Shown one piece after another: positions 1 through 64,000 of a stretch of DNA of 64,000 bases. Position 1 is the stretch's first letter, and each line of letters starts with the position of its first letter. A program made the position numbers and the translations under genes. The notes under the pieces were generated by a model. That model made no database searches. It was not told the origin of the DNA and was given only the letters and a program-made list of their open reading frames with translations. Source of the DNA: Actinokineospora pegani (GTDB lineage: Bacteria; Actinomycetota; Actinomycetes; Mycobacteriales; Pseudonocardiaceae); assembly GCF_009745975.1 (NCBI RefSeq), contig NZ_WHOL01000064.1, positions 62,001-126,000 on the forward strand, written 5' to 3'.

Positions 1-1233
1 TGTTCATGCCCTCGACCAGCTCGGCGAGGGTGTCCGCGACGACGAAGTCGACCCCATCGCGCTTGAACGCCTCCACCGGCCCCGGCGCGCCCGCCCGGAC
101 CCGCGCGAGCATCAGCCTGGTGTCCTTGCCGGTCAGGTCCGGGTTCTGCTCGGAGCCCGACAGCGCGAACTCCTTCTCGATGATCCTCTGCGTGAGCAGC
201 AGCCAGGAGTAGTCGTAGCCGGTCGCCCCGATCGCGCCGAGCGTGCCCAGGGTGTCGAAGCCGGGGAAGTTCGGCGCGGGGAACCGCGTGCCGCGCGCGT
301 CGAGCCACAGCGACGACGGGCCGGGCAGGATGCGGATGCCGTGCCGGTCCCAGACGGGGTCCCAGTTCTGGATGCCCTCGGTGTAGTGCCACATCCGGTC
401 GCGGTTGACCACCCGCCCGCCCGCGCCCTCGGTGATCGCCAGCATCCGCCCGTCGACGTGCGCGGGCACCCCGGTGATCATCCGCTTCGGCGCGGACCCC
501 AACCGCGCGGGCCAGTTCCGCCGCACCGCGTCGTGGTCGGCCCCGATCCCGCCCGCGGTGACGATCACGGCCTGCCCGCGCAGCTCGAACTCCCCACCTC
601 GACCCGCGAACTCGCCACCCCCCGCGCCGCGGCACTGGGCTCGAGCACACCCCCGCGCACCCCCACGACCTTCCCGCCCTCGACGACCAACCCGTCCACC
701 CGGTGCCGGAACCGCACGTCGACCAGCCCGTCGGCCCGCGCCCGCGCGATCTTGGCCAGGAACGGGGCCAGCAGCCCCGGCCCGGTCCCCCAGGTGATGT
801 GGAACCGGGGCACGGAGTTCCCGTGCCCGTCAGCCAGGTACCCGCCGCGCTCGGCCCACCCGACCAGCGGGATCCACCGCACCCCGAGCCCGTGCAGCCA
901 GGCCCGCTTCTCCCCCGCCGCGAAGTCCACGTAGGCCCGCGCCCACCGCGCCGCCCAGTAGTCCTCCCCGCCGGGCTCCTCAACCCCGCGGTCGAACCCC
1001 GCACTCCCCTGCCAGTCCTGCCAGGCCAGCTCCACCGAGTCCCTGATCCGCATCCGCCGCTGCTCCGGCGAGTCGACGAGGAACAGCCCCCCGAACGACC
1101 AGAACGCCTGCCCACCCAGACCCGTCTCGGGCTCCTGGTCGACCAGGACCACCCGCCGCCCCCGCGCGACGGCCTCCGAGGCGGCCACCAGCCCCGCCAG
1201 CCCGCCCCCCACCACGATCACATCGGCGTCCAT
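1..1233 (-). pseudogene. FAD-binding dehydrogenase (3-ketosteroid dehydrogenase-like), frameshifted and 3' partial
   Basis: The N-terminus MDADVIVVGGGLAGL is a Rossmann FAD-binding motif. The protein resembles the roughly 550-aa FAD-binding dehydrogenase group of the fumarate reductase/KstD flavoprotein family. The first reading frame runs from the ATG at 1233 and ends at a stop near 565. From about 597 the homologous sequence continues in another frame: GEFELRGQAVIVTAGGIG, then DHDAVRRNWPARLGSAPKRM, down to the left edge (LAELVEGMN). One missing base in the G-run at about 595-597 explains the break. The gene is either a recent pseudogene or, as likely, intact with a homopolymer sequencing error. 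The C-terminal part lies outside the window. The substrate cannot be told from the sequence. Confidence 0.75.
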
Positions 1234-1416
1234 GGCCCGCAGCCTCACACACCCCGTGTTAAGCGAGCGCTCACCTCCCCGCCCACCCACCGCCACCACG
1301 GCGCGGTGGCGCGCCCCGGGGGGTCTTGGACGGTGGCCGGTCGGGATTCGGCGGCGACCCGGGGGTGCCGCCATTCGGCGGTAACAAGACGATCGGGACC
1401 TGGTGGGATGGCCGTC

Positions 1417-2748
1417 ATGTATGACGCCATTGTGGTCGGTGGGCGGTGCGCGGGCGCGGCCGTGGGGACGCACCTCGCGCGGCGGGGGTTGCGCGTGCTC
1501 GTGGTGGACCGCGCGCGGTTCCCCAGTGACGTGTTGTCCACGCACTTCGTCTGGCCGCACGGGGCGAGTTACCTCAGCAGGCTCGGGGTGCTCGACGAGG
1601 TGTTGGCGGTGACGCCATCCCACGAGCAGGTGCACATCGTCAACGAAGGTGTGGCACTGCGTGGCGGGGTGCCCGAGGAGCTGCTGCGCAAGCAGTTCCG
1701 CGCGCTGCACGGCGACGACGACGGCGTCACCACGCAGTACTTCTCCGTCCGCAGGCACATCCTCGACAAGATCCTCGTCGACAACGCCGTCCGCGCGGGG
1801 GTGGAGTTCCGCGAGGGCTGCACGGTCAAGGAACTCGTCACCGACCCGGACGGCACGGTCGTCGGGATCACCGACCGGGACGGCAACACCGAGCGGGCGC
1901 GGGTGGTCGTGGGCGCCGACGGGCGGAACTCGTTCGTCGCGCGGGCGCTCGGGGTGGCGAAGTTCGACGAGCGGCCGCGGTGCACGTTCGCCTACTGGAG
2001 CTACTTCGACGGCATCCCGGTCGGCGAGGCGCGGATCCACCGGCGCGGCCGGCTGGGGATGGCCGTGGCGTCGACCAACCACGACCAGACCATGGTGCTC
2101 ACCTGGGGGCCGAGCGAGTGGGCGGCGGACTTCCGCGCCGACGTCGCGGGCAACTTCCACCGGGCGCTGCGGCTGATCAGCGGCGAGGTCGCCGACACCG
2201 TCGCCGCGGCGACCGGGCGGGAGCGGTTCTACGGCACCCTCGACCAGGCCGCCTACCTCCGCGAGCTGCACGGGCCGGGCTGGGTGCTCGTCGGCGACGC
2301 CGAGTCGTTCAAGGACCAGTGCACGGCGCTGGGGATCACGCACGCCTTCCGCGACGCCGAGCTGGCGGCGGAGGCGGTCGCGGCGTGGCTGGGCGGGGTG
2401 GACCGGGAGACCGCGATGGCCGGGTACGCGGCGAAGCGGCGCGGGCAGAACGCCGCCGCCTACTACGACTACGTGTGCACGCTGGCGGAGATGAAGCCGC
2501 TGCGCCACGACGAGGTCCAGCTCTTCTCGATCCTGCGCGGCAACCAGGGCGAGATCGACCGGTTCATCGCGACCCACGTCGACGTCGCCCCGGTGTCGGA
2601 GTTCTTCGACCCCTCCAACGTCTTCCTGCTCAACGACACCGCGCGCGAGACCTCCGACCGGCACGCCGTGTTCGAGGACTTCGAGGCCACCTACCTGGCA
2701 GGCCACACCAACCCGTTCGCCCGCGCCGAGGCGGAGGCCACCCGATGA
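1417..2748 (+). CDS. FAD-dependent oxidoreductase/monooxygenase
   Basis: About 443 aa. MYDAIVVGGRCAGAA is an N-terminal FAD Rossmann motif and RARVVVGADGRNSFVAR is the second FAD motif of the PHBH/geranylgeranyl-reductase-like group. GPGWVLVGDAESFKDQ carries the GD motif that binds the flavin ribityl chain. I chose the ATG at 1417 because a GGTGGGA element sits about 8 bases upstream; an ATG at 1408 is in frame but too close to that element. The stop overlaps the next start by 4 bp (ATGA), so it is translationally coupled to the PLP enzyme. Such enzymes hydroxylate, halogenate or desaturate small molecules. I infer that it tailors the product of the downstream alpha-oxoamine synthase; the substrate is unknown. 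Confidence 0.85.
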   Translation: MYDAIVVGGRCAGAAVGTHLARRGLRVLVVDRARFPSDVLSTHFVWPHGASYLSRLGVLDEVLAVTPSHEQVHIVNEGVALRGGVPEELLRKQFRALHGDDDGVTTQYFSVRRHILDKILVDNAVRAGVEFREGCTVKELVTDPDGTVVGITDRDGNTERARVVVGADGRNSFVARALGVAKFDERPRCTFAYWSYFDGIPVGEARIHRRGRLGMAVASTNHDQTMVLTWGPSEWAADFRADVAGNFHRALRLISGEVADTVAAATGRERFYGTLDQAAYLRELHGPGWVLVGDAESFKDQCTALGITHAFRDAELAAEAVAAWLGGVDRETAMAGYAAKRRGQNAAAYYDYVCTLAEMKPLRHDEVQLFSILRGNQGEIDRFIATHVDVAPVSEFFDPSNVFLLNDTARETSDRHAVFEDFEATYLAGHTNPFARAEAEATR

Positions 2749-4319
2749 CCAGCACCACCCAGCGCGAGGACGGCCAGATCGTCGCCGACCTGATCGCCGC
2801 CGCCGACCGCGCGGACGCCGCGGGCGTCGCCGAGGCGGCCCGCGCGGTCTCGGACATGATGCGCAACTGGGCCACGCACATCCCCTGGGAGGACCTGGAG
2901 GAGTTCGACGGGCTCGCCCCCGAGGCCCAGCGGCGGTTCCTCGAGGTGGAGTTCCCCGCCGTGCGCGCCGACCTGGAGCCGATGTGGGAACCGGCCGTCG
3001 CCGCGGCGCGCCTCGACCCGGACGAGGAGCACGCGCTCGACAAGAACGCCTACGACTTCTTCCGCCCCGTCGGCCGCGACCTGCTCGCCCGCACCGAGGA
3101 GTTCCACGGCTGGGTGCAGGCCCGCAGGCGCACCGAGACCTGGCAGTACTCGCGGGTGCTGGAGGCCGCGCCCGGCGGCATCGCCACGATCACCAACGAC
3201 CTGAGCAAGCCCGCGCGCGGCATCAACTTCAACTCCCAGGACTACCTGTCGTTCAACACCCACCCCGCGGTCCGCGAGGCGGCGCTGCGGGCGATGCGCG
3301 ACTTCGGGCCGCACAGCGCCGGGTCGCCGATGGTGCTGGGCAACACCCGCATCTCCGACGAGCTGGAGGTGGCGCTGGGCGAGCTGGTCGGCCTGGAGCA
3401 CGTGACGCTGTTCTCCACCGGCTGGTCGGCGGGCTTCGGCACGGTCACCGGCCTGGTGCGCCAGGAGGACCACATCCTCATCGACCGCCTCGCCCACTCC
3501 TGCCTGCAATCCGGCGCGCGCGCGGCCACCCGCAACATCACCCGCTACGCGCACCTGGACGTCGAGGCGGTCCGCGCGCACCTCGTCGAGATCCGCGCCA
3601 CCGACAGCCGCAACGGCATCCTGGTCATCACCGACGGACTGTTCTCCGTCGACTCCGACTGGCCCGACGTCCTGGCGCTGCAAGAGCTCTGCCACGCCTT
3701 CGACGCCACCCTGCTCGTCGACGTCGCCCACGACCTCGGGTCGATGGGCCCCGGCGGCACCGGTGTGCTGGGCGTGCAGGAGATGGTCGGGCGCGTGGAC
3801 CTGGTGATGGGCGCCTTCTCCAAGTCGTTCGCGTCCAACGGCGGGTTCGTCGCGGCGCGCTCCCCGGCGGTCAAGCAGTACATCAAGATGTTCGCCGGGT
3901 CGCACTTCTTCTCCAACGCCCTGTCCCCGGTGCAGACGGCCGTGGTGCTCGAGGCGGCCCGCATCATCGGCACCGCCGAGGGCGACGCCCTGCGGGCCAG
4001 GCTGTTCACCGCCATCCACGCCCTGCGCGACGAGCTGACCGACCGCGGCCTGACCTGCATGGGCTCGCCCAGCCCGATCGTCCCGGTGCTCATCGGCAAC
4101 GAGAAGCTCGCCAGGACCGTCAACCGCCTGCTCTTCGACCGGGGCGTGCTCGCGTTCATGGTCGAGTTCCCGGTCACCCCGACCGGCGCCTCCCGCTTCC
4201 GCCTCCAGGTGCAGGCCGCGCACGAGCCAGAACAGGCCCGTTCCGCGGCCCGCACCATCGAGGAGGCGTTGCGCGACGCGCGGGAGTACCTCTCCAGCGC
4301 GTTCGGCAACGAGTTCTAG
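2745..4319 (+). CDS. PLP-dependent alpha-oxoamine synthase family enzyme
   Basis: 524 aa, fold-type I aminotransferase class I/II. Residues from about 140 match the alpha-oxoamine synthases (KBL/BioF/HemA/CqsA), which join an acyl-CoA or acyl carrier protein to an amino acid with loss of CO2. Visible motifs are SAGSPMVLGNT (substrate loop), the DVAHDLGSMG region with the PLP-ring aspartate, and GAFSKSFASNGGF, in which Lys360 should form the Schiff base. The protein is about 100 residues longer than KBL because of an N-terminal helical, acidic extension (1-100) with no phosphopantetheine-type DSL motif. It overlaps the upstream FAD enzyme by 4 bp, and a flavin reductase follows 0.3 kb downstream. 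This looks like a small biosynthetic cassette. The acyl donor and amino acid are unknown. Confidence 0.85.
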   Translation: MTSTTQREDGQIVADLIAAADRADAAGVAEAARAVSDMMRNWATHIPWEDLEEFDGLAPEAQRRFLEVEFPAVRADLEPMWEPAVAAARLDPDEEHALDKNAYDFFRPVGRDLLARTEEFHGWVQARRRTETWQYSRVLEAAPGGIATITNDLSKPARGINFNSQDYLSFNTHPAVREAALRAMRDFGPHSAGSPMVLGNTRISDELEVALGELVGLEHVTLFSTGWSAGFGTVTGLVRQEDHILIDRLAHSCLQSGARAATRNITRYAHLDVEAVRAHLVEIRATDSRNGILVITDGLFSVDSDWPDVLALQELCHAFDATLLVDVAHDLGSMGPGGTGVLGVQEMVGRVDLVMGAFSKSFASNGGFVAARSPAVKQYIKMFAGSHFFSNALSPVQTAVVLEAARIIGTAEGDALRARLFTAIHALRDELTDRGLTCMGSPSPIVPVLIGNEKLARTVNRLLFDRGVLAFMVEFPVTPTGASRFRLQVQAAHEPEQARSAARTIEEALRDAREYLSSAFGNEF

Positions 4320-4632
4320 GGGGATCGCCCGGCTCGGGGTGGTCTCGGCGAACAGCAGGTGGTCGGCGGCGCCGAAGCCGGTTCGGGACCAGGCCGATTC
4401 CGCTGGTCAGCGGCGCCGCACGGGCGGCGGTGCGCCCCGCACCGGGCGGGGCCCAGCCCGCGCCGCCGCGGGCTGGGACGATCGGGTGCGGTCTGCCGCA
4501 GTGGCGGTGCGCACGGCCGGGGGCCGCCCGCGACGTGGACAACCGGGTCCGCGGGCGGCATGCTGAGGTGGAGGGAGCCGACCGGCTTCGTGTTCGGTGT
4601 GGACGGTCGGCGCGGACGAGCGAGGAGGACGC
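4320..4632. other. Intergenic region before the flavin reductase
   Basis: Between the PLP enzyme and the flavin reductase I see no credible gene, strong hairpin or clear promoter on either strand. A good ribosome binding site (GAGGAGGA, about 4622-4629) ends it and sets the GTG start of the next gene. Confidence 0.5.
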
Positions 4633-5115
4633 GTGCAGTCTCCGACCCCGGTGGCGTCGACGCGGATGCGCGACGTGCTCGGCCACTTCGCCTCGGGCAT
4701 CGTGGTGATCACCGCGGCGGGCCGCAACGGCCCGGTCGGGTTCACCTGCCAGTCGTTCGCCTCGCTGTCGCTGGACCCGCCGCTGGTCAGCTTCTCCCCG
4801 GCGCGGACCTCGTCGAGCTGGCCGGTCATCCGCGACATCGGCAGCTTCGGCGTCAACGTGCTCTCCGCCGACCAGCAGGACGTCTCGGCCGCGTTCGCCC
4901 GCCGCGGGGCCGACAAGTTCGCGGGCGTGCCCTGGCGCCCCAGCGACAACGGCGCGCCCGTCCTGGACGGCGTCTGCGCCTGGCTCGACTGCACCCTCTG
5001 GAACGAGTACGACGGCGGCGACCACACGATCGCCGTGGGCCACGTCCACGACCTGGCCGCCGACCCGACCCGCGAGCCCCTGATCTACCACCGCGGCTCC
5101 TACGGCATCGGCTAG
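4633..5115 (+). CDS. Flavin reductase family protein
   Basis: 160 aa, short for the HpaC/flavin-reductase-like FMN-binding split-barrel family but complete. Visible motifs are RMRDVLGHFASGIVVITA at the N-terminus, then FTCQSFASLSLDPPLVSFSP and FGVNVLS, the usual FMN-contact segments. A C-terminal DHTIAVGHVHDL strand contains the conserved histidines. GTG at 4633 was chosen because GAGGAGGA lies about 5 bases upstream; an upstream in-frame ATG at 4597 lacks such a site. The family reduces FMN or FAD with NAD(P)H and hands it to partner monooxygenases. Its place just behind the FAD enzyme and oxoamine synthase suggests it could support that cassette, although the FAD enzyme looks able to bind its own flavin. 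Confidence 0.85.
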   Translation: MQSPTPVASTRMRDVLGHFASGIVVITAAGRNGPVGFTCQSFASLSLDPPLVSFSPARTSSSWPVIRDIGSFGVNVLSADQQDVSAAFARRGADKFAGVPWRPSDNGAPVLDGVCAWLDCTLWNEYDGGDHTIAVGHVHDLAADPTREPLIYHRGSYGIG

Positions 5116-5120
5116 CCGGC

Positions 5121-5948
5121 CTAGGCCTCCCGCTCGGGCTGGGCCGTCGTGAGCCCCACCCGCTCCTGCCTGGCCAGTCCTATCGCCGCCGCGACCCGCC
5201 GCCCCCGGAACCGCGTGTCGATGTACCGCTGGACGAGCACCCGCACCGGCGGCACGAGTCGGGCCCACCCCGGTGCCGCGATCACCCGCGAACGCCGTTC
5301 GATCCCCCTGACCAGCGCGTCCACCCCCACCTTCAACGGCGCGGGGGTGTGCATGGGCCCACCGGTGACGGCCTGGGCCGCCTCGGTGCCGAACCCCCGG
5401 CTGGTCATGTCGGTGTCCAATTCGGCGAAGTACGCCACCCCCACCCGGGCCCCGCTGCCCCGCAACTCGATGCGCAGCGTGTTCCCCAGCGCCTCCACAG
5501 CCGCCTTGGACGCGCTGTAGGCGCCCAGCAGCGGCAGGTGGGCCGCGGCCGCCAACGACGAGATCAGCACCGCGTAGCCACTGGGGTGCGCGATGTGCTC
5601 CCCGGCCGCCCGCACCGTGTAGTAGGCCCCGAGCACGTTGACCCGCAGGATCGACTCCATCACCGCCGGGTCCCCGCCCACCAGCGGCAACTGCGCCGCG
5701 ATCCCGGCGTTGACCACGACGACGTCAAGCCCCCCGAGCTCCTCGACCAGCTCGCCGACAGCCCGGTCGACCTGCACCCGGTCGCCCACATCGCACACCC
5801 GCCACGGAGCGTCCCCGCACTCCCGCGCCACAGCCGCCAACTCGTCCGGCTCCAGCCCGGCCAGGGCGACGAGCGCCCCACCCGCGTGCAACCGCCGCGC
5901 CAGCGCGGCCCCGATCCCCCTGGCAGCACCCGTGATCAAAACCCGCAT
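5121..5948 (-). CDS. SDR family NAD(P)-dependent oxidoreductase
   Basis: 275 aa short-chain dehydrogenase. The cofactor motif TGAARGIG is at residues 6-13, NAG is in VVVNAGIA, and the catalytic Ser and YxxxK are in LISSLAAAA and YSASKAA. The C-terminal 60 residues are basic and extended, as in larger classical SDRs that act on hydrophobic alcohols or ketones. The gene ends 5 bp from the convergent flavin reductase. A perfect inverted repeat at 5961-5986, 13 bp upstream of the ATG, makes it likely that a dimeric repressor controls this gene. The substrate is unknown. Confidence 0.88.
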   Translation of the reverse strand: MRVLITGAARGIGAALARRLHAGGALVALAGLEPDELAAVARECGDAPWRVCDVGDRVQVDRAVGELVEELGGLDVVVVNAGIAAQLPLVGGDPAVMESILRVNVLGAYYTVRAAGEHIAHPSGYAVLISSLAAAAHLPLLGAYSASKAAVEALGNTLRIELRGSGARVGVAYFAELDTDMTSRGFGTEAAQAVTGGPMHTPAPLKVGVDALVRGIERRSRVIAAPGWARLVPPVRVLVQRYIDTRFRGRRVAAAIGLARQERVGLTTAQPEREA

Positions 5949-5960
5949 GACCGAACCCTA

Positions 5961-5986
5961 GTTTGCGAACGTCCATGTTCGCAAAC
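5961..5986. promoter_or_regulatory. Perfect 10-bp inverted repeat, probable repressor operator
   Basis: GTTTGCGAAC, six bases (GTCCAT), then GTTCGCAAAC: arms are identical as reverse complements. It lies just upstream of the SDR start, where it would cover the promoter. Size and symmetry fit a TetR-type dimer. The six-base spacer does not fit the actinobacterial LexA box. The TetR gene at 8001-8597 is a candidate regulator but is not adjacent. Confidence 0.65.
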
Positions 5987-6072
5987 CATGGCACCCACCC
6001 TCAATCGCCACCCGCCCCTTGCTCAACGAGTGACAAACCTGCCGGAAACGCCACACCCCCAGCCGCGAACCG

Positions 6073-6870
6073 TCAGAACGCAGCGCTCAACGCATCCCGG
6101 TAGACCCCGTAGGCCAACTCGTCGTTCTGCGGGGAGTGCTGGGCGAAGCGCTCCAACGTCACCGAGCTGTTGACCTCCAACACCTCCGCGACTCCGCCCA
6201 CCGTCGCGATGTCCACCGTGCAGAACCGCAGCCCCAGCACCTCCGCCGCCCGCTGGGCCATCACCACCAACCCACCCCGGAACTCCCCCTCCGCGACCAC
6301 GCCGGGCACAGCCCCCAACCGCAGGTTGTGCCGCCACTCCCCCTCCCCGGCCCGCACCTTCCGGTAGGTCAGCGGCACCTCCCCGTCCAACACCACGACC
6401 CGGTACTCGTCCTCGATCTCCCGATAGGGCGACAACGCGATGGCCCGGTACTTCCCCGCCAAGAACTCCAGGGCCCCGTCCAACTCGACCAGCGACGCGA
6501 CCCGCATCACGTCGATCCCACCGCTCTCCATGTGCGGCTTGAGCACCAACGGCAACCCCACCGCGCCCACGACCTCAGACCACCGCTCCCGTTCGACCCC
6601 CTGGAACCGGAACAGCTCATGTCCGAACACCGGCACCCCCGCGCCCGCCAACAGCGTCGAGGCCCCCGCCTTGTCCGACGCCAACTGCGACGCCGACGCC
6701 AGGTTCAGCGGGAACGCGTAGCCGATGACCGTCCTGGTGACCCCGTCCCGCCGCACACGCGCGATCCAGTAGTCCGACAACCACTCGACGTCCAGCCCCA
6801 GCTCAGCGGCGGCCGCGCTGAGGTGGCGGACGAAGGTGGGGCGCAGTCCCGCGCCGAACGTGGTCACCAT
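6073..6870 (-). CDS. ATP-grasp domain protein (RimK-like carboxylate-amine ligase)
   Basis: 265 aa from the ATG at 6870; an in-frame GTG at 6918 would add 16 residues. An N-terminal pre-ATP-grasp part (1-90) is followed by LASDKAGASTLLAGAGVPV, the usual entry helix of ATP-grasp folds. VGLPLVLKPHMESGGIDV follows, with the ATP-binding lysine and a glycine-rich loop. Near the C-terminus FCTVDIATVGGVAEVLEVNSS carries the Mg-binding Asp/Glu/Asn triad (D-x-E-x-N). The family activates a carboxylate as acyl phosphate and joins it to an amine. There is no co-directional neighbour within 80 bp other than the SDR downstream, so substrate and pathway are unknown. Confidence 0.8.
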   Translation of the reverse strand: MVTTFGAGLRPTFVRHLSAAAAELGLDVEWLSDYWIARVRRDGVTRTVIGYAFPLNLASASQLASDKAGASTLLAGAGVPVFGHELFRFQGVERERWSEVVGAVGLPLVLKPHMESGGIDVMRVASLVELDGALEFLAGKYRAIALSPYREIEDEYRVVVLDGEVPLTYRKVRAGEGEWRHNLRLGAVPGVVAEGEFRGGLVVMAQRAAEVLGLRFCTVDIATVGGVAEVLEVNSSVTLERFAQHSPQNDELAYGVYRDALSAAF

Positions 6871-6966
6871 GCGGGGGATTGTGCCGAAGCCCGCACGACC
6901 CGACAAACGGCCATCCACAGGGGAGCGCGGGTCGGCGTCCTCGGCGCGGACCGGGTGGCGGAGGCG

Positions 6967-7950
6967 TCAGCCGCGGACTGGTCCCCGCCTGCCCGCCATC
7001 GCGTACCCGACAACGCCCACGGCGATGATCCCGATGCCCGCCCACGCCACCGGCCCCGGCGCGCTCGCCCCCAGCACCAGCGGCTCGGCCAGCGCCACGA
7101 ACACGACCTCGCTGGCCTGGGTCGCCTCGACCGCGGCCAGGTGGGTCGGGTTGTCCCGGACCCGGCGGGTCGCGGCGAAGAACAGCGCGGTGGCGATCAC
7201 CCCCGACGACACGGCGACCACCAGCGTCCCCACGAGCTGCGCGCCGGACGGCGCCCCCGCGCGGACCCCGCCGACGACGGCCAGCGCGATCCAGCACGGC
7301 AGGCTGCCGACGGTCATCACCAGCACCCGCTGGAAGGTGTCCAACCCGCCGCCGAGGTCCATCGACTTGCGGTTGCCCACCGGGTAGGCGACCGCCCCGA
7401 CCAGCACGGCCGCGATCCCGCCCAGGAACGACCAGTGCACCCCGCCAGGGGCCTCCGCGACGGTCAGCCCCACCCCCGCGAGCACGAGCAACGACAGCCC
7501 CACCGCGACGGCGGGCACCCGCTTGCGCGCGGCGTCGCGGTAGAGCAGAGGGGCCAGCACCACCCCGCAGACGATCGTGACCTGCCACACCGCCGCGACG
7601 ACCCACCCCGGCGCGCTCACCGACGCGAAGCACAACGGCGCGTAGAACAGCCCGAACCCGACACTGCCCCACAGCACCCACCGCACCGGCGCCACCTTGA
7701 GCGCGTGGACCACCGGCCCCAGCCCCCGGCGGGCGGCCACGACCGCGAAGAAGATCGGCAACGTGATGAAGTACCGCAGCGCCGCCGTCCACTCCCACGC
7801 CCCGCCGCCCAGCGCCAGCCCGCGGTTGGCCACGAAGGACACCGAGAAGAACAAGGCGGACAGCAGCCCGACGCCCATCGCCGCGGGCAGTCCACTCAAG
7901 ACGAGTGGGCGCGGGCGCAGGGTCGGGTTCAGGGGCAGCGCGGAGGACAC
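6967..7950 (-). CDS. DMT-superfamily multidrug resistance efflux transporter (EmrE family)
   Basis: 327 aa with about ten hydrophobic segments (roughly 25-45, 55-72, 90-108, 118-138, 148-166, 178-195, 210-230, 240-262, 275-295, 300-320). This is the usual two-times-five layout of DMT/EamA-type transporters, and the sequence style (FSVSFVANRGLALGG, ATQASEVVFVALAEPLVL) matches the EmrE multidrug branch. GTG at 7950 is used; no good ribosome site is visible, so the start could be the ATG at residue 25. The TetR-family gene lies 50 bp upstream on the same strand, a frequent arrangement for drug-responsive exporters, so regulation by that TetR is plausible. Confidence 0.82.
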   Translation of the reverse strand: MSSALPLNPTLRPRPLVLSGLPAAMGVGLLSALFFSVSFVANRGLALGGGAWEWTAALRYFITLPIFFAVVAARRGLGPVVHALKVAPVRWVLWGSVGFGLFYAPLCFASVSAPGWVVAAVWQVTIVCGVVLAPLLYRDAARKRVPAVAVGLSLLVLAGVGLTVAEAPGGVHWSFLGGIAAVLVGAVAYPVGNRKSMDLGGGLDTFQRVLVMTVGSLPCWIALAVVGGVRAGAPSGAQLVGTLVVAVSSGVIATALFFAATRRVRDNPTHLAAVEATQASEVVFVALAEPLVLGASAPGPVAWAGIGIIAVGVVGYAMAGRRGPVRG

Positions 7951-8000
7951 GGGCGCATTGTGCGACAGGCCCTGTCACCCGATCCAGTGACTTGACCGCG

Positions 8001-8597
8001 TTACTTCCTGACCATCGCCCAGACCGCGTCGCCGAGGCGCTCGTGCAGGTCCGGGTCGGACCGGCCGGTGCGCACGTAGTCAGCGAGGTAACCGCCCAGG
8101 CACAACGAGGCGACGACATCCAGATCGATCCCGGCGCGCAGCTCGCCACGAGCGCGCAGGTGCTCGAGCACTCGCGCCAGCGCGGCCAGTTGCGGCTCCA
8201 CCACGTGCTCCCGCACGACCGCCAGCAGGGCGGGGTTGCCGCGCGCCTCGGCGATGACGTGGCCGGTCATGCCCACCCGCTGGTCATCCGCCCACGGCGG
8301 GGCGGCGCGCCGGATGGCCTCGGTGATCGCGTCGCGCGCCGTGAGCCCCGTGACCTCGATGGGCGCCTGCCCCGCCACCGCGCCGCGCACGGTGAGGTCG
8401 ATCGCGTCCACGACCAGGTCGTGCTTGTTCGCCCAGCGGCGGTAGAGGGTCGGTCGGGTGACACCCGCGTCGGCCGCCACGTCGCCCAGCGTCATCGCCG
8501 CGTAGCCGTCGTTGGCCAGTCTGGCCAGGGCCGCGCCGAGGATCGCCTCGTCGACGGCGGGGTCGCGGGGCCTGCCTGCCTTCGCTCGTCCACTCAC
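8001..8597 (-). CDS. TetR/AcrR family transcriptional regulator
   Basis: 198 aa. The N-terminal helix-turn-helix spans about residues 15-62 (ILGAALARLANDGYAAMTLG, then VTRPTLYRRWANKHDLV), typical of TetR with an AcrR-like YRRW recognition helix. The C-terminal ligand domain (about 80-195) resembles the TetR_C type seen with efflux systems. The start is GTG at 8597. Upstream (8623-8644) is an imperfect palindrome that may be its own operator. The exporter follows downstream on the same strand. The divergent side holds only a very short reading frame. Confidence 0.88.
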   Translation of the reverse strand: MSGRAKAGRPRDPAVDEAILGAALARLANDGYAAMTLGDVAADAGVTRPTLYRRWANKHDLVVDAIDLTVRGAVAGQAPIEVTGLTARDAITEAIRRAAPPWADDQRVGMTGHVIAEARGNPALLAVVREHVVEPQLAALARVLEHLRARGELRAGIDLDVVASLCLGGYLADYVRTGRSDPDLHERLGDAVWAMVRK

Positions 8598-8622
8598 CCG
8601 AAGAGGCTACCGCGGATTGCTT

Positions 8623-8644
8623 TACATGACTGTCTCGTAATGTA
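8623..8644. promoter_or_regulatory. Candidate TetR autoregulatory operator
   Basis: TACAT and ATGTA flank 12 bases (8623-8627 and 8640-8644) in an AT-richer stretch between the TetR gene and a divergent strong ribosome binding site. Arms are only 5 bp, so this is a weak call based mainly on position. Confidence 0.35.
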
Positions 8645-8683
8645 TCTTGGAGTCATGAGACCACCGGGAGGAGAAAGGAGACG

Positions 8684-8728
8684 ATGCCTGCCTTGGACAC
8701 CCTGAGACCTGCGCGCCCACGCACCTGA
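8684..8728 (+). CDS. Putative 14-codon peptide with strong ribosome binding site
   Basis: GGGAGGAGAAAGGAG (8666-8680) is one of the best Shine-Dalgarno sequences in the window and sits 3 to 8 bases before ATG 8684. The frame reads MPALDTLRPARPRT and stops at 8728. It is divergent from the TetR gene, where one would expect the regulated transporter or enzyme. It may be a genuine leader peptide or the stump of a lost gene. No homology can be claimed. Confidence 0.3.
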   Translation: MPALDTLRPARPRT

Positions 8729-8792
8729 GACTCCTCGGCACAACGCTGCTTGACAACTCCACAGTGGACATCGCCGAGCGGGCCCGACCAGC

Positions 8793-9176
8793 TCACTCGG
8801 GCTCCTTGACGTAGTCCGCGTACTGGGCGGCGTCCATCAGGCCGTCCGACGAAGCCGAACCGTTCACCACCACCAGCCAACCGTCGCCGTAGGGATCGGT
8901 GTTGATCAGCTCCGGCGAGTCGTCGAGTTCGGCGTTGACCGAGTCGACGACGCCGGTGACCGGCGCGTAGATCTCACTGACGGCCTTCACCGACTCCATG
9001 GTGCCGATGGGCTCCGCCTCCTCGAACCGGTCCCCGGCGCTGGGCAACTGGACGAACACCACGTCACCGAGTTGCCGTTGCGCGTAGTCGGTAATGCCGA
9101 TCGTGAGCTTGCCGCCTGCCTCGCGGACCCACTCGTGGTCCTTGGTGTAGCTGAGGTCCTCGGGGATGTTCGGCAT
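8793..9176 (-). CDS. gcvH: Glycine cleavage system H protein
   Basis: 127 aa, full length for the family. The lipoyl-lysine motif ETMESVKAVSEIYAP is present as GTMESVKAVSEIYAP with Lys64. The N-terminal YTKDHEWVRE and C-terminal YGDGWLVVV segments are classic GcvH features. The ATG at 9176 has GGAGGAG 5 to 6 bases upstream. The H protein shuttles the aminomethyl group between the P, T and L proteins of the glycine cleavage complex in the cytoplasm. The gene stands alone here; gcvT and gcvP are not in the window, as is usual in actinobacteria. Confidence 0.97.
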   Translation of the reverse strand: MPNIPEDLSYTKDHEWVREAGGKLTIGITDYAQRQLGDVVFVQLPSAGDRFEEAEPIGTMESVKAVSEIYAPVTGVVDSVNAELDDSPELINTDPYGDGWLVVVNGSASSDGLMDAAQYADYVKEPE

Positions 9177-9359
9177 CGCGCTCCTCCGCTGGGCCAGACC
9201 GGCGACGTCGATCATGCCAGTCCGGTGCTGGCCCGGCTTCTCCCCAAACGGGGGACAACCCGGCTGCGGAGGGTCGTGTCGAGCCGGTCCCGGTTCGGTG
9301 CTGCGCCATCGGGGTGACGACAGACGGGAAACCCCCGGGGTTTCATTAGCCTGGGCGCC

Positions 9360-10190
9360 ATGGGCCGCTTCGCGTGGGTGGACTGGGGGTGGGTCAGCGC
9401 CTTCACCGTCGTGCTCGCGGGGGCGTTGGGAGCCCGCAGGCACGAGCGGGCCCAGGCCGCCCTCCGCGCGGCGCGGATCGCCGCGGGCGACGAGTGGGCC
9501 CCGTTGTCCATGGGGCTGTTGACCGGCGGCCCACGCCGAGCCGTCGACACGGTGATCGTCGGCTTGGTCGACCGCGGTGTGCTGGCGGCTCGGGCAGGTG
9601 TGCTGACCCGGGTCGGTGGCACGGGAACCCTGTCGGCACCCGAGCGCACTGTCGTCAACTCAGTCGGGCAGGGCGCCCGCTTGTCGCGCCTGCGATTGGA
9701 CACCGCCGTGGCCGAGAAGAACCTGCTCGCCTTGGTGTACCAGACATTCCGCGTACGCGGCCTGGTGGTCGCCCCTGGCTGGCGCCGCCACCTGGGCACC
9801 ATCGCGGGCACGCTCGCGCTCAGCGGGATCGGCGCCGCACTGGTCATCCTCCTCCGCTCGCCCACCACGGGCCCCGCCCCCGCCCTGGGCTTCGCCTGCT
9901 TGGTCGCCGTCCCCGCCGCGGTGCTCGCGACCCGCCGCGAGCGCTGGGGCCACGACCCCAGAACAGCCCTGGGGCACCGCGTCTCCGAACTCCTGGCGCT
10001 ACACCCGCCCCCGACCCTGGCAGACGCGGTCGGCGCCCGGGGGATCACCGCCATCCCAGACGAGGCGCTGCGCGCCGCGATCCTCGACGTCGAGCCGGAC
10101 GGCACCTGGCACCCCTCGACCAGGAGTGCCGCCAACGACCTCACCGAACTCCGCTGGCTGGGCGCCGACCTCATCCAGAACAAGCTGTGA
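9360..10190 (+). CDS. TIGR04222-like membrane protein
   Basis: 276 aa. Hydrophobic segments at about 6-26, 143-164 and 170-190 predict a membrane protein with a soluble middle domain (30-140) and a C-terminal tail (190-276). The start MGRFAWVDWGWVSAFTVVLA and the body RRAVDTVIVGLVDRGVLAAR resemble the uncharacterised actinobacterial TIGR04222 membrane family, but this copy lacks the Gly/Cys-rich tail many members have. It is divergent from gcvH. No catalytic motif is visible and the function is unknown. Confidence 0.6.
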   Translation: MGRFAWVDWGWVSAFTVVLAGALGARRHERAQAALRAARIAAGDEWAPLSMGLLTGGPRRAVDTVIVGLVDRGVLAARAGVLTRVGGTGTLSAPERTVVNSVGQGARLSRLRLDTAVAEKNLLALVYQTFRVRGLVVAPGWRRHLGTIAGTLALSGIGAALVILLRSPTTGPAPALGFACLVAVPAAVLATRRERWGHDPRTALGHRVSELLALHPPPTLADAVGARGITAIPDEALRAAILDVEPDGTWHPSTRSAANDLTELRWLGADLIQNKL

Positions 10191-10514
10191 CCTGGGTGGA
10201 CCCGCTCGACCACCAGTTCCTGACGAAGTCGTGGCCGGGTCGCCAGGCGATGCGGGCGCCGGTGCCCTGGCGCGTGGGCGTCGCCGGTACTCCGAACCGC
10301 CACGTCGAGCCCGGTCAGCACTCTGGAGCGGATGAGGGCCGCGTCCGGCCCGCTGGTCGCGAGGCCCGGGAATCGCGGCCGGGGCCAGGACTCCAGGGAT
10401 GGCGCACCGCCGAGTCCATGGCGTCCCCGCGAGGGGCTGCCGTGCCCGCACCCGGGAACGGGTCTGGCCCGGCACGCGGGGCGCGTGCCGGGCCAGACCC
10501 GTCGACTCAGCGGA
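10191..10514. other. Intergenic region between convergent genes
   Basis: No convincing gene on either strand between the TIGR04222-like gene and the end of the secreted nuclease gene. Its right end is occupied by the strong hairpin at 10461-10499. Confidence 0.5.
10461..10499. terminator. Strong hairpin terminator
   Basis: Perfect 17-bp arms (10461-10477 and 10483-10499) with a 5-base loop, starting 16 bp past the stop of the nuclease gene on the minus strand. There is no T-run, as is common in high-GC actinobacteria. It can serve both convergent genes. Confidence 0.8.
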
Positions 10515-13500
10515 CTACTTGAGGGTCAGCGGTGTGGTCACCACCTGGTCGGGCAAGCCCGGGTAGCTCATCCGGACGGTCACCGAGGTCTGGCCCGTGG
10601 GCCTCTTCGCCGTCTTCCACAGCAGGACGTTGCTGTTGGTCAGCACGCTGAACAGCGGGGCCGTGGCCGCGAAGGACTGCGCGCCGGAGGCCGAGACCTC
10701 GAGGCGGCCGGAGAGCGCGACCAGCAGCGACGTGAGCAGCGGGACCGGGCGCCCGGTCGCGTCGACCAACTGGAACCGGACCGGGACGATGTCGCCCGCG
10801 GTGGCCTGGGCCGGGGTCAGGACCTTGATCCCGTACTGGACGACCTGGGTGAGCGTCGCCGAGCTGGGGCTGGGGCCGGTGTAGGCGGCCGTGACCGGGT
10901 GCGCGCCGACCGCGAGGGTCGACACCGGCGAGGAGACCGCCTCGCCGTCGACGACCGGGACGGGGTCGCCCAGGGCCTCGCCGTCGACGGTGAAGCGGAC
11001 CGTGCCGCCGGTCGCGCCCGCGACCGTGGCGGTGAAGCGGACCGGTGCGCCGATCACCGACGGGGTGGCCGATGACGTGAGCACCGTCGTCGTGGTCGCG
11101 GGGGCCACGACGACGGTGTAGGCGCGGGTGCTGTTCGACACGGCGTTGGCTCCGGTGACCGTGACGGCGAACGAGCCCGCCGCGGTCGGGGTGCCGGTGA
11201 CCGTGCCGGACCCGCTCAGGGTCAGGCCGGGCGGCAGGGCGCCGTCGGTGACGGTGAACGCGACCGGCTCGCCGCCGGTGTGGGCGATGGCGGCCGAGTA
11301 GGCGGCGCCCACCTTGCCGTCGGGCAGTGCGCCGCCCAGCGACACCGGGTCGACGGCGGTGAAGACCACCTCGGCCGAGGTGGCGCCGGTCAGGTCCGCG
11401 TCGCCCGCGTAGTCGGCGACGGCGGTGCGCGCGCCCGCGGTCGGGGCCGCGACGGTCAGCACCGCGCTGCCGTCGGTGATCGCGGCGGTGCCCAACGGGG
11501 TGGAGCCTTCGCGGAACACGACCTCGCCGGTGGCCGCGACCGGGCCGGTGACGGTGGCGGTCAGGGTGACCTGCCCGCCGGTCGCGACGGTGGCCGGGGC
11601 CGCCGCCAGCGACACCGCCGACGCCGCCTTGCCCACCCGCACCGAGGTCGCGAACTCGGTGGCGCCGTGGACGTTGGTGGCGCGCAGGGTGAACGCGAAC
11701 TCGCCCGCCGCGGTCGGGGTGCCCGCCAGCGTGCCGTCCTGGCCGAGGGTCAGCCCGGGCGGGAGCGTGCCCGAGGCGACCGACACGGTGGCCGGGCCGC
11801 TGCGGGTGAACCCGAACGCGTAGGGCGTGCCCACGGTCCCCGCGCCGGGCGTGCCGGACAGGGTGGCCGGGGCGCCCAGGTCGATGCCGACCAGGACCGG
11901 GTCGTGGTCGCTGGTGCGGAACCGGTCGGGGGCGTAGAGCGAGGCGACCTGGGCCGGGGTCTTGAAGTCGGTGTTGTAGTCCAGCACCGACGGCTCGTCC
12001 GCGTTGTGGTGCGCCTCGCCCGCGCCGGTCACCTGCGGCGTCAGCGACGCGGAGGCGAGGGCGTGGTCGAGGTAGCCCCACTGGCCGTCGAAGACGTAGG
12101 AGTACGTCCGCGCGCCCTGGTGCCGCTTGGCCAGGTTGGTGAACCCGGCCGCCTCGAGGACGGCGACGGGGTCCTCGCCCGCGTAGGAGTTCAGGTCGCC
12201 GACGACCAGCACGTCCGGGTCTGCCGCGCCGGGCACGACGGTCGACGACAGCCACGAGGACAGTGCCCGCGCCTGCTCGGTGCGGCGGGCGTTCCAGCAG
12301 CTCTGCCCGTCGCCCTGGTCGGCGTCCGGGCCCGCGGTCGGGCAGGAGCCCTTGGACTTGAAGTGGTTGGCCGTGACGGTGACCCGGGCGCCCGCCGGGG
12401 TCTGGAACGCCTGGGCCACCGGGCGCCGCTCGAAGACCGGGTCCTGGTCGACGAACGTCGCGCCCGCCACCGGGGTCACCCGCGCCGGGCGGTAGAGCAG
12501 GCCGGACTTGATCGCGTCGGTCCCGGCCACGTCGACCACGCCGGTCGCCGCGTCGAAGTCGACGAACGCCCACGAGCCGGGGCCGTCGACGGCGTTGAGG
12601 GCGTCGACGAGCGCCTGGATGGCGCTGGCGGACCCGTAGCCGTCGTTCTCGATCTCCTGGATGCCGGTGATGTCGGCGTCGAGGAAGCGCAGCGCCTCGA
12701 CCTGCTTGACCAGTTGGCGCTGGTACTCGGCGTCGTTGTCCGCGCCGCGGCAGTCGGCCGGGCCGCCTGCGGTGCCGAAGCGGCAGCCGGTGTAGGTGTT
12801 GAAGAAGTTGAGCAGGTTGGCGCCTGCCACCCGCACCCCGCCCGAGCCGACGTCGGGGGTGGTCGTCGGCCGCGGGTTGGCCGGGTCGAAGACCGCCGTG
12901 CCGCCGAGGGCGCCGATCGGCCGCAGCCGGTAGGCGTTGCCGGAGGCGGAGTTGCCGCCCCAGGTGTAGGTCAGCACGCCGACCGGGTTGGTGACCGTGT
13001 CGCCGCCGCGCAGCGTGTTGGCCGCCGACAGCGGCTGCCCGCCCCGGCCGAAGGCGATCGGGTCCGGGTTCTGCGCCTGGGTGGCGTCGTCGAGGATGAT
13101 CCGGTTGCGGTTGTTGGCGTTCTGCTGCGCGGCGACCGCGGCGCGGTCGGTGGCCGGGAGGATCGAGGTCGGCTGCGGCAGCTTGCCGCCGGCGGAGACC
13201 ACTACCTGCCCGAACCGGCCGAGCTGGAAGTGCTCGGTGACGGTCAGGGTCTGCTGGAAGCGCACCAGCATGCCCTCGTAGGGCTCCAGGTCGGCCGCGT
13301 CGGAGCGGGGCAGGGTGACCTCGACCGGTGCCACTGTCCCCTGCCGCCCGCAGGGTCGCACGCCGGTGGCCGATGCGGTGATCTGCGTCTGCCCCTGGTA
13401 TTCCGACACCGGGCCGGTGACCTCGACGACGTCGCCGTTGGCGACCAGGTCGGCGCCGTTGTCGAACACGAAGACGCCGTCGGAGGTGGCGGCGTCGCCG

Positions 13501-16337
13501 TCGCCGGAGTCCTGCAGGTAGAAACCGCGCAGCGAGGGCTGCGGGCCCTCGTGGTCGGCGACGACGGTGCCGCGCACGGTGACCGTCTGGCCCGCCTTGG
13601 GGCTGGTGTCGGTCGTGCCCTGCACCGAGCCGATCGTGGCGGCCGGGACGGTGCAGGCCGGGGCCGCGCCGACGGTCACGGTCGCGCTGATGGACTTGCG
13701 CCGCGCCAGCGGCAGGTCCTTGGCGATGACGCCGTCGCCGTAGAAGACGGCGTCACCCGAGTCGGCGAGCACCCGCACGGCCGAGGTGTCCAGCAGCGGG
13801 TTCGGCACCGAGGCGATGGCCTCCGGCTTGCCCGTCGCCGCCACCGCGTCCAGCGAGCCCGCGCGGATCACCGGCTGGCTGGCGGGGTCGCCGTCCCAGG
13901 TGTAGAAGCGGAACTCCCCCGCCGCCCCGGTACCGCCGTCGGACGGGCCCGCGATGACCAGGTACTGGTCGGCGTCGTTCTTGCGGATCTCCCGCACGCC
14001 GCGACCGCCGAGGTCCCAGCGCAGCGCGGTCCCGAAGGTCGCGGTGGCCGAGGTCGGGTTGGCGGTGACGAGCGCGGCCGGGTCGGCCAGCGGGATGACC
14101 ACGGCCTCGCCGTCGTCGGTCAGCGGGCCGCGCAGGCCCAGCAGCAGGCTGCCGTCGGGGGCGAACTCGGCGGCCTCCAGGTTGAACCCGGTCGGGCCGC
14201 CGTCGAGGCCCTCGGGCGCGCGGGTGGCGGCCGCGGCGAGGCCGAGCGCGCCGCCGTTGGCGTCGTCCCAGGCGATCAGGTCGTCGCGCAGGTTCTGGTG
14301 GCTGCCGCCGAGGGCCAGCGTGGTCGAGGGGCCGGAGCCGGTGACGGTGGTGCTGAACAGGGTCTGGCGGTTGAGCCGGGTCTTGGCCGAGGAGTTCTGG
14401 CCCTGCGAGCCGATCCAGTAGACGGTGTCGCCCCGGCGCGCCGCTGCCTCGATGTCGATCTCGCGGGTGACGTCGGGGTCGCGCAGCGCCAGGCCCGCGG
14501 CCCGCACGTCCAGCGAGGACACCGGGTAGCGGGAGTGCTCGCGGTCGTAGACGCGCAGCACGTTCGTCTCGTCATCGGAGACGACCATCGCACCGCCGCC
14601 GAGGTCGACGGCGGCGGAGGCGTCGCTCGCGCCGTAGTGGTTGCGGGTGCCCGCGGGCAGCGCGCCGGAGACCGAGACCGGGAACGTGGTGCTGGCGGAC
14701 TGGGCGCCGTCGGTCACGGTGACGGTCAGGGTGGTGTGCCCGACCCCGACCGGGGTGGGCACCAGGGTGCGGGTGTCGCCCGCCCCGGTGGTCTCGCCGG
14801 TGGCGACGGCCGGGTTCGCACTGGTCACCGTGGTGGTCAGGCCGCCCGCGGCGGACTCGGCGTCGGCCACCTCCACGGTGCGGACCGCGGGCGGGTTGTC
14901 CGGGTCGCCCAGGGTCAGGGCCAGCTCGGCGACCGGGACCGGGCCGATCGTCGGCGGGGTGTTGGGCGCGGTCGACACCGTGACGGTGGCGGCGCGGCTG
15001 TCGGCCGTGCCGCCGGGGCCGCTCACCCGGACCCAGTAGGAGCGGGTGGCGTCCAGCGCGGGGGTGGTGAAGGTGGCGCTGTCGGTCCCGACCGGGGTGC
15101 CGGTGTCGCCCGCGGCGCCCTCGAACCACTGGTGCGACAGCGGTCCGGTGCCGTTCGCGGTGACCGCCAGGGTGGCCGAGCCGCCGCTGCCGACCGCCAC
15201 GTCCTCGGGGTGGCCGGTGATCCGCGGCGCGGTCACCGGGGCCTCGCCGGTCGGCGCGAACGCGACGCCGCGCAGGACGGTGTTCGCGGCGCCGGTCGCG
15301 AGCAGCGTCCCGGTGGCGGCGATCGGGGCGTTGAACGCCGCCGCGTCGTCGACCTTGACCAGCGCGCCGGAGCCGGAGCTGGTGGTGGCGAACAGGGTCA
15401 CGCCGTTCGGGGTGACCTGGCCGGTGAGGCCGCGGGCCGCGCTGCCGTTGGGGCGGAAGGAGCCCTGGGCCGACCACGCGGTGCCGGTGGAGGAGAACTT
15501 GAGGATGCCGCCGCCTGCCGAGTCGTCGGCGACGTAGAGGGTGTCGACGCCGGGCACCGCGGGGTCGCGGTCGAGCGCGACGACGCCGTAGGGGCTGGCG
15601 GACGGGGCGATCAGGGCCGCGGTCTGCCCGGGTGCGGTGGCCTGGTCGACCGAGTAGACCCCGCTGGTCCCGGAGCCGGTGGAGAAGAACAGCTCGCCGT
15701 CGACCGCGGAGACCGACCGGATGTTGGTCGGGCTGCTCGCGAGCTGCGCGGACGCGCCACCGCCGAAGGGCACGTGCCGCAGGCCGCTGGTGCCGCCCGC
15801 GGCCCAGAAGCCCGCCCCGTCCGCCGAGGTCGCGCTGCGCACGTTGTTCCCGCTGAACGCGTCGGTGACCGCGGTGGTCGTGTCGACGCCCCCCGCGCCG
15901 TCGACCCGGGCCAGGACCCGGTTGACCGAGGCGGTCGTCGAGGAGGCGACCGACGCCGTCCCGGGGGCGGTGTCGTACCCGGCGAGCGTCAGGTACCGCC
16001 CGTCCTGCGACCGCGACAACGACCCCTCCGACGTCGCCGACCCGCTGGTCGTCAGCCGCCGCCCGGCGGCACTGGCCGACGTGGGCAGCGGGATCGTGCG
16101 CACCAGCGCCCCCGCCGCGGTGTACTCGTCGAGGAACACCGGGGCGGCGGCGCTGGACAGCGCCCCCACCCCCGCCCCGACCCGCAGGACGACGACGTTG
16201 CCGGGGCTGAACGGGGCCGCGGCGGCGGGACCGGCCGAGGCGACGACGGAGACGGTGGGCGCGACGACGAGGGCGGCGACCAACGCGGTCGACCACCGCC
16301 CCGGTCGACGCGGGGGTCGGACTGTGCGGAGTCGCAA
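10515..16337 (-). CDS. Secreted multidomain ExeM/NucH-type endonuclease with Ig-like and DUF3616-like domains
   Basis: 1940 aa. A Sec signal peptide ends near residue 41 (AGPAAAA-PFSPG). Then come a beta-propeller-like region (45-365), an Ig-like domain (about 370-455), a cadherin-like domain (460-555) and a DUF3616/esterase-like propeller (about 560-885). An OB-fold follows (895-1000; YLQDSGDGDAATSDGVFVF). The catalytic endonuclease/exonuclease/phosphatase domain spans about 1168-1486, with NLLNFFNTY, the Mg-binding ITGIQEIEN, TANHFKSKGS, VVGDLNSY and FRTSDHDPVLVGI. Four putative-Ig (PPGLTL...GTPTAAG) and Big-type repeats (1490-1830) precede a C-terminal tail. The enzyme should degrade extracellular DNA for nutrient or phosphate gain; the repeats probably hold it at the cell surface. 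The gene ends in a strong terminator. Confidence 0.88.
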   Translation of the reverse strand: MRLRTVRPPRRPGRWSTALVAALVVAPTVSVVASAGPAAAAPFSPGNVVVLRVGAGVGALSSAAAPVFLDEYTAAGALVRTIPLPTSASAAGRRLTTSGSATSEGSLSRSQDGRYLTLAGYDTAPGTASVASSTTASVNRVLARVDGAGGVDTTTAVTDAFSGNNVRSATSADGAGFWAAGGTSGLRHVPFGGGASAQLASSPTNIRSVSAVDGELFFSTGSGTSGVYSVDQATAPGQTAALIAPSASPYGVVALDRDPAVPGVDTLYVADDSAGGGILKFSSTGTAWSAQGSFRPNGSAARGLTGQVTPNGVTLFATTSSGSGALVKVDDAAAFNAPIAATGTLLATGAANTVLRGVAFAPTGEAPVTAPRITGHPEDVAVGSGGSATLAVTANGTGPLSHQWFEGAAGDTGTPVGTDSATFTTPALDATRSYWVRVSGPGGTADSRAATVTVSTAPNTPPTIGPVPVAELALTLGDPDNPPAVRTVEVADAESAAGGLTTTVTSANPAVATGETTGAGDTRTLVPTPVGVGHTTLTVTVTDGAQSASTTFPVSVSGALPAGTRNHYGASDASAAVDLGGGAMVVSDDETNVLRVYDREHSRYPVSSLDVRAAGLALRDPDVTREIDIEAAARRGDTVYWIGSQGQNSSAKTRLNRQTLFSTTVTGSGPSTTLALGGSHQNLRDDLIAWDDANGGALGLAAAATRAPEGLDGGPTGFNLEAAEFAPDGSLLLGLRGPLTDDGEAVVIPLADPAALVTANPTSATATFGTALRWDLGGRGVREIRKNDADQYLVIAGPSDGGTGAAGEFRFYTWDGDPASQPVIRAGSLDAVAATGKPEAIASVPNPLLDTSAVRVLADSGDAVFYGDGVIAKDLPLARRKSISATVTVGAAPACTVPAATIGSVQGTTDTSPKAGQTVTVRGTVVADHEGPQPSLRGFYLQDSGDGDAATSDGVFVFDNGADLVANGDVVEVTGPVSEYQGQTQITASATGVRPCGRQGTVAPVEVTLPRSDAADLEPYEGMLVRFQQTLTVTEHFQLGRFGQVVVSAGGKLPQPTSILPATDRAAVAAQQNANNRNRIILDDATQAQNPDPIAFGRGGQPLSAANTLRGGDTVTNPVGVLTYTWGGNSASGNAYRLRPIGALGGTAVFDPANPRPTTTPDVGSGGVRVAGANLLNFFNTYTGCRFGTAGGPADCRGADNDAEYQRQLVKQVEALRFLDADITGIQEIENDGYGSASAIQALVDALNAVDGPGSWAFVDFDAATGVVDVAGTDAIKSGLLYRPARVTPVAGATFVDQDPVFERRPVAQAFQTPAGARVTVTANHFKSKGSCPTAGPDADQGDGQSCWNARRTEQARALSSWLSSTVVPGAADPDVLVVGDLNSYAGEDPVAVLEAAGFTNLAKRHQGARTYSYVFDGQWGYLDHALASASLTPQVTGAGEAHHNADEPSVLDYNTDFKTPAQVASLYAPDRFRTSDHDPVLVGIDLGAPATLSGTPGAGTVGTPYAFGFTRSGPATVSVASGTLPPGLTLGQDGTLAGTPTAAGEFAFTLRATNVHGATEFATSVRVGKAASAVSLAAAPATVATGGQVTLTATVTGPVAATGEVVFREGSTPLGTAAITDGSAVLTVAAPTAGARTAVADYAGDADLTGATSAEVVFTAVDPVSLGGALPDGKVGAAYSAAIAHTGGEPVAFTVTDGALPPGLTLSGSGTVTGTPTAAGSFAVTVTGANAVSNSTRAYTVVVAPATTTTVLTSSATPSVIGAPVRFTATVAGATGGTVRFTVDGEALGDPVPVVDGEAVSSPVSTLAVGAHPVTAAYTGPSPSSATLTQVVQYGIKVLTPAQATAGDIVPVRFQLVDATGRPVPLLTSLLVALSGRLEVSASGAQSFAATAPLFSVLTNSNVLLWKTAKRPTGQTSVTVRMSYPGLPDQVVTTPLTLK

Positions 16338-16525
16338 GGGTGCTCCAAGCGGCGGGGGACCAGGGCGCGGGACCCCCGTCCCGGAGGTCGCCGCATGGTC
16401 TCGTCGCGGGCCTGCCCGGCCGCGTTACCGCTCGTGGCCGAACGACCCGTGCTTGTCACCTGCTGTTCCCCCGGTTGGCAGACACCGTGGCGGTGCGTGT
16501 CCACCCGTGCTCGGCGCGCGACCGC

Positions 16526-16794
16526 TCAGTCCTGGTCGCCGGCGGTCTCGGGCTCTGGTTCGACCGGGTCGCGCTTGGCGGGCGCGGGGAAGACGAACGC
16601 GCCGATCATCCAGCCGATCCCGGCGAGCGCCGCACCCTGCGCGGTGGCCTCGACCTTGGGGTTGCCCAGCGGGTGGAACGCGAGCGCTGCCTCGTCCCCC
16701 TCGACATCTCGACGGTCGGCGAGTCGATGAGGTTGACGAGGTACAGGCCCAGGGGCAGCAGCAGGCTGAGCGTCCCCAGGGCGAAGCAGGTCAT
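16526..16794 (-). pseudogene. Small membrane protein paralogue with a single-base frameshift
   Basis: The frame from ATG 16794 reads MTCFALGTLSLLLPLGLYLV, nearly the same as the start of the neighbour at 16823-17305. After the run TCGAGGGGGACG (about 16710) the homologous sequence continues in another frame (DEAALAFHPLGN..., then ALAGIGWMIGAFVFPAP) and ends at the TGA at 16526. Restoring one G in the G5 run gives a continuous protein of about 90 aa with two membrane segments, lacking the neighbour's Pro/Gln tail. It is either a real frameshift or a homopolymer error. Function unknown. Confidence 0.6.
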
Positions 16795-16822
16795 CCGCGT
16801 GTGGATCACCTTGGCACAGCCG

Positions 16823-17305
16823 TCAGGCCTGCCCGCCGAACTGCTGCGGGTTCGGACCCGTCTGCTGCTGCGGCGGAGTGCCTTGGGGGTGCTGCGACTG
16901 CTGCGGGGTCGGGCCGGTCTGCGGGTTGGGCTGCTGCTGCGGGGGCTGGGCACCGTACTGGCCCTGCGGCGGGGTGGGCTGCCACCGCTGCGGGGCGGGA
17001 CCCTGCGGCGGGTGGGCCGGGCCTGCCTGCCTCTTGCCGGGCGCGGTGAACACCAGCCCGCCGACCATCCACGCCACCCCGGCGATCCCGGCCGTCTGCG
17101 CGACGGCGTTGAGCGATGACAGCTTCGTGAACAGCTCGAAGTCCTCGGAGGGCGCCGCCTCCTGCACCGCCCGGAACGACGACACCCCCACCGTGGCCGG
17201 TCTGCTGCTCACGTCCCCGTAGGCCGCCTCCACCAGGCTGAGGACGAAGAACCCCAGCGAGACGAGCAGGCTCAGGGCGCCGAACACGAAACAGGTCATC
17301 CGCAT
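16823..17305 (-). CDS. Small membrane protein with Pro/Gln-rich tail
   Basis: 160 aa. Membrane segments are at about 5-27 (FVFGALSLLVSLGFFVLSLV) and 66-88 (AVAQTAGIAGVAWMVGGLVF), followed by a low-complexity Pro/Gln/Gly tail (95-160). The ATG at 17305 is preceded by GAAGGT at a 7-base distance. It is a tandem paralogue of the frameshifted gene downstream. The membrane hairpin plus disordered cytoplasmic tail is common among uncharacterised actinobacterial proteins. It sits 79 bp downstream of the metallophore-like operon on the same strand, but nothing ties it functionally to that operon. Confidence 0.7.
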   Translation of the reverse strand: MRMTCFVFGALSLLVSLGFFVLSLVEAAYGDVSSRPATVGVSSFRAVQEAAPSEDFELFTKLSSLNAVAQTAGIAGVAWMVGGLVFTAPGKRQAGPAHPPQGPAPQRWQPTPPQGQYGAQPPQQQPNPQTGPTPQQSQHPQGTPPQQQTGPNPQQFGGQA

Positions 17306-17384
17306 GGCGGATACCTTCGCATGTCCCACCCGGTCCCGGGCCGGAAGCGGTTCGGGCCCCGCCCCGGGACCCGAACCGAGAACC

Positions 17385-18602
17385 TCAGCCGGGAACCGGC
17401 TCCCGGACCGGCGACACCAGCGGCGCGATCGTCCCCGCCGCCGCCTGGGCGCGGTGCAGGGCGATCTCGGCCGTGGGGCCCTCGGCCAGCAGGATGCCCG
17501 TGCACGCCCGCTGGTCGGCCAACTGGTCGACGACGTCGCCGACGGAGGCCGTGGGGTACCACTGCGGTGAGCCGGGGAAGCCCGGCAGGCGGTCCAGGCC
17601 GGACCAGCCCGCGAGCGCGCCCGTCGTGGTCGGGTAGACCAGGACGAACCCCGACGCCGGGCCGGTGGGGTCCGGGCCGTCGAGCAGGTCGGGGCGCTGG
17701 CCCAGGGCCATCGACACCATCGCGGCGTAGACGTTGGTGGACAGGGATCGGCACAGGGCCTCGCCGACCAGCGCGCCGCCGATGCGGGCGTTGACCTCCA
17801 CCACCTCCGGGCCGTCCGCGGTGAGGATGAACTCGGTGTGGGCGAAGCCCTGTGCCAGGCCCGCCACCGCCAGGACGCGGGTGATCCAGTCACCCAGGCC
17901 CTCGGCCTCGGCGGCGGTGAAGGCGACCGGGAAGGCGGCCGCCTCCTCGCGGCGGGCGGGTTCCGGGGAGATCTGCCTGCTCATCACGCCCAGCAGCCGG
18001 GTCTGCCCCGCCCAGGTCACCGTCTCCGCGCTGTAGAGCGGGCCCGCGAAGTACGGCTCGGCGACCAGGTGGCCCTTGAGCGGGGACGTCGCCGCCTCGG
18101 CCAGCGCCGCCGCCAGTTCCGGCTCGTCGCGGCACAGCCACACCGCGCGCGAGGAGGTGCCCGCCGAGTCCTTGACCACCAGGGGCAGGCCGACGCTGGC
18201 GGGCAGGTGGCCCAGGTCGGTGGTGGCGGGGCCGCGGCTCAGTCCGGCGGCGTGCAGGCGGGTGCGGACCTGGCCCTTGTCGCGCAGCACCCGCACGGCG
18301 GCGGCGTCGGGGCCGGGCAGGCCCAGGGCCGCGGTCAGCTCCGCGCCGGGCAGGGCCCAGGTGTCGGTGGAGCTGATCAGCCCGGCCAGGTCGTCGACGT
18401 CGCGCAGGGCGGCGAGGCAGGCGGCCGGGTCGGCGGTATCGACGTCGACGACGTCGAGCTGGTCGGGGTGGAGGCGGGACAGCTCGTGGGTGTAGATCGA
18501 GCGGTGGCCGGTGAGCAGGCGCAGCCGGTGGCCCGCGGCGGCCGCGGCGTCGACGAGCCTGCCCAGGCCGAAGGTCAGCGCCTCCAGCAGCACGATGGTC
18601 AC
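17385..18602 (-). CDS. ATP-grasp domain-containing ligase of the metallophore-like operon
   Basis: 405 aa. It begins VTIVLLEALTFGLGRLVDAA, a biotin-carboxylase-type N-terminal nucleotide fold. The ATP-grasp core spans about 105-300, with VLRDKGQVRTRLHAAGL, SVGLPLVVKDSAGTSSRAVW and the metal-binding end EVVEVNARIGGALVGEAL (E-x-N-x-R). A C-terminal 90-residue domain follows. The start GTG at 18602 overlaps the stop of the PLP enzyme gene (GTGA), so the two are coupled. This class of amino-acid ligase (BacD, DdaF and relatives) forms amide bonds between carboxylates and amines. I infer that it condenses the product of the upstream PLP enzyme into a small chelating molecule taken up by the adjacent ABC transporter. 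Confidence 0.82.
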   Translation of the reverse strand: MTIVLLEALTFGLGRLVDAAAAAGHRLRLLTGHRSIYTHELSRLHPDQLDVVDVDTADPAACLAALRDVDDLAGLISSTDTWALPGAELTAALGLPGPDAAAVRVLRDKGQVRTRLHAAGLSRGPATTDLGHLPASVGLPLVVKDSAGTSSRAVWLCRDEPELAAALAEAATSPLKGHLVAEPYFAGPLYSAETVTWAGQTRLLGVMSRQISPEPARREEAAAFPVAFTAAEAEGLGDWITRVLAVAGLAQGFAHTEFILTADGPEVVEVNARIGGALVGEALCRSLSTNVYAAMVSMALGQRPDLLDGPDPTGPASGFVLVYPTTTGALAGWSGLDRLPGFPGSPQWYPTASVGDVVDQLADQRACTGILLAEGPTAEIALHRAQAAAGTIAPLVSPVREPVPG

Positions 18603-19666
18603 GAGGCGCGCTCCTGGGCCGGGATGAGGTCCGGGTGGGCGTGCCCGCGGCGCTGCCAGTCCATTGTGGACCAGGGCGGTGCCAGCTCGTCCAGGGAGCC
18701 GATCTCCACCGGGGCCAGCCCGGCCGGGTCCAGCGCGTCGCGGTGCGCGGCGAAGACCTTGGCCACGTACCGGTGGCCGGTGTCCGCGCCGATGACCACG
18801 TGCGTGCGGGCCGGGTCGCGCCCGCCCTCCCAGCGGGCGGCCAGGTGCGCGGCGCCGGTGGACAGGCCCGCGAACACGGCGTGCTCGCGCAGCAGGCCCA
18901 CGGCGGCGGCGCGCGCGTGTTCGAAGTTCATCCAGTGCACGCGGTCGTAGAGGTCGTGGCGGACGTTGCCGAACGGGATGGCGCTGCCGATGCCCGCGAT
19001 GATCGCGTCCGGGTCGGTGAACCGGTCGCTGCCGAAGGTGATGCTGCCGAAGGGCTGCACGCCGACCAGCCGGGTGGCCGGGTCCGCGCGGCGCAACGCC
19101 TGGGCCAGGCCGCCGGTGGACGCGCCGGTGCCGACGCTGCCGACCACGGTGAGCGGCCCGGCGGGCAGGGCGGCGCGCAGCAGGCCCGCCAGCTCGGAGT
19201 AGCCCAGGTAGTGCACCGGGTCGTGGTACTGGCGCATCCAGTGCATGTCCGGGTGGGCGGCCAGCAGCTCGCGCACCCTGGCGACCCGGCCGCGCTGGTC
19301 CAGGCGCAGGTCCTCGGACGGGGGCATCTGGTCGACGGTCACGCCCAGGACCTCCAACTGCGCGCGCATCGTGGCGTCGACGGTGGTCGAGGCGACGATG
19401 TGGCAGTTGAGGCCGTAGCGGTTGCACGCCATGGCGAGCGCGAGCGCGTAGATTCCGCTGGAGCTGTCGACGAGCGTCTGCCCCTTGCGGATGATCCCGG
19501 CGTCGAGCAGGTGCCGGACCGCGCCGAGGGCGGCGTAGACCTTGAGCGTCTCGAACCGCACCAGCACCGTGTTGGGCGACAGGCGGATCAGCGAGGGGGT
19601 CTTGATCGCGTCGGTGATGTGCTCGTGCACCACGGCGGTGGGGGCCTGCACTGTCATGGCGCTCAC
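18599..19666 (-). CDS. Cysteine-synthase-like PLP-dependent enzyme (divergent)
   Basis: About 355 aa, fold-type II PLP enzyme (CysK/SbnA-like). The phosphate-binding glycine loop is VGSVGTGASTGG. The Schiff-base lysine region reads RFETLKVYAALGAV, where canonical enzymes have an Asn-Pro-x-Gly-Ser stretch before the lysine. That stretch appears deleted here, and the substrate-binding T-S-G-N-T motif is replaced by DSSSGIYALALA. The start is taken at GTG 19666, coupled to the preceding stop (GTGA); ATG 19657 is the alternative. SbnA-type enzymes swap O-phosphoserine or acetylserine side chains with amine nucleophiles to give diamino-acid siderophore precursors. Coupling to an ATP-grasp ligase and a FecBCD-type importer supports a related metallophore role. 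The reaction is unproven. Confidence 0.8.
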   Translation of the reverse strand: MSAMTVQAPTAVVHEHITDAIKTPSLIRLSPNTVLVRFETLKVYAALGAVRHLLDAGIIRKGQTLVDSSSGIYALALAMACNRYGLNCHIVASTTVDATMRAQLEVLGVTVDQMPPSEDLRLDQRGRVARVRELLAAHPDMHWMRQYHDPVHYLGYSELAGLLRAALPAGPLTVVGSVGTGASTGGLAQALRRADPATRLVGVQPFGSITFGSDRFTDPDAIIAGIGSAIPFGNVRHDLYDRVHWMNFEHARAAAVGLLREHAVFAGLSTGAAHLAARWEGGRDPARTHVVIGADTGHRYVAKVFAAHRDALDPAGLAPVEIGSLDELAPPWSTMDWQRRGHAHPDLIPAQERAS

Positions 19667-20673
19667 CGGCCGATCGAGCGCAGGTACCCGGCGATGCTCT
19701 CCGCCGCCCGGATGTTGCGCGGGCCGGAGACCATGTCGCCGTAGGACAGGACGTGGAACCGGTTCTCCTTGACCGCGGGCGTGTTGGCGAGCTGCGGCAG
19801 GGCCTTGAGGAAATTGATCTTCTCGGTGGCGGGCTGGTCGGCGTAGTCGACGACGATGATGACCTCGGGGTCGGCCTCGACCACCGACTCCCACCCCACG
19901 GTGCTCCAGCCCTTCTCCAGGTCGGCGAAGGCGTTCTTGCCGCCCGCCACATCGATGACATCGGTGGGCGCGGCGTGCTTGCCCGCGGTGAACGGCTGGT
20001 CGTTGCCCGAGTCGTAGACCCACACCCGGGCCCGCTCGTCGGCGGGCGGGGCGCTCTCGCGCACCTTGTCCGCGCGGCCGCGCAGCTCCTCGACCAGGGA
20101 CTTGGCCCTGTCCTGCACGCCGAAGATCCCGCCGAGGTTGAGCAGGTCGGTGTAGAGGGCCTCCAGCGGGGCGGGCTGCTGCTTGTCGCCGTCGGGGAAG
20201 GCCCAGCAGGTCTCGGTGTGCACGTAGCTGTTGACGCCGACCTGCTCCAGCAGCTTCGGGGTGATGCCGCGGGCCTCGGAGAAGCCCCCGTTCCAGCCCG
20301 CGATCACCCAGTCGGCCTTGGCGCCGACGACGACCTCCCGGCTGATGCGGCCGCTGCCCAGCCGCTCGACCTCGGCGTAGTCGTCCTTGTAGTCCGAGCC
20401 CGCGATCGAGGGGTCGCCGAGGGAGTTCATCACGTAGCCGCGCATCCTCGGCGCCAGGCCGAGCGCGAACATCTTCTCGACGCCGGACACGTCGTAGGCG
20501 ACGGCGCGTTGCGGGGTGGGGTAGTCGACCTTCTGGCCGCAGTTGGTTACTTCGGCGGTGGAGGTGGAGCCGGAGGGCCCGGCCGCGGTCGGCTCGACCG
20601 TCGCGCCGCAGCCCACGAGCAGGGCGGCGACCGCGGCGAGCACGGAGAGGCGGGGGAGGGTCATGGTGCTCAC
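19663..20673 (-). CDS. ABC transporter substrate-binding lipoprotein (siderophore/metal-chelate type)
   Basis: 336 aa. The signal peptide ends in the lipobox LLVGC, so the protein is lipid-anchored outside the membrane. The mature part is a FecB/BtuF-like (TroA superfamily) binding fold: two lobes joined by a long helix, with VGAKADWVIAGWNGGFSE and WESVVEADPEVIIVVDY as the conserved ends of each lobe. GTG 20673 is preferred because GAGGA is about 9 bases upstream and it overlaps the ATPase stop by 4 bp; ATG 20664 is also in frame. It should capture a metal chelate or cobalamin-like ligand and deliver it to the permease. The ligand is unknown. Confidence 0.88.
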   Translation of the reverse strand: MSTMTLPRLSVLAAVAALLVGCGATVEPTAAGPSGSTSTAEVTNCGQKVDYPTPQRAVAYDVSGVEKMFALGLAPRMRGYVMNSLGDPSIAGSDYKDDYAEVERLGSGRISREVVVGAKADWVIAGWNGGFSEARGITPKLLEQVGVNSYVHTETCWAFPDGDKQQPAPLEALYTDLLNLGGIFGVQDRAKSLVEELRGRADKVRESAPPADERARVWVYDSGNDQPFTAGKHAAPTDVIDVAGGKNAFADLEKGWSTVGWESVVEADPEVIIVVDYADQPATEKINFLKALPQLANTPAVKENRFHVLSYGDMVSGPRNIRAAESIAGYLRSIGR

Positions 20674-21479
20674 AGGGGGATTTCCTCGGTGTTCGAGTCG
20701 ACGGGGAGGTCGAAGAGCAACTGGGGGGCGCCGGTCACCGGGTGGGTGACGACGGTGACCTCGACCCCGAACACCGAGCGGATGGTGTCGGGGGTCAGCA
20801 CCTCCGCGGGTTTGCCGCAGGTGACGAGGCCGCCCTTGCACAGCAGGGCTATCCGCTGGCACACCGCTGCGGCGAGGTTCAGCTCGTGCAGGGCGGTGAT
20901 CACCGTGAGTCCGCAGCCGCGCAGGAACACCAGCAGCTCGACCTGGTGGCGGATGTCGAGGTGGTTCGTCGGCTCGTCCAGGACCAGGACGGCCGGTTCC
21001 TGCACCAGCGCGCGGGCCAGCAGCACGCGCTGCCGCTCGCCGCCGGAGAGGGTCAGGATGCTGCGCGCGGCCAGGTGCGTGATGTCCAGCCGGGCCAGGG
21101 CGTCGCGGCACAGCCGCCGCTCGCGGGCGTCGAGGCGCAGGTTGCCGCCCTGGTGCGGGGCGCGGCCGAGGGCGACGACCTCCTCGACGGTGAAGTCCAG
21201 CTCGGCGCGGCTGTCCTGGGTGAGCGCGGCGATCTGCCTGGCCGTGTCGCGCATCCCCTTCTCGGACAGGTCGTCGCCGTCGAGCCAGACCACGCCGCCG
21301 GAGGGCTTGAGGGCGCGGTAGACGCAGCGCAGCGCGGTGGACTTGCCGCTGCCGTTGGGGCCGAGCAGGCCCACGACCTCGCCCGCGCCCACGTCCAGGC
21401 AGAGCTTGTCGACCAGGACCGTCCCGGAGATCTCGACCGAGACGTCCTGCAGCCGCAGTCCCATCGGCTCGACCGGCAT
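20670..21479 (-). CDS. ABC transporter ATP-binding protein (FepC/BtuD type)
   Basis: 269 aa. Walker A is GPNGSGKST, the signature is LSGGERQRVLLARAL, and Walker B with catalytic Glu is VLVLDEPTNHLD; the H-loop is ALHEL. This is the layout of ATPases that drive iron-siderophore, heme or B12 uptake. ATG 21479 shares its A with the TGA of the permease gene (TGATG), so translation is coupled. It powers the import complex formed with the genes on either side. Confidence 0.95.
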   Translation of the reverse strand: MPVEPMGLRLQDVSVEISGTVLVDKLCLDVGAGEVVGLLGPNGSGKSTALRCVYRALKPSGGVVWLDGDDLSEKGMRDTARQIAALTQDSRAELDFTVEEVVALGRAPHQGGNLRLDARERRLCRDALARLDITHLAARSILTLSGGERQRVLLARALVQEPAVLVLDEPTNHLDIRHQVELLVFLRGCGLTVITALHELNLAAAVCQRIALLCKGGLVTCGKPAEVLTPDTIRSVFGVEVTVVTHPVTGAPQLLFDLPVDSNTEEIPL

Positions 21480-22582
21480 CACTTGCCTCCGAACGCGTAG
21501 CCGCGGGTGCGCATGACGTACAGGAACACCGGGACGCCGATCAGCGCGGTGATCACACCGAGCGGCAGCTCCTCCGGCGGGACCAGGGTGCGGGCCAGCA
21601 GGTCGACCCAGATCAGGAACACCGCGCCCGCGAGCGGGGCCACGGCCAGCAGCCTGCGGTGCCCGGAGCCCACCAGCATCCGCACGACGTGCGGCAGCAC
21701 CAGGCCGACGAAGCCGATGGCCCCGCTGACCGCGACGAGCAGGCCGGTGACCACGGCGGTGAGCAGGAACAGCCAGCGGCGCAGGGCGGCGGCGTCGGTG
21801 CCCAGGCTGGCCGCGGTCTCGTCGCCCATCGACATCACGTCGAGCGCGGTGCCGCGGCGCAGCAGCAGGACGATCGCGATGACGACCCCCGCGGTGCACA
21901 GCGGCAGCGACTCCCACGACGCCGAGCCCAGGCTGCCCAGCAGCCAGAACAGCACCGTCTGCGCGGCCTGGCCGTTGGGCGAGAGGAACACCAGCACGCT
22001 CATCGCGGCCTGGAACGCGTACGCCAGCGCGACACCGGTGAGCACCAGCCGCAGCGGCGTCAGCCCGGAGCGGCTGCGCGCGGCGAGGTAGACCAGCGCG
22101 GTCGCGCCCAGCGCCCCGAGGAACGCCGCGGCCGACAGCGCCAGCACGCCCAGCCCGGCGAACAGGCCGAACACCACGACGGCGGTCGCGCCGACCGACG
22201 CGCCGGAGGAGATGCCCAGCACGAACGGGTCGGCGAGCGCGTTGCGCACCAGCGCCTGCACCGCCACGCCCACCGCGCTCAGCCCCGCGCCGACCACGGC
22301 GGCGAGCAGCACGCGCGGGGTGCGCACGTTCCAGACGATGGCGTAGTCGATGACCTCGTCGGCGCGGATGGTGCCGCCGGTGAGCGCCTTGCCCAGCAAG
22401 CGCAGCACGTCGGGCAGGGCCACGGTGACCGGGCCGAGCGCGATCCCGGCGACGACCGACAGCGCCAGCGCGCCGGTGAGTCCGATGAGGATGATCGGGA
22501 GCGGGAGCTGCTTGGCGGTGACCTCGCCCGGCTCGGCCAGCAGGCGGAACGCGGCGGCGGGCGGCGCGGTCTCAGTTGCCAC
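21479..22582 (-). CDS. FecCD family ABC transporter permease
   Basis: 367 aa. A short cytoplasmic N-terminus is followed by about ten hydrophobic helices from residue 30. Diagnostic FecCD motifs are WNVRTPRVLLAAVVGAGLS, GVAVQALVRNALADPFVLG, SGASVGATAVVVFG and IGFVGLVLPHVVRMLVG. A single permease gene is present, so it must form a homodimer, as in BtuC systems. It overlaps the methyltransferase gene by 11 bp and the ATPase gene by 1 bp, firmly placing it in the operon. Confidence 0.95.
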   Translation of the reverse strand: MATETAPPAAAFRLLAEPGEVTAKQLPLPIILIGLTGALALSVVAGIALGPVTVALPDVLRLLGKALTGGTIRADEVIDYAIVWNVRTPRVLLAAVVGAGLSAVGVAVQALVRNALADPFVLGISSGASVGATAVVVFGLFAGLGVLALSAAAFLGALGATALVYLAARSRSGLTPLRLVLTGVALAYAFQAAMSVLVFLSPNGQAAQTVLFWLLGSLGSASWESLPLCTAGVVIAIVLLLRRGTALDVMSMGDETAASLGTDAAALRRWLFLLTAVVTGLLVAVSGAIGFVGLVLPHVVRMLVGSGHRRLLAVAPLAGAVFLIWVDLLARTLVPPEELPLGVITALIGVPVFLYVMRTRGYAFGGK

Positions 22583-23312
22583 GGGTTCCTCGCACGATGA
22601 GTCGGCGGGCGGTGTTGTCGTAGGGGCTCAGGTCCCAGTCGCCGAAGCACTCGACGGTGGCGAACCCGACCTCGCGCAGCAGCGCCCGGATCTCCGCGGC
22701 GCTGTAGATGAACGAGTGGATCGACTTCCGCTTGACCACCTCCCCCGCGACGAGCGTCCAGTCGGTGCGCAGCCGGGTCCAGTCGTCGAGGATCGTGTCG
22801 CGCATGAACACGGTGCCGCCCTCGACGTCGACCGCCTGCGGCCGCCCGACCCAGCTCGCCAGCACCTCCTTGCCCAGCAGGTCGAGCACGAGCGAGCCGC
22901 CGGGGGCCAGGCTGGCGTGCGCGTTGCGCAGCACGGTCAGGTTGTCGCCCGCCTCGGTGAAGTAGCCGAACGAGGTGAACATGTTGATGACGAGGTCGAA
23001 CTCGCCCGGCGCGACGTAGTCGAGCATGTCGGCCCTGACCAGGTCGGCCGACACCCCGGCCGCGGCCACCGCCGCCCGGGCGCGCTCGAGCATGGCGGCG
23101 CTGAGGTCGACGCCGGTCACCCGCGCGCCGCGCCTGGCCAGCTCGACGACGTGCAGGCCGGGACCGCAGGCCAGGTCGAGCACCCTGGTGTCGGCGCCGA
23201 CCTTGAGCAGCGGTGAGGTGTCCGCGAGGGTCGCGGCCTCCTGGCCGCGGCGGGCGGGGAACATCACGCTCGCGAAGTCGACCCAGAGGTCGTCGTCGTC
23301 GTACCAAACCAT
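22572..23312 (-). CDS. Class I SAM-dependent methyltransferase
   Basis: 246 aa. Motif I is VLDLACGPGLHVVELARRG, motif II/III VTGVDLSAAMLERA, and the acidic FDLVINMFTSFGYF matches motif IV of the ubiE-like group. It is the first gene of the tight minus-strand operon and overlaps the permease start by 11 bp. I infer that it methylates the small molecule made by the PLP and ATP-grasp enzymes, or a precursor. No IdeR-type iron box was found in the 157 bp upstream, so control by iron is not supported by the sequence. Confidence 0.88.
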   Translation of the reverse strand: MVWYDDDDLWVDFASVMFPARRGQEAATLADTSPLLKVGADTRVLDLACGPGLHVVELARRGARVTGVDLSAAMLERARAAVAAAGVSADLVRADMLDYVAPGEFDLVINMFTSFGYFTEAGDNLTVLRNAHASLAPGGSLVLDLLGKEVLASWVGRPQAVDVEGGTVFMRDTILDDWTRLRTDWTLVAGEVVKRKSIHSFIYSAAEIRALLREVGFATVECFGDWDLSPYDNTARRLIVRGTRGN

Positions 23313-23469
23313 GCCGCTCCGCTCATAGATCCGACTCGGTAGATGGGTCGGTGTGCGGTACAGCCCAGTTCCCGCCAGGGGTCGGGCTTTTTCCGGCGTA
23401 CTGGTTTTCGCCGTGCGGATCCCCCGTCAGTCAGGAAACATCACGGTTTTCGACAAGTTCGCCGGGCGC

Positions 23470-24663
23470 TCAGGCGCGGACCCGGGTCCCGGCGACCGCG
23501 GCGCCCACCGTCGCGACGCCCAGCGCGACGGCCATGCCGGGGTAGCCCGCGACGGCGAGCCCGAGCCCGCCCAGCGAGGCGCCGAGGAAGGTCCCGACGC
23601 TCATCGCCGCCGAGGTCACGCTCAACACCGCCCCGCGCTGGGCCCCGGCCCGGCGCACCAGCAGCGTGATCAGGCAGGCGGCGGCGATGGCGTGCGCGAC
23701 GCTGAGCACGGCGGTCAGCAGGAGCGCCACCCACAGCACGGGAACGGTCAGCAGCACCACCACGGCCACCGCGCCGACGGTCAGCGACAGCGGCATCAGC
23801 ACGCGCGGGCTGACCCGGAGCCGGTCGGCGGCGGCGAGTTTGCCGCCCGCGAGGTTGCCGAGGAAGAACGCGGTCCCGCTCAACGTCCAGACCAGCGCGA
23901 AGGGGCCCGCGCCGATGCCGAACACCTGGTCGTAGTAGGCGGCGAGGTAGGCCAGGTAGCCCATGAACGCCGTCGACCGCAGCAGCGCGACCAGCAGCAG
24001 CGGGGTCAGGCCGGGCACCGTGGCCAGCGCCCGCAGCGACGCCAGGTAGCCGACCCGCTCGGGTCGCTCGACCTCGCGGCCGCCCCGGCCCCGGACGATC
24101 ACGGCGGCCAGCAGCACCGACAGCACCGCGACCATCACGAAGTCGCCGCGCCACCCCCACAGCAGGGCGGGCAGGGCCACGACCGGCGCGGCCAGCATCG
24201 CGGTCAGCGACTGGGTGGCGGTGACCAGGGTGGCGGCCCGGCCCGCGGCGGCGTCGTCGTCGAACCGGTCGGCCGCCGCGGCGCCCAGCACCGGCTGGGT
24301 GATCGCGAGCCCGGCGCCGACCAGCAGGCAGAACACCGTCAGCGCGGCGACCCCGCCGAGCGCGCCGACCCCGGAGGCCAGCGCCAGCACCAGCAGCCCG
24401 CCCGCGGCGGCGACCGGCCGGGGCACCCGGTCGATCAGCGGCGCGAGCAGCGCCCCCGCGGTCAGCGACGCCAGGCCGCCCAGCCCGCGCAGGCCGCCGA
24501 CCACCGCGACGTCGGCTTGGGCGTCGGCGGCGATGGGCACCAGGTAGGTGCTGAAGATGGTGTAGGGCACCAGCCCCAGCGCCGAGGCGGCCAGCACGGG
24601 GCCGAGCATCCTGGCCATCCGCCAGTCGCTCGGCAACTCGCGCTGGGGGGTCTGGGCTGACAC
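23470..24663 (-). CDS. MFS transporter, probable exporter
   Basis: 397 aa with about twelve hydrophobic helices in two halves separated by a charged loop near 190-210 (VRGRGGREVERPERVG). GTG 24663 is chosen because GAGGTGGT lies about 5 bases upstream. The MFS A-motif region after helix 2 is present in a divergent form (LLAPLIDRVPRPV). The gene is upstream of the methyltransferase gene on the same strand with a 157-bp gap, and divergent from a P450. In siderophore clusters an MFS protein of this size usually exports the finished chelator. I infer the same here; multidrug efflux is the alternative. Confidence 0.82.
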   Translation of the reverse strand: MSAQTPQRELPSDWRMARMLGPVLAASALGLVPYTIFSTYLVPIAADAQADVAVVGGLRGLGGLASLTAGALLAPLIDRVPRPVAAAGGLLVLALASGVGALGGVAALTVFCLLVGAGLAITQPVLGAAAADRFDDDAAAGRAATLVTATQSLTAMLAAPVVALPALLWGWRGDFVMVAVLSVLLAAVIVRGRGGREVERPERVGYLASLRALATVPGLTPLLLVALLRSTAFMGYLAYLAAYYDQVFGIGAGPFALVWTLSGTAFFLGNLAGGKLAAADRLRVSPRVLMPLSLTVGAVAVVVLLTVPVLWVALLLTAVLSVAHAIAAACLITLLVRRAGAQRGAVLSVTSAAMSVGTFLGASLGGLGLAVAGYPGMAVALGVATVGAAVAGTRVRA

Positions 24664-24790
24664 GACACCACCTCGTTCCGACCGGTCGGGCACCGGCCGC
24701 TGTGGACCTTCCCGGACCCGGGGAACTTTCGCACACCCCCACCCGACCGTTGCGATGATCCCGCGAACCCCCACCCCCGATGGGAGCCCG

Positions 24791-25990
24791 GTGACCACCG
24801 CCCAAGGCTGTCCGGTGCACGACTACCCCTTCCGCGAACCACACGAGCTGGACCTGGAGCCCGAGTACGCCCGGCTGCGGGTGGCGGAGCCCCTGAGCCG
24901 CGTCCGGCTGCCCTACGGCGGCGAGGCGTGGCTGGCCACCGGGCACGAGGACGTCCGCACCGTGCTCAACGACCCCCGGTTCAGCCGGGCGGCGCTGCTG
25001 GGCCGCGAGGTCCCCCGCACCTCGCCGCGCCCGCTGCGCGACAGCACCCTGCACACGATGGACCCGCCGGAGCACAACCGGTTGCGCCGGTTGGTCTCCT
25101 CCGCGTTCACCCCGCGCAGGCTGCGCGTGCTCGCCGAGCAGACCCAGCACGTGGCCGACGCGCTGGTCTCCCGGATGCTCGACGAGGGCCCACCCGCCGA
25201 CGTCGTCTCCGGCCTGGGCACACCGCTGCCGGTGGCGATGACCTGCCGCCTGCTCGGCGTCCCCCGCGCCGACCACGACCGCTTCACCGCCTGGGTGGAC
25301 GTCGCGCTGGCCACCACCGCGTTCCCGGCCGAGGAGATCCAGGCGGCCTTCGACGCGCTCAAGGCCTACCTCGCCGACCTGGTGGCGACGCGCCGCGAGA
25401 CCCCGGCGGACGACCTGCTCAGCGCGCTGGTCTCGGCCAGGGACAACGAGGGCAGGCTCAGCGAGGACGAACTGGTGGTCCTCGGTGTCACCCTGCTCTA
25501 CGCGGGCCTGGACACCACCTCGAACCACATCGGCAACTTCACCTACAACCTGCTCACCCACCCCGAGCAGCTCGCGGCGCTGCGCGCGGACCGGGGCCTG
25601 CTCGACCGGGCGGTGGAGGAACTGCTGCGGTTCACCCCGATCGTCACCTCGGCGGGCTTCACCCGCGTCGCCCTGGCGGACGTCGAACTGGGCGGTGTGC
25701 TGGTCGCCGCGGGCGAGTGCGTGATGGTGCAGATGGACGCCGCCAACCGCGACCCCAGGGTCTTCGACCGCCCCGACGACCTGGACATCACCCGGGACAA
25801 GCCACCCCACCTGGCCTTCGGCCACGGCCCGCACTACTGCGTGGCCGCCCAGCTCGCGAAGATCGAACTGCGGATCGCCCTGGGCACGCTCCTGGACCGC
25901 CTCCCGGGGTTCACCCTCGCCACCACCGACCTGCGCTGGCGGTCAGGCCGCATGGTGCGCGGCCTGGAGGCACTCCCCATCACCTGGTGA
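24791..25990 (+). CDS. Cytochrome P450
   Basis: 399 aa, a soluble bacterial class P450. The I-helix oxygen-activation motif is AGLDTTSNHIG, the K-helix ExxR is in EELLRF, and the heme loop is FGHGPHYCVAAQLA with the axial Cys350. The usual glycine two residues after the cysteine is alanine. GTG 24791 with GGGAG just upstream is preferred over ATG 24755. It is divergent from the MFS exporter across about 130 bp, so it may hydroxylate the compound made by that cluster, but it could be independent. No dedicated ferredoxin gene is adjacent. Confidence 0.93.
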   Translation: MTTAQGCPVHDYPFREPHELDLEPEYARLRVAEPLSRVRLPYGGEAWLATGHEDVRTVLNDPRFSRAALLGREVPRTSPRPLRDSTLHTMDPPEHNRLRRLVSSAFTPRRLRVLAEQTQHVADALVSRMLDEGPPADVVSGLGTPLPVAMTCRLLGVPRADHDRFTAWVDVALATTAFPAEEIQAAFDALKAYLADLVATRRETPADDLLSALVSARDNEGRLSEDELVVLGVTLLYAGLDTTSNHIGNFTYNLLTHPEQLAALRADRGLLDRAVEELLRFTPIVTSAGFTRVALADVELGGVLVAAGECVMVQMDAANRDPRVFDRPDDLDITRDKPPHLAFGHGPHYCVAAQLAKIELRIALGTLLDRLPGFTLATTDLRWRSGRMVRGLEALPITW

Positions 25991-26063
25991 GACAACCCCA
26001 CCCGCGCCCCTGTTCCGCCCCCGGAGCAGCGCGCCCACCCCGGCGAGGAGTCCGTTCGCCGGC

Positions 26064-26624
26064 CTACCCCGCGCCAGTCGTACGGGCCTCATCCGATCGG
26101 AGGAGGTCATCACGAGCACGGGCGACCCGGGAACGCACGGTGCCGATGGGACACCCGCAGACCTCCGCCGCCTCCGCGTAGGAGAACCCGAGGACCTGGG
26201 TCAGCACCAGCGCCTCCCGTCGCTCCTCCGTGAGCCCGTCGAGCAGCACCCCGAGCTCGACCACGTCGGTGAAGCCGGAAGCGTGGTCGCGGGCTTGGTG
26301 CTGCTCGGCGGCGGCCACCCAGTCCTCGGCCGCCGAGCGGCGGGGCCGCGCCATCGCGGTGCGCACGCTGTCGACGACCACGCGGCGGGCGATCGACAGC
26401 AGCCAGGTGCGCGCGGTGGCCCTGGCGGCGAAGCGCGGCAGGCTGGGCAGGGCGCGCAGGTAGGTCTCCTGCGTGAGGTCGTCGGCGAGGTCGGCCGAGG
26501 CGAGGTGGGCGGTGAACTGCCACACGTCGCGCTGCGTGGCGCGGATGAACGACTCGAGGGCGCGGCGGTCGCCCCGGCCCGCGGCCAGCGCCCAAGCGGT
26601 GATCTCCTCATCCCGTGATCGCAC
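26064..26624 (-). CDS. ECF-type RNA polymerase sigma factor
   Basis: 186 aa. Region 2 covers about 15-85 (ADDLTQETYLRALPSLPRF, then TWLLSIARRVVVDSVR). Region 4 covers about 115-180 (GLTEERREALVLTQVLGFSY, then GTVRSRVARARDDL). The start GTG 26624 follows the usual N-terminal length for ECF factors. It is divergent from a membrane zinc-finger protein gene that has the hallmarks of its anti-sigma factor. The pair resembles the SigC-type group of actinobacteria, but the subgroup cannot be fixed by eye. Confidence 0.9.
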   Translation of the reverse strand: MRSRDEEITAWALAAGRGDRRALESFIRATQRDVWQFTAHLASADLADDLTQETYLRALPSLPRFAARATARTWLLSIARRVVVDSVRTAMARPRRSAAEDWVAAAEQHQARDHASGFTDVVELGVLLDGLTEERREALVLTQVLGFSYAEAAEVCGCPIGTVRSRVARARDDLLRSDEARTTGAG

Positions 26625-26652
26625 AAACCGGGAGAGTAACCGAACAGGCGGG

Positions 26653-26681
26653 GGAACTTTAGTCCTGACTTCCGCGACAAT
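26653..26681 (+). promoter_or_regulatory. Candidate ECF sigma promoter for the anti-sigma gene
   Basis: GGAAC at 26653-26657 matches the usual ECF -35 core. After a 16-base spacer comes GCGACAAT as a possible -10. It lies in front of the anti-sigma gene, where ECF autoregulation is common. The -10 does not match the most frequent CGTC type, so confidence is limited. Confidence 0.4.
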
Positions 26682-26688
26682 AAGAGGT

Positions 26689-27426
26689 ATGGACTGCCTG
26701 ACCTGCCGCGAAGCCCTCTCGGCCCGGCTCGACGGCGAGGCGGAGCCCGTCGAGCAGGCGCGGACGGACGACCACCTGGCCGAGTGCCAGTCCTGCCGCG
26801 GCTGGCAGGCCCGGGCCGCGCGCAGCGCCCGCCTGCTGCGGGTGCGGCCGGTCCCCCGGGTCCCGGACCTGACCGCCCGCATCCTGGACGAGGCGCCGCT
26901 CCCGGCGCGCATCCCCGGCCTGGTCCCCCGCACGCTGCTCGGCCTCGTCGCCGTCGCGCAGCTCGGCCTGGCGCTGGCGCAGATTTTCGGCACCGGCCCG
27001 TCGTCGCACGGCGAGCACGGCGGGGGACCGCTGTCGCTGCACCTGTTCAACGAGAGCACGGCGTGGAACCTGGCCCTGGGCATCGGCTTCTACTGGGCGG
27101 CCTGGCGCCCGCGCGGCGCGTCGGGCCTGCTGCCGGTGCTCACCGGCTTCGTGGTGGTCCTGCTCGGCTACTCCGCGCACGACCTGATCACCGGCGCGGC
27201 CCCGCTGAGCCGGGTCCTCGGCCACGCCCTCGTCCTCGCGGGCTGGCTGCTGCTGATCATCCTCCGCCGCGCCCTCCGCGACCCGGCCCCCGGCGACAAG
27301 GCCGCCGAGGACACCGCCCGCCGCCTCGACCTCGCCGACGAGCCGCCCCTGGCCGACCCGGGCGCGGCCGACCAGCCGGGCACGGGCCGCCACCTGCGCC
27401 CGGCGGGACGGCACCACGCCGCCTGA
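26689..27426 (+). CDS. Zinc-finger membrane anti-sigma factor
   Basis: 245 aa. The N-terminal zinc-binding anti-sigma (zf-HC2) domain has Cys3, Cys6 and the HxxxCxxC motif in HLAECQSC. Four hydrophobic helices (about 85-107, 123-143, 147-167, 172-195) follow, then a charged C-terminal tail with a histidine-rich end (residues 230-245). The AGAGGT element directly abuts the ATG at 26689. The gene is divergent from the ECF sigma factor. It should hold the sigma factor at the membrane until a redox or envelope signal releases it; the signal is unknown. Confidence 0.87.
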   Translation: MDCLTCREALSARLDGEAEPVEQARTDDHLAECQSCRGWQARAARSARLLRVRPVPRVPDLTARILDEAPLPARIPGLVPRTLLGLVAVAQLGLALAQIFGTGPSSHGEHGGGPLSLHLFNESTAWNLALGIGFYWAAWRPRGASGLLPVLTGFVVVLLGYSAHDLITGAAPLSRVLGHALVLAGWLLLIILRRALRDPAPGDKAAEDTARRLDLADEPPLADPGAADQPGTGRHLRPAGRHHAA

Positions 27427-27512
27427 CCGCGCAGGCACAGGCCTGAGCGCGCCCGAGAGCCACTCGCGGGTTCCGACCACCTCGGGCAGCGCTGGGGGCG
27501 GGCGGCGCCTGG

Positions 27513-28136
27513 TCAGGCGGCTCTCAGGGCGCTGATGACGGCCGAGGAGGGCACCGGCAGCGAGAACATCGGGAAGTCGTGGGCCAGGGCGTTGTCGTGC
27601 TCGGCCACCGAGGTGGCCGCGAGGCAGTCGGTCAGCGTGATCACCCGGTAGCCGTTCTCGTACCCGGTGCGCATGGTCGACTCGACGCAGCAGTTGGTCA
27701 GGAACCCGCCGAGCACGATGGTGGTGATGCCCTTGCCGCGCAGGATGAAGTCGAGGTTGGTGCTGGCGAAGGTGTCCAGGCCGCGCTTGCCCTCCACGAC
27801 GATGTCGCCTGCCCGAGGCGCCAGGTCCTCGACGATCCGCGCGCCCCACCCGCCCTGGACGAACGCGCCGCCGTCGACGACGCCCTTGAGGATGCCGTAG
27901 GGGTGCCGGGAGAGCTCGTGGTAGCCCTCGGCGAAGGCGATCGGCGCGTGCATGATCGTCACCCCGGCGGCGCGCGCGGCCTCGACCAGCGCCACGGTGT
28001 TGGCGAGCATGCCGGTCTTCGCCATCACCTCCGAGACGGCGTCGTGCAGCACGCCGCCCTCGGTGGTGAAGTCGTTCTGGTACTCGATGAGGACCACGGC
28101 GGTCGTCGCGGGGTCCAGGGTCAGCGGCTCGGTCAT
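27513..28136 (-). CDS. Isochorismatase-family cysteine hydrolase
   Basis: 207 aa. The catalytic triad of the family is visible: Asp22 in EYQNDF, Lys117 in VVEGKRGLDTF, and Cys150 in LTNCCVEST, with the preceding cis-peptide segment GGFLTN. Members hydrolyse isochorismate, nicotinamide, N-carbamoylsarcosine or ureido compounds. The fine specificity is not readable here, and no 2,3-dihydroxybenzoate genes are adjacent. The gene stands alone, convergent with the anti-sigma gene. Confidence 0.9.
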   Translation of the reverse strand: MTEPLTLDPATTAVVLIEYQNDFTTEGGVLHDAVSEVMAKTGMLANTVALVEAARAAGVTIMHAPIAFAEGYHELSRHPYGILKGVVDGGAFVQGGWGARIVEDLAPRAGDIVVEGKRGLDTFASTNLDFILRGKGITTIVLGGFLTNCCVESTMRTGYENGYRVITLTDCLAATSVAEHDNALAHDFPMFSLPVPSSAVISALRAA

Positions 28137-28185
28137 GCGGTCGAGTCTGGTCGACCGTGGCGCCGCTGACGATCACCTCGACGGC

Positions 28186-28716
28186 CTAACAGGCGGCCAG
28201 CATCCCGTCGGCGGTGCGGTTGATCTCGTCCTGGTTGGTCCCCCTGGCCGCGGCGATGAACGCGCGGGCGGCCTCGCGGCACTTGGTGGCGCTGGCCAGC
28301 GAGCGCTGGGCGGAGGCCTTCTCCGTCTCGGCCGTCTTCGCCGCCTCCTCCGCCTTCTTGGCCGCGTCCTCGGCCTTGGTCGCCGCGTCCTGCGCCTGGC
28401 TGATCTCCGCACCCCTGGCGTCGAGCCGCCCGGCGAGGTCCGAGGCGTCACCCTTGGCGCCCAGCCACAGGAACAGGAACACCCCCGCGGCGGCGAGCGC
28501 GAGCACGACCACGCCGCTGAGCGCGATGAGCGCGCCGCTGCCGCTCTTCCTGGGCGGCTCCTGCGCGGGGAAGCCGCTGGGGTCCGACGGCGGGAAGCCG
28601 ACCGCGGGCTGCTGCCCGGTCATGTGCGGCGCGGGCGGCGGGCCGGCGCCGGGGCCCCAGCCGGGGTTGGGGTTGTAGGCGCCGCTGCGCGGGTCTTGGC
28701 CGTACGGGGTCGACAT
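28186..28716 (-). CDS. Single-pass membrane protein with Pro/Gly-rich N-terminus and coiled-coil C-terminus
   Basis: 176 aa. Residues 1-65 are Pro/Gly-rich and probably disordered in the cytoplasm. One membrane helix (about 70-95, ALIALSGVVVLALAAAGVFL) is followed by an Ala/Glu/Lys heptad-rich coiled coil (100-145) and a short helical end with two cysteines (CREAARAF and the terminal Cys). ATG 28716 has GGAAGG 8 bases upstream. The layout is typical of actinobacterial envelope scaffold proteins of unknown function. Confidence 0.72.
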   Translation of the reverse strand: MSTPYGQDPRSGAYNPNPGWGPGAGPPPAPHMTGQQPAVGFPPSDPSGFPAQEPPRKSGSGALIALSGVVVLALAAAGVFLFLWLGAKGDASDLAGRLDARGAEISQAQDAATKAEDAAKKAEEAAKTAETEKASAQRSLASATKCREAARAFIAAARGTNQDEINRTADGMLAAC

Positions 28717-29145
28717 GTTCGCTGCCTTCCGGAGGGAAAGGGTGGGATGACGCCAGTGGTCTGACACCGTCGGTAGGCGGAAGGCTCCCGCAGCCACCCG
28801 ATTGGACTAATGAGAACAAAGTGTGCCGGATCCGCCAAGCCGTGCCGCCACCCGGGTGGACCCGCCCGAGGACCGCCCGCGCGCGCCAACACGGGCAGAA
28901 CACGGTTTCCGCACCGAAAAAAGGAATCACCGGCAGGTCGAACGCGGCAACGCGAGTCCGATTTCCGCAGTCCCAGTTGCCAGTATTCATCATTGCCAGT
29001 CATTGCCATATTCACAGCGTATCGTCGCAGGTGAACGGCGGTCCCACTTCTGGTCTATTCCTGATGGCACGCCGAGCCAATATCGTTCATCGAGTGCGGC
29101 AAACCCTGCAGCCGCGCATTCCCTGCGAAGAACGGAATCCCACGC
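28717..29145. other. Divergent intergenic region upstream of the subtilisin gene
   Basis: No convincing gene in 429 bp. The right half is AT-richer than the rest of the window, as expected of promoters. TTGCCAGT occurs at 28977-28984 and 28993-29000, with a third TTGCCA at 29003, forming a short direct-repeat cluster that may bind a regulator. Confidence 0.45.
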
Positions 29146-30317
<1,172 letters not shown>

Positions 30318-30327
<10 letters not shown>

Positions 30328-30377
30328 GCAACGAGCCTGTGAACGACGAGCCTCTGGACAACGAGCCTCTGGACAAC
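30318..30377 (+). repeat. Four-unit 15-bp tandem repeat across the subtilisin stop codon
   Basis: Units GAGCCTCTGAGCAAC, GAGCCTGTGAACGAC, GAGCCTCTGGACAAC and GAGCCTCTGGACAAC follow without gaps. In the frame shifted relative to the protease they encode E-P-L/V-x-N/D repeats and then stop at 30395. The protease stop TGA is inside unit 1. Confidence 0.9.
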
Positions 30378-30413
30378 GCAGTGGCCTCGACCTGAGACAG
30401 CCCGAATGGTCAC

Positions 30414-30444
30414 GGGCCCCGGCGCTTCCCCGGCGCCGGGGTCC
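30414..30444. terminator. Hairpin terminator after the protease
   Basis: A 12-bp stem (one G-T pair), 30414-30425 with 30433-30444, and a 7-base loop. It lies between the protease and the convergent DUF3040 gene and can serve both. Confidence 0.7.
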
Positions 30445-30464
30445 GTGAGTTCGTGGGCCGGGCG

Positions 30465-30809
30465 CTAGACCGGCGGCACCGCCCCGGGCAGTTCACCACC
30501 GGGGTTGTCCTCCTCGGGGCTGTCCCGCTTGGACGCGCCCGCCTGGACAGCCTCGGGCACGCCCACCAGCAGGACCGCGGCGGCGGCGATCATCGCGCAG
30601 AAGACCAGGAGCGGGACGGCGACCACCAGCCCCACGATCGCCGCGGTGACCGCCAGACCGACCAGCGCGATCCGCATCGGCCCGGGGACGGCGCCCTCGG
30701 CCTGCTCGGTGTGGAACGCCGAGACCATGTCCGGGTCCTCGGTCTGGAAGCGCCGCTCGATCTCCTCGAGGGCACGCTGCTCGTGCCAGGTGAGCCGTTC
30801 GCTGTCCAT
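30465..30809 (-). CDS. DUF3040 domain protein
   Basis: 114 aa. N-terminal LTWHEQRALEEIERRFQTED is the amphipathic signature of DUF3040. Two adjacent hydrophobic helices (about 47-65 and 66-87) follow, then an acidic Pro-rich tail. ATG 30809 has GGAGGT 8 to 9 bases upstream; the in-frame ATG at 30875 has none. Members are small actinobacterial membrane proteins of unknown role. Confidence 0.82.
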   Translation of the reverse strand: MDSERLTWHEQRALEEIERRFQTEDPDMVSAFHTEQAEGAVPGPMRIALVGLAVTAAIVGLVVAVPLLVFCAMIAAAAVLLVGVPEAVQAGASKRDSPEEDNPGGELPGAVPPV

Positions 30810-30917
30810 CGCCGCACCACCTCCGTGCCAAGCCGTTCGATATCCACTTGCCCAGCCGAGAACGGGATGAAACACCTCGGTCCTCCCGGGAGGCTCAAAA
30901 GCACGACGACGACGGCA

Positions 30918-30943
30918 GGCCCCGGTCCCTGGAGACCGGGGCC
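30918..30943 (-). terminator. Hairpin terminator of the 615-aa membrane protein gene
   Basis: Perfect 10-bp arms GGCCCCGGTC and GACCGGGGCC with a 6-base loop, about 50 bp past the stop of the minus-strand membrane gene. Confidence 0.7.
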
Positions 30944-30993
30944 ACGTCGGACGTTACCCCTGTTTGACGCGGATATGAACCGTCGCGCACAAC

Positions 30994-32841
30994 TCAGAAC
31001 AACTTCGACAGCCTCCTGCTCGATTCCGAGGTGCCCGCCGCCGCGGCCGTGTAGAGCCAGGCGAACAGCACCCACATCGCCGCGAAGATGAACCCGACGC
31101 CCAGGTAGCCGACGGTCCAGAGCACCGCGGGGGTGTCGGACTTGCGCTCGCGCTGCAGGAACTCGATCTCCGAGAGGAACTCCCGCGACCCGGACTCGGC
31201 GGCGATCTCCGGGGCGTTGGCCGCCGGGTCGTCGGGCGCGTAGATGGGCGCCAGGGCCAGGACCCGGTTGGCGACGTGGATGCGGATGCCCGCCTTCCAC
31301 TCCCCGTAGACCGGCAGCGGCTCGGCGGTGCGGTAGACGCCGTCACCGGTGCGGATCAGCGGGTCCGTGTAGAAGTCGCCGCCCTGCCAGGCGAACCCGT
31401 TGAGCCAGATCGCCTCGTCGCCCAGCGCCGGGTCGGACAGGGTGACGGTGGCGTGGACCCAGCGCGGCTCCCCGCCGCCGTGCGGGTTGGAGATCTCGCG
31501 GCCCTGGGCGGACTCGGTGAGCCGGACGTCCGCGGCCAGGCCGGGCGGCGGGTCCTGCGGCACGACGACGGCGGCGGCCGTGCCCACCACCAGCAGCGCG
31601 CCGACCAGGCCGCCCAGGTGCCTGGCCCGCAACCGCGCGGCAGGCGTGCCCTCGGCCGGGCCGTCCTCGGCGGGCCGGGTGGCGATCTGCTCGACCCGCT
31701 GGTACTGCCACACCCCGACCAGGGCGCCACCGACGCCGGCGAGCGTGCCGAAGACGAGGAACAGCGGCAGTTCGTGCGCGGGCCAGGGGTTGGGCATGAG
31801 CCACTGGCTGAACAGGTACTCGCCGAGCATCCCCAGGGTGCCGACGCCGAGACCGGCCACGACGCCGTAGCGCCAGTCCTTGCGGGTGCCGATGACCAGC
31901 GCGACGACCTCGATGACCACGGCCTCGGCCAGGTAGGGCAGCGGCGTGGCCAGGTGCAGGTCGTCGAGGAACGGCACGATGGAGAACAGCAGGCGGCTGG
32001 CCAGGAACAGCCCGATCGCGATGAGCGTGCCGCCCGGCCCCCAGGACATCCGCGCGTAGACCAGCGTCCAGGCGCCGATCATCGCGACGAGCACGACCTG
32101 GGACAGCATCGGGAACTGCGGGACGCCGAGGTCGAACTCCATCAGGAAGGTGGAGGCGCCCATCATCCACGCGCCCGCCAGGACCGGGCCCTGCAACCGG
32201 ATCGCGAGCCCGTTCGCGCCGACCTGCCTGGCCTCGGCGCGCAGCAGCATGATGCCCAGCACGACGCAGACGCCGCCGCCGATCATCAGCACGTGCGTGG
32301 GGCCCCACTCGGTGACGTCCTGGCCGAACAGCCGGTGCCAGACGTCGTCGAGCGGGAACCCGGCGACGCCGACCAGGCCGGTGGCCATCATGAAGACCGC
32401 GCCCATCGGCACCCGCCAGTGCGGGCCGATGCGGAAGGTGCGGGCGGGCAGCTTGCCCTTGGCCAGGCCCGCGCTGAGCACGCCGCTGGCGAAGATGCCC
32501 AGCAGCCCGAAGTAGATGGGGAAGTGCGACGGGTTGGCCAGCGGCCCCTCGTCGCGGCCGAGCTCCATGTGGATGGGGACGTCCCAGTAGACGCCGATGA
32601 GCGCGGCGACGCCGGAGGCGCCCGCGGTGACCATGGGCAGCGCGGCCCAGCGGGGCAGGCCGCCGACCTCGCCCATCCAGTCCGCGACCCGCCCGATCAG
32701 CGTCTTCTTGCCCGCGCGTTCGCGGATGACGAACAGCGCGAGCGGCAGGAACACCGCGAAGAACATCAGCAGGGCCACGACGATCTGCCCGAACTCGGCA
32801 CCACCCGCGGGGGGACTGCCCTCCTGTGCGACCAACACCAT
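30994..32841 (-). CDS. Large multi-pass membrane protein of unknown function
   Basis: 615 aa. About eleven hydrophobic helices fill residues 18-390, with polar loops containing conserved-looking HFPIYFG, DDVWHRLFGQ and EWGPTHVLMIGGG. These histidine-containing membrane loops could bind metal or heme. A cytoplasmic linker (390-420), one helix (425-445), a 130-residue extracytoplasmic domain (450-575; beta-rich, with WLNGFAWQGGDFYTDPL) and a last helix (582-605) complete it. ATG 32841 has GGAAGG about 6 bases upstream. It is divergent from a cupredoxin-like lipoprotein operon across a palindromic operator, so the four genes probably act together. I do not recognise the family. Confidence 0.75.
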   Translation of the reverse strand: MVLVAQEGSPPAGGAEFGQIVVALLMFFAVFLPLALFVIRERAGKKTLIGRVADWMGEVGGLPRWAALPMVTAGASGVAALIGVYWDVPIHMELGRDEGPLANPSHFPIYFGLLGIFASGVLSAGLAKGKLPARTFRIGPHWRVPMGAVFMMATGLVGVAGFPLDDVWHRLFGQDVTEWGPTHVLMIGGGVCVVLGIMLLRAEARQVGANGLAIRLQGPVLAGAWMMGASTFLMEFDLGVPQFPMLSQVVLVAMIGAWTLVYARMSWGPGGTLIAIGLFLASRLLFSIVPFLDDLHLATPLPYLAEAVVIEVVALVIGTRKDWRYGVVAGLGVGTLGMLGEYLFSQWLMPNPWPAHELPLFLVFGTLAGVGGALVGVWQYQRVEQIATRPAEDGPAEGTPAARLRARHLGGLVGALLVVGTAAAVVVPQDPPPGLAADVRLTESAQGREISNPHGGGEPRWVHATVTLSDPALGDEAIWLNGFAWQGGDFYTDPLIRTGDGVYRTAEPLPVYGEWKAGIRIHVANRVLALAPIYAPDDPAANAPEIAAESGSREFLSEIEFLQRERKSDTPAVLWTVGYLGVGFIFAAMWVLFAWLYTAAAAGTSESSRRLSKLF

Positions 32842-32898
32842 GCTCGCCTTCCTCGCCGAGAGACGGTGGAGTACCCGAACTGGCAGTAGCAGTGAACG

Positions 32899-32915
32899 AA
32901 AGTAACTGTTACTTT
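32899..32915. promoter_or_regulatory. Perfect palindromic operator between divergent membrane/cupredoxin genes
   Basis: AAAGTAAC-T-GTTACTTT, 8-bp perfect arms around one base, in an AT-rich stretch of an otherwise GC-rich intergenic region. It lies 58 bp from one start and 77 bp from the other. One dimeric regulator could control both directions. Confidence 0.65.
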
Positions 32916-32991
32916 GGATAACACCTTAGAGCCGCCGGGGCCCGGCGGCAATACCGCTCTCTGGAGCAATCCGAGCCGGAAAGGACGCGCG

Positions 32992-33345
32992 ATGCTGCGC
33001 ATCTCCCTGGTCGTCGCCGCGCTGCTGGCCTTGGTCGCGGGCTGTTCGTCGGGCTCGGCGCCCGCGTCGACCACCGCGGCCGAGCAGGTCTTCGAGTTCA
33101 CCGTCGTCGACGGGCAGCGCACCGCGGGCCCGAACCGGGTCGAGGTCACGCCTGGGACCCCGGTGGTCATCAAGGTGACCACCGACGCCGACGACGAGCT
33201 GCACGTGCACGGCTACGACGAGCTGGCCGCGCTCAAGGCGGGCGAGCCGGGGCAGGTCTCCTTCACCACCGGGGCCACCGGCGTGTTCGAGGTCGAGCTG
33301 CACGGCAGCGGCGCGGCGATCACCTCGCTGCGCGTCGCGGAGTGA
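32992..33345 (+). CDS. Cupredoxin-like lipoprotein
   Basis: 117 aa. The signal peptide ends in the lipobox LALVAGC, so it is anchored outside the membrane. The mature part is a small beta-sandwich of cupredoxin type: FEFTVVDGQRTAGPNRVEVT, PVVIKVTTDADDELHVHGYD and GVFEVELHGSGAAITSLRV. Histidines in ELHVHGYD and ELHGS could bind metal, but the Cys and Met ligands of type 1 copper sites are absent. ATG 32992 has AAAGGA 7 bases upstream; the ATG at 32914 lies inside the operator. It overlaps the next gene by 4 bp. I infer a periplasmic-side metal-binding or sensing role. Confidence 0.8.
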   Translation: MLRISLVVAALLALVAGCSSGSAPASTTAAEQVFEFTVVDGQRTAGPNRVEVTPGTPVVIKVTTDADDELHVHGYDELAALKAGEPGQVSFTTGATGVFEVELHGSGAAITSLRVAE

Positions 33346-34550
33346 GCCCCGGGCTCGTCCTCGCGCACGGCCTGGGCGGCCGTTCGGACCTGCCGGTCCC
33401 GCTGTGGCTCGCGCTCAACGCGGGCGCTGCGGCGGTGCTGGTGTCGTTCGTGGCGCTGACGGTGCTGTGGCGCACCCCCCGGCTGCGCGGGTCCGCGGGC
33501 GGTCGGCCGGTGCGGCTGTGGGTGCCGCGCGCGGGGCTCAAGGCGCTGGGACTGGTGCTGCTGCTGGGTTTCCTGGGTGTGGCGTGGTTCGGGCCCGCGG
33601 CGCACAACCCGGCCCCGGCGTGGTTCTACGTGTGGTTCTGGGTCGGCCTGGTCCCCGTCTCGCTGCTGTTCGGCCCGGTCTGGCGGCTGGCGAACCCGCT
33701 GCGCACGCTGGCCTCCTGGCTGGGCCGGGTCGTGCCGTCGCGGGAGCTGCCCGAGCGCTGGGGCCGCTGGCCCGCGGTGGTGAGCCTGTTCGCGTTCCTG
33801 TGGTTGGAACTGGCCTCCGGGTTCTCGGACTCGCTGCTGGCGGTGGCCGTGTTCGTCACCGCGTACTCGGTCGTCCAGGTGATCGCGGGCGCGGTGTGCG
33901 GACCGGGCTGGTTCGACCGCGGCGACGGGTTCGAGCTGTACTCGACGCTGATCGCGGGCCTGGCGCCGTGGGGTCGCCGCGACGACGGGCGGCTCGTGCT
34001 GCGCAACCCGCTGGACGGGCTGACGACCCTGCGGGCGCTGCCCGGCCTGACGCCGTTCGTCCTGCTGGTCCTGGGCTCCACGGTGTTCGACGGCCTGACC
34101 CGGCTGCCCGTGTGGACCTTCACCGGATCGATCGCCGCGGGCACCCTTGGCCTGCTGGGCGCGGTGGCGCTGACCGCGGGCGCCTACGTCGGCGCGATCG
34201 CGCTGACCCGCCCGTACCTGCGCAGGGGCGTGCACCCCTTCGACTCCCTGGCCCACACCCTGGTCCCGATCATGGTCGGCTACACGGTGGCGCACTACTT
34301 CTCGTTCGCCGTCTTCGAGGGCCAGCGCGGCTGGGGCGCCAGTGTGGACTACACAGTGCTGTCCGCAGGTGTCATCGCCGCCGTCCAGATCGGCGGCATC
34401 GTCCTCGGCCACGTCCTCGCCGTCACCTCCGCCCACGACCAGTCCTTGCGCGACCTGCGGAAGGGGTATGAGCGCGTGGGCCAGTACCCGGTGCTGGCCC
34501 TGATGGTCGGCTACACAGCGGTGGGGATCGCCCTGGTCTCCGGGGTGTGA
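33342..34550 (+). CDS. Multi-pass membrane protein coupled to the cupredoxin-like lipoprotein
   Basis: 402 aa with about nine to ten hydrophobic helices (for example 22-45, 70-88, 95-115, 148-180, 240-260, 270-300, 320-342, 350-372, 385-402). Polar segments carry HGLGGRSD near the N-terminus, GPVWRLANPLRTLASWLG after helix 3, and VHPFDSLAHTLVPIMVGYTV with two histidines at a membrane entrance. Start GTG 33342 overlaps the lipoprotein stop (GTGA). Size and topology suggest a transporter or metal-insertion membrane component. I do not recognise a named family. Confidence 0.75.
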   Translation: MSPGLVLAHGLGGRSDLPVPLWLALNAGAAAVLVSFVALTVLWRTPRLRGSAGGRPVRLWVPRAGLKALGLVLLLGFLGVAWFGPAAHNPAPAWFYVWFWVGLVPVSLLFGPVWRLANPLRTLASWLGRVVPSRELPERWGRWPAVVSLFAFLWLELASGFSDSLLAVAVFVTAYSVVQVIAGAVCGPGWFDRGDGFELYSTLIAGLAPWGRRDDGRLVLRNPLDGLTTLRALPGLTPFVLLVLGSTVFDGLTRLPVWTFTGSIAAGTLGLLGAVALTAGAYVGAIALTRPYLRRGVHPFDSLAHTLVPIMVGYTVAHYFSFAVFEGQRGWGASVDYTVLSAGVIAAVQIGGIVLGHVLAVTSAHDQSLRDLRKGYERVGQYPVLALMVGYTAVGIALVSGV

Positions 34551-34552
34551 GC

Positions 34553-34690
34553 ATGACACTGCCGGTGGTCATGATGCACCAGGGCGGCTGGGACGAAATG
34601 CTCATCTTCGTCGGGCCGGTCGGCATCATCGTGCTGCTCATCGTCGTGGCCCGCCGCCAAGCGCCTCCCCCGGAGGACGACGACGAGTAG
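34553..34690 (+). CDS. 45-aa single-pass membrane peptide
   Basis: Reads MTLPVVMMHQGGWDEMLIFV, continues with GPVGIIVLLIVVARRQ and ends PPPEDDDE. One membrane helix (about 16-35) and an acidic cytoplasmic tail. A GTG at 34547 overlaps the preceding stop (GTGA) and is in frame, so translation is coupled to the 402-aa membrane protein; ATG 34553 is the conventional choice. Position and coupling argue that it is a real small subunit of the same membrane complex. Confidence 0.65.
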   Translation: MTLPVVMMHQGGWDEMLIFVGPVGIIVLLIVVARRQAPPPEDDDE

Positions 34691-34744
34691 CAGCGGATGG
34701 CCCGCCGGACCACAGCGGCCGTCAGAGCCGTGGCGCGGACCTCC

Positions 34745-34800
34745 GCACGTGCTGCCACCCCGAGCCCCGTCGACTCCTCGCGCGGGGTGGCAGCACGTGC
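34745..34800. terminator. Long hairpin terminator between convergent genes
   Basis: Perfect 18-bp arms (34745-34762 and 34783-34800) with a 20-base loop, between the cupredoxin operon and the convergent hydrolase gene. Confidence 0.75.
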
Positions 34801-34813
34801 GCCCTGTGGGGGT

Positions 34814-35704
34814 TCAGGCCACGGCGGGGGCGAGCTGCTGGGACAGCCAGTCGGCGACCTCGGCGACCAGGCCGGGGTCGACCGGCTCGGTGAGCTGCCT
34901 GCGGTAGTCCTCGCGGGAGGGGTCGCCGGGGTCGCGGCGCAGCAGGTGGGTCAGGTCGGGCACCCGGCGGACCACCACCGGACCGGGCACCAGTTCGGCG
35001 ATGCGGTCGAGGTCGGCGGGGTCGACGGTCAGGTCCTTGGCGCCGGTCAGCGCGAGGACCGGGGCGCGCACCTCGGCCAGCTCGGTGGCCGGGTCGTAGC
35101 GGACGAAGTCGCGCAGCAGCCGGGGCAGGCGCGGGTCGTCGGCCTCGGCGCGGGCAACGGTGCGCTGCACCTGGTCCTGGGCCGATCGCCCGCGCAGCCG
35201 CAGCCACAGCCTGCTGCGGCGGGGCAGGTCGGCGGTGGTCCAGAGCCGGGCGCTGTCGAGGTAGACCTGCTTGCCGCTGCGCGCGGGGCAGGCCAGCAGC
35301 ACGGCGGCGGCCACGTCGGCGCGGGCGGCGAGGCCCATGGCGTGCAGGGCGCCGTCGCTGTGCCCGACGACGCCGACCGGGCCGATGTCGGCGCGGGCGC
35401 CCAGGGCGGTCAGCGCGGCGGTGGCGGCGGCGCGGTGCTCGGTGAAGCCGAGGTCGCGCCAGCGGGCGTCGGCGTGGCCGCAGCGGTCGTAGCGGTAGGA
35501 GGCGATGCCGCGCGCGGCCAGCCCCTCGGCCATCGCCCGGCCCAGGCCGAGCGCGCCCGCGGGGACGTCGCCCTCGCGGTCGGCCCGCCCGGCCCACAGC
35601 AGCAGGACGGCGGGGTGCGGCCCCTCGCCGTCCGGGAGCGCCAGGGTGCCCGCGAGCGGGGCGGCCCCCCGCTCGATCTCGATCTCCATCTCGGCTTCGC
35701 GCAT
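34814..35704 (-). CDS. Alpha/beta hydrolase
   Basis: 296 aa. The nucleophile elbow is VVGHSDGALH (Ser in GHSDG), the acid is probably Asp in TGAKDLTVDP, and the base is His in DLTHLLRR, all in the right order and spacing. An early segment GRADREGDVPAGALGLGRAM matches the oxyanion-side lid of dienelactone hydrolase/S9-like peptidases. It has no signal peptide and should act in the cytoplasm. The substrate is unknown and the gene is not in an operon. Confidence 0.85.
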   Translation of the reverse strand: MREAEMEIEIERGAAPLAGTLALPDGEGPHPAVLLLWAGRADREGDVPAGALGLGRAMAEGLAARGIASYRYDRCGHADARWRDLGFTEHRAAATAALTALGARADIGPVGVVGHSDGALHAMGLAARADVAAAVLLACPARSGKQVYLDSARLWTTADLPRRSRLWLRLRGRSAQDQVQRTVARAEADDPRLPRLLRDFVRYDPATELAEVRAPVLALTGAKDLTVDPADLDRIAELVPGPVVVRRVPDLTHLLRRDPGDPSREDYRRQLTEPVDPGLVAEVADWLSQQLAPAVA

Positions 35705-35912
35705 CGACCACTTCCCGGTCCCGGTGGCAACGACAGCGGACGATCTTCCTCCCCCACCCCGCCGCTGCCCAAACCCCTGTCACCAAACTGTGAGATGACG
35801 CTGTGCTATCACCACAAAGCCGTCGTTTCCGATTACGTACAGCCAGATGGTTCATCCAACCGTGCTGATCGTTTGTATTGTCTAGGCCGAATGGGTCGGC
35901 CATAGTGACGGA

Positions 35913-36896
35913 GTGAAACTGCGCGCCGTGTCGGTCTTCCTCAAGCTGCTCCTCGTCGTGGGGGCGGTGGCCGTCGTGGCCGGGGTCGGCGTGGGGTGGG
36001 TGGTCACCACCGCGTTCACCGGCGGGGTGGCCACGCTGCCCGCCGACGCGCTCGACACGCTCGTGGACCGGCCTGCCGAGGAGCCCGGCGACCCGCTGAC
36101 CCTGCTGCTGATCGGCACCGACTCCCGGGCGGGCGAGGACGACGGCAGCGGTGTGCGCGGCCAGCGCGCCGACAGCCTGATGGTCATGCGCGTGGCCCCG
36201 GACCGCTCCCGCGTCGACGTGGTGTCCATCCCGCGCGACTCGTGGGTCGACCTGCCCGGCCGCGGCCAGGCCAAGGCCAACGCGGCGCTGGCCTTCGGCG
36301 GGGTGCCGATGACCACCCAGGTGGTCGAGGGGCTGACCGGCTGGCGGGTGGACCACGTGGTGGTGGTCGACTTCACCGCCGTCCGCGAGATCACCACCCA
36401 GCTCGGCGGGGTCACCGTGCAGAACCCGGCGGCGAGCACCGACCCGCGCACCGGCCGGACCTTCGCCGCGGGCGCGCTGCGGCTCGCGGGCGACGACGCG
36501 CTCACCTACGTCCGCCAGCGCCACGGCCTGCCCGGCGGCGACCTCGACCGGATCGTGCGGCAGCAGAAGCTGCTCAAGGGCATCGCGGACGAGCTGCTGA
36601 CCAGCCAGACCCTGACCGACCCCAACCGGTTGCGGCTCGTGCTGGCCGCGCTCGGCGGGCACGTCACCATCGACGCGGGTCTGGCCGGGCCGGGGCTGCC
36701 CCGGGTCGCCTCGGCGGCCGCGGCGGTGCCGGTGGACAGCAGGCACTTCTACACCGCGCCCGTCAGCGGGTCGGGCCGCTCCGCCGACGGGCAGGCCTAC
36801 CTCGAGCTGGACCGGGCGACGCTGGCCTTCGCCTGCGCGGAGATCGCCGCCGGGCGCACCCCGCCGCTGGCACAGGGGACCGACACGATCGGGTGA
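35913..36896 (+). CDS. LytR-CpsA-Psr (LCP) family protein
   Basis: 327 aa. An N-terminal membrane anchor (about 8-35) is followed by the LCP domain (about 60-250). Conserved parts are LLLIGTDSRAG, ADSLMVMRVAP, VVSIPRDSWVDLP, AKANAALAFGG and YVRQRHGLPGGDLDRIVRQQ, with the Arg/Asp residues that hold the polyprenyl-pyrophosphate. LCP enzymes transfer polymers such as arabinogalactan or teichoic acids from lipid carriers to peptidoglycan on the outer face of the membrane. The stop overlaps the next start by 4 bp, so it is coupled to a secreted galactose oxidase-like enzyme. Confidence 0.92.
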   Translation: MKLRAVSVFLKLLLVVGAVAVVAGVGVGWVVTTAFTGGVATLPADALDTLVDRPAEEPGDPLTLLLIGTDSRAGEDDGSGVRGQRADSLMVMRVAPDRSRVDVVSIPRDSWVDLPGRGQAKANAALAFGGVPMTTQVVEGLTGWRVDHVVVVDFTAVREITTQLGGVTVQNPAASTDPRTGRTFAAGALRLAGDDALTYVRQRHGLPGGDLDRIVRQQKLLKGIADELLTSQTLTDPNRLRLVLAALGGHVTIDAGLAGPGLPRVASAAAAVPVDSRHFYTAPVSGSGRSADGQAYLELDRATLAFACAEIAAGRTPPLAQGTDTIG

Positions 36897-39800
36897 AACG
36901 CCGGAATCGCCGCCGACGATGCTGCTCGGTGCTGCGGACATGGCGACTCACCGGAACGGTCCTGGCAGGCGTCCTCCTCACCCCGATGGTCTTGGGCGAG
37001 GGGGACCGAACGGCCGCCACCCACGAGGGGGGTGCGCACCCGGCGGGCAGGCACGTCGTCGCCAACGCGCAGGCGATGATCCCGACCGCGACCAAGCTCC
37101 CCCGCACCGGCTGGACGGCCACGGCGACGAGCGGCACGCCCGCCGCCGTGCTCGACGGCAGCGCCGCGACGCTGTGGGAGTCCGCGGGCGCGCTGCCGCA
37201 GTCGATCACCCTCGACCTGCGCCGGACCCGGCTGGTCTCCGGTCTGGCGGCCACGCCCCGCGCGGGCGGCGGGCGCGGGGCCATCGGCCGCTACGAGGTC
37301 CGGACCAGCCTGGACGGGACCACCTGGGGCGACCCGGTCGCCGCGGGCACGCACGCCGACGACGCCGCGGTGAAGACGATGTCCTTCGCCGTGACCGGGG
37401 CGCGCTTCGTGCGCCTCACCGCGCTCACCGAGGCGGGCGGGCGCGGCCCGTACGCCGCCGTGGCGGAGCTGAACGTGCTGGGCGACCCCGGCGCCCCGGT
37501 CCCGATGGCCGAACTGGCCCGCGCCGGGTGGACCGCGACGGCCAGCGACCAGGAGACCAGTTCCGAGAACGGCGCCGCGTCGAACGTGCTGGACGGCGAC
37601 AACAGCACGATCTGGCACTCCCGCTACAGCACCGCCACCGCCCTGCCGCACAGCATCACCCTCGACCTCAAGCAGCCCACGGCCGTGGGCGGCCTGCTCT
37701 ACCGGCCCCGCCCCAGCGGTGCCAACGGGCGTGTCGGCGAGTACCGGATCTCGGTCTCCACCGACGGCGCGAACTTCGACGACGTCGTGTCCTCCGGCGT
37801 CTGGCCGGACGTGAACGCCGTGCAGGACGCCGGGTTCAGCCGGGTCGCCACCGCGCGGTACGTGCGCCTGACCGCGCTGACCGAGGCGGGCGGCCGCGGC
37901 CCGTGGACCTCGGCGGCGGAGATCTCACTGCTGGGCCCGCTGGCTGGCGTGCACGCGCCGATCACCCGCGCGGGCTGGACCGCGACCGCCGCGGCGCTGG
38001 TGGACAACGACCTCGCGACGACCTGGCGCGGCACGTCGTTCACCGTGGACATGAAGCGCGCGCAGCCGGTCAGCTCGGTCGTCCTCACCCCGACCACCGC
38101 CGACCGCGTCGGCGCCTTCACCATCGCCACCAGCACCAACGGCACCACCTTCAGCACCGCCGCCACCGGGACCTGGGCCGCCGACGGCGCGCCGAAGGCC
38201 GTGGCGCTCACCGCGAACGCCCGCTACCTGCGGCTGACCACCACGCGCACCGGGGCGGCGGCCGAGGTGCACGCCTACGGCCCGCCGGCCGAGCCGGTCA
38301 GCGTCGGCCCGCTGCCCCGCGACGGCTGGACCGCGACCGCCTCGGACCAGGAGACGGCAGGAGAGAACGGCGCCGCCGCCAACGTGCTGGACGGCGGCGC
38401 GGGCACGATCTGGCATTCCAAGTGGACAGCGCCCGCCGCCGCCCTGCCGCACTGGATCGCGCTGGACATGAAGGCGCCGCAGGCGATCGCGGGCGTGCAG
38501 GTGCTCCCGCGCGGCGACAGCGGCAACGGCAACATCGGCCAGTACCGGGTCGAGACCAGCCTCGACGGGACCTCCTTCACCGTCGCCGCGACGGGTTCGT
38601 GGCCCGACAGCACGGCGACGAAGACGGTCCGGTTCCCGCAGACCCAGGCCAGGCACGTGCGGCTGACCGCGCTGACCGAGGCGGGCGGCCGCGGCCCGTG
38701 GACCTCGGCGGCCGAGATCGACGTCCTCGCCGCCTCGGCCGCGCCCGACGCGAGCAAGACGGGCCTGTGGGGCGCGACGATCGGCTTCCCCATCGTGCCG
38801 GTGGCCTCCGCGCTGCTGCCCGGCAACAAGCTGCTGACCTGGTCGGCTTACCAGGCCGACAACTTCGGCGGCAGCAACGGCTACACCCAGACCGCGATCA
38901 TGGACCTGACCACCGGCGAGGTCACCCAGCGCCGGGTCGACAACACCGGGCACGACATGTTCTGCCCCGGCATCTCCCTGCTCGCCGACGGCCGGGTGCT
39001 CGTCGCGGGCGGCAGCGACGCCCAGAAGGCGAGCATCTACGACCCGGTCACCAACGCGTGGACCACCGCCGCGCCGCTCAACACCGCCCGCGGCTACCAG
39101 TCGCAGACCACCCTGTCCAACGGCGACGTGTTCACCGTCGGCGGGTCGTGGAGCGGCGGCGAGGGCGGCAAGGTCGGCGAGGTGTACTCCCCCGCCAGCG
39201 ACTCGTGGCGGACGCTGTCCGGCGTGCGGCCGGAGCCGTTCGCCACCGCCGACCCGCAGGGCGTCTACCGGGCGGACAACCACACCTGGCTGTTCACCGC
39301 GAGCGGCGGCCGGGTCTTCCACGCCGGGCCCAGCAAGCGGATGCACTGGGTCTCCACCACCGGCAGCGGGTCGGTCACCGACGCGGGCCCGCGCGGGGAC
39401 AGCGCGGACGCCATGAACGGCAACGCGGTCATGTACGACGTGGGCAAGATCCTCACCGTCGGCGGCGCGCCCGCCTACCAGGACTCCGACGCCACCGCGC
39501 GCGCCTACACCGTCGACGTCTCCACGGGCACGGCGCAGGTGACCAGGGTCGGCGACCTGGCGTTCGCGCGGGCGTTCGCCACCGGGGTGGTGCTGCCCGA
39601 CGGGAGCGTGCTGGTCATCGGCGGGCAGGCCCGGCCGGTGCCGTTCAGCGACCAGACCGCCGCGCTGACCCCGGAGCTGTGGGACCCGGCGACCGGCCAG
39701 TTCACCAGGCTGGCGCCGATGGCCGTGCCGCGCACCTACCACTCGGTGGCGAACCTGCTGCCCGACGGCAGGGTGTTCGCGGGCGGCGGCGGGCTCTGCG

Positions 39801-40168
39801 GCGCCTGCGCCACCAACCACCTCGACGGGCAGATCCTCACCCCGCCGTACCTGCTCAACGCGGACGGGACGCCCAAGCCGCGCCCCGTGATCACCTCCGC
39901 GCCCGCCACCACCGCGCACGGGGCCGCGCTCACGGTCGGCACCGACCGGGCGGTCACCGGGTTCTCCCTGGTGCGCGTCGGCTCGGTCACCCACACCGTG
40001 GACACCGACCAGCGGCGGGTGCCCCTGGTCCCGACCGCGCTGAGCGCCACCTCGCACCAGGTGACCGTGCCCGCCGACCCCGGCGTGGCCCCGCCGGGCA
40101 GGTACCTGTTGTTCGCGCTCGACGCGAACGGGGTGCCCAGCGTGGCGAAGGAGATCAGGATTGGCTGA
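36893..40168 (+). CDS. Secreted copper-radical oxidase (galactose oxidase-like) with four discoidin-like domains
   Basis: 1091 aa. After a basic N-terminus and signal helix (about 18-35) come four F5/8 type C-like carbohydrate-binding domains (about 70-205, 210-350, 358-465, 475-615; each starts GWTATA). A seven-bladed kelch oxidase domain (620-985) and a C-terminal E-set domain (990-1090) follow. All galactose oxidase active-site residues are found: Cys691 (DMFCPGI) for the thioether with Tyr735 (ARGYQS), Tyr949-His950 (RTYHSV), and His1034 (VTHTVDT). The enzyme should oxidise a primary alcohol of a glycan to an aldehyde with O2, giving H2O2. GTG 36893 overlaps the LCP stop. In Streptomyces the relative GlxA acts on a cell-surface glycan. 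Coupling to LCP suggests a wall-polymer substrate. Confidence 0.92.
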   Translation: MKRRNRRRRCCSVLRTWRLTGTVLAGVLLTPMVLGEGDRTAATHEGGAHPAGRHVVANAQAMIPTATKLPRTGWTATATSGTPAAVLDGSAATLWESAGALPQSITLDLRRTRLVSGLAATPRAGGGRGAIGRYEVRTSLDGTTWGDPVAAGTHADDAAVKTMSFAVTGARFVRLTALTEAGGRGPYAAVAELNVLGDPGAPVPMAELARAGWTATASDQETSSENGAASNVLDGDNSTIWHSRYSTATALPHSITLDLKQPTAVGGLLYRPRPSGANGRVGEYRISVSTDGANFDDVVSSGVWPDVNAVQDAGFSRVATARYVRLTALTEAGGRGPWTSAAEISLLGPLAGVHAPITRAGWTATAAALVDNDLATTWRGTSFTVDMKRAQPVSSVVLTPTTADRVGAFTIATSTNGTTFSTAATGTWAADGAPKAVALTANARYLRLTTTRTGAAAEVHAYGPPAEPVSVGPLPRDGWTATASDQETAGENGAAANVLDGGAGTIWHSKWTAPAAALPHWIALDMKAPQAIAGVQVLPRGDSGNGNIGQYRVETSLDGTSFTVAATGSWPDSTATKTVRFPQTQARHVRLTALTEAGGRGPWTSAAEIDVLAASAAPDASKTGLWGATIGFPIVPVASALLPGNKLLTWSAYQADNFGGSNGYTQTAIMDLTTGEVTQRRVDNTGHDMFCPGISLLADGRVLVAGGSDAQKASIYDPVTNAWTTAAPLNTARGYQSQTTLSNGDVFTVGGSWSGGEGGKVGEVYSPASDSWRTLSGVRPEPFATADPQGVYRADNHTWLFTASGGRVFHAGPSKRMHWVSTTGSGSVTDAGPRGDSADAMNGNAVMYDVGKILTVGGAPAYQDSDATARAYTVDVSTGTAQVTRVGDLAFARAFATGVVLPDGSVLVIGGQARPVPFSDQTAALTPELWDPATGQFTRLAPMAVPRTYHSVANLLPDGRVFAGGGGLCGACATNHLDGQILTPPYLLNADGTPKPRPVITSAPATTAHGAALTVGTDRAVTGFSLVRVGSVTHTVDTDQRRVPLVPTALSATSHQVTVPADPGVAPPGRYLLFALDANGVPSVAKEIRIG

Positions 40169-40220
40169 GGTACATCCCGGTACCACCTATCGGGTATAGA
40201 CGGGTACCCCAAGTCGTTGG

Positions 40221-41429
40221 TTATTCAGGAGTGTGGAGGTAGAAACTCGTGACTCCTCGGTTGTCGACGATCCTGCGCATATCCGGTCGACCGTGGACGA
40301 ACATCTCCGGCCGCACGCCCATCCGGTGTTCGCCGGTCCTCGACGAACGGTCGACGACACCGATTCCGTGGTAGGGCAGCAGCTTGGCGCTGCACTTGAA
40401 CTCGGGGAACAGCCGCAGGCCCAACACCGGGATCGGCTTGGTGTGGATGGTCGCGCGGATCGCGCCGGGGAAGGCCCGCTCCTCCCACTCCAGGTCGGTC
40501 GCGGCGAGCTTGCCCGCCCGGTACTCCGCCAGCGCCCACTCGGCCCTGGCCAGCAGCGGCGCGTGCATCCCGGCCTGCTCGGCGAAGGTCGCCCGCAGCT
40601 CGGCGAAGTCCAGGCCGAGCTTGCCGATGTCCAGGCTCGCCACCATGCTCGAGACCCACCTGGCGTGCTCGTCGGCGCCGAGGCCGTCGGCGAGCGGGTC
40701 GCGGCGCAGCCGCGCGAACCACAGTTCGAACCGCCGCTGGAACAGGTCGGCGGTCGGCTGCAACAGGTCGGTCATGTCGTGCAGCACCAGGTGCCCGCCC
40801 AGGCCCAGCGCGTCGATCCGGTCGCGCAGCTCGATGACGTAGTTGAGCGCCTCGATCGAGGTCACGCCCATGGACGGGCTGTAGAAGGTGCTGTCGGAGA
40901 CGATGTGGAAGACCGCGCCCGGCTCGTGCAGGCCGCCGATCAGGCGCGCGATCCTGGCCAGGTGCAGCAGCGCGACGTCCTCGGCGGCGGTGGCCCGGTG
41001 CGTGTCGAACCGCTTCACCGGGTTCCCGATGACGCAGAACGCCGGGATGACGACCTCCACCGGCCTGCCCTCGGCGACGCAGGCGGCCAACCGCCGCCGC
41101 CACGGCGAGTCCCGGCCGCCGAAGGCCGCCCGCGAGTTGAACTGGAACGCCCGGTGGTTGAGCAGCGCGAGCAGCCGCTCGGTGGTGTCGTCGGCGCTGT
41201 GGCGGGCGAGGAACCTGGACCAGGAGAACCGGGGCGTCACCGCGCACTCGCGCACGAGGTCGCGCAGCTCGTCGTCGAGCTCGCGCACGATGTCGGCGGC
41301 GCCGCGCCTGGGGTCGGCCTCCGGCCATTCCGGGCCGTCGAACAACCTGGAATCGGTAATCGCCTCGCCGTGCGCGGCAACTGCCGCGTATTCGTCGGAT
41401 CGAACCCCGAATGCAGCGGTGGACACCAC
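40221..41429 (-). CDS. Isonitrile (isocyanide) synthase family protein, PvcA/Dit1-like
   Basis: 402 aa. The centre matches PvcA/Dit1: PVEVVIPAFCVIGNPVKRF (usual I-P-A-F-...-K), AAEDVALLHLARIARLIGGL, HEPGAVFHIVSDSTFYSPSM and GVTSIEALNYVIELRDRI. Near the C-terminus come FPGAIRATIHTKP and LLPYHGIGVVD, matching the conserved RxSIH and PWHG segments. The family converts the alpha-amino group of an amino acid (Tyr or Trp) into an isonitrile with ribulose 5-phosphate. GTG 41429 is chosen because AAGGGGG lies 6 bases upstream; upstream ATG/TTG codons lack such a site. No PvcB-type oxygenase is next to it, so it is an orphan, convergent with the copper oxidase. Confidence 0.72.
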   Translation of the reverse strand: MVSTAAFGVRSDEYAAVAAHGEAITDSRLFDGPEWPEADPRRGAADIVRELDDELRDLVRECAVTPRFSWSRFLARHSADDTTERLLALLNHRAFQFNSRAAFGGRDSPWRRRLAACVAEGRPVEVVIPAFCVIGNPVKRFDTHRATAAEDVALLHLARIARLIGGLHEPGAVFHIVSDSTFYSPSMGVTSIEALNYVIELRDRIDALGLGGHLVLHDMTDLLQPTADLFQRRFELWFARLRRDPLADGLGADEHARWVSSMVASLDIGKLGLDFAELRATFAEQAGMHAPLLARAEWALAEYRAGKLAATDLEWEERAFPGAIRATIHTKPIPVLGLRLFPEFKCSAKLLPYHGIGVVDRSSRTGEHRMGVRPEMFVHGRPDMRRIVDNRGVTSFYLHTPE

Positions 41430-41647
41430 GGGATTCCCCCTTGTCGACGACATCGCAATTGTCGTCAAACATTCGGCAACGGGGTGTGTCGTGTCAAGCG
41501 TCGGAAAGTTCCCGACGTGATTTCCATGAGGCGGTGAGCACTTTACATCGGCGATCTATCACGCCCGGAGCCGCGATTTCCCGGGGTGGGCCACGACGAG
41601 AGCGGGGGTGGGACCAACCGGTCCCACCCCCGCGCAGGCGCCGCACG

Positions 41648-43549
<1,902 letters not shown>

Positions 43550-43630
43550 GTCTTTCCTCCCGGTCGCACATCCTCCGAAACCGGCGCGATCGTACCGGTG
43601 CCGCCCGGGGCGGTGGCTATGGTGGCGGAC

Positions 43631-44257
43631 ATGAGCCAGCAGGACCGGACCCGCGCGGGCTACGACGCCATCGCCGCCCCCTACGCCGAGCACTTCGCCG
43701 ACGAGCTTGACGGCAACCCGCTGGCCCGGTCGGTGCTCACCGCTTTCGCCGAACTGGTCGGCGACGGCGCCGCACTGGAGGTGGGCTGCGGCCCCGGCCG
43801 GGTCACCGGGTTCCTGCACGGGCTCGGGGTCGACGTCGCGGGGCTGGACCTCTCGCCAGCGATGGTGGCGCTGGCCCGCGCCGCCCACCCCGGCGTCGAC
43901 TTCGCCGAGGGCGAGATGGCCGCCCTCCCGCACGCCGACGCCTCGCTCGCCGGGCTGCTCGCCTGGTACTCGGTGATCCACACGCCCCGGCCGGAGCTGC
44001 CCGCGCTGTTCGCCGAGTTCCACCGCGTGCTGGCCCCCGGCGGGACCCTGCTGCTGGCGTTCCAGGTCGGCACGTCGACCAAGCACTACGACGAGCTGCT
44101 GGGCCGGGCCGTCGACCTGGACTACCACCGCCTCGACCCGGCCGAGGTCACCGGCCAGTTGGCCGACGCGGGCCTGGCGGTCACCGCCACGCTGGTCACC
44201 GAGCCCGCCGACTGGGAGACGACCCAGCAGGCCCACCTGCTCGCGCGGAAGGGCTGA
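43631..44257 (+). CDS. Class I SAM-dependent methyltransferase
   Basis: 208 aa. Motif I is ALEVGCGPGRVTGFLHGLG, followed by VAGLDLSPAMVALARAA and the post-I acidic segment. FHRVLAPGGTLLLAFQ is the usual motif III. It belongs to the UbiE/Methyltransf_11 group. ATG 43631 is used; an in-frame ATG at 43619 would add four residues. It is divergent from htpG and 28 bp before a reductase gene on the same strand. The substrate is not identifiable. Confidence 0.85.
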   Translation: MSQQDRTRAGYDAIAAPYAEHFADELDGNPLARSVLTAFAELVGDGAALEVGCGPGRVTGFLHGLGVDVAGLDLSPAMVALARAAHPGVDFAEGEMAALPHADASLAGLLAWYSVIHTPRPELPALFAEFHRVLAPGGTLLLAFQVGTSTKHYDELLGRAVDLDYHRLDPAEVTGQLADAGLAVTATLVTEPADWETTQQAHLLARKG

Positions 44258-44285
44258 GACCGGCGGTCCGGGGTACACCAGGGGC

Positions 44286-45149
44286 ATGACGCTCACCGTT
44301 GCTGTGCTGGGGACCGGGATCATGGGCGCGGGGATGGCCCGCAGCCTCGCCCGCGAGGGCCACTCCGTCCGGGTCTGGAACCGCGACCGCGCCAAGGCCG
44401 AGGCCGTGTCGGCGGAGCTGGCCGGGGCGCTGTTCGACGCCATCGCGGTCGCGGACTCCCCCGCCGAGGCGGTGGCGGGCGCGGACGTCGTGATCACCAT
44501 GCTGTTCGACCTGGCCGCCACCGAGTCGGTGATGGCCGAGGCGCTGCCCGCCGTGACCGGCACGTGGGTCCAGTCGGCCACCGTCGGCCTGCCCGGCGCC
44601 CTGGCCCTGGCCGGGGCGGCGGAGCAGGCGGGCGTGCCGCACGTGGACGCGCCGGTCCTGGGCACCCGCGCGCCCGCGGAGCAGGGCAAGCTCACGGTCC
44701 TGGCGGGCGGGTCACCCAGCGACCCGGTGACCACCGTCTTCGACGCCATCGGCGCCAGGACGGTCTGGGTCGGCCCGACCCCCGGCGACGGCCACCGCCT
44801 CAAGCTGACCACCAACGCCTGGGTCGTCTCCCTCACCGCCGCGACCGCGCAGAGCGTGGAGCTGGCCACCGGCCTGGGCATCGACCCGGCGCTGTTCCTG
44901 GACGTGATCGCGGGCGGCCCGCTGGACAGCGGCTACGCCCAGGCCAAGGGCGCGGCCATGGTCGCGGGCGAGTACCCCACGTCCTTCGGCCTGGACGGCG
45001 CGGTGAAGGACTCGACCCTGATCGCCGAGGCGCTCGCGGGCGCGGGCAAGGACAACAGGCTCATGGCGGCGGTGAACCACCTCTACGCCACCGCCGCCGA
45101 ACGCGGGCACGCCGGGGACGACATGGCGGCGGTCAACCGGGGCTTCTGA
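44286..45149 (+). CDS. NAD(P)-dependent oxidoreductase, 6-phosphogluconate/3-hydroxyisobutyrate dehydrogenase type
   Basis: 287 aa. The N-terminal Rossmann motif is VLGTGIMGAGMARSL. The substrate-binding DAPVLGTRAPAEQGKLTVL and the catalytic-lysine helix HRLKLTTNAWVVS are the beta-hydroxyacid dehydrogenase signatures. The C-terminal helical domain ends ERGHAGDDMAAVNRGF. Members oxidise beta-hydroxyacids or act as imine reductases. The catalytic residue is Lys rather than the Asp of imine reductases, which favours the hydroxyacid role. The exact substrate is unknown. Confidence 0.88.
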   Translation: MTLTVAVLGTGIMGAGMARSLAREGHSVRVWNRDRAKAEAVSAELAGALFDAIAVADSPAEAVAGADVVITMLFDLAATESVMAEALPAVTGTWVQSATVGLPGALALAGAAEQAGVPHVDAPVLGTRAPAEQGKLTVLAGGSPSDPVTTVFDAIGARTVWVGPTPGDGHRLKLTTNAWVVSLTAATAQSVELATGLGIDPALFLDVIAGGPLDSGYAQAKGAAMVAGEYPTSFGLDGAVKDSTLIAEALAGAGKDNRLMAAVNHLYATAAERGHAGDDMAAVNRGF

Positions 45150-45218
45150 TCGTCGCGCCCGATCCGATCGTTGATCGGCCTGCTCGCGCAGACCGGCGGC
45201 CTGTGACCCGACGCGCCG

Positions 45219-45249
45219 GGGCCCCCGGGGAGCAGCTCCCCGGGGGCCC
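45219..45249. terminator. Hairpin terminator between convergent genes
   Basis: A 15-bp GC-only-to-AT-tipped stem (45219-45233 with 45235-45249) just before the end of the cyclophilin gene. Serves the reductase and the cyclophilin, which converge here. Confidence 0.75.
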
Positions 45250-45272
45250 GGTGGTTCAGTGCGCGCGGTGGG

Positions 45273-45770
45273 TCAGACGACCTCGACCTTGGTGATCACG
45301 ACCTGCTCGGTGGGCACGTCCTGCATCCCGTTGGAGAACCCGGTCCGCACCTTGCCGATGGCGTCCACCACGTCCTTGCCCTCGACGACCTCGCCGAACA
45401 CCGTGTAGCCCCACCCCTGCGGGGTCTTGGCGGTGTGGTTCAGGAAGTCGTTGTCCGAGGTGTTGATGAAGAACTGCGACGTCGCCGAGTGCGGCACGCT
45501 CGTGCGCGCCATGGCGACGGTGTACTTGGTGTTCTTGAGTCCGTTGTCGGCCTCGTTCTCGACCGGCGAGTTGGTCGGCTTCTGCTTGAACGAGGTGTCG
45601 AAGCCACCCCCCTGGGCCATGAAGTTGTCGATCACCCGGTGGAAGATCGTGCCGTCGTAGTGCCCGGCCTTCACGTACTCCAGGAAGTTCGCGACCGACT
45701 TGGGCGCCTTCTCCTCGTTGAGCGCCACAACGACGTCGCCCGCACTGGTGCTGATCCTGACATTGGTCAT
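45273..45770 (-). CDS. Peptidyl-prolyl cis-trans isomerase (cyclophilin)
   Basis: 165 aa. The cyclophilin core is complete: FHRVIDNFMAQGGGF (catalytic Arg and the MAQGG loop), TSQFFINTSDNDFLNHT and YTVFGEVVEGKDVVDAI. There is no signal peptide, so it is cytoplasmic. ATG 45770 is preceded by AGGATAGAGG, which runs through the stop codon of the NACHT gene 4 bp upstream, so the two may be co-transcribed. It speeds proline isomerisation during folding. Confidence 0.95.
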   Translation of the reverse strand: MTNVRISTSAGDVVVALNEEKAPKSVANFLEYVKAGHYDGTIFHRVIDNFMAQGGGFDTSFKQKPTNSPVENEADNGLKNTKYTVAMARTSVPHSATSQFFINTSDNDFLNHTAKTPQGWGYTVFGEVVEGKDVVDAIGKVRTGFSNGMQDVPTEQVVITKVEVV

Positions 45771-45774
45771 GCCT

Positions 45775-48681
45775 CTATCCTGACACCCCGCGCGGAGACG
45801 GGGGCACTCGGTCCGCGAGCTCGGGGTGCGCGGCCACCGCCGCCGCGATAGCCGAGGGGTCCGGCACTGGCGAGTGTTTGAGGTAAAGGTCGACGATCCG
45901 GCCGGTGAGCTCGGCAAGCAAGCCCCCCGATCTGGCCTTGAGCAGGACTCCGAGGAGGCGGGCAAAGGCCTCGGTGTGCCTTCCTGGCGGAACATCTCCG
46001 ACCGCTTGCGGCAGGCCCCAGATCCTGCCCGCGCCCAAGATCATCGCCATGGTCCACGACAGTGCGAAGTCCAGCGCGTCCTCGTGGGGCTGGAACCACT
46101 GTTCGTCGTAGACCAAGGCTTGACCGAACCTCGTCGCCAGCACCTGCTCGCGCTTCACGCTGAGGCGTGCGCGGTTGATCGTAGTCGAGAACTGGGCGGT
46201 GTCCATGAAGGTCAGTTTGCAGTCCACCAACTCCAAGATCGAGAAGGTGGCGGTGGCCGACACATGGTCCAACCCCGCCCACCACAAGCTGCACAACGAT
46301 TCCCACGTCCCCCCCTCTGGATGTGCGAGGAAGTCCGCTAGGGGTAGGGATTGTCCAGGAAACAGCGCGACGTGGAGGAGCACGAGGTTGGCGGAGTAGG
46401 TCGCCAGGTGCCGAACATGGTCCACCGGCTTGGGCTCGTACCGAGTCTCCGCACGCCGCCTGCTGCGAACTTCGGTCAGCAGGGTGACGAGAACCTTCGC
46501 GACGCGATGTGCCTCCTCGGCTGGCATCTCGCCGCAGAGGTCTTCCAGGAAGCGCAAGGTCGGTCGCCGGGTGGCCAGGGACTCGTGGGACAGCAGGGCG
46601 GACAATAGGTCGTCAGCCGGGGAACTCATCCCGTAGCGGCCGCTGAACGCGGCCCGGGTGACGTCCACCAGCTCGTCGAGCACGCGGATGGCGACCAGAT
46701 ACTCGCCGAAGGTCGCGTGCAGGAACTCGTAGTGCCGATCCTCCCCGTCCGCACCCATGTCGCGCTCTGAGGAGTGGACGAAGAAGAACTCGCCGAGGAC
46801 GCGATCACCGGGGTCGTGAATGTCGTCCTTGTCCAGCGCCGCCAGGTCAGCAGCCAGTTCGCGGGCCGTGATGTCCTGCCTGCCCCGGTTGAACATGCCG
46901 AGGGCCGCCGTGGACAGCCGCCGGAGGTGCTTGTGAACGGCGGCGTCGACCTCGTCCGGGGTGGGAGTGCCGGACTTCTGGGCCTCGCGGATGGCGAAGT
47001 ACTCGAGCAGCCGCTGGTACACACTGGCGGACGACATGTGCTCGTTGACCAGCGGGTTGTCCGGGTCCGCGAAGTAGATGGCCAGCATGAGCAGCAGCAG
47101 CGGCTGGGCAGTCAGGTCTCGCTGGTGAAGCGCTGAGTCGAGGGCGAACTCCTGGGTCGAGCCGCCCTCGATGCCCGCCGCGTTCGCCCGGTGCCATACC
47201 CGCAGCCACTGGGCGATCTGGGTGTCGTCGAAGTTCTCCAACTTGACCACGGGGGTGCCCCCGGGAACCTCCACCCGGTCGGACACCACCGTCCGGGACG
47301 TGACGACCACAACGACCGGGTGGCCCTGGACCGCCTCGGTTCGCTGGAAGTCAACCACCGCCTGGAGGTAACCGTACAGGCGCGTGTGGGTCTGCTGCAG
47401 CAGCTCGTCAAGACCGTCGAGCACCACGACCCGGATGGTGTCCTTGCTCTGGTCGACGAGATCGGCCCACTCCGTCCGGCGGTTGGTTGCGTCGTCCAGG
47501 GCCTTCTGAATCTGTTGGTGCACAGGGGCATCGCCGCTGACATAGCGCAGCGGAACCCGCACAACCGTGTGCGTCTCGGCAGGCAAGCGGGCAGACAGGA
47601 CCTTGGTCAACAGGCTCTTGCCCGCCCCCGGGTGTCCCAGCACCAGCAGCGGCGTCCGGGTGGCCGCCGCAGATGTGAAGTGGGCGAGCAATCCCAGGTC
47701 GAGGTGCTCTTGGACGGGCCGCTCCTGCCACCACTTGTCGTCGGCCAACGAGGTTCCCGAGCGCTTCACCGCGAAGCGGTACCTCGGGCTGACGAAGATG
47801 TCCTCGACCCGGGGGAAGACCAGGTGCCGCCCGTACTGCTCCGCCGACTGGCGGGCGATGATCGGCTCGTCGAGCACCGCCCGATTGACCCGGCGCACGG
47901 TGTCGCGCAGGTCGGTTGTGGTCGCCTCGGGGGCGATCCCGCTGAAGAACGTCTCCATCCGGGCCAGCGCCGCGTCGTGGCTGTCCAGCAGGCCAAGGAC
48001 GTCGTCTCCGAGGACGCGGAGTTGCTCGCGGGTGGCGGCGTGCTCGCCGAGCTCGGCCCAGACGCGGAACTCGGGCACCTCGGCGACCAACTCGCGGAAG
48101 TAGCCGACGTAGCGCTCCTCCGCGTCGATCTTGAACCGCCCCGGGGTCCACCAGATGCCGGAGACGCGCAGGAAATCGGCGGTGGACCAATTCATCCCGT
48201 CGAACCACGCCACGACGTGCTCCACGTTCTCGGCGAACCCACGCTCGATCGACGGGGCCGGGATCTCCTGCTCCGCCAAGGCCCGGCCCAACGCGGACTC
48301 GTGGGCCGTCCGCACGGTCTCCGCCAGGTCCGTTGGCACACGCTGCCGAGCCAGGAACTCGCGCAGGGCGTCGAAGTAGGCGGCCGCGACCAACGTCGAG
48401 TGGGCGGCGAGGACAGCCGCGTGGCGTTGCGGGGCGGGGACCCGTTTCATCGAGTTCACCCTGTCGCGCAGCAGGCGTATGAACTCATTCTTCTGGTCGA
48501 CCGAACCCCACACCACGACCAGCACAGCGGCGGCCGCCGCCGGGGCGAAGGTGACAGCGGCCGCCCCGGCGGCGAGGATCAGGCCGCCGGATACCTTGTC
48601 CAGGCGGTTGATCCACTTGTCGTCGTGCTTGCCGAGGACGCGCAACGCGCCCTCGTACGTCAGCGGGTTCTCCCGGGCCAT
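45775..48681 (-). CDS. NACHT domain NTPase (candidate bacterial NLR-type defence protein)
   Basis: 968 aa. The N-terminus has a basic helix then a hydrophobic pair (about 30-60, GGLILAAGAAAVTFAPAAAA and VLVVVWG) and a helical region to about 300. The STAND NTPase follows: Walker A LGHPGAGKS (Lys355), Walker B VVVLDGLDELLQQ (about 417-427, with the second Asp typical of NACHT), sensor VVVVTSRTVV, and a winged-helix segment ending YEFLHATFGEYLVAIRVL (about 640-657). The C-terminal 300 residues are helical without clear repeats. N-terminal helical NACHT proteins of this layout are known in anti-phage defence. ATG 48681 is used; GTG 48696 would add five residues. It ends 4 bp before the cyclophilin gene. 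Confidence 0.82.
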   Translation of the reverse strand: MARENPLTYEGALRVLGKHDDKWINRLDKVSGGLILAAGAAAVTFAPAAAAAVLVVVWGSVDQKNEFIRLLRDRVNSMKRVPAPQRHAAVLAAHSTLVAAAYFDALREFLARQRVPTDLAETVRTAHESALGRALAEQEIPAPSIERGFAENVEHVVAWFDGMNWSTADFLRVSGIWWTPGRFKIDAEERYVGYFRELVAEVPEFRVWAELGEHAATREQLRVLGDDVLGLLDSHDAALARMETFFSGIAPEATTTDLRDTVRRVNRAVLDEPIIARQSAEQYGRHLVFPRVEDIFVSPRYRFAVKRSGTSLADDKWWQERPVQEHLDLGLLAHFTSAAATRTPLLVLGHPGAGKSLLTKVLSARLPAETHTVVRVPLRYVSGDAPVHQQIQKALDDATNRRTEWADLVDQSKDTIRVVVLDGLDELLQQTHTRLYGYLQAVVDFQRTEAVQGHPVVVVVTSRTVVSDRVEVPGGTPVVKLENFDDTQIAQWLRVWHRANAAGIEGGSTQEFALDSALHQRDLTAQPLLLLMLAIYFADPDNPLVNEHMSSASVYQRLLEYFAIREAQKSGTPTPDEVDAAVHKHLRRLSTAALGMFNRGRQDITARELAADLAALDKDDIHDPGDRVLGEFFFVHSSERDMGADGEDRHYEFLHATFGEYLVAIRVLDELVDVTRAAFSGRYGMSSPADDLLSALLSHESLATRRPTLRFLEDLCGEMPAEEAHRVAKVLVTLLTEVRSRRRAETRYEPKPVDHVRHLATYSANLVLLHVALFPGQSLPLADFLAHPEGGTWESLCSLWWAGLDHVSATATFSILELVDCKLTFMDTAQFSTTINRARLSVKREQVLATRFGQALVYDEQWFQPHEDALDFALSWTMAMILGAGRIWGLPQAVGDVPPGRHTEAFARLLGVLLKARSGGLLAELTGRIVDLYLKHSPVPDPSAIAAAVAAHPELADRVPPSPRGVSG

Positions 48682-48703
48682 GCGCCCGTTGTACACCGCA
48701 CGG

Positions 48704-50623
48704 CTACCCCACGGCAGGTGCTTCCGCGAACGCGTCCGCGGGCGCCATCGGGATCTGGAAGTGCGACGCCCCAGGACCCCACTCCACCCCGTAGATCCCG
48801 CCCAACTGGTTCAGCAGGTTCAACGGCGTCGACAGCAACCGGGGCGTGTCAGCGCTGGACACGGTCACCCGCAACCGGTGCCCGGCCTCGACCCGCGCGA
48901 ACGTCGTCGGCACCTCGATGTCGTACCGGGTCTTGGCGCCGATGCGGACCGGTTGCTTGGCCTCGAGGGTGTAGGGGTGGAACGGGAGCAGGTAGCTGCC
49001 ATCCGGCGCGCGCCAGCTCCGGGACTCGTCGACGGCGCGGTGGCTGCCCAGGAGGGAGCCGCTCGCCACCGGCCGGGAGAGGCCGTTGGGGGCGACCGTC
49101 GAGACCGTGACGGCGAACTGGGTGTCGGAGCGGGAGGCGGTGGCGAGGATCGAGGCGGAGAGCGGGCCCGCGATCGTCTGCGGCGAGTCGAAGGGCTCGG
49201 TGGTGTAGGTCTTCCCGAGCAGCGGCAACTGGGTGAGGTTGTCGTTGTAGGTGCAGGGCGGGGGGAGCCGCAAGGCGTTGAACACCGCCACCAGGCCGCC
49301 CGCGGTGGCCTGGTCCAGGCCGCGGTTGCAGGGGACGGCGAGGGGGGCGTAGATGATCGTGTCCGTGCCGGAGCGGGTCGGGGCGGTGGTGGACAGGGAG
49401 CCGTGCGCGCCGGGGTGCAGGACGGTCGGGGTGGCCTCGGGGAAGGGGAAGTGGGTGGCGCCGACCCAGCGGTCGGTGCCGACCTCGTTGAGGCGCAGGG
49501 GCGGTCCGGTCAGACCGGTGTCGACGCCCTTGAGGTGGTGGTCGAACCACTGGACGCGAAGGCGGTCCATGTCGATCCCCGCGCCCGCGGTGACGTGGTG
49601 CCAGGGGCCCATCACCATGCGGTAGTCGGGGTCGACGGGCTGGTCGGGGGTCATCGGCCTGCCCTGCTCGCCGCCCGCGGCGATGGTCTGCAAGTCGTTG
49701 TAGAGCAGCAGTTGGCCGCGTTCGAACACGTCGTCCCAGCCGCCGACCATCTGGATGGGGACGCCGGTGGCGACGACCTGCGGGAGCACCGAGCGCGGGC
49801 TGCGGGAGCGCCAGTACGGCCCGTCGTTGACCAGTTCCCCGTTGCCCACGGCCTGCAGCAGCAGGTCGGCGTGGAAGCTGAGCAGGCCCGCCGCGCGCTG
49901 GAGCAGGACCGTGGCCAGGTCGGGGTTGCCCGCGGTGGCGGCGTTGACCAACTGCATGAAGCCGGTCATGGCCAGGTAGAGCACGTTGGAGGCGACGCCG
50001 AAGTTGCCGCCGGGGAAGGTCATGTCCCGGTAGGGGTCCAGGCTGGGCACGATCGGGAACATCGCCTTGACCGGGGAGTCCTCACCCAGTTCGGCGACGG
50101 TGAAGAACTGGTTGATCGCCATGTAGGACGCGCCCTCGAGGCCGACGACGCCGCTGGAGTTCGGCAGGTCCGCCGCCCACCGCACCAGCGCGGCGCCGTC
50201 CAGCGCCTCGCGCTTGCCCAGGAAGTCCCAGACGCCCTGCGACCCGCCGGTGCCGCGCACGTCGGCGATGACGTTGATGTAGCCGCGCTCCACCAGGTGC
50301 CGGTTGCCGCCGCCGAGCAGCGCCAGGCCCGCCTCCGGGTCGGTCAGGCCGGGGGCGACCGACATCAGCGCGCCGTAGGGCGTCTGGGTCAGCACCACCG
50401 GGAACGGGCCCTCGGCGGGCGTGCCGTCCGGGTTGGTCGGGTAGTGGACGTCGGCGCGCAGGACCGTGCCGTCGTCCATCGTGACCGGCACCTCCTGCCG
50501 CGAGCCCATGCCGAACACGGCGGGACCGGGCGCCCAGTCGGCCGTCGCGGCGGGACCGGAACCGACGAGGCAGAGCCCGGCGAGCAGGGTGACCGTCAGC
50601 AGACGGGCGAGGAAAGCGGACAT
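48704..50623 (-). CDS. Secreted CocE/NonD family hydrolase (X-Pro dipeptidyl-peptidase-like)
   Basis: 639 aa. The signal peptide ends near residue 28 (PAATA-DWAPG). The alpha/beta-hydrolase domain shows VVGLEGASYMAINQF (nucleophile Ser in GxSY), GGWDDVFERGQ (Asp) and GPWHHVTAG (His). The C-terminal jelly-roll domain typical of CocE and X-Pro peptidases is present (about 510-639; RVEAGHRLRVTVSSAD). The ATG at 50623 gives a clean signal peptide. Family members cleave esters, acylated antibiotics or X-Pro dipeptides; the specificity here is unknown. Confidence 0.9.
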   Translation of the reverse strand: MSAFLARLLTVTLLAGLCLVGSGPAATADWAPGPAVFGMGSRQEVPVTMDDGTVLRADVHYPTNPDGTPAEGPFPVVLTQTPYGALMSVAPGLTDPEAGLALLGGGNRHLVERGYINVIADVRGTGGSQGVWDFLGKREALDGAALVRWAADLPNSSGVVGLEGASYMAINQFFTVAELGEDSPVKAMFPIVPSLDPYRDMTFPGGNFGVASNVLYLAMTGFMQLVNAATAGNPDLATVLLQRAAGLLSFHADLLLQAVGNGELVNDGPYWRSRSPRSVLPQVVATGVPIQMVGGWDDVFERGQLLLYNDLQTIAAGGEQGRPMTPDQPVDPDYRMVMGPWHHVTAGAGIDMDRLRVQWFDHHLKGVDTGLTGPPLRLNEVGTDRWVGATHFPFPEATPTVLHPGAHGSLSTTAPTRSGTDTIIYAPLAVPCNRGLDQATAGGLVAVFNALRLPPPCTYNDNLTQLPLLGKTYTTEPFDSPQTIAGPLSASILATASRSDTQFAVTVSTVAPNGLSRPVASGSLLGSHRAVDESRSWRAPDGSYLLPFHPYTLEAKQPVRIGAKTRYDIEVPTTFARVEAGHRLRVTVSSADTPRLLSTPLNLLNQLGGIYGVEWGPGASHFQIPMAPADAFAEAPAVG

Positions 50624-50890
50624 TTTCTGGTTGTACCGCGCGACTTGACGACACCACAACCTTTATCGCCCGATCCGGTACCAGGTCGTTTCCGGGCTCC
50701 GACCGGCGCGTTTGCGCAAAAAACATGAAACTTATCAGACCTTGGCTCGATATCGCCCAGCGTCACGGGAACAGCGCTGACGTTTTCATCCATAACGGTG
50801 AAATAGGCCCCATTTGTCCTAGCCGGAACACCGCGATGAGCACGGAAGGTCATTTCCGGAATGCGCTCCCGCCCGCACCGTCGGCGGAAC

Positions 50891-51628
50891 TCACGCCACC
50901 ACCAACCGGTACCCGACATCCGCCGAGTCCAGCCCCGACAGCCCCCCGTGCCGCCGCGCCCACGCCCCGGAGTCCACATCGGACCGAAGGGCGGCCGTGC
51001 CGCGCTCCACCACGGGACCGGGCAGCGCGGCGATGCCGGAGATGCCCGCCCGCACCCGCGGGTCCAGGTACCGCTCGGGGCGACGCCAGAACGCGGCCAG
51101 GAACCCGTCCGCGCAGTCCCACGGCACCTCGACGGTGGAGACAACCGCGGTGGGGCCGAGCCCCGCGCGGACGGCGTCGACCGTCGCCAGCCCGCGTTCG
51201 CGCTCGGCCACCTCGGGCAGGTAGTCGGCGACGAGCCAGAAGCGGGCGACCACCTCGGGGTCCCAGGTCAGCACGACCTGCCTGCGCGAGACCCTGCGCA
51301 ACTCGGCCAGCCCGGCCGCGACGTCGGTCCAGTGGTGCGTGGTCAGCAGCGCCATGCCCACGTCGAAGGAGGCGTCGGGGAACGGGAGGCGCTCGGCGAC
51401 CGCGCGCACGACGGGCGCGGCGCCGGGCGGGCGCTGCCGCACCATCGTCACCGAGGGCTCGACGGCGACGAGGTCGCGGTCGGCCGGTTCGTAGGACCCG
51501 CTCCCCGCACCGACGTTGACCACCGTGCGCGCGTCGCCGAGCGCGACGGACAAGGCCCGCGCGATGCGCGGGTCCGGACGGCGGGTGGTGGCGTAGCCGC
51601 GGCCGAGCGCGCGGTAGGGGTCGGTCAC
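50891..51628 (-). CDS. Class I SAM-dependent methyltransferase
   Basis: 245 aa. Motif I TVVNVGAGSGSYEP and post-I LVAVEPSVTMVRQR identify the Methyltransf_11-type fold; LPFPDASFDVGMALLTTHHW is the motif IV region. The usual GxGxG is kept, but Asn and Val before it are less common. GTG 51628 is used. It stands alone, divergent from the acyltransferase. The substrate is unknown. Confidence 0.82.
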   Translation of the reverse strand: MTDPYRALGRGYATTRRPDPRIARALSVALGDARTVVNVGAGSGSYEPADRDLVAVEPSVTMVRQRPPGAAPVVRAVAERLPFPDASFDVGMALLTTHHWTDVAAGLAELRRVSRRQVVLTWDPEVVARFWLVADYLPEVAERERGLATVDAVRAGLGPTAVVSTVEVPWDCADGFLAAFWRRPERYLDPRVRAGISGIAALPGPVVERGTAALRSDVDSGAWARRHGGLSGLDSADVGYRLVVA

Positions 51629-51763
51629 CCGACCAAGGTGACCGAGACGTGACCCACGCGCAACGGGTTAAACCACGGCCGCGAGCGCCGGGGCCGTTTG
51701 CCCTCCTCACGCCAGATGGGGCAGGGTCGCTCGGAACCACCGCCGACCCAGGAGCCGCCAGCG

Positions 51764-53797
51764 ATGACCCCTGTGGCCACCAACCAGCGGGTCTCCGCAT
51801 CGACGAGCCGCACCCCCGCAGGTCACCACCGTCCCGAACTGCAAGGTCTGCGGGCGCTGGCGGTCATCCTCGTGGTGGTCTACCACGTGTGGCTGGGCCG
51901 GGTTTCCGGTGGTGTTGACGTGTTCTTCGTCATATCAGGCTTCCTGGTCACCGGTCAACTCGTGCGCGCGACCACGCGCGGGGGCATCCCGTTCCGCTCG
52001 CACTTCGGGCGGCTGCTCAAGCGGCTGGTCCCGTCGGCGACGGTGGTGCTGGTGGCCGTCGCGGTCGCGGCGGTGTTCCTGCTGCCCGGCAACCGGTGGC
52101 TGCAGACGGTCCGCGAGATCACCGCGTCGGCGCTCTACGCGCAGAACTGGCAACTGGCTTTCGACTCGGTCGACTACTACGCGCAGAACAACACCGCCAG
52201 CGTCGTGCAGCACTTCTGGTCCCTGTCGATCCAGGGCCAGTTCTACCTCGTGTGGCCGCTGCTGGTGGCGCTGGTCGCCGTGGTCGCCCGCCGCCACCCC
52301 CGGCGGGTGCTGGCGTTGACGCTGACGACCATCACCGCGGCGTCGCTGGCGTACTCGGTGCACCTGACGGTCGTCAACCAGCCCTACGCCTACTTCCACA
52401 CCGCCACGCGCGTGTGGGAGTTCGGCATCGGCGGCCTGCTGGCGCTGGCGCTGGCCCGGGTGCGGCTCGATCGGCGGCTGCGCGTGGCGCTGGGCTGGGG
52501 TGGCGTGGTCGGGCTGGTCGGCTGCGGCGCGCTGATGAACGTCGGCGCCATGTTCCCCGGGTGGCTGGCGCTGTGGCCGGTCCTGTCGGCGTGCTCGGTG
52601 ATCCTGGCCGGGCAGACCGCGAGCGCGTTCGGCGCCGACCGGTGGCTGTCGCTGCGGCCGCTGTCCTACGTCGGCGACATCAGCTACTGCCTCTACCTGT
52701 GGCACTGGCCGGTGCTGGTCTTCTACCTCGTGGTGCGCGACAGGGTGGAGGTCGGCCTGCTGGGCGGGTTGTTCATCATCGCCCTGTCGGTGGTGCTGGC
52801 CGTGCTCACCCACCACCTGGTGGAGGAGCCCGTGCGCAAGTCCGGCATCGGCTCGGTGAAACCCTGGGGCGCCTACCGGATGGCCGGGCTGATGCTGGTC
52901 GCCGTGCTGGGACTCGCCCAGGTCTGGCAGCACGTCGCGGTGCGGCAGGCGGACCGGTTCGCCGGCATGGTCGGCGACCAGGACCACCCCGGCGCGGTGG
53001 CGCACGTGCTCGGCTACGAGTTCGAGGGCGACGACGACGCGGTGCTGATCCCGCCGATGGTCACCATCGGCGACGACTGGCTCAACACCCCCGACATGAC
53101 GTGCGGCAGGCGCGCGGGCACGCGCCAGTTGGACGTCTGCACCAGCACCTACACCGACACCCCCACCAAGCGGGTCGTGATCGTCGGCGACTCGCACATG
53201 GGGCAGTTGACCAACGCGTTCTACCCGATCGCCGAGCGGCGGGGCTGGGAGCTGACCCTGCTCGCCAAGGGCGCGTGCACCTACTCGACCACCTCGGAGC
53301 AGTACCCGGGCGACCCCGGCTGCCTCACCTGGATCGACGAGGCGCACGAGGAGGTCCTGCGACTGCGCCCCGACGCGGTGGTCACCGCCGCCACCCGCGA
53401 CCCGCGCGCGGGCCGCACCGAGGTGACCCCGGCGGGCTTCGTCGAGCGCTGGCAACAGCTACGCGACGCGGGCATCACCGTGTTCGCCATCCGCGACAAC
53501 CCGCGCTTCGACTACCGGCCGAGCGACTGCGCCGAGGTGCACGGGGTGGACTCCGACAAGTGCTCCACCCCGCGCTCGGACATCTTCGCGGAGGAGCCGC
53601 CCTACGCGCGCGTCGAGGGCGTGCCGGACAACGTCTACTTCTTCGACTTCACCGACTACTACTGCGACGCGCTCACCTGCGGCCCCGTGGTGGGCAACGT
53701 CCGGGTCTACATGGACGACAACCACACCACCGCCACGTTCATGCGGACGCTGGCGCCGGTGGTCGAGAACGCCATCGTGCCCACTGTGGGCTGGTAA
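51764..53797 (+). CDS. Membrane acyltransferase (OafA/YrhL type) with C-terminal SGNH domain
   Basis: 677 aa. The acyltransferase-3 domain (about 20-375) begins HRPELQGLRALAVILVVVYH, with the conserved Arg and His, and has about ten helices. WSLSIQGQFYLVWPLLV is another hallmark, although the common SLSVEEQFY has Gln in place of the first Glu. The extracytoplasmic SGNH domain (about 430-677) has GDSHMGQL (Ser) and MDDNHTT (Asp/His). These enzymes O-acetylate surface glycans or secondary metabolites. ATG 51764 has GGAG about 11 bases upstream. No glycan cluster is adjacent. Confidence 0.92.
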   Translation: MTPVATNQRVSASTSRTPAGHHRPELQGLRALAVILVVVYHVWLGRVSGGVDVFFVISGFLVTGQLVRATTRGGIPFRSHFGRLLKRLVPSATVVLVAVAVAAVFLLPGNRWLQTVREITASALYAQNWQLAFDSVDYYAQNNTASVVQHFWSLSIQGQFYLVWPLLVALVAVVARRHPRRVLALTLTTITAASLAYSVHLTVVNQPYAYFHTATRVWEFGIGGLLALALARVRLDRRLRVALGWGGVVGLVGCGALMNVGAMFPGWLALWPVLSACSVILAGQTASAFGADRWLSLRPLSYVGDISYCLYLWHWPVLVFYLVVRDRVEVGLLGGLFIIALSVVLAVLTHHLVEEPVRKSGIGSVKPWGAYRMAGLMLVAVLGLAQVWQHVAVRQADRFAGMVGDQDHPGAVAHVLGYEFEGDDDAVLIPPMVTIGDDWLNTPDMTCGRRAGTRQLDVCTSTYTDTPTKRVVIVGDSHMGQLTNAFYPIAERRGWELTLLAKGACTYSTTSEQYPGDPGCLTWIDEAHEEVLRLRPDAVVTAATRDPRAGRTEVTPAGFVERWQQLRDAGITVFAIRDNPRFDYRPSDCAEVHGVDSDKCSTPRSDIFAEEPPYARVEGVPDNVYFFDFTDYYCDALTCGPVVGNVRVYMDDNHTTATFMRTLAPVVENAIVPTVGW

Positions 53798-53938
53798 CGG
53801 CCGGTACCCAATCCCCAGCATTTCCACACCTCCAGGTACGCATGTGTTTTCACAAGCCGATCACCGCGTTCTTGGCAATGTCAGGGAAGTTTGCCCCGGC
53901 TCCCGGCGGGTATCTGAAAGCTCACTTAGCTTCTAGGG

Positions 53939-54595
53939 ATGCCGCAGCCAATCACCCGCCGCACACTGCTGACCGGGCTGGGGGTCGCCGGGCTCCTGGC
54001 CACCACGGGGGTGGCCGCCCCCACCGCGTCCGCGGTGGACCTGCCTGCCGTCCGGGAGGCCTTCCAGGGCCTGCTGGCCTTCGTGGTGCCGGGGCCGGAC
54101 CGCTACTCCCAGCACCAGGGGGTCACCCTGCCGACCCCGGGCGGTGTGGACATCGCCGCAGCCGAACCCCTCGAGTACACCTATGACCAGGCCATCCCGT
54201 TCCCCGTCATCGGGCGGCCGTTCGACATCAACCTGCCCGGCGCCGCCGCCATCGCCGCGTTCCTCAACATCACCGCGCTCGACGTGGACCCCCGGTCGGC
54301 GATCGGGCCGTTCGCGTCCTCGTTCGCCAACCTCACCCACGCGCGCAAGGCCGAGGTCATGCGCCGGTTGGAGCGGCCCGGCCTGGCCGACGGCACGCCC
54401 GCCCGGTTCCTGATCAACACCATCCCGACCCTGGCCGTGTTCGCGGTCTACTCCGAGGCCCCCGTGTTCGACCGGGCGACCAACCAGCTCACCCAGCGCC
54501 CCGTGGGCTGGGACCTGTCGGACTACGACGGCGTGAGCGACGGCTGGGCCGAGTTCCAGGGCTACTACCGCGGCGTCGACCGCGTCACCGACTGA
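53939..54595 (+). CDS. Tat-exported partner protein of a GMC oxidoreductase (DUF5987/gluconate dehydrogenase subunit 3-like)
   Basis: 218 aa. The twin-arginine signal ITRRTLLTGLGVAGLLATTG ends in ASA-VDLP. The mature part resembles the small subunits that accompany GMC-type dehydrogenases: a short helical protein with LTHARKAEVMRRLE and a C-terminal WDLSDYDGVSDGWAEFQGYY. The GMC oxidoreductase gene starts 12 bp downstream, with its ribosome site overlapping this stop. Because the oxidoreductase has no signal of its own, I infer that this protein could carry it through the Tat system as a complex. Confidence 0.7.
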   Translation: MPQPITRRTLLTGLGVAGLLATTGVAAPTASAVDLPAVREAFQGLLAFVVPGPDRYSQHQGVTLPTPGGVDIAAAEPLEYTYDQAIPFPVIGRPFDINLPGAAAIAAFLNITALDVDPRSAIGPFASSFANLTHARKAEVMRRLERPGLADGTPARFLINTIPTLAVFAVYSEAPVFDRATNQLTQRPVGWDLSDYDGVSDGWAEFQGYYRGVDRVTD

Positions 54596-54607
54596 GGAGA
54601 TTGAGCA

Positions 54608-56368
54608 ATGCGCGACGTAGTGGTTGTCGGGTCCGGGGGCGGCGGTCCAGTGGTGGCCAAGGAGTTGGCCGCGCGGGGGCTGGACGTGCTGGTGCTGGAG
54701 GCGGGCGCGCGGCACCTGCGCCCGGAGGAGGAGTGGACGCGGTTGGAGGACGACGCGAACAACCCCATCACCGGGGTGCTGCGCGTCGGGCCGTCCGATC
54801 GTAGACAGGCCCCGTGGTTCCGCGACTACCCGCAGAACTCGTTCGTCTGGCAGATCGCGGGGGTCGGCGGGACGACGCTGCACTACTTCGGCAACTGCCC
54901 GCGCCCGCCCGCCGGGGCGTTCGCCGGGTACTCCGGTCCGGACGCGGGCAACTACGACACCGAGCACCTGTTCCCGTTCGGCTACGAGCAGTTCCGCCCG
55001 TACCTGGAGTGGGTGGAGCAGACGCTGCCGGTGCAGACCGCGCCGATGGGCCGCAAGGAGGCGGCGTTCTTCCGCGGGGCGGAGGCCCTGGGCCTGGAGC
55101 ACCAGACGTGGAAGGACGTGCGCGGGCCGGCGTACCGGGCGCAGGAGAACTGCATCCTGCAGCCGCAGGGCACGGCCGGGCGCACCGACGACCCGAAGAA
55201 CCTGCTCTACCCGCAAGCGCAGGGCTGCACCTTCTGCGGCCACTGCTACCAGGGCTGCCTCGAACCGAGGAAGGCCCCGCGCAACCTCAAGGCGCGCCGC
55301 TCGTCGGACAACTCCTACGTGCCGATGATGCTCACCGCCGACGCGTGGTCGCCGGGCGGGCGCGCGGCGGAGCTGATCACCGACGCGTACGTGGTCAAGG
55401 TGCTGACCGAACGCGGCCGTGCCAAGGGCGTCGTCTACCGCGAACTGGACGGCTCCAAGCACGTGGTCGAGGCCAAGGTGGTCGTGCTGGCGGGCGGCTG
55501 CATCGAGAACCCCCGCCTGTGGTTCAACAGCGGCCTGCCCAACCCCAACGGCTGGGTCGGCCGCGGCCTGACCGAGCACCACCTCGACTGGGTCTTCGGC
55601 GTCATGGACGACGACATCGGCGCCTCCAAGGGCGCGGGCTCCAACGTCCGCATGGACTTCCCCGGCTACGGCGGCGTGGAGAACGTCTGCCTGCCCCCCG
55701 CCCTGCAGAGCTTCGCCATGACCTTCAGCGACTCCGGCATCAACGGCGTCTACGACAACAACAGCGGCGTGGGCCCCCAGGGCGCCGACACCCTGGGCAG
55801 GCTCGTGGGCCCGGAGCTGGTGTCCGCCCTGTCCAATGTGGACAACATCCTCACCGCCCTCGTCGTCACCGACGACGACGTGCAGAAGCAGAATCGCGTG
55901 ACCCGCTCGGTGCTCATCCCCCCGGACGACCACGGCCCCGTCCCCCGCGTGGAGATCAAACACCGAGCCCGCACCCCCCGCACCCGCCGCAACAGGGACT
56001 TCCTGGCAGCCAAGGCGGTCGAGATGGTCCGCGCCGCCGGGGCGAAATCCGTCCACCGCATGGACTGGGCCCCCCTGCTCCTGCACGTCCAATCCTCCAT
56101 GCGCATGGGCGACAACCCCCTCAACTCGGTCCTGGACCCCAACGGCGAGTCAAGGGCGGTCCCCGGCCTCTTCATCGCCGACAACTCCGCCCTGGCCAAC
56201 TCCGCGGGCGGCGCGAACCCCACCCTCACCTCCCAGGCCCTGGCCACGAGGACAGCCGAGAAGATCTTCCAGAACCACTTCGGCGGCACCCCCTGGGTAG
56301 CCACCGAATCCCCCACCACCTCCATTGACGACCGCGTGACCCAAGCAGTAATCGCCAGAGACCTCTGA
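54608..56368 (+). CDS. GMC family oxidoreductase
   Basis: 586 aa. The N-terminal FAD motif is VVVGSGGGGPVVAKELAARG followed by LVLEAGARH. A cysteine cluster CTFCGHCYQGC lies at about 208-218, typical of gluconate/sorbitol dehydrogenase-like GMC enzymes rather than glucose oxidases. The C-terminal FIADNSALANSAGGANPT has the conserved Asn/Pro active-site strand. ATG 54608 has GAGGAGA 7 bases upstream. It oxidises an alcohol group of a sugar or sterol with FAD. It should form a complex with the Tat protein encoded just upstream. The electron acceptor is not encoded nearby. Confidence 0.9.
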   Translation: MRDVVVVGSGGGGPVVAKELAARGLDVLVLEAGARHLRPEEEWTRLEDDANNPITGVLRVGPSDRRQAPWFRDYPQNSFVWQIAGVGGTTLHYFGNCPRPPAGAFAGYSGPDAGNYDTEHLFPFGYEQFRPYLEWVEQTLPVQTAPMGRKEAAFFRGAEALGLEHQTWKDVRGPAYRAQENCILQPQGTAGRTDDPKNLLYPQAQGCTFCGHCYQGCLEPRKAPRNLKARRSSDNSYVPMMLTADAWSPGGRAAELITDAYVVKVLTERGRAKGVVYRELDGSKHVVEAKVVVLAGGCIENPRLWFNSGLPNPNGWVGRGLTEHHLDWVFGVMDDDIGASKGAGSNVRMDFPGYGGVENVCLPPALQSFAMTFSDSGINGVYDNNSGVGPQGADTLGRLVGPELVSALSNVDNILTALVVTDDDVQKQNRVTRSVLIPPDDHGPVPRVEIKHRARTPRTRRNRDFLAAKAVEMVRAAGAKSVHRMDWAPLLLHVQSSMRMGDNPLNSVLDPNGESRAVPGLFIADNSALANSAGGANPTLTSQALATRTAEKIFQNHFGGTPWVATESPTTSIDDRVTQAVIARDL

Positions 56369-56727
56369 CTCCTTCGCGCCCCACCCCTATATCCAGCTCA
56401 CCACCACCCCCCACCTAACGGACCGGTCATCCCTGGGCCTCGACCCAGTCCTGGCCGCCCGTAGCTCCGTGGGACCGGTGTCAAGGGTGGGCAAAGCCCA
56501 TCGACGAAGCCGACGCCGCAGGCGCCCTTGACACCGGTCCCACGGAGTTACACACTCCGCGGCCCCACGGGACAGGCCCCACCCAGCCCACACCAGGGCC
56601 CCAGGTCACCCTGGCACCTCCGAAAAGTGGAATCGCTGATCACCCGGGCGCACAACCTGTCACTGTGCGTGTCCACCTTGTGGATCACACTCCTCGCCCG
56701 AACCCGTGGTTGGTAGAATCAGCCTTC
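56369..56727. other. Intergenic region between the GMC gene and the metH leader
   Basis: No gene seen. The region holds a long near-perfect inverted repeat (56461-56551) and an AT-richer stretch near 56620-56720 that probably contains the metH promoter. Confidence 0.5.
56461..56551. repeat. 27-bp inverted repeat with 37-base spacer
   Basis: Arms 56461-56487 and 56525-56551 pair over 27 bp with one mismatch; 23 bp are perfect (CTCCGTGGGACCGGTGTC to the AAGGG end). The spacer contains its own small hairpin TGGGCAAAGCCCA. It could end transcription of the GMC gene, or be a small mobile or extragenic palindromic repeat. Confidence 0.85.
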
Positions 56728-56800
56728 GGGTCGAGAGGCGCTGCGACGGGGTCGCCACCCCGCCACGCTCGACCTGCGTAGCTGTCGGCAAGGGCGTCTC
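56728..56800 (+). promoter_or_regulatory. S-adenosylhomocysteine (SAH) riboswitch upstream of metH
   Basis: The RNA can form P1 GGTCGAG (56729-56735) with CTCGACC (56768-56774), and an inner hairpin CGGGGT/ACCCCG (56747-56752/56757-56762). A pseudoknot of GAGGCGC (56735-56741) with GCGTCTC (56794-56800) is also possible. The conserved GGCGCTGCGAC, GCCACGCTCG and GGCAAGGGCG segments match the known SAH riboswitch. These switches turn on SAH-recycling genes such as metH when SAH builds up. It ends 20 bp before the metH start and just in front of its ribosome site. Confidence 0.85.
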
Positions 56801-56819
56801 CAACAGCGAAGGTGGGCCA

Positions 56820-60461
<3,642 letters not shown>

Positions 60462-60466
60462 GCCGG

Positions 60467-60499
60467 TGGGGGAGTCCGTCACACCGACGAACTCCCCCA
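60467..60499. terminator. Hairpin terminator of metH
   Basis: TGGGGGAGT and ACTCCCCCA (9 bp), then one mismatch and four more pairs around a 5-base loop. It starts six bases past the metH stop and also borders the convergent gene at 60505. Confidence 0.75.
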
Positions 60500-60504
60500 T
60501 CCCG

Positions 60505-60888
60505 CTACTCCTCGGCCGCCATGTCGACGAAGACCCGCAGCGCGGCGCCTTCCCGTTCCTGCAGAGCTCTCAGGTGGTCGTCGTCGTCGACGAGTTCGGG
60601 GTAGCCGAAGACCGCTTGATGCCCCTGGTCGCCCTCAAGGGGGAAGGCAGCTTTCCAGCCATCGGGGAACGTGCCGTCAACGACCTCGAACAGCTCCACC
60701 GGGTAGGTGTTGGGAAGGCCGTCGTCATCGCGGATCAGCACGATCACCCCTCCCCGGTACATCATCACCCCATGCACGCGGTAGTCCTGCCCGATCGTGA
60801 CGGGAAAGCGCGTGTGCTCCGAGTGGTACAGACCGAACCGCGGCGGCGGCAGGTCCGCCCCCGAATTGGCCACGCAGCGCACGAGCAC
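60505..60888 (-). CDS. Conserved hypothetical protein, tandem paralogue A
   Basis: 127 aa. Shares MLVRC..N.GADLPP, YRVH.V..Y, VELFEVVDG and QAVFGYP.LV with the gene at 60989-61378; about half of the residues are the same. The protein is acidic, with no signal or membrane segment. Size, acidity and tandem duplication resemble toxin-immunity proteins, but no toxin gene is nearby and the family is not recognised. GTG 60888 is used. Confidence 0.7.
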   Translation of the reverse strand: MLVRCVANSGADLPPPRFGLYHSEHTRFPVTIGQDYRVHGVMMYRGGVIVLIRDDDGLPNTYPVELFEVVDGTFPDGWKAAFPLEGDQGHQAVFGYPELVDDDDHLRALQEREGAALRVFVDMAAEE

Positions 60889-60988
60889 AGTTGATCACCA
60901 CTCCTGGTCCTTGAGTCCACTTGGCGCGTCCTCGGCCCCCACCGAGTGTCCCGGTAGTGACCCGGCGGACAGGTGCCCCTCCAGCTCC

Positions 60989-61378
60989 TCAGCTCTCGCG
61001 GGCAGCTTCCTCCGCGAACAACCGCAGAGCCGCGGGCTCCATCTCCACCAGGTCGTTCATGTGGTTCTTGTCCGCCACCAGGTGCGGGTAGCCGAAGACC
61101 GCCTGGTAGCCATACTCGCCGTCATCGCGCGTGGCGAACTCCCAGTGGCTGGGCAGACTGCCGTCGACGACCTCGAACAGCTCGACCATCCACGCGCCAG
61201 GCCTGCCATCGCGGTCGGGGACGAGCACGAGGATGCCGCGTTGGTACACCAGGACCGCGTGCACCCGGTACTCGCGGCCGACGTCCAGCCTGGTGAACTT
61301 GGTCTGCGGCGAGTAGAACAGGCCGTACTCGTGCGGAGGTAGGTCCGCACCGGTGTTGAAACGACAGCGCACCAGCAT
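60989..61378 (-). CDS. Conserved hypothetical protein, tandem paralogue B
   Basis: 129 aa from ATG 61378. It is a paralogue of the gene 100 bp downstream (see shared segments there). Beta-strand-like stretches YRVHAVLVYQRGILVLVPD and the conserved WMVELFEVVDGSLPSHW suggest a compact mixed alpha/beta fold; the C-terminus is helical and acidic. Function unknown; immunity-like role is only a guess. Confidence 0.72.
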   Translation of the reverse strand: MLVRCRFNTGADLPPHEYGLFYSPQTKFTRLDVGREYRVHAVLVYQRGILVLVPDRDGRPGAWMVELFEVVDGSLPSHWEFATRDDGEYGYQAVFGYPHLVADKNHMNDLVEMEPAALRLFAEEAARES

Positions 61379-61455
61379 CCGGTCCCCATCCCGCTAGTCC
61401 TGAACTAGAAGTCGTCGACCGCTGCAAAGGCCCACCTTGCCGTTCTCCGGTTCAG

Positions 61456-61749
61456 TCAGTCGCCGCACACCCACAGGTATCCCCGCTTCCGCCGGATCGC
61501 CTCGAACAGCACCCGCAACGCGGCGACATCGTCCGCCAACTCCGGGTGCCGGCCAAGCATGTCGTCGAACTCCGACTCGATCCGGTTCAATTGCGGGATG
61601 TTGAACATGGTGTCACCGTGAGGAGACACGCCGTTCAGCAGGCTCCCCGGCGCGGCCGCCGCCACAACCCGGGTGAAGAGGACTCCGAACCCGCCATCGA
61701 CGTAAGTCCTCTCGTGCACCTGGTCCTCGGTGTACAGGCCAAGGCCCAT
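61456..61749 (-). CDS. Small hypothetical protein
   Basis: 97 aa. ATG 61749 has GAAGGAG 6 bases upstream. No signal or membrane segment; the C-terminal half is helical (ELADDVAALRVLFEAIRRKR) and ends in WVCGD. It lies on the same strand just upstream of the two paralogues, so the three may form one locus. Not recognised. Confidence 0.65.
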   Translation of the reverse strand: MGLGLYTEDQVHERTYVDGGFGVLFTRVVAAAAPGSLLNGVSPHGDTMFNIPQLNRIESEFDDMLGRHPELADDVAALRVLFEAIRRKRGYLWVCGD

Positions 61750-61819
61750 GTTCGCTCCTTCAGTTGATCGGCGGGGCAAGCGGGTACATGGTCATAACGC
61801 CTCCACACTCGTCGGTACC

Positions 61820-62215
61820 TCACGAGGTCCATGCGGCCACGTCGCCACCGGGCATGGACACGAGCAACACCTGCCCCGGCCCCGCGACGGTGAACGCCTC
61901 GTACCGCTCCGACACCGGCACCGTCAGCGAGGCCCCACCGACCAAGTCCAACTCCAGCGCCCCCGCCTTGAGGACGTCGAGCCGGGCCACCCGCTGCCGC
62001 AGCAACGGCAGCACCGGCGCGAGCGACGCCGTCTCACCGTCCGGCTCCAGCTCCCAAACCTCGCGCGCCGCAAGCCGGAACCGGGTCTCGATCCGGATTT
62101 CCGCCCGCTCGGGCCCGCCGGTCACCACCACCGTGACCGCGTGGTCGAACCGCAGCGTGTCGACTTCCTCGAGCCCGGTGAACGACCACCGGTCCGCCCT
62201 CTCGATGACCCGCAT
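61820..62215 (-). CDS. DUF6188-like protein
   Basis: 131 aa from ATG 62215. The pattern WSFTGLEEVDTLRFDHAVTV, IRIETRFRL, LAPVLPLLRQRV, AGALELDLVGGASLTV and RYEAFTV...VAAWTS matches the small actinobacterial DUF6188 family. It is soluble with no catalytic motif. It is found next to hypothetical proteins here, which fits the family's frequent location in polymorphic-toxin or accessory loci. Upstream GTG starts are possible. Confidence 0.6.
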   Translation of the reverse strand: MRVIERADRWSFTGLEEVDTLRFDHAVTVVVTGGPERAEIRIETRFRLAAREVWELEPDGETASLAPVLPLLRQRVARLDVLKAGALELDLVGGASLTVPVSERYEAFTVAGPGQVLLVSMPGGDVAAWTS

Positions 62216-62358
62216 CCCGCTTTCGCGGCCTCTGTTCACCAGACGCCCGCGCAACCGTTTGATCCGCTGGAACAACTCCCCCTCGGCAGCGAGATCTGCG
62301 CGACCACGTCGACCTGGTCGTCTGCCATGACATCCACACGTCGATCCTCGAGGACCCG

Positions 62359-63381
62359 TCAAGCGGATTTGCGCGGATCGATGACCGTGATGCCGCTCGC
62401 CAACGCTGTGTCCATCGTGGACAGAGCCACAGGCGCGTCCGCCAGGCCGATGCGACGAGTGATCATGGACTCGACCGGGACCTTGCCGGAGCGGACCAGG
62501 GCCAGCAGGTCCGGGTAGGCGTGGGCGGCGAGGCCGTGGCTGCCCAGCAGGGTCAGCTCCCAGGCGATGACGCGGCTCATGGGGACCACGGGGTCCTCAG
62601 CGAAGAGGCCGACCTGGACGTGCCTGCCCCAGCGGCGCAGGGACAGGATCGAGCCCGCGCAGGTCTGGGGGCTGCCCAGGGCGTCCAGGGACAGGTGCGC
62701 GCCGCCACCGGTGATCTCGACGACCTCGTCGGCGTTGGCGGCGACCGCTCGCGCGCCCAGGTCGCAGGCCAGGTCCAGCGCTTGCGGGGAGATGTCGACG
62801 GCCACGACTTGGGCGCCCGCCGCGGCGGCGATCGCGACCGCGGCCAGGCCGACGCCGCCGCAGCCGTGGACGGCCACCCACTCGCCGGGGGCGACCCGGC
62901 CCTGGCCGACGACGGCCCGGTAGGACGTCGCCACCCGGCAGCCCAGGGCGGCGGCGACGTCGGAGGAGACGTCCTCGGGGAGGGCGACGAGGTTGACGGC
63001 GGCGTTCTCGACGGCGACGTGTTCGGCGAAGGAGCCCCAGTGGGTGAAGCCCGGTTGGGTCTGGCGCTCGCAGACCGTCTGGCCGCCGCGCACGCACGAC
63101 GCGCAAGCGCCGCAGGCGCACACGAACGGGACCGTCACCCGGTCACCCACCGACCAGCCCTCGACCGACCGGCCGACGGCGGCGATGGCGCCCGCGAACT
63201 CGTGGCCGGGCACGTGCGGCAACCCGATCCCCGGGTCGTGGCCCGCCCAGCCGTGCCAGTCGCTGCGGCACAGACCGGTGGACTCGACCGCGATCACCAC
63301 GCCGGTGTCCGAGGGTGACGGGTCCGGCACCGATCGCACCGACGCCGGGCCGCTGAACCGGTCGAACACCACAGCGCGCAT
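62359..63381 (-). CDS. Zinc-dependent alcohol dehydrogenase
   Basis: 340 aa medium-chain dehydrogenase. Catalytic zinc ligands Cys38 (TGLCRSDWHGW) and His60-Glu61 (VPGHEFAG) are present. The structural zinc loop CACGACASCVRGGQTVC has four cysteines, and the NAD motif is VHGCGGVGLAAVAIA. ATG 63381 (MRAVVFDRF) is the normal family start; the upstream in-frame extension is not. It oxidises alcohols or reduces aldehydes with NAD(P). The substrate is unknown and the gene is single. Confidence 0.93.
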   Translation of the reverse strand: MRAVVFDRFSGPASVRSVPDPSPSDTGVVIAVESTGLCRSDWHGWAGHDPGIGLPHVPGHEFAGAIAAVGRSVEGWSVGDRVTVPFVCACGACASCVRGGQTVCERQTQPGFTHWGSFAEHVAVENAAVNLVALPEDVSSDVAAALGCRVATSYRAVVGQGRVAPGEWVAVHGCGGVGLAAVAIAAAAGAQVVAVDISPQALDLACDLGARAVAANADEVVEITGGGAHLSLDALGSPQTCAGSILSLRRWGRHVQVGLFAEDPVVPMSRVIAWELTLLGSHGLAAHAYPDLLALVRSGKVPVESMITRRIGLADAPVALSTMDTALASGITVIDPRKSA

Positions 63382-63603
63382 GGAGATGACGGTAGCCCAC
63401 GCGACCACGCGTTCGCGTCGGAGACCGGCCCCGCACTCTTGACAAGCCACAGTGGACACCGCAGAGTCCTCGACTCCAAACGGTTCCCGATCGATGTCGC
63501 ACTATCCGATTGGACGTCGACGGCGCGGTCGGACTACCCGTCCCCCTGCCGCCCGACGCCACCCCGGACAGCCTCCGCGGCGGTCACCCGCGCCACCCAC
63601 CGG

Positions 63604-64000
63604 TCACGAGGCGCGGAAAACGACCACCTCGGCGGGCACGTCGTTGGCGAAGTGCGTGTCGGCGACGAGCGGGCGGGCGCGGAAGACGACCTGCTCGAAG
63701 TCGGTGAACGACTCGAAGCGGGCGCCGGTGAAGTCGGCGGCGGTCTCGAACACCGCGTCGGGGAAGCGGGCGTGGCGGCGGAAGCGGACGCCGGTGAAGT
63801 CCGCGGCGCCGCCGAGGACGGCGTTGCCGAACCAGGCGCTGCCGTGGAAGTCCGCGCCCGCGAAGGCCGCGCCCTCGGGGAACGCCGCCCGGCCCCAGGA
63901 CACGTCGGAGTGGAAGCGGACCTCGCGGAACTGGGCGGGGGCGTTGAACACCGCCCGGGCGAACGTGGTGTCGCCGTGGAACTCCGCGGCCCGGAAACCC
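63604..64000 (-). CDS. Pentapeptide repeat-containing protein, N-terminus cut by the window edge
   Basis: At least 132 codons remain open to the right edge. The sequence is a run of A-x-F-x-x units (for example AEFHGDTTFARAVFN, AAFAGADFHGSAWFGNAV, ADFTGVRFRRHARFPDAV), which build a right-handed quadrilateral beta-helix. The copy ends after about 24 units with a short tail. Some members mimic DNA and protect gyrase, but most have no known role. The start is outside the window. Confidence 0.85.
   Translation of the reverse strand, partial: GFRAAEFHGDTTFARAVFNAPAQFREVRFHSDVSWGRAAFPEGAAFAGADFHGSAWFGNAVLGGAADFTGVRFRRHARFPDAVFETAADFTGARFESFTDFEQVVFRARPLVADTHFANDVPAEVVVFRAS

Follow-up and report, generated by a model that had tools for sequence, protein, structure and literature searches.

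A putative metallophore system under predicted SigC-type control in Actinokineospora pegani

Results of our analysis indicate that the stretch of Actinokineospora pegani DNA analysed here (64,000 nucleotides; hereafter, the window) probably encodes a system for the synthesis, export and re-import of a metallophore that is switched on by copper shortage. Seven genes of the minus strand, all of which lie where the first-pass annotation had placed them, form its core. The gene of an MFS transporter (23470..24663; Pfam MFS_1), presumed to be the exporter, is located 157 nt upstream of the gene of a class I methyltransferase (MT; 22572..23312; Methyltransf_25). The latter is followed by genes encoding a FecCD-family importer permease (21479..22582; FecCD, 288 bits), an importer ATPase (20670..21479; ABC_tran), a substrate-binding lipoprotein of a FecBCD-type importer (19663..20664; Peripla_BP_2; alternative GTG start at 20673), an SbnA-like PLP-dependent beta-replacement enzyme (18599..19657; PALP; alternative GTG start at 19666), and an ATP-grasp ligase of the L-amino acid ligase type (17385..18602; Pfam LAL_C2 and ATP-grasp_4). 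From the MT gene to the ATP-grasp gene, neighbours overlap or are separated by at most 5 nt. The gene set recurs with its order kept in other genera, above chance.

The boundaries initially drawn for the unit (17385..24663) are too narrow. Three further genes are parts of it and move its end to position 27426, namely, those of a cytochrome P450 of family h22 (24791..25990, plus strand; Pfam p450; alternative start at 24755), a probable SigC-family ECF sigma factor (26064..26624, minus strand; NCBIfam SigC, 213 bits), and a putative anti-sigma factor of family f21 (26689..27426, plus strand; zf-HC2, 31 bits at a cut-off of 22). The linked SigC-type sigma factor, which is the main clue, is thus encoded outside the earlier boundaries. 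An Rfam scan of the region 14000-30000 was empty.

The sequence element GGAACY-N16-CGAC, of SigC promoter type, is present at three places in the window: upstream of the operon that starts with the MT gene (23347..23372, minus strand), of the P450 gene (24722..24747, plus strand), and of the anti-sigma gene (26653..26678, plus strand); a scan upstream of the window MFS gene was empty. Among homologous MT genes, 66 of 73 are preceded by this element, while dinucleotide shuffles gave a mean of 0.17 and a maximum of 2 in 73. It also precedes nine of ten P450 genes of family h22, all nine genes of an alternative FecCD permease, all four genes of NikA-like substrate-binding proteins, and all six anti-sigma genes of family f21, as compared with 5 of 406 singleton genes. 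In loci L079-L158, the pattern matched 212 times and its reversed version 6 times; genome-wide in G000 it is not commoner than the reversed control (67 vs. 73). The same strict element is common to the three window places and to copper-related genes of genomes that we take to be Mycobacterium, where it lies upstream of a PPE-like gene in the ScoE/FcoT chalkophore operon (all three stretches with such a gene) and of both copper-type P-ATPase genes that are divergent from sigC. One of five chalkophore-type stretches, L303, is devoid of the strict site. As a test of the element, the chalkophore operon was preferred to cytochrome bd loci, which correspond to the C. glutamicum target cydA. The available portions of PMC6338062, PMC9147137, and PMC4821874 contain no SigC consensus with which the element could be compared.

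The window sigma factor scores 212-213 bits with the NCBIfam SigC model, just under its curated cut-off of 219, and is 59% identical to the SigC of L305, which itself exceeds this cut-off (226.7). A second SigC-like sigma factor of equal score is encoded in G000, where the third-best sigma factor scores 62. SigC is active in copper starvation (PMC7924339, PMC7337898, PMC8999054), and the role of the mycobacterial diisonitrile chalkophore in copper starvation is established (PMC7924339, PMC9600254).

The predicted structure of the PLP enzyme is nearest to those of O-ureido-L-serine synthase, its top fold match, and SbnA, although its score with the NCBIfam SbnA model (130 bits) is below the cut-off of 350. 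The predicted ATP-grasp structure is nearest to the L-amino acid ligases 3vot, BacD, and RizA. A diamino-acid-derived chelator, as proposed in the first-pass annotation, would fit the presence of an SbnA-like enzyme. As the first-pass annotation had noted, domains of NRPS, NIS synthetases and opine dehydrogenases are absent from the Pfam matches of the seven genes.

The same biosynthetic core is accompanied in various loci by importers of three kinds: the window-type FecBCD, another FecBCD, and a NikA/CntA-like one (SBP_bac_5). It is because these three importer types share one core, and because signals of metal-starvation control accompany it, that a non-iron metallophore is the best reading of the cluster. 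The earlier proposal of an unusual metallophore of this kind that is made, exported and re-imported therefore stands as the best one, with SigC/copper-type control in the window clade and Zur-type/zinc control in a sister clade. One point against it is that 27 of 61 long loci, many of them from the S. griseus group, encode none of the three importers, as compared with 34 that encode one. Homologues lacking the transporter, a predominance of which had been named as an argument against the proposal, are thus not in the majority, though nearly so. Another such point is that, in six Streptomyces genomes of this group's kind, searched for an unlinked importer, none of the 20 examined FecCD-permease loci had the promoter element. 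An MT is annotated in 53 of the 61 long loci, and Met/His-rich membrane proteins in 17.

Two alternatives appear improbable to us, though they have some evidence in their favour. According to one, zinc is the metal of all members of the family, and only the control has changed in the window clade. In the sister clade, the same PLP enzyme family and FecBCD importer are kept, DUF364 replaces the ATP-grasp enzyme, and the operon has Zur-type boxes in 18 of 19 loci. Because of these boxes, we predict that the sister clade is controlled by zinc shortage and serves zinc. NikA/CntA-like importers, moreover, can carry several metals. However, a comparable Zur-type site occurs in only 1 of 90 class A (window-type) loci, far from the cluster, and the class A element is that of the copper-chalkophore operon. 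We also rejected the membership of the window in a Zur regulon; the best Zur-type site in it scores 12.6 bits and lies away from the cluster, while the weakest published box scores 21.8.

The other alternative, similarly doubtful, assumes that the product is an antibiotic or antimetabolite dependent on copper, which leaves the cell without being re-imported, and that the importer serves something else. The MT, PLP enzyme, ATP-grasp and MFS genes occur in many Streptomyces without an importer in the locus. The synthesis of D-cycloserine also pairs a PLP synthase (DcsD) with an ATP-grasp enzyme (DcsG), and the window PLP enzyme has O-ureido-L-serine synthase as its top fold match. Against such a product argue the position of the window importer within the biosynthetic operon and the presence of different importers under the same promoter element in other genera.

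We consider it very unlikely that the importer and enzymes handle a non-metal metabolite, such as a peptide or a cofactor precursor: the best NCBIfam models of the window lipoprotein and transporter are those of a putative F420-0 ABC transporter (below cut-off) and the ligase resembles dipeptide ligases, but the signs of SigC and Zur-type control, as well as the swapping of importer types between loci, speak against it. Least probable of all is an iron siderophore that contains a building block like that of staphyloferrin B, since the nearness of SbnA among characterised relatives, the frequent transport of ferric siderophores by FecBCD importers, and the element at 9 of 21 ferric-reductase-like genes (h8) are opposed by the SbnA score far under its cut-off, by the lack of a NIS-synthetase domain in the Pfam matches, and by the lack of an IdeR-like site. 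As to the latter, a 19-position IdeR consensus had 8 mismatches at its best match in 17000-27600 and 7 at the best on the plus strand of the window, which agrees with the first-pass annotation. For the window clade, both the iron and the zinc readings rank below the copper reading.

In the copper-responsive metallophore system that we propose, the SigC-type sigma factor (26064-26624) would be freed from its anti-sigma partner in copper-poor cells and would transcribe three units: the operon from the MT gene to the ATP-grasp gene, the P450 gene, and, as feedback, the anti-sigma gene. The PLP enzyme may act on an activated serine, probably O-phosphoserine, in which an amine would take the place of the beta leaving group, so that a 2,3-diaminopropionate-type building block results. 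An amide bond between this block and another amino acid would then be made by the ATP-grasp enzyme, and MT, together with P450 in this genome, may decorate the product. The product, which we infer to bind copper, would leave the cell via the MFS protein, and the metal complex would return via the lipoprotein, permease and ATPase.

On a broader view, the window and sister clades may represent one biosynthetic class of metallophores that centres on an SbnA-like enzyme. The partners of this enzyme would be exchangeable (either ATP-grasp and MT or DUF364 and a different methyltransferase, a GHMP kinase being optional), three or more types of importer would serve the class, and two regulators would control it, SigC/copper in the window clade and Zur/zinc in the sister clade. 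This combined reading seems to us as likely as not. A search run without a positive control found no GHMP kinase elsewhere in G000. If the two-regulator reading is true, related scaffolds have been tuned to different metals via swapped partner enzymes and regulators, and the Zur-type sister clade opens a direct test of the evolution of metal choice. To our knowledge, established biosynthetic types of copper-acquisition molecules are few, and little is known of copper acquisition in actinomycetes outside mycobacteria. Our search of the open-access literature found no description of the cluster or its logic. If the copper reading is true, an undescribed copper metallophore is encoded in many actinomycete genomes: one collection scan counted 473 relatives of the PLP enzyme, sister groups included, of which the best 80 were obtained. 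The promoter element would also offer a way into the copper-starvation genes of actinomycetes.

Among known systems, staphyloferrin B shares with the window an SbnA-like PLP enzyme and differs in control; its pathway was rejected on the SbnA score and on the absence of SbnB and NIS synthetase among the operon-gene matches. With opine-type metallophores (staphylopine, Cnt), some relatives share NikA/CntA-like SBP_bac_5 importers, whereas the window importer is of FecBCD type, and the operon's Pfam matches lack nicotianamine-synthase-like and opine-dehydrogenase domains, which rejects this type as well. With D-cycloserine synthesis, the cluster has in common the O-ureido-L-serine synthase fold match and an ATP-grasp partner, but the window ligase is nearest to L-amino acid ligases and an importer is present. 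The [S,S]-EDDS zincophore system likewise has an SbnA-like enzyme and metal-responsive control. The mycobacterial diisonitrile chalkophore (ppe1-nrp), which is SigC-controlled, shares with the window the promoter element and probably a SigC-family sigma factor. It is made by isonitrile/NRPS chemistry, in contrast to the window cluster, whose genes match neither NRPS domains nor the ScoE model; an isonitrile chalkophore was rejected on these grounds. What links the cluster to the SigC (ECF36) regulon is the promoter element, found at three places in the window in the form that it has at known SigC targets.

All seven genes that the first-pass annotation had placed at 17385-24663 were found there on the minus strand, with the Pfam domains MFS_1, Methyltransf_25, FecCD, ABC_tran, Peripla_BP_2, PALP and ATP-grasp with LAL_C2. 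The genes from the methyltransferase (MT) through the ATP-grasp ligase overlap or almost touch each other, and the MFS gene is located 157 nt upstream of the MT gene. Among the NCBIfam matches listed for these seven genes, no specific model scored above its curated cut-off: the SbnA-like PLP-dependent enzyme (PLP enzyme) reached 130 bits against SbnA (cut-off 350), while the three transporter parts matched putative F420-0 transporter models and the ligase the ATP-grasp half of PRK02186, all below cut-off. Beyond the boundary proposed earlier lie genes encoding a P450 (24791-25990, family h22), an ECF sigma factor (26064-26624, f20) and a zf-HC2 protein, a putative anti-sigma factor (26689-27426, f21). 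The comparison of gene families found these three families again next to related loci of class A, described below, and assigned the window MFS protein to a small family. An IdeR-like site was sought and, in agreement with the first-pass annotation, none was found. Positions 10515-16283 (minus strand) encode a 1922-residue protein that combines Ig-like domains with one of endonuclease/exonuclease/phosphatase type.

The PLP enzyme has matches at 1e-30 in 52 of 298 genomes of the order; of those listed, 33 (own genome counted) are at least 50% identical to it, and the next is 38% identical. A contig scan with one genome per species yielded 473 relatives, the best 80 of which (L079-L158, some of them from the same genomes as L039-L047) originate from Saccharothrix, Amycolatopsis, Actinokineospora, Streptomyces, Kibdelosporangium, Saccharopolyspora, Micromonospora, Sphaerisporangium, Actinomadura and others.

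The loci fall into three classes. Gene families were built with our own gene caller and BLAST, and since the caller misses some genes, family counts are lower bounds. In class A (the window, L039-L047 and L079-L158), the PLP enzyme is in most loci accompanied by MT and ATP-grasp. Among the 61 loci from the window and L079-L158 that span 19 kb or more, at least 57 encode ATP-grasp, 53 MT, 34 either of two MFS families, 30 sigma, 17 a Met/His-rich membrane protein, 6 anti-sigma and 2 a GHMP kinase. The importer is of the window FecBCD type in at least 22, another FecBCD set in at least 9 and of SBP_bac_5 type in at least 3; one of the three types is present in 34 of the 61 loci and none was called in 27. 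The SBP_bac_5 protein scored 312 of 393 bits for NikA and 226 of 800 for CntA (NCBIfam, both below cut-off). Class B (L048-L066, 19 loci) encodes a DUF364 protein, a "putative heavy-metal chelation" domain, in all loci, window-type FecCD in at least 18, a substrate-binding lipoprotein (SBP) in 16, MFS f5 in 16 and a second methyltransferase family, f11, in 6. The window MT and ATP-grasp families are both absent from these 19 loci; a GHMP kinase is annotated in four and can be recognized in uncalled sequence of others. In class C (L067-L078), a PLP enzyme of 31-37% identity is combined with a GHMP kinase, an argininosuccinate-lyase-like enzyme and ATP-grasp, and several loci adjoin genes of very large proteins. 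Two of them encode PLP enzyme and ATP-grasp as a single protein, of 750 residues in L072 (9087-11339) and 757 in L078 (8974-11247). A quick tree built from 116 distinct rows shows classes B and C as single clades (support 99 and 100), and class A takes two changes: L047 groups with class B (support 86), and L152 and L155 branch low.

The SigC-type promoter element GGAACY-N16-CGAC was noticed in the window and L039-L045 and tested afterwards. Of the 73 MT genes in the window and L079-L158 (one gene of L113, with too little upstream sequence, was left out), 66 have it no more than 200 nt upstream, as compared with a mean of 0.17 and a maximum of 2 in 100 shuffled runs. The MT genes that lack it are those of L130, L140, L146 and L147, together with one each in L153, L154 and L158; these three loci have a second MT gene, which carries it. 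The element also precedes 9/10 P450, 9/9 alternative FecCD, 6/6 anti-sigma, 6/7 h41 methyltransferase, 4/4 NikA-like SBP and 4/5 h53 genes, as well as 9/21 ferric-reductase-like (h8), 5/27 window-type permease, 10/76 PLP, 6/45 f28 MFS and 5/75 ATP-grasp genes, against a background of 5/406 singleton genes. The genes of L046 are split, and there it precedes both the PLP and the ATP-grasp gene. L079-L158 contain 212 matches versus 6 for the reversed pattern; the whole A. pegani genome contains 67 versus 73, so the pattern by itself is not specific. Nine matches in this genome lie within 200 nt upstream of a called gene start, three of them in this cluster. In L237, an element at 6549 lies upstream of a chelatase-like gene (6592-8667) among cobalamin-type genes, as read from sequence, and may be a chance occurrence.

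The class B operon (FecBCD, DUF364, SbnA-like PLP enzyme, MFS and in some loci GHMP kinase) is predicted to specify a zinc metallophore. A matrix of 19 published, predicted mycobacterial Zur boxes (from PMC4298942), with the weakest member in leave-one-out scoring as threshold (21.8 bits), detected sites at the operon in every class B locus but L060 (18 of 19). Of 90 class A loci it detected one in L090 alone, a strong box (19754) that is distant from the cluster and close to an unrelated gene. A simpler palindrome scan gave 17/19 and 2/90, respectively, the latter two within unrelated genes. The rarity of Zur-type boxes in class A speaks against zinc as the metal of the window cluster, and the negative IdeR scan against iron. 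L048, a class B locus with a Zur-type box, additionally has a SigC-type element, at 1255, upstream of a second binding-protein gene.

We infer the enzyme chemistry of the cluster as a whole. The invariant Lys39 and the DSSSG loop of the PLP enzyme are taken as the PLP lysine and the phosphate loop. Its best solved relatives by sequence are cysteine synthases and SbnA, and the structures that its model (pLDDT 79, weak at 204-232) resembles most are those of O-ureido-L-serine synthase, an O-acetylserine sulfhydrylase and SbnA (19-22% identity). For the ligase, the nearest structure to the model (pLDDT 92) is that of an L-amino acid ligase. L047, L152, L155 and class B loci encode a GHMP kinase, a possible source of O-phosphoserine or O-phosphothreonine. 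A search of A. pegani for the L047 kinase, run without a positive control, gave no match; therefore, our guess for the substrate of the window PLP enzyme is O-phosphoserine from serine synthesis. A modified dipeptide-like product would fit the dipeptide-epimerase-like and acyl-CoA-dehydrogenase-like genes of Micromonospora-type loci.

Certain observations speak against a copper-starvation-controlled metallophore that is exported and reimported. Many Streptomyces loci consist of MT, PLP, ATP-grasp and MFS genes with the importer absent from the locus, and in six Streptomyces genomes of this type the element was found at none of 20 FecCD loci (20 of the 24 matches listed). It was not found upstream of the window MFS gene either, and the window sigma factor, at 213 bits, is slightly under the curated SigC cut-off of 219.

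The copper reading draws on known SigC systems. SigC of M. tuberculosis is reported to counter copper starvation (PMC7924339), the nrp cluster is described as required at low copper and not at low zinc (PMC9600254), and the C. glutamicum sigma-C regulon as switched on by copper deprivation (PMC7337898). A. pegani has two SigC-like sigma factors (214.6 and 212.4 bits; the third-best sigma scores 62.3). Of 200 genomes of the order, 122 have a match to the SigC model at 1e-40, in 22 of them above its cut-off; among 14 control genomes, C. glutamicum alone has one. A search of 16 genomes for FcoT found it in 4 and not in the other 12, which include A. pegani. Five chalkophore-type (ScoE/FcoT) stretches, L302-L306, come from another family of the order; SigC scores, together with the presence of PPE-like, ScoE and FcoT genes, led us to take their source genomes as Mycobacterium. 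ScoE exceeds the NCBIfam cut-off in L304, L305 and L306, and SigC and the copper-type P-ATPase in L304 and L305. In the latter two, a single stretch contains the ScoE/FcoT operon and sigC, which is divergent from the P-ATPase gene. The five stretches together contain 12 element matches versus 2 reversed. The strict element precedes the PPE-like gene (a reading of sequence) in L302, L304 and L305, the divergent P-ATPase gene and small HMA-like genes in L304 and L305, and ScoE in L304 and L306 and three further genes; L303, which has no PPE-like gene, has no strict element. The window sigma factor is 59% identical to SigC of L305. Genes of Met/His-rich small membrane proteins adjoin class A sigma genes. 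In A. pegani, the second SigC-like gene (L235 8508-9775, contig C86) likewise has a neighbour encoding a small membrane protein, part of which is Met/His-rich. The element also lies upstream of an A. pegani PepSY_TM gene (L236 7982-9373, contig C31), whose 46% identical homologue in L304 is just downstream of an element-bearing HMA-like gene.
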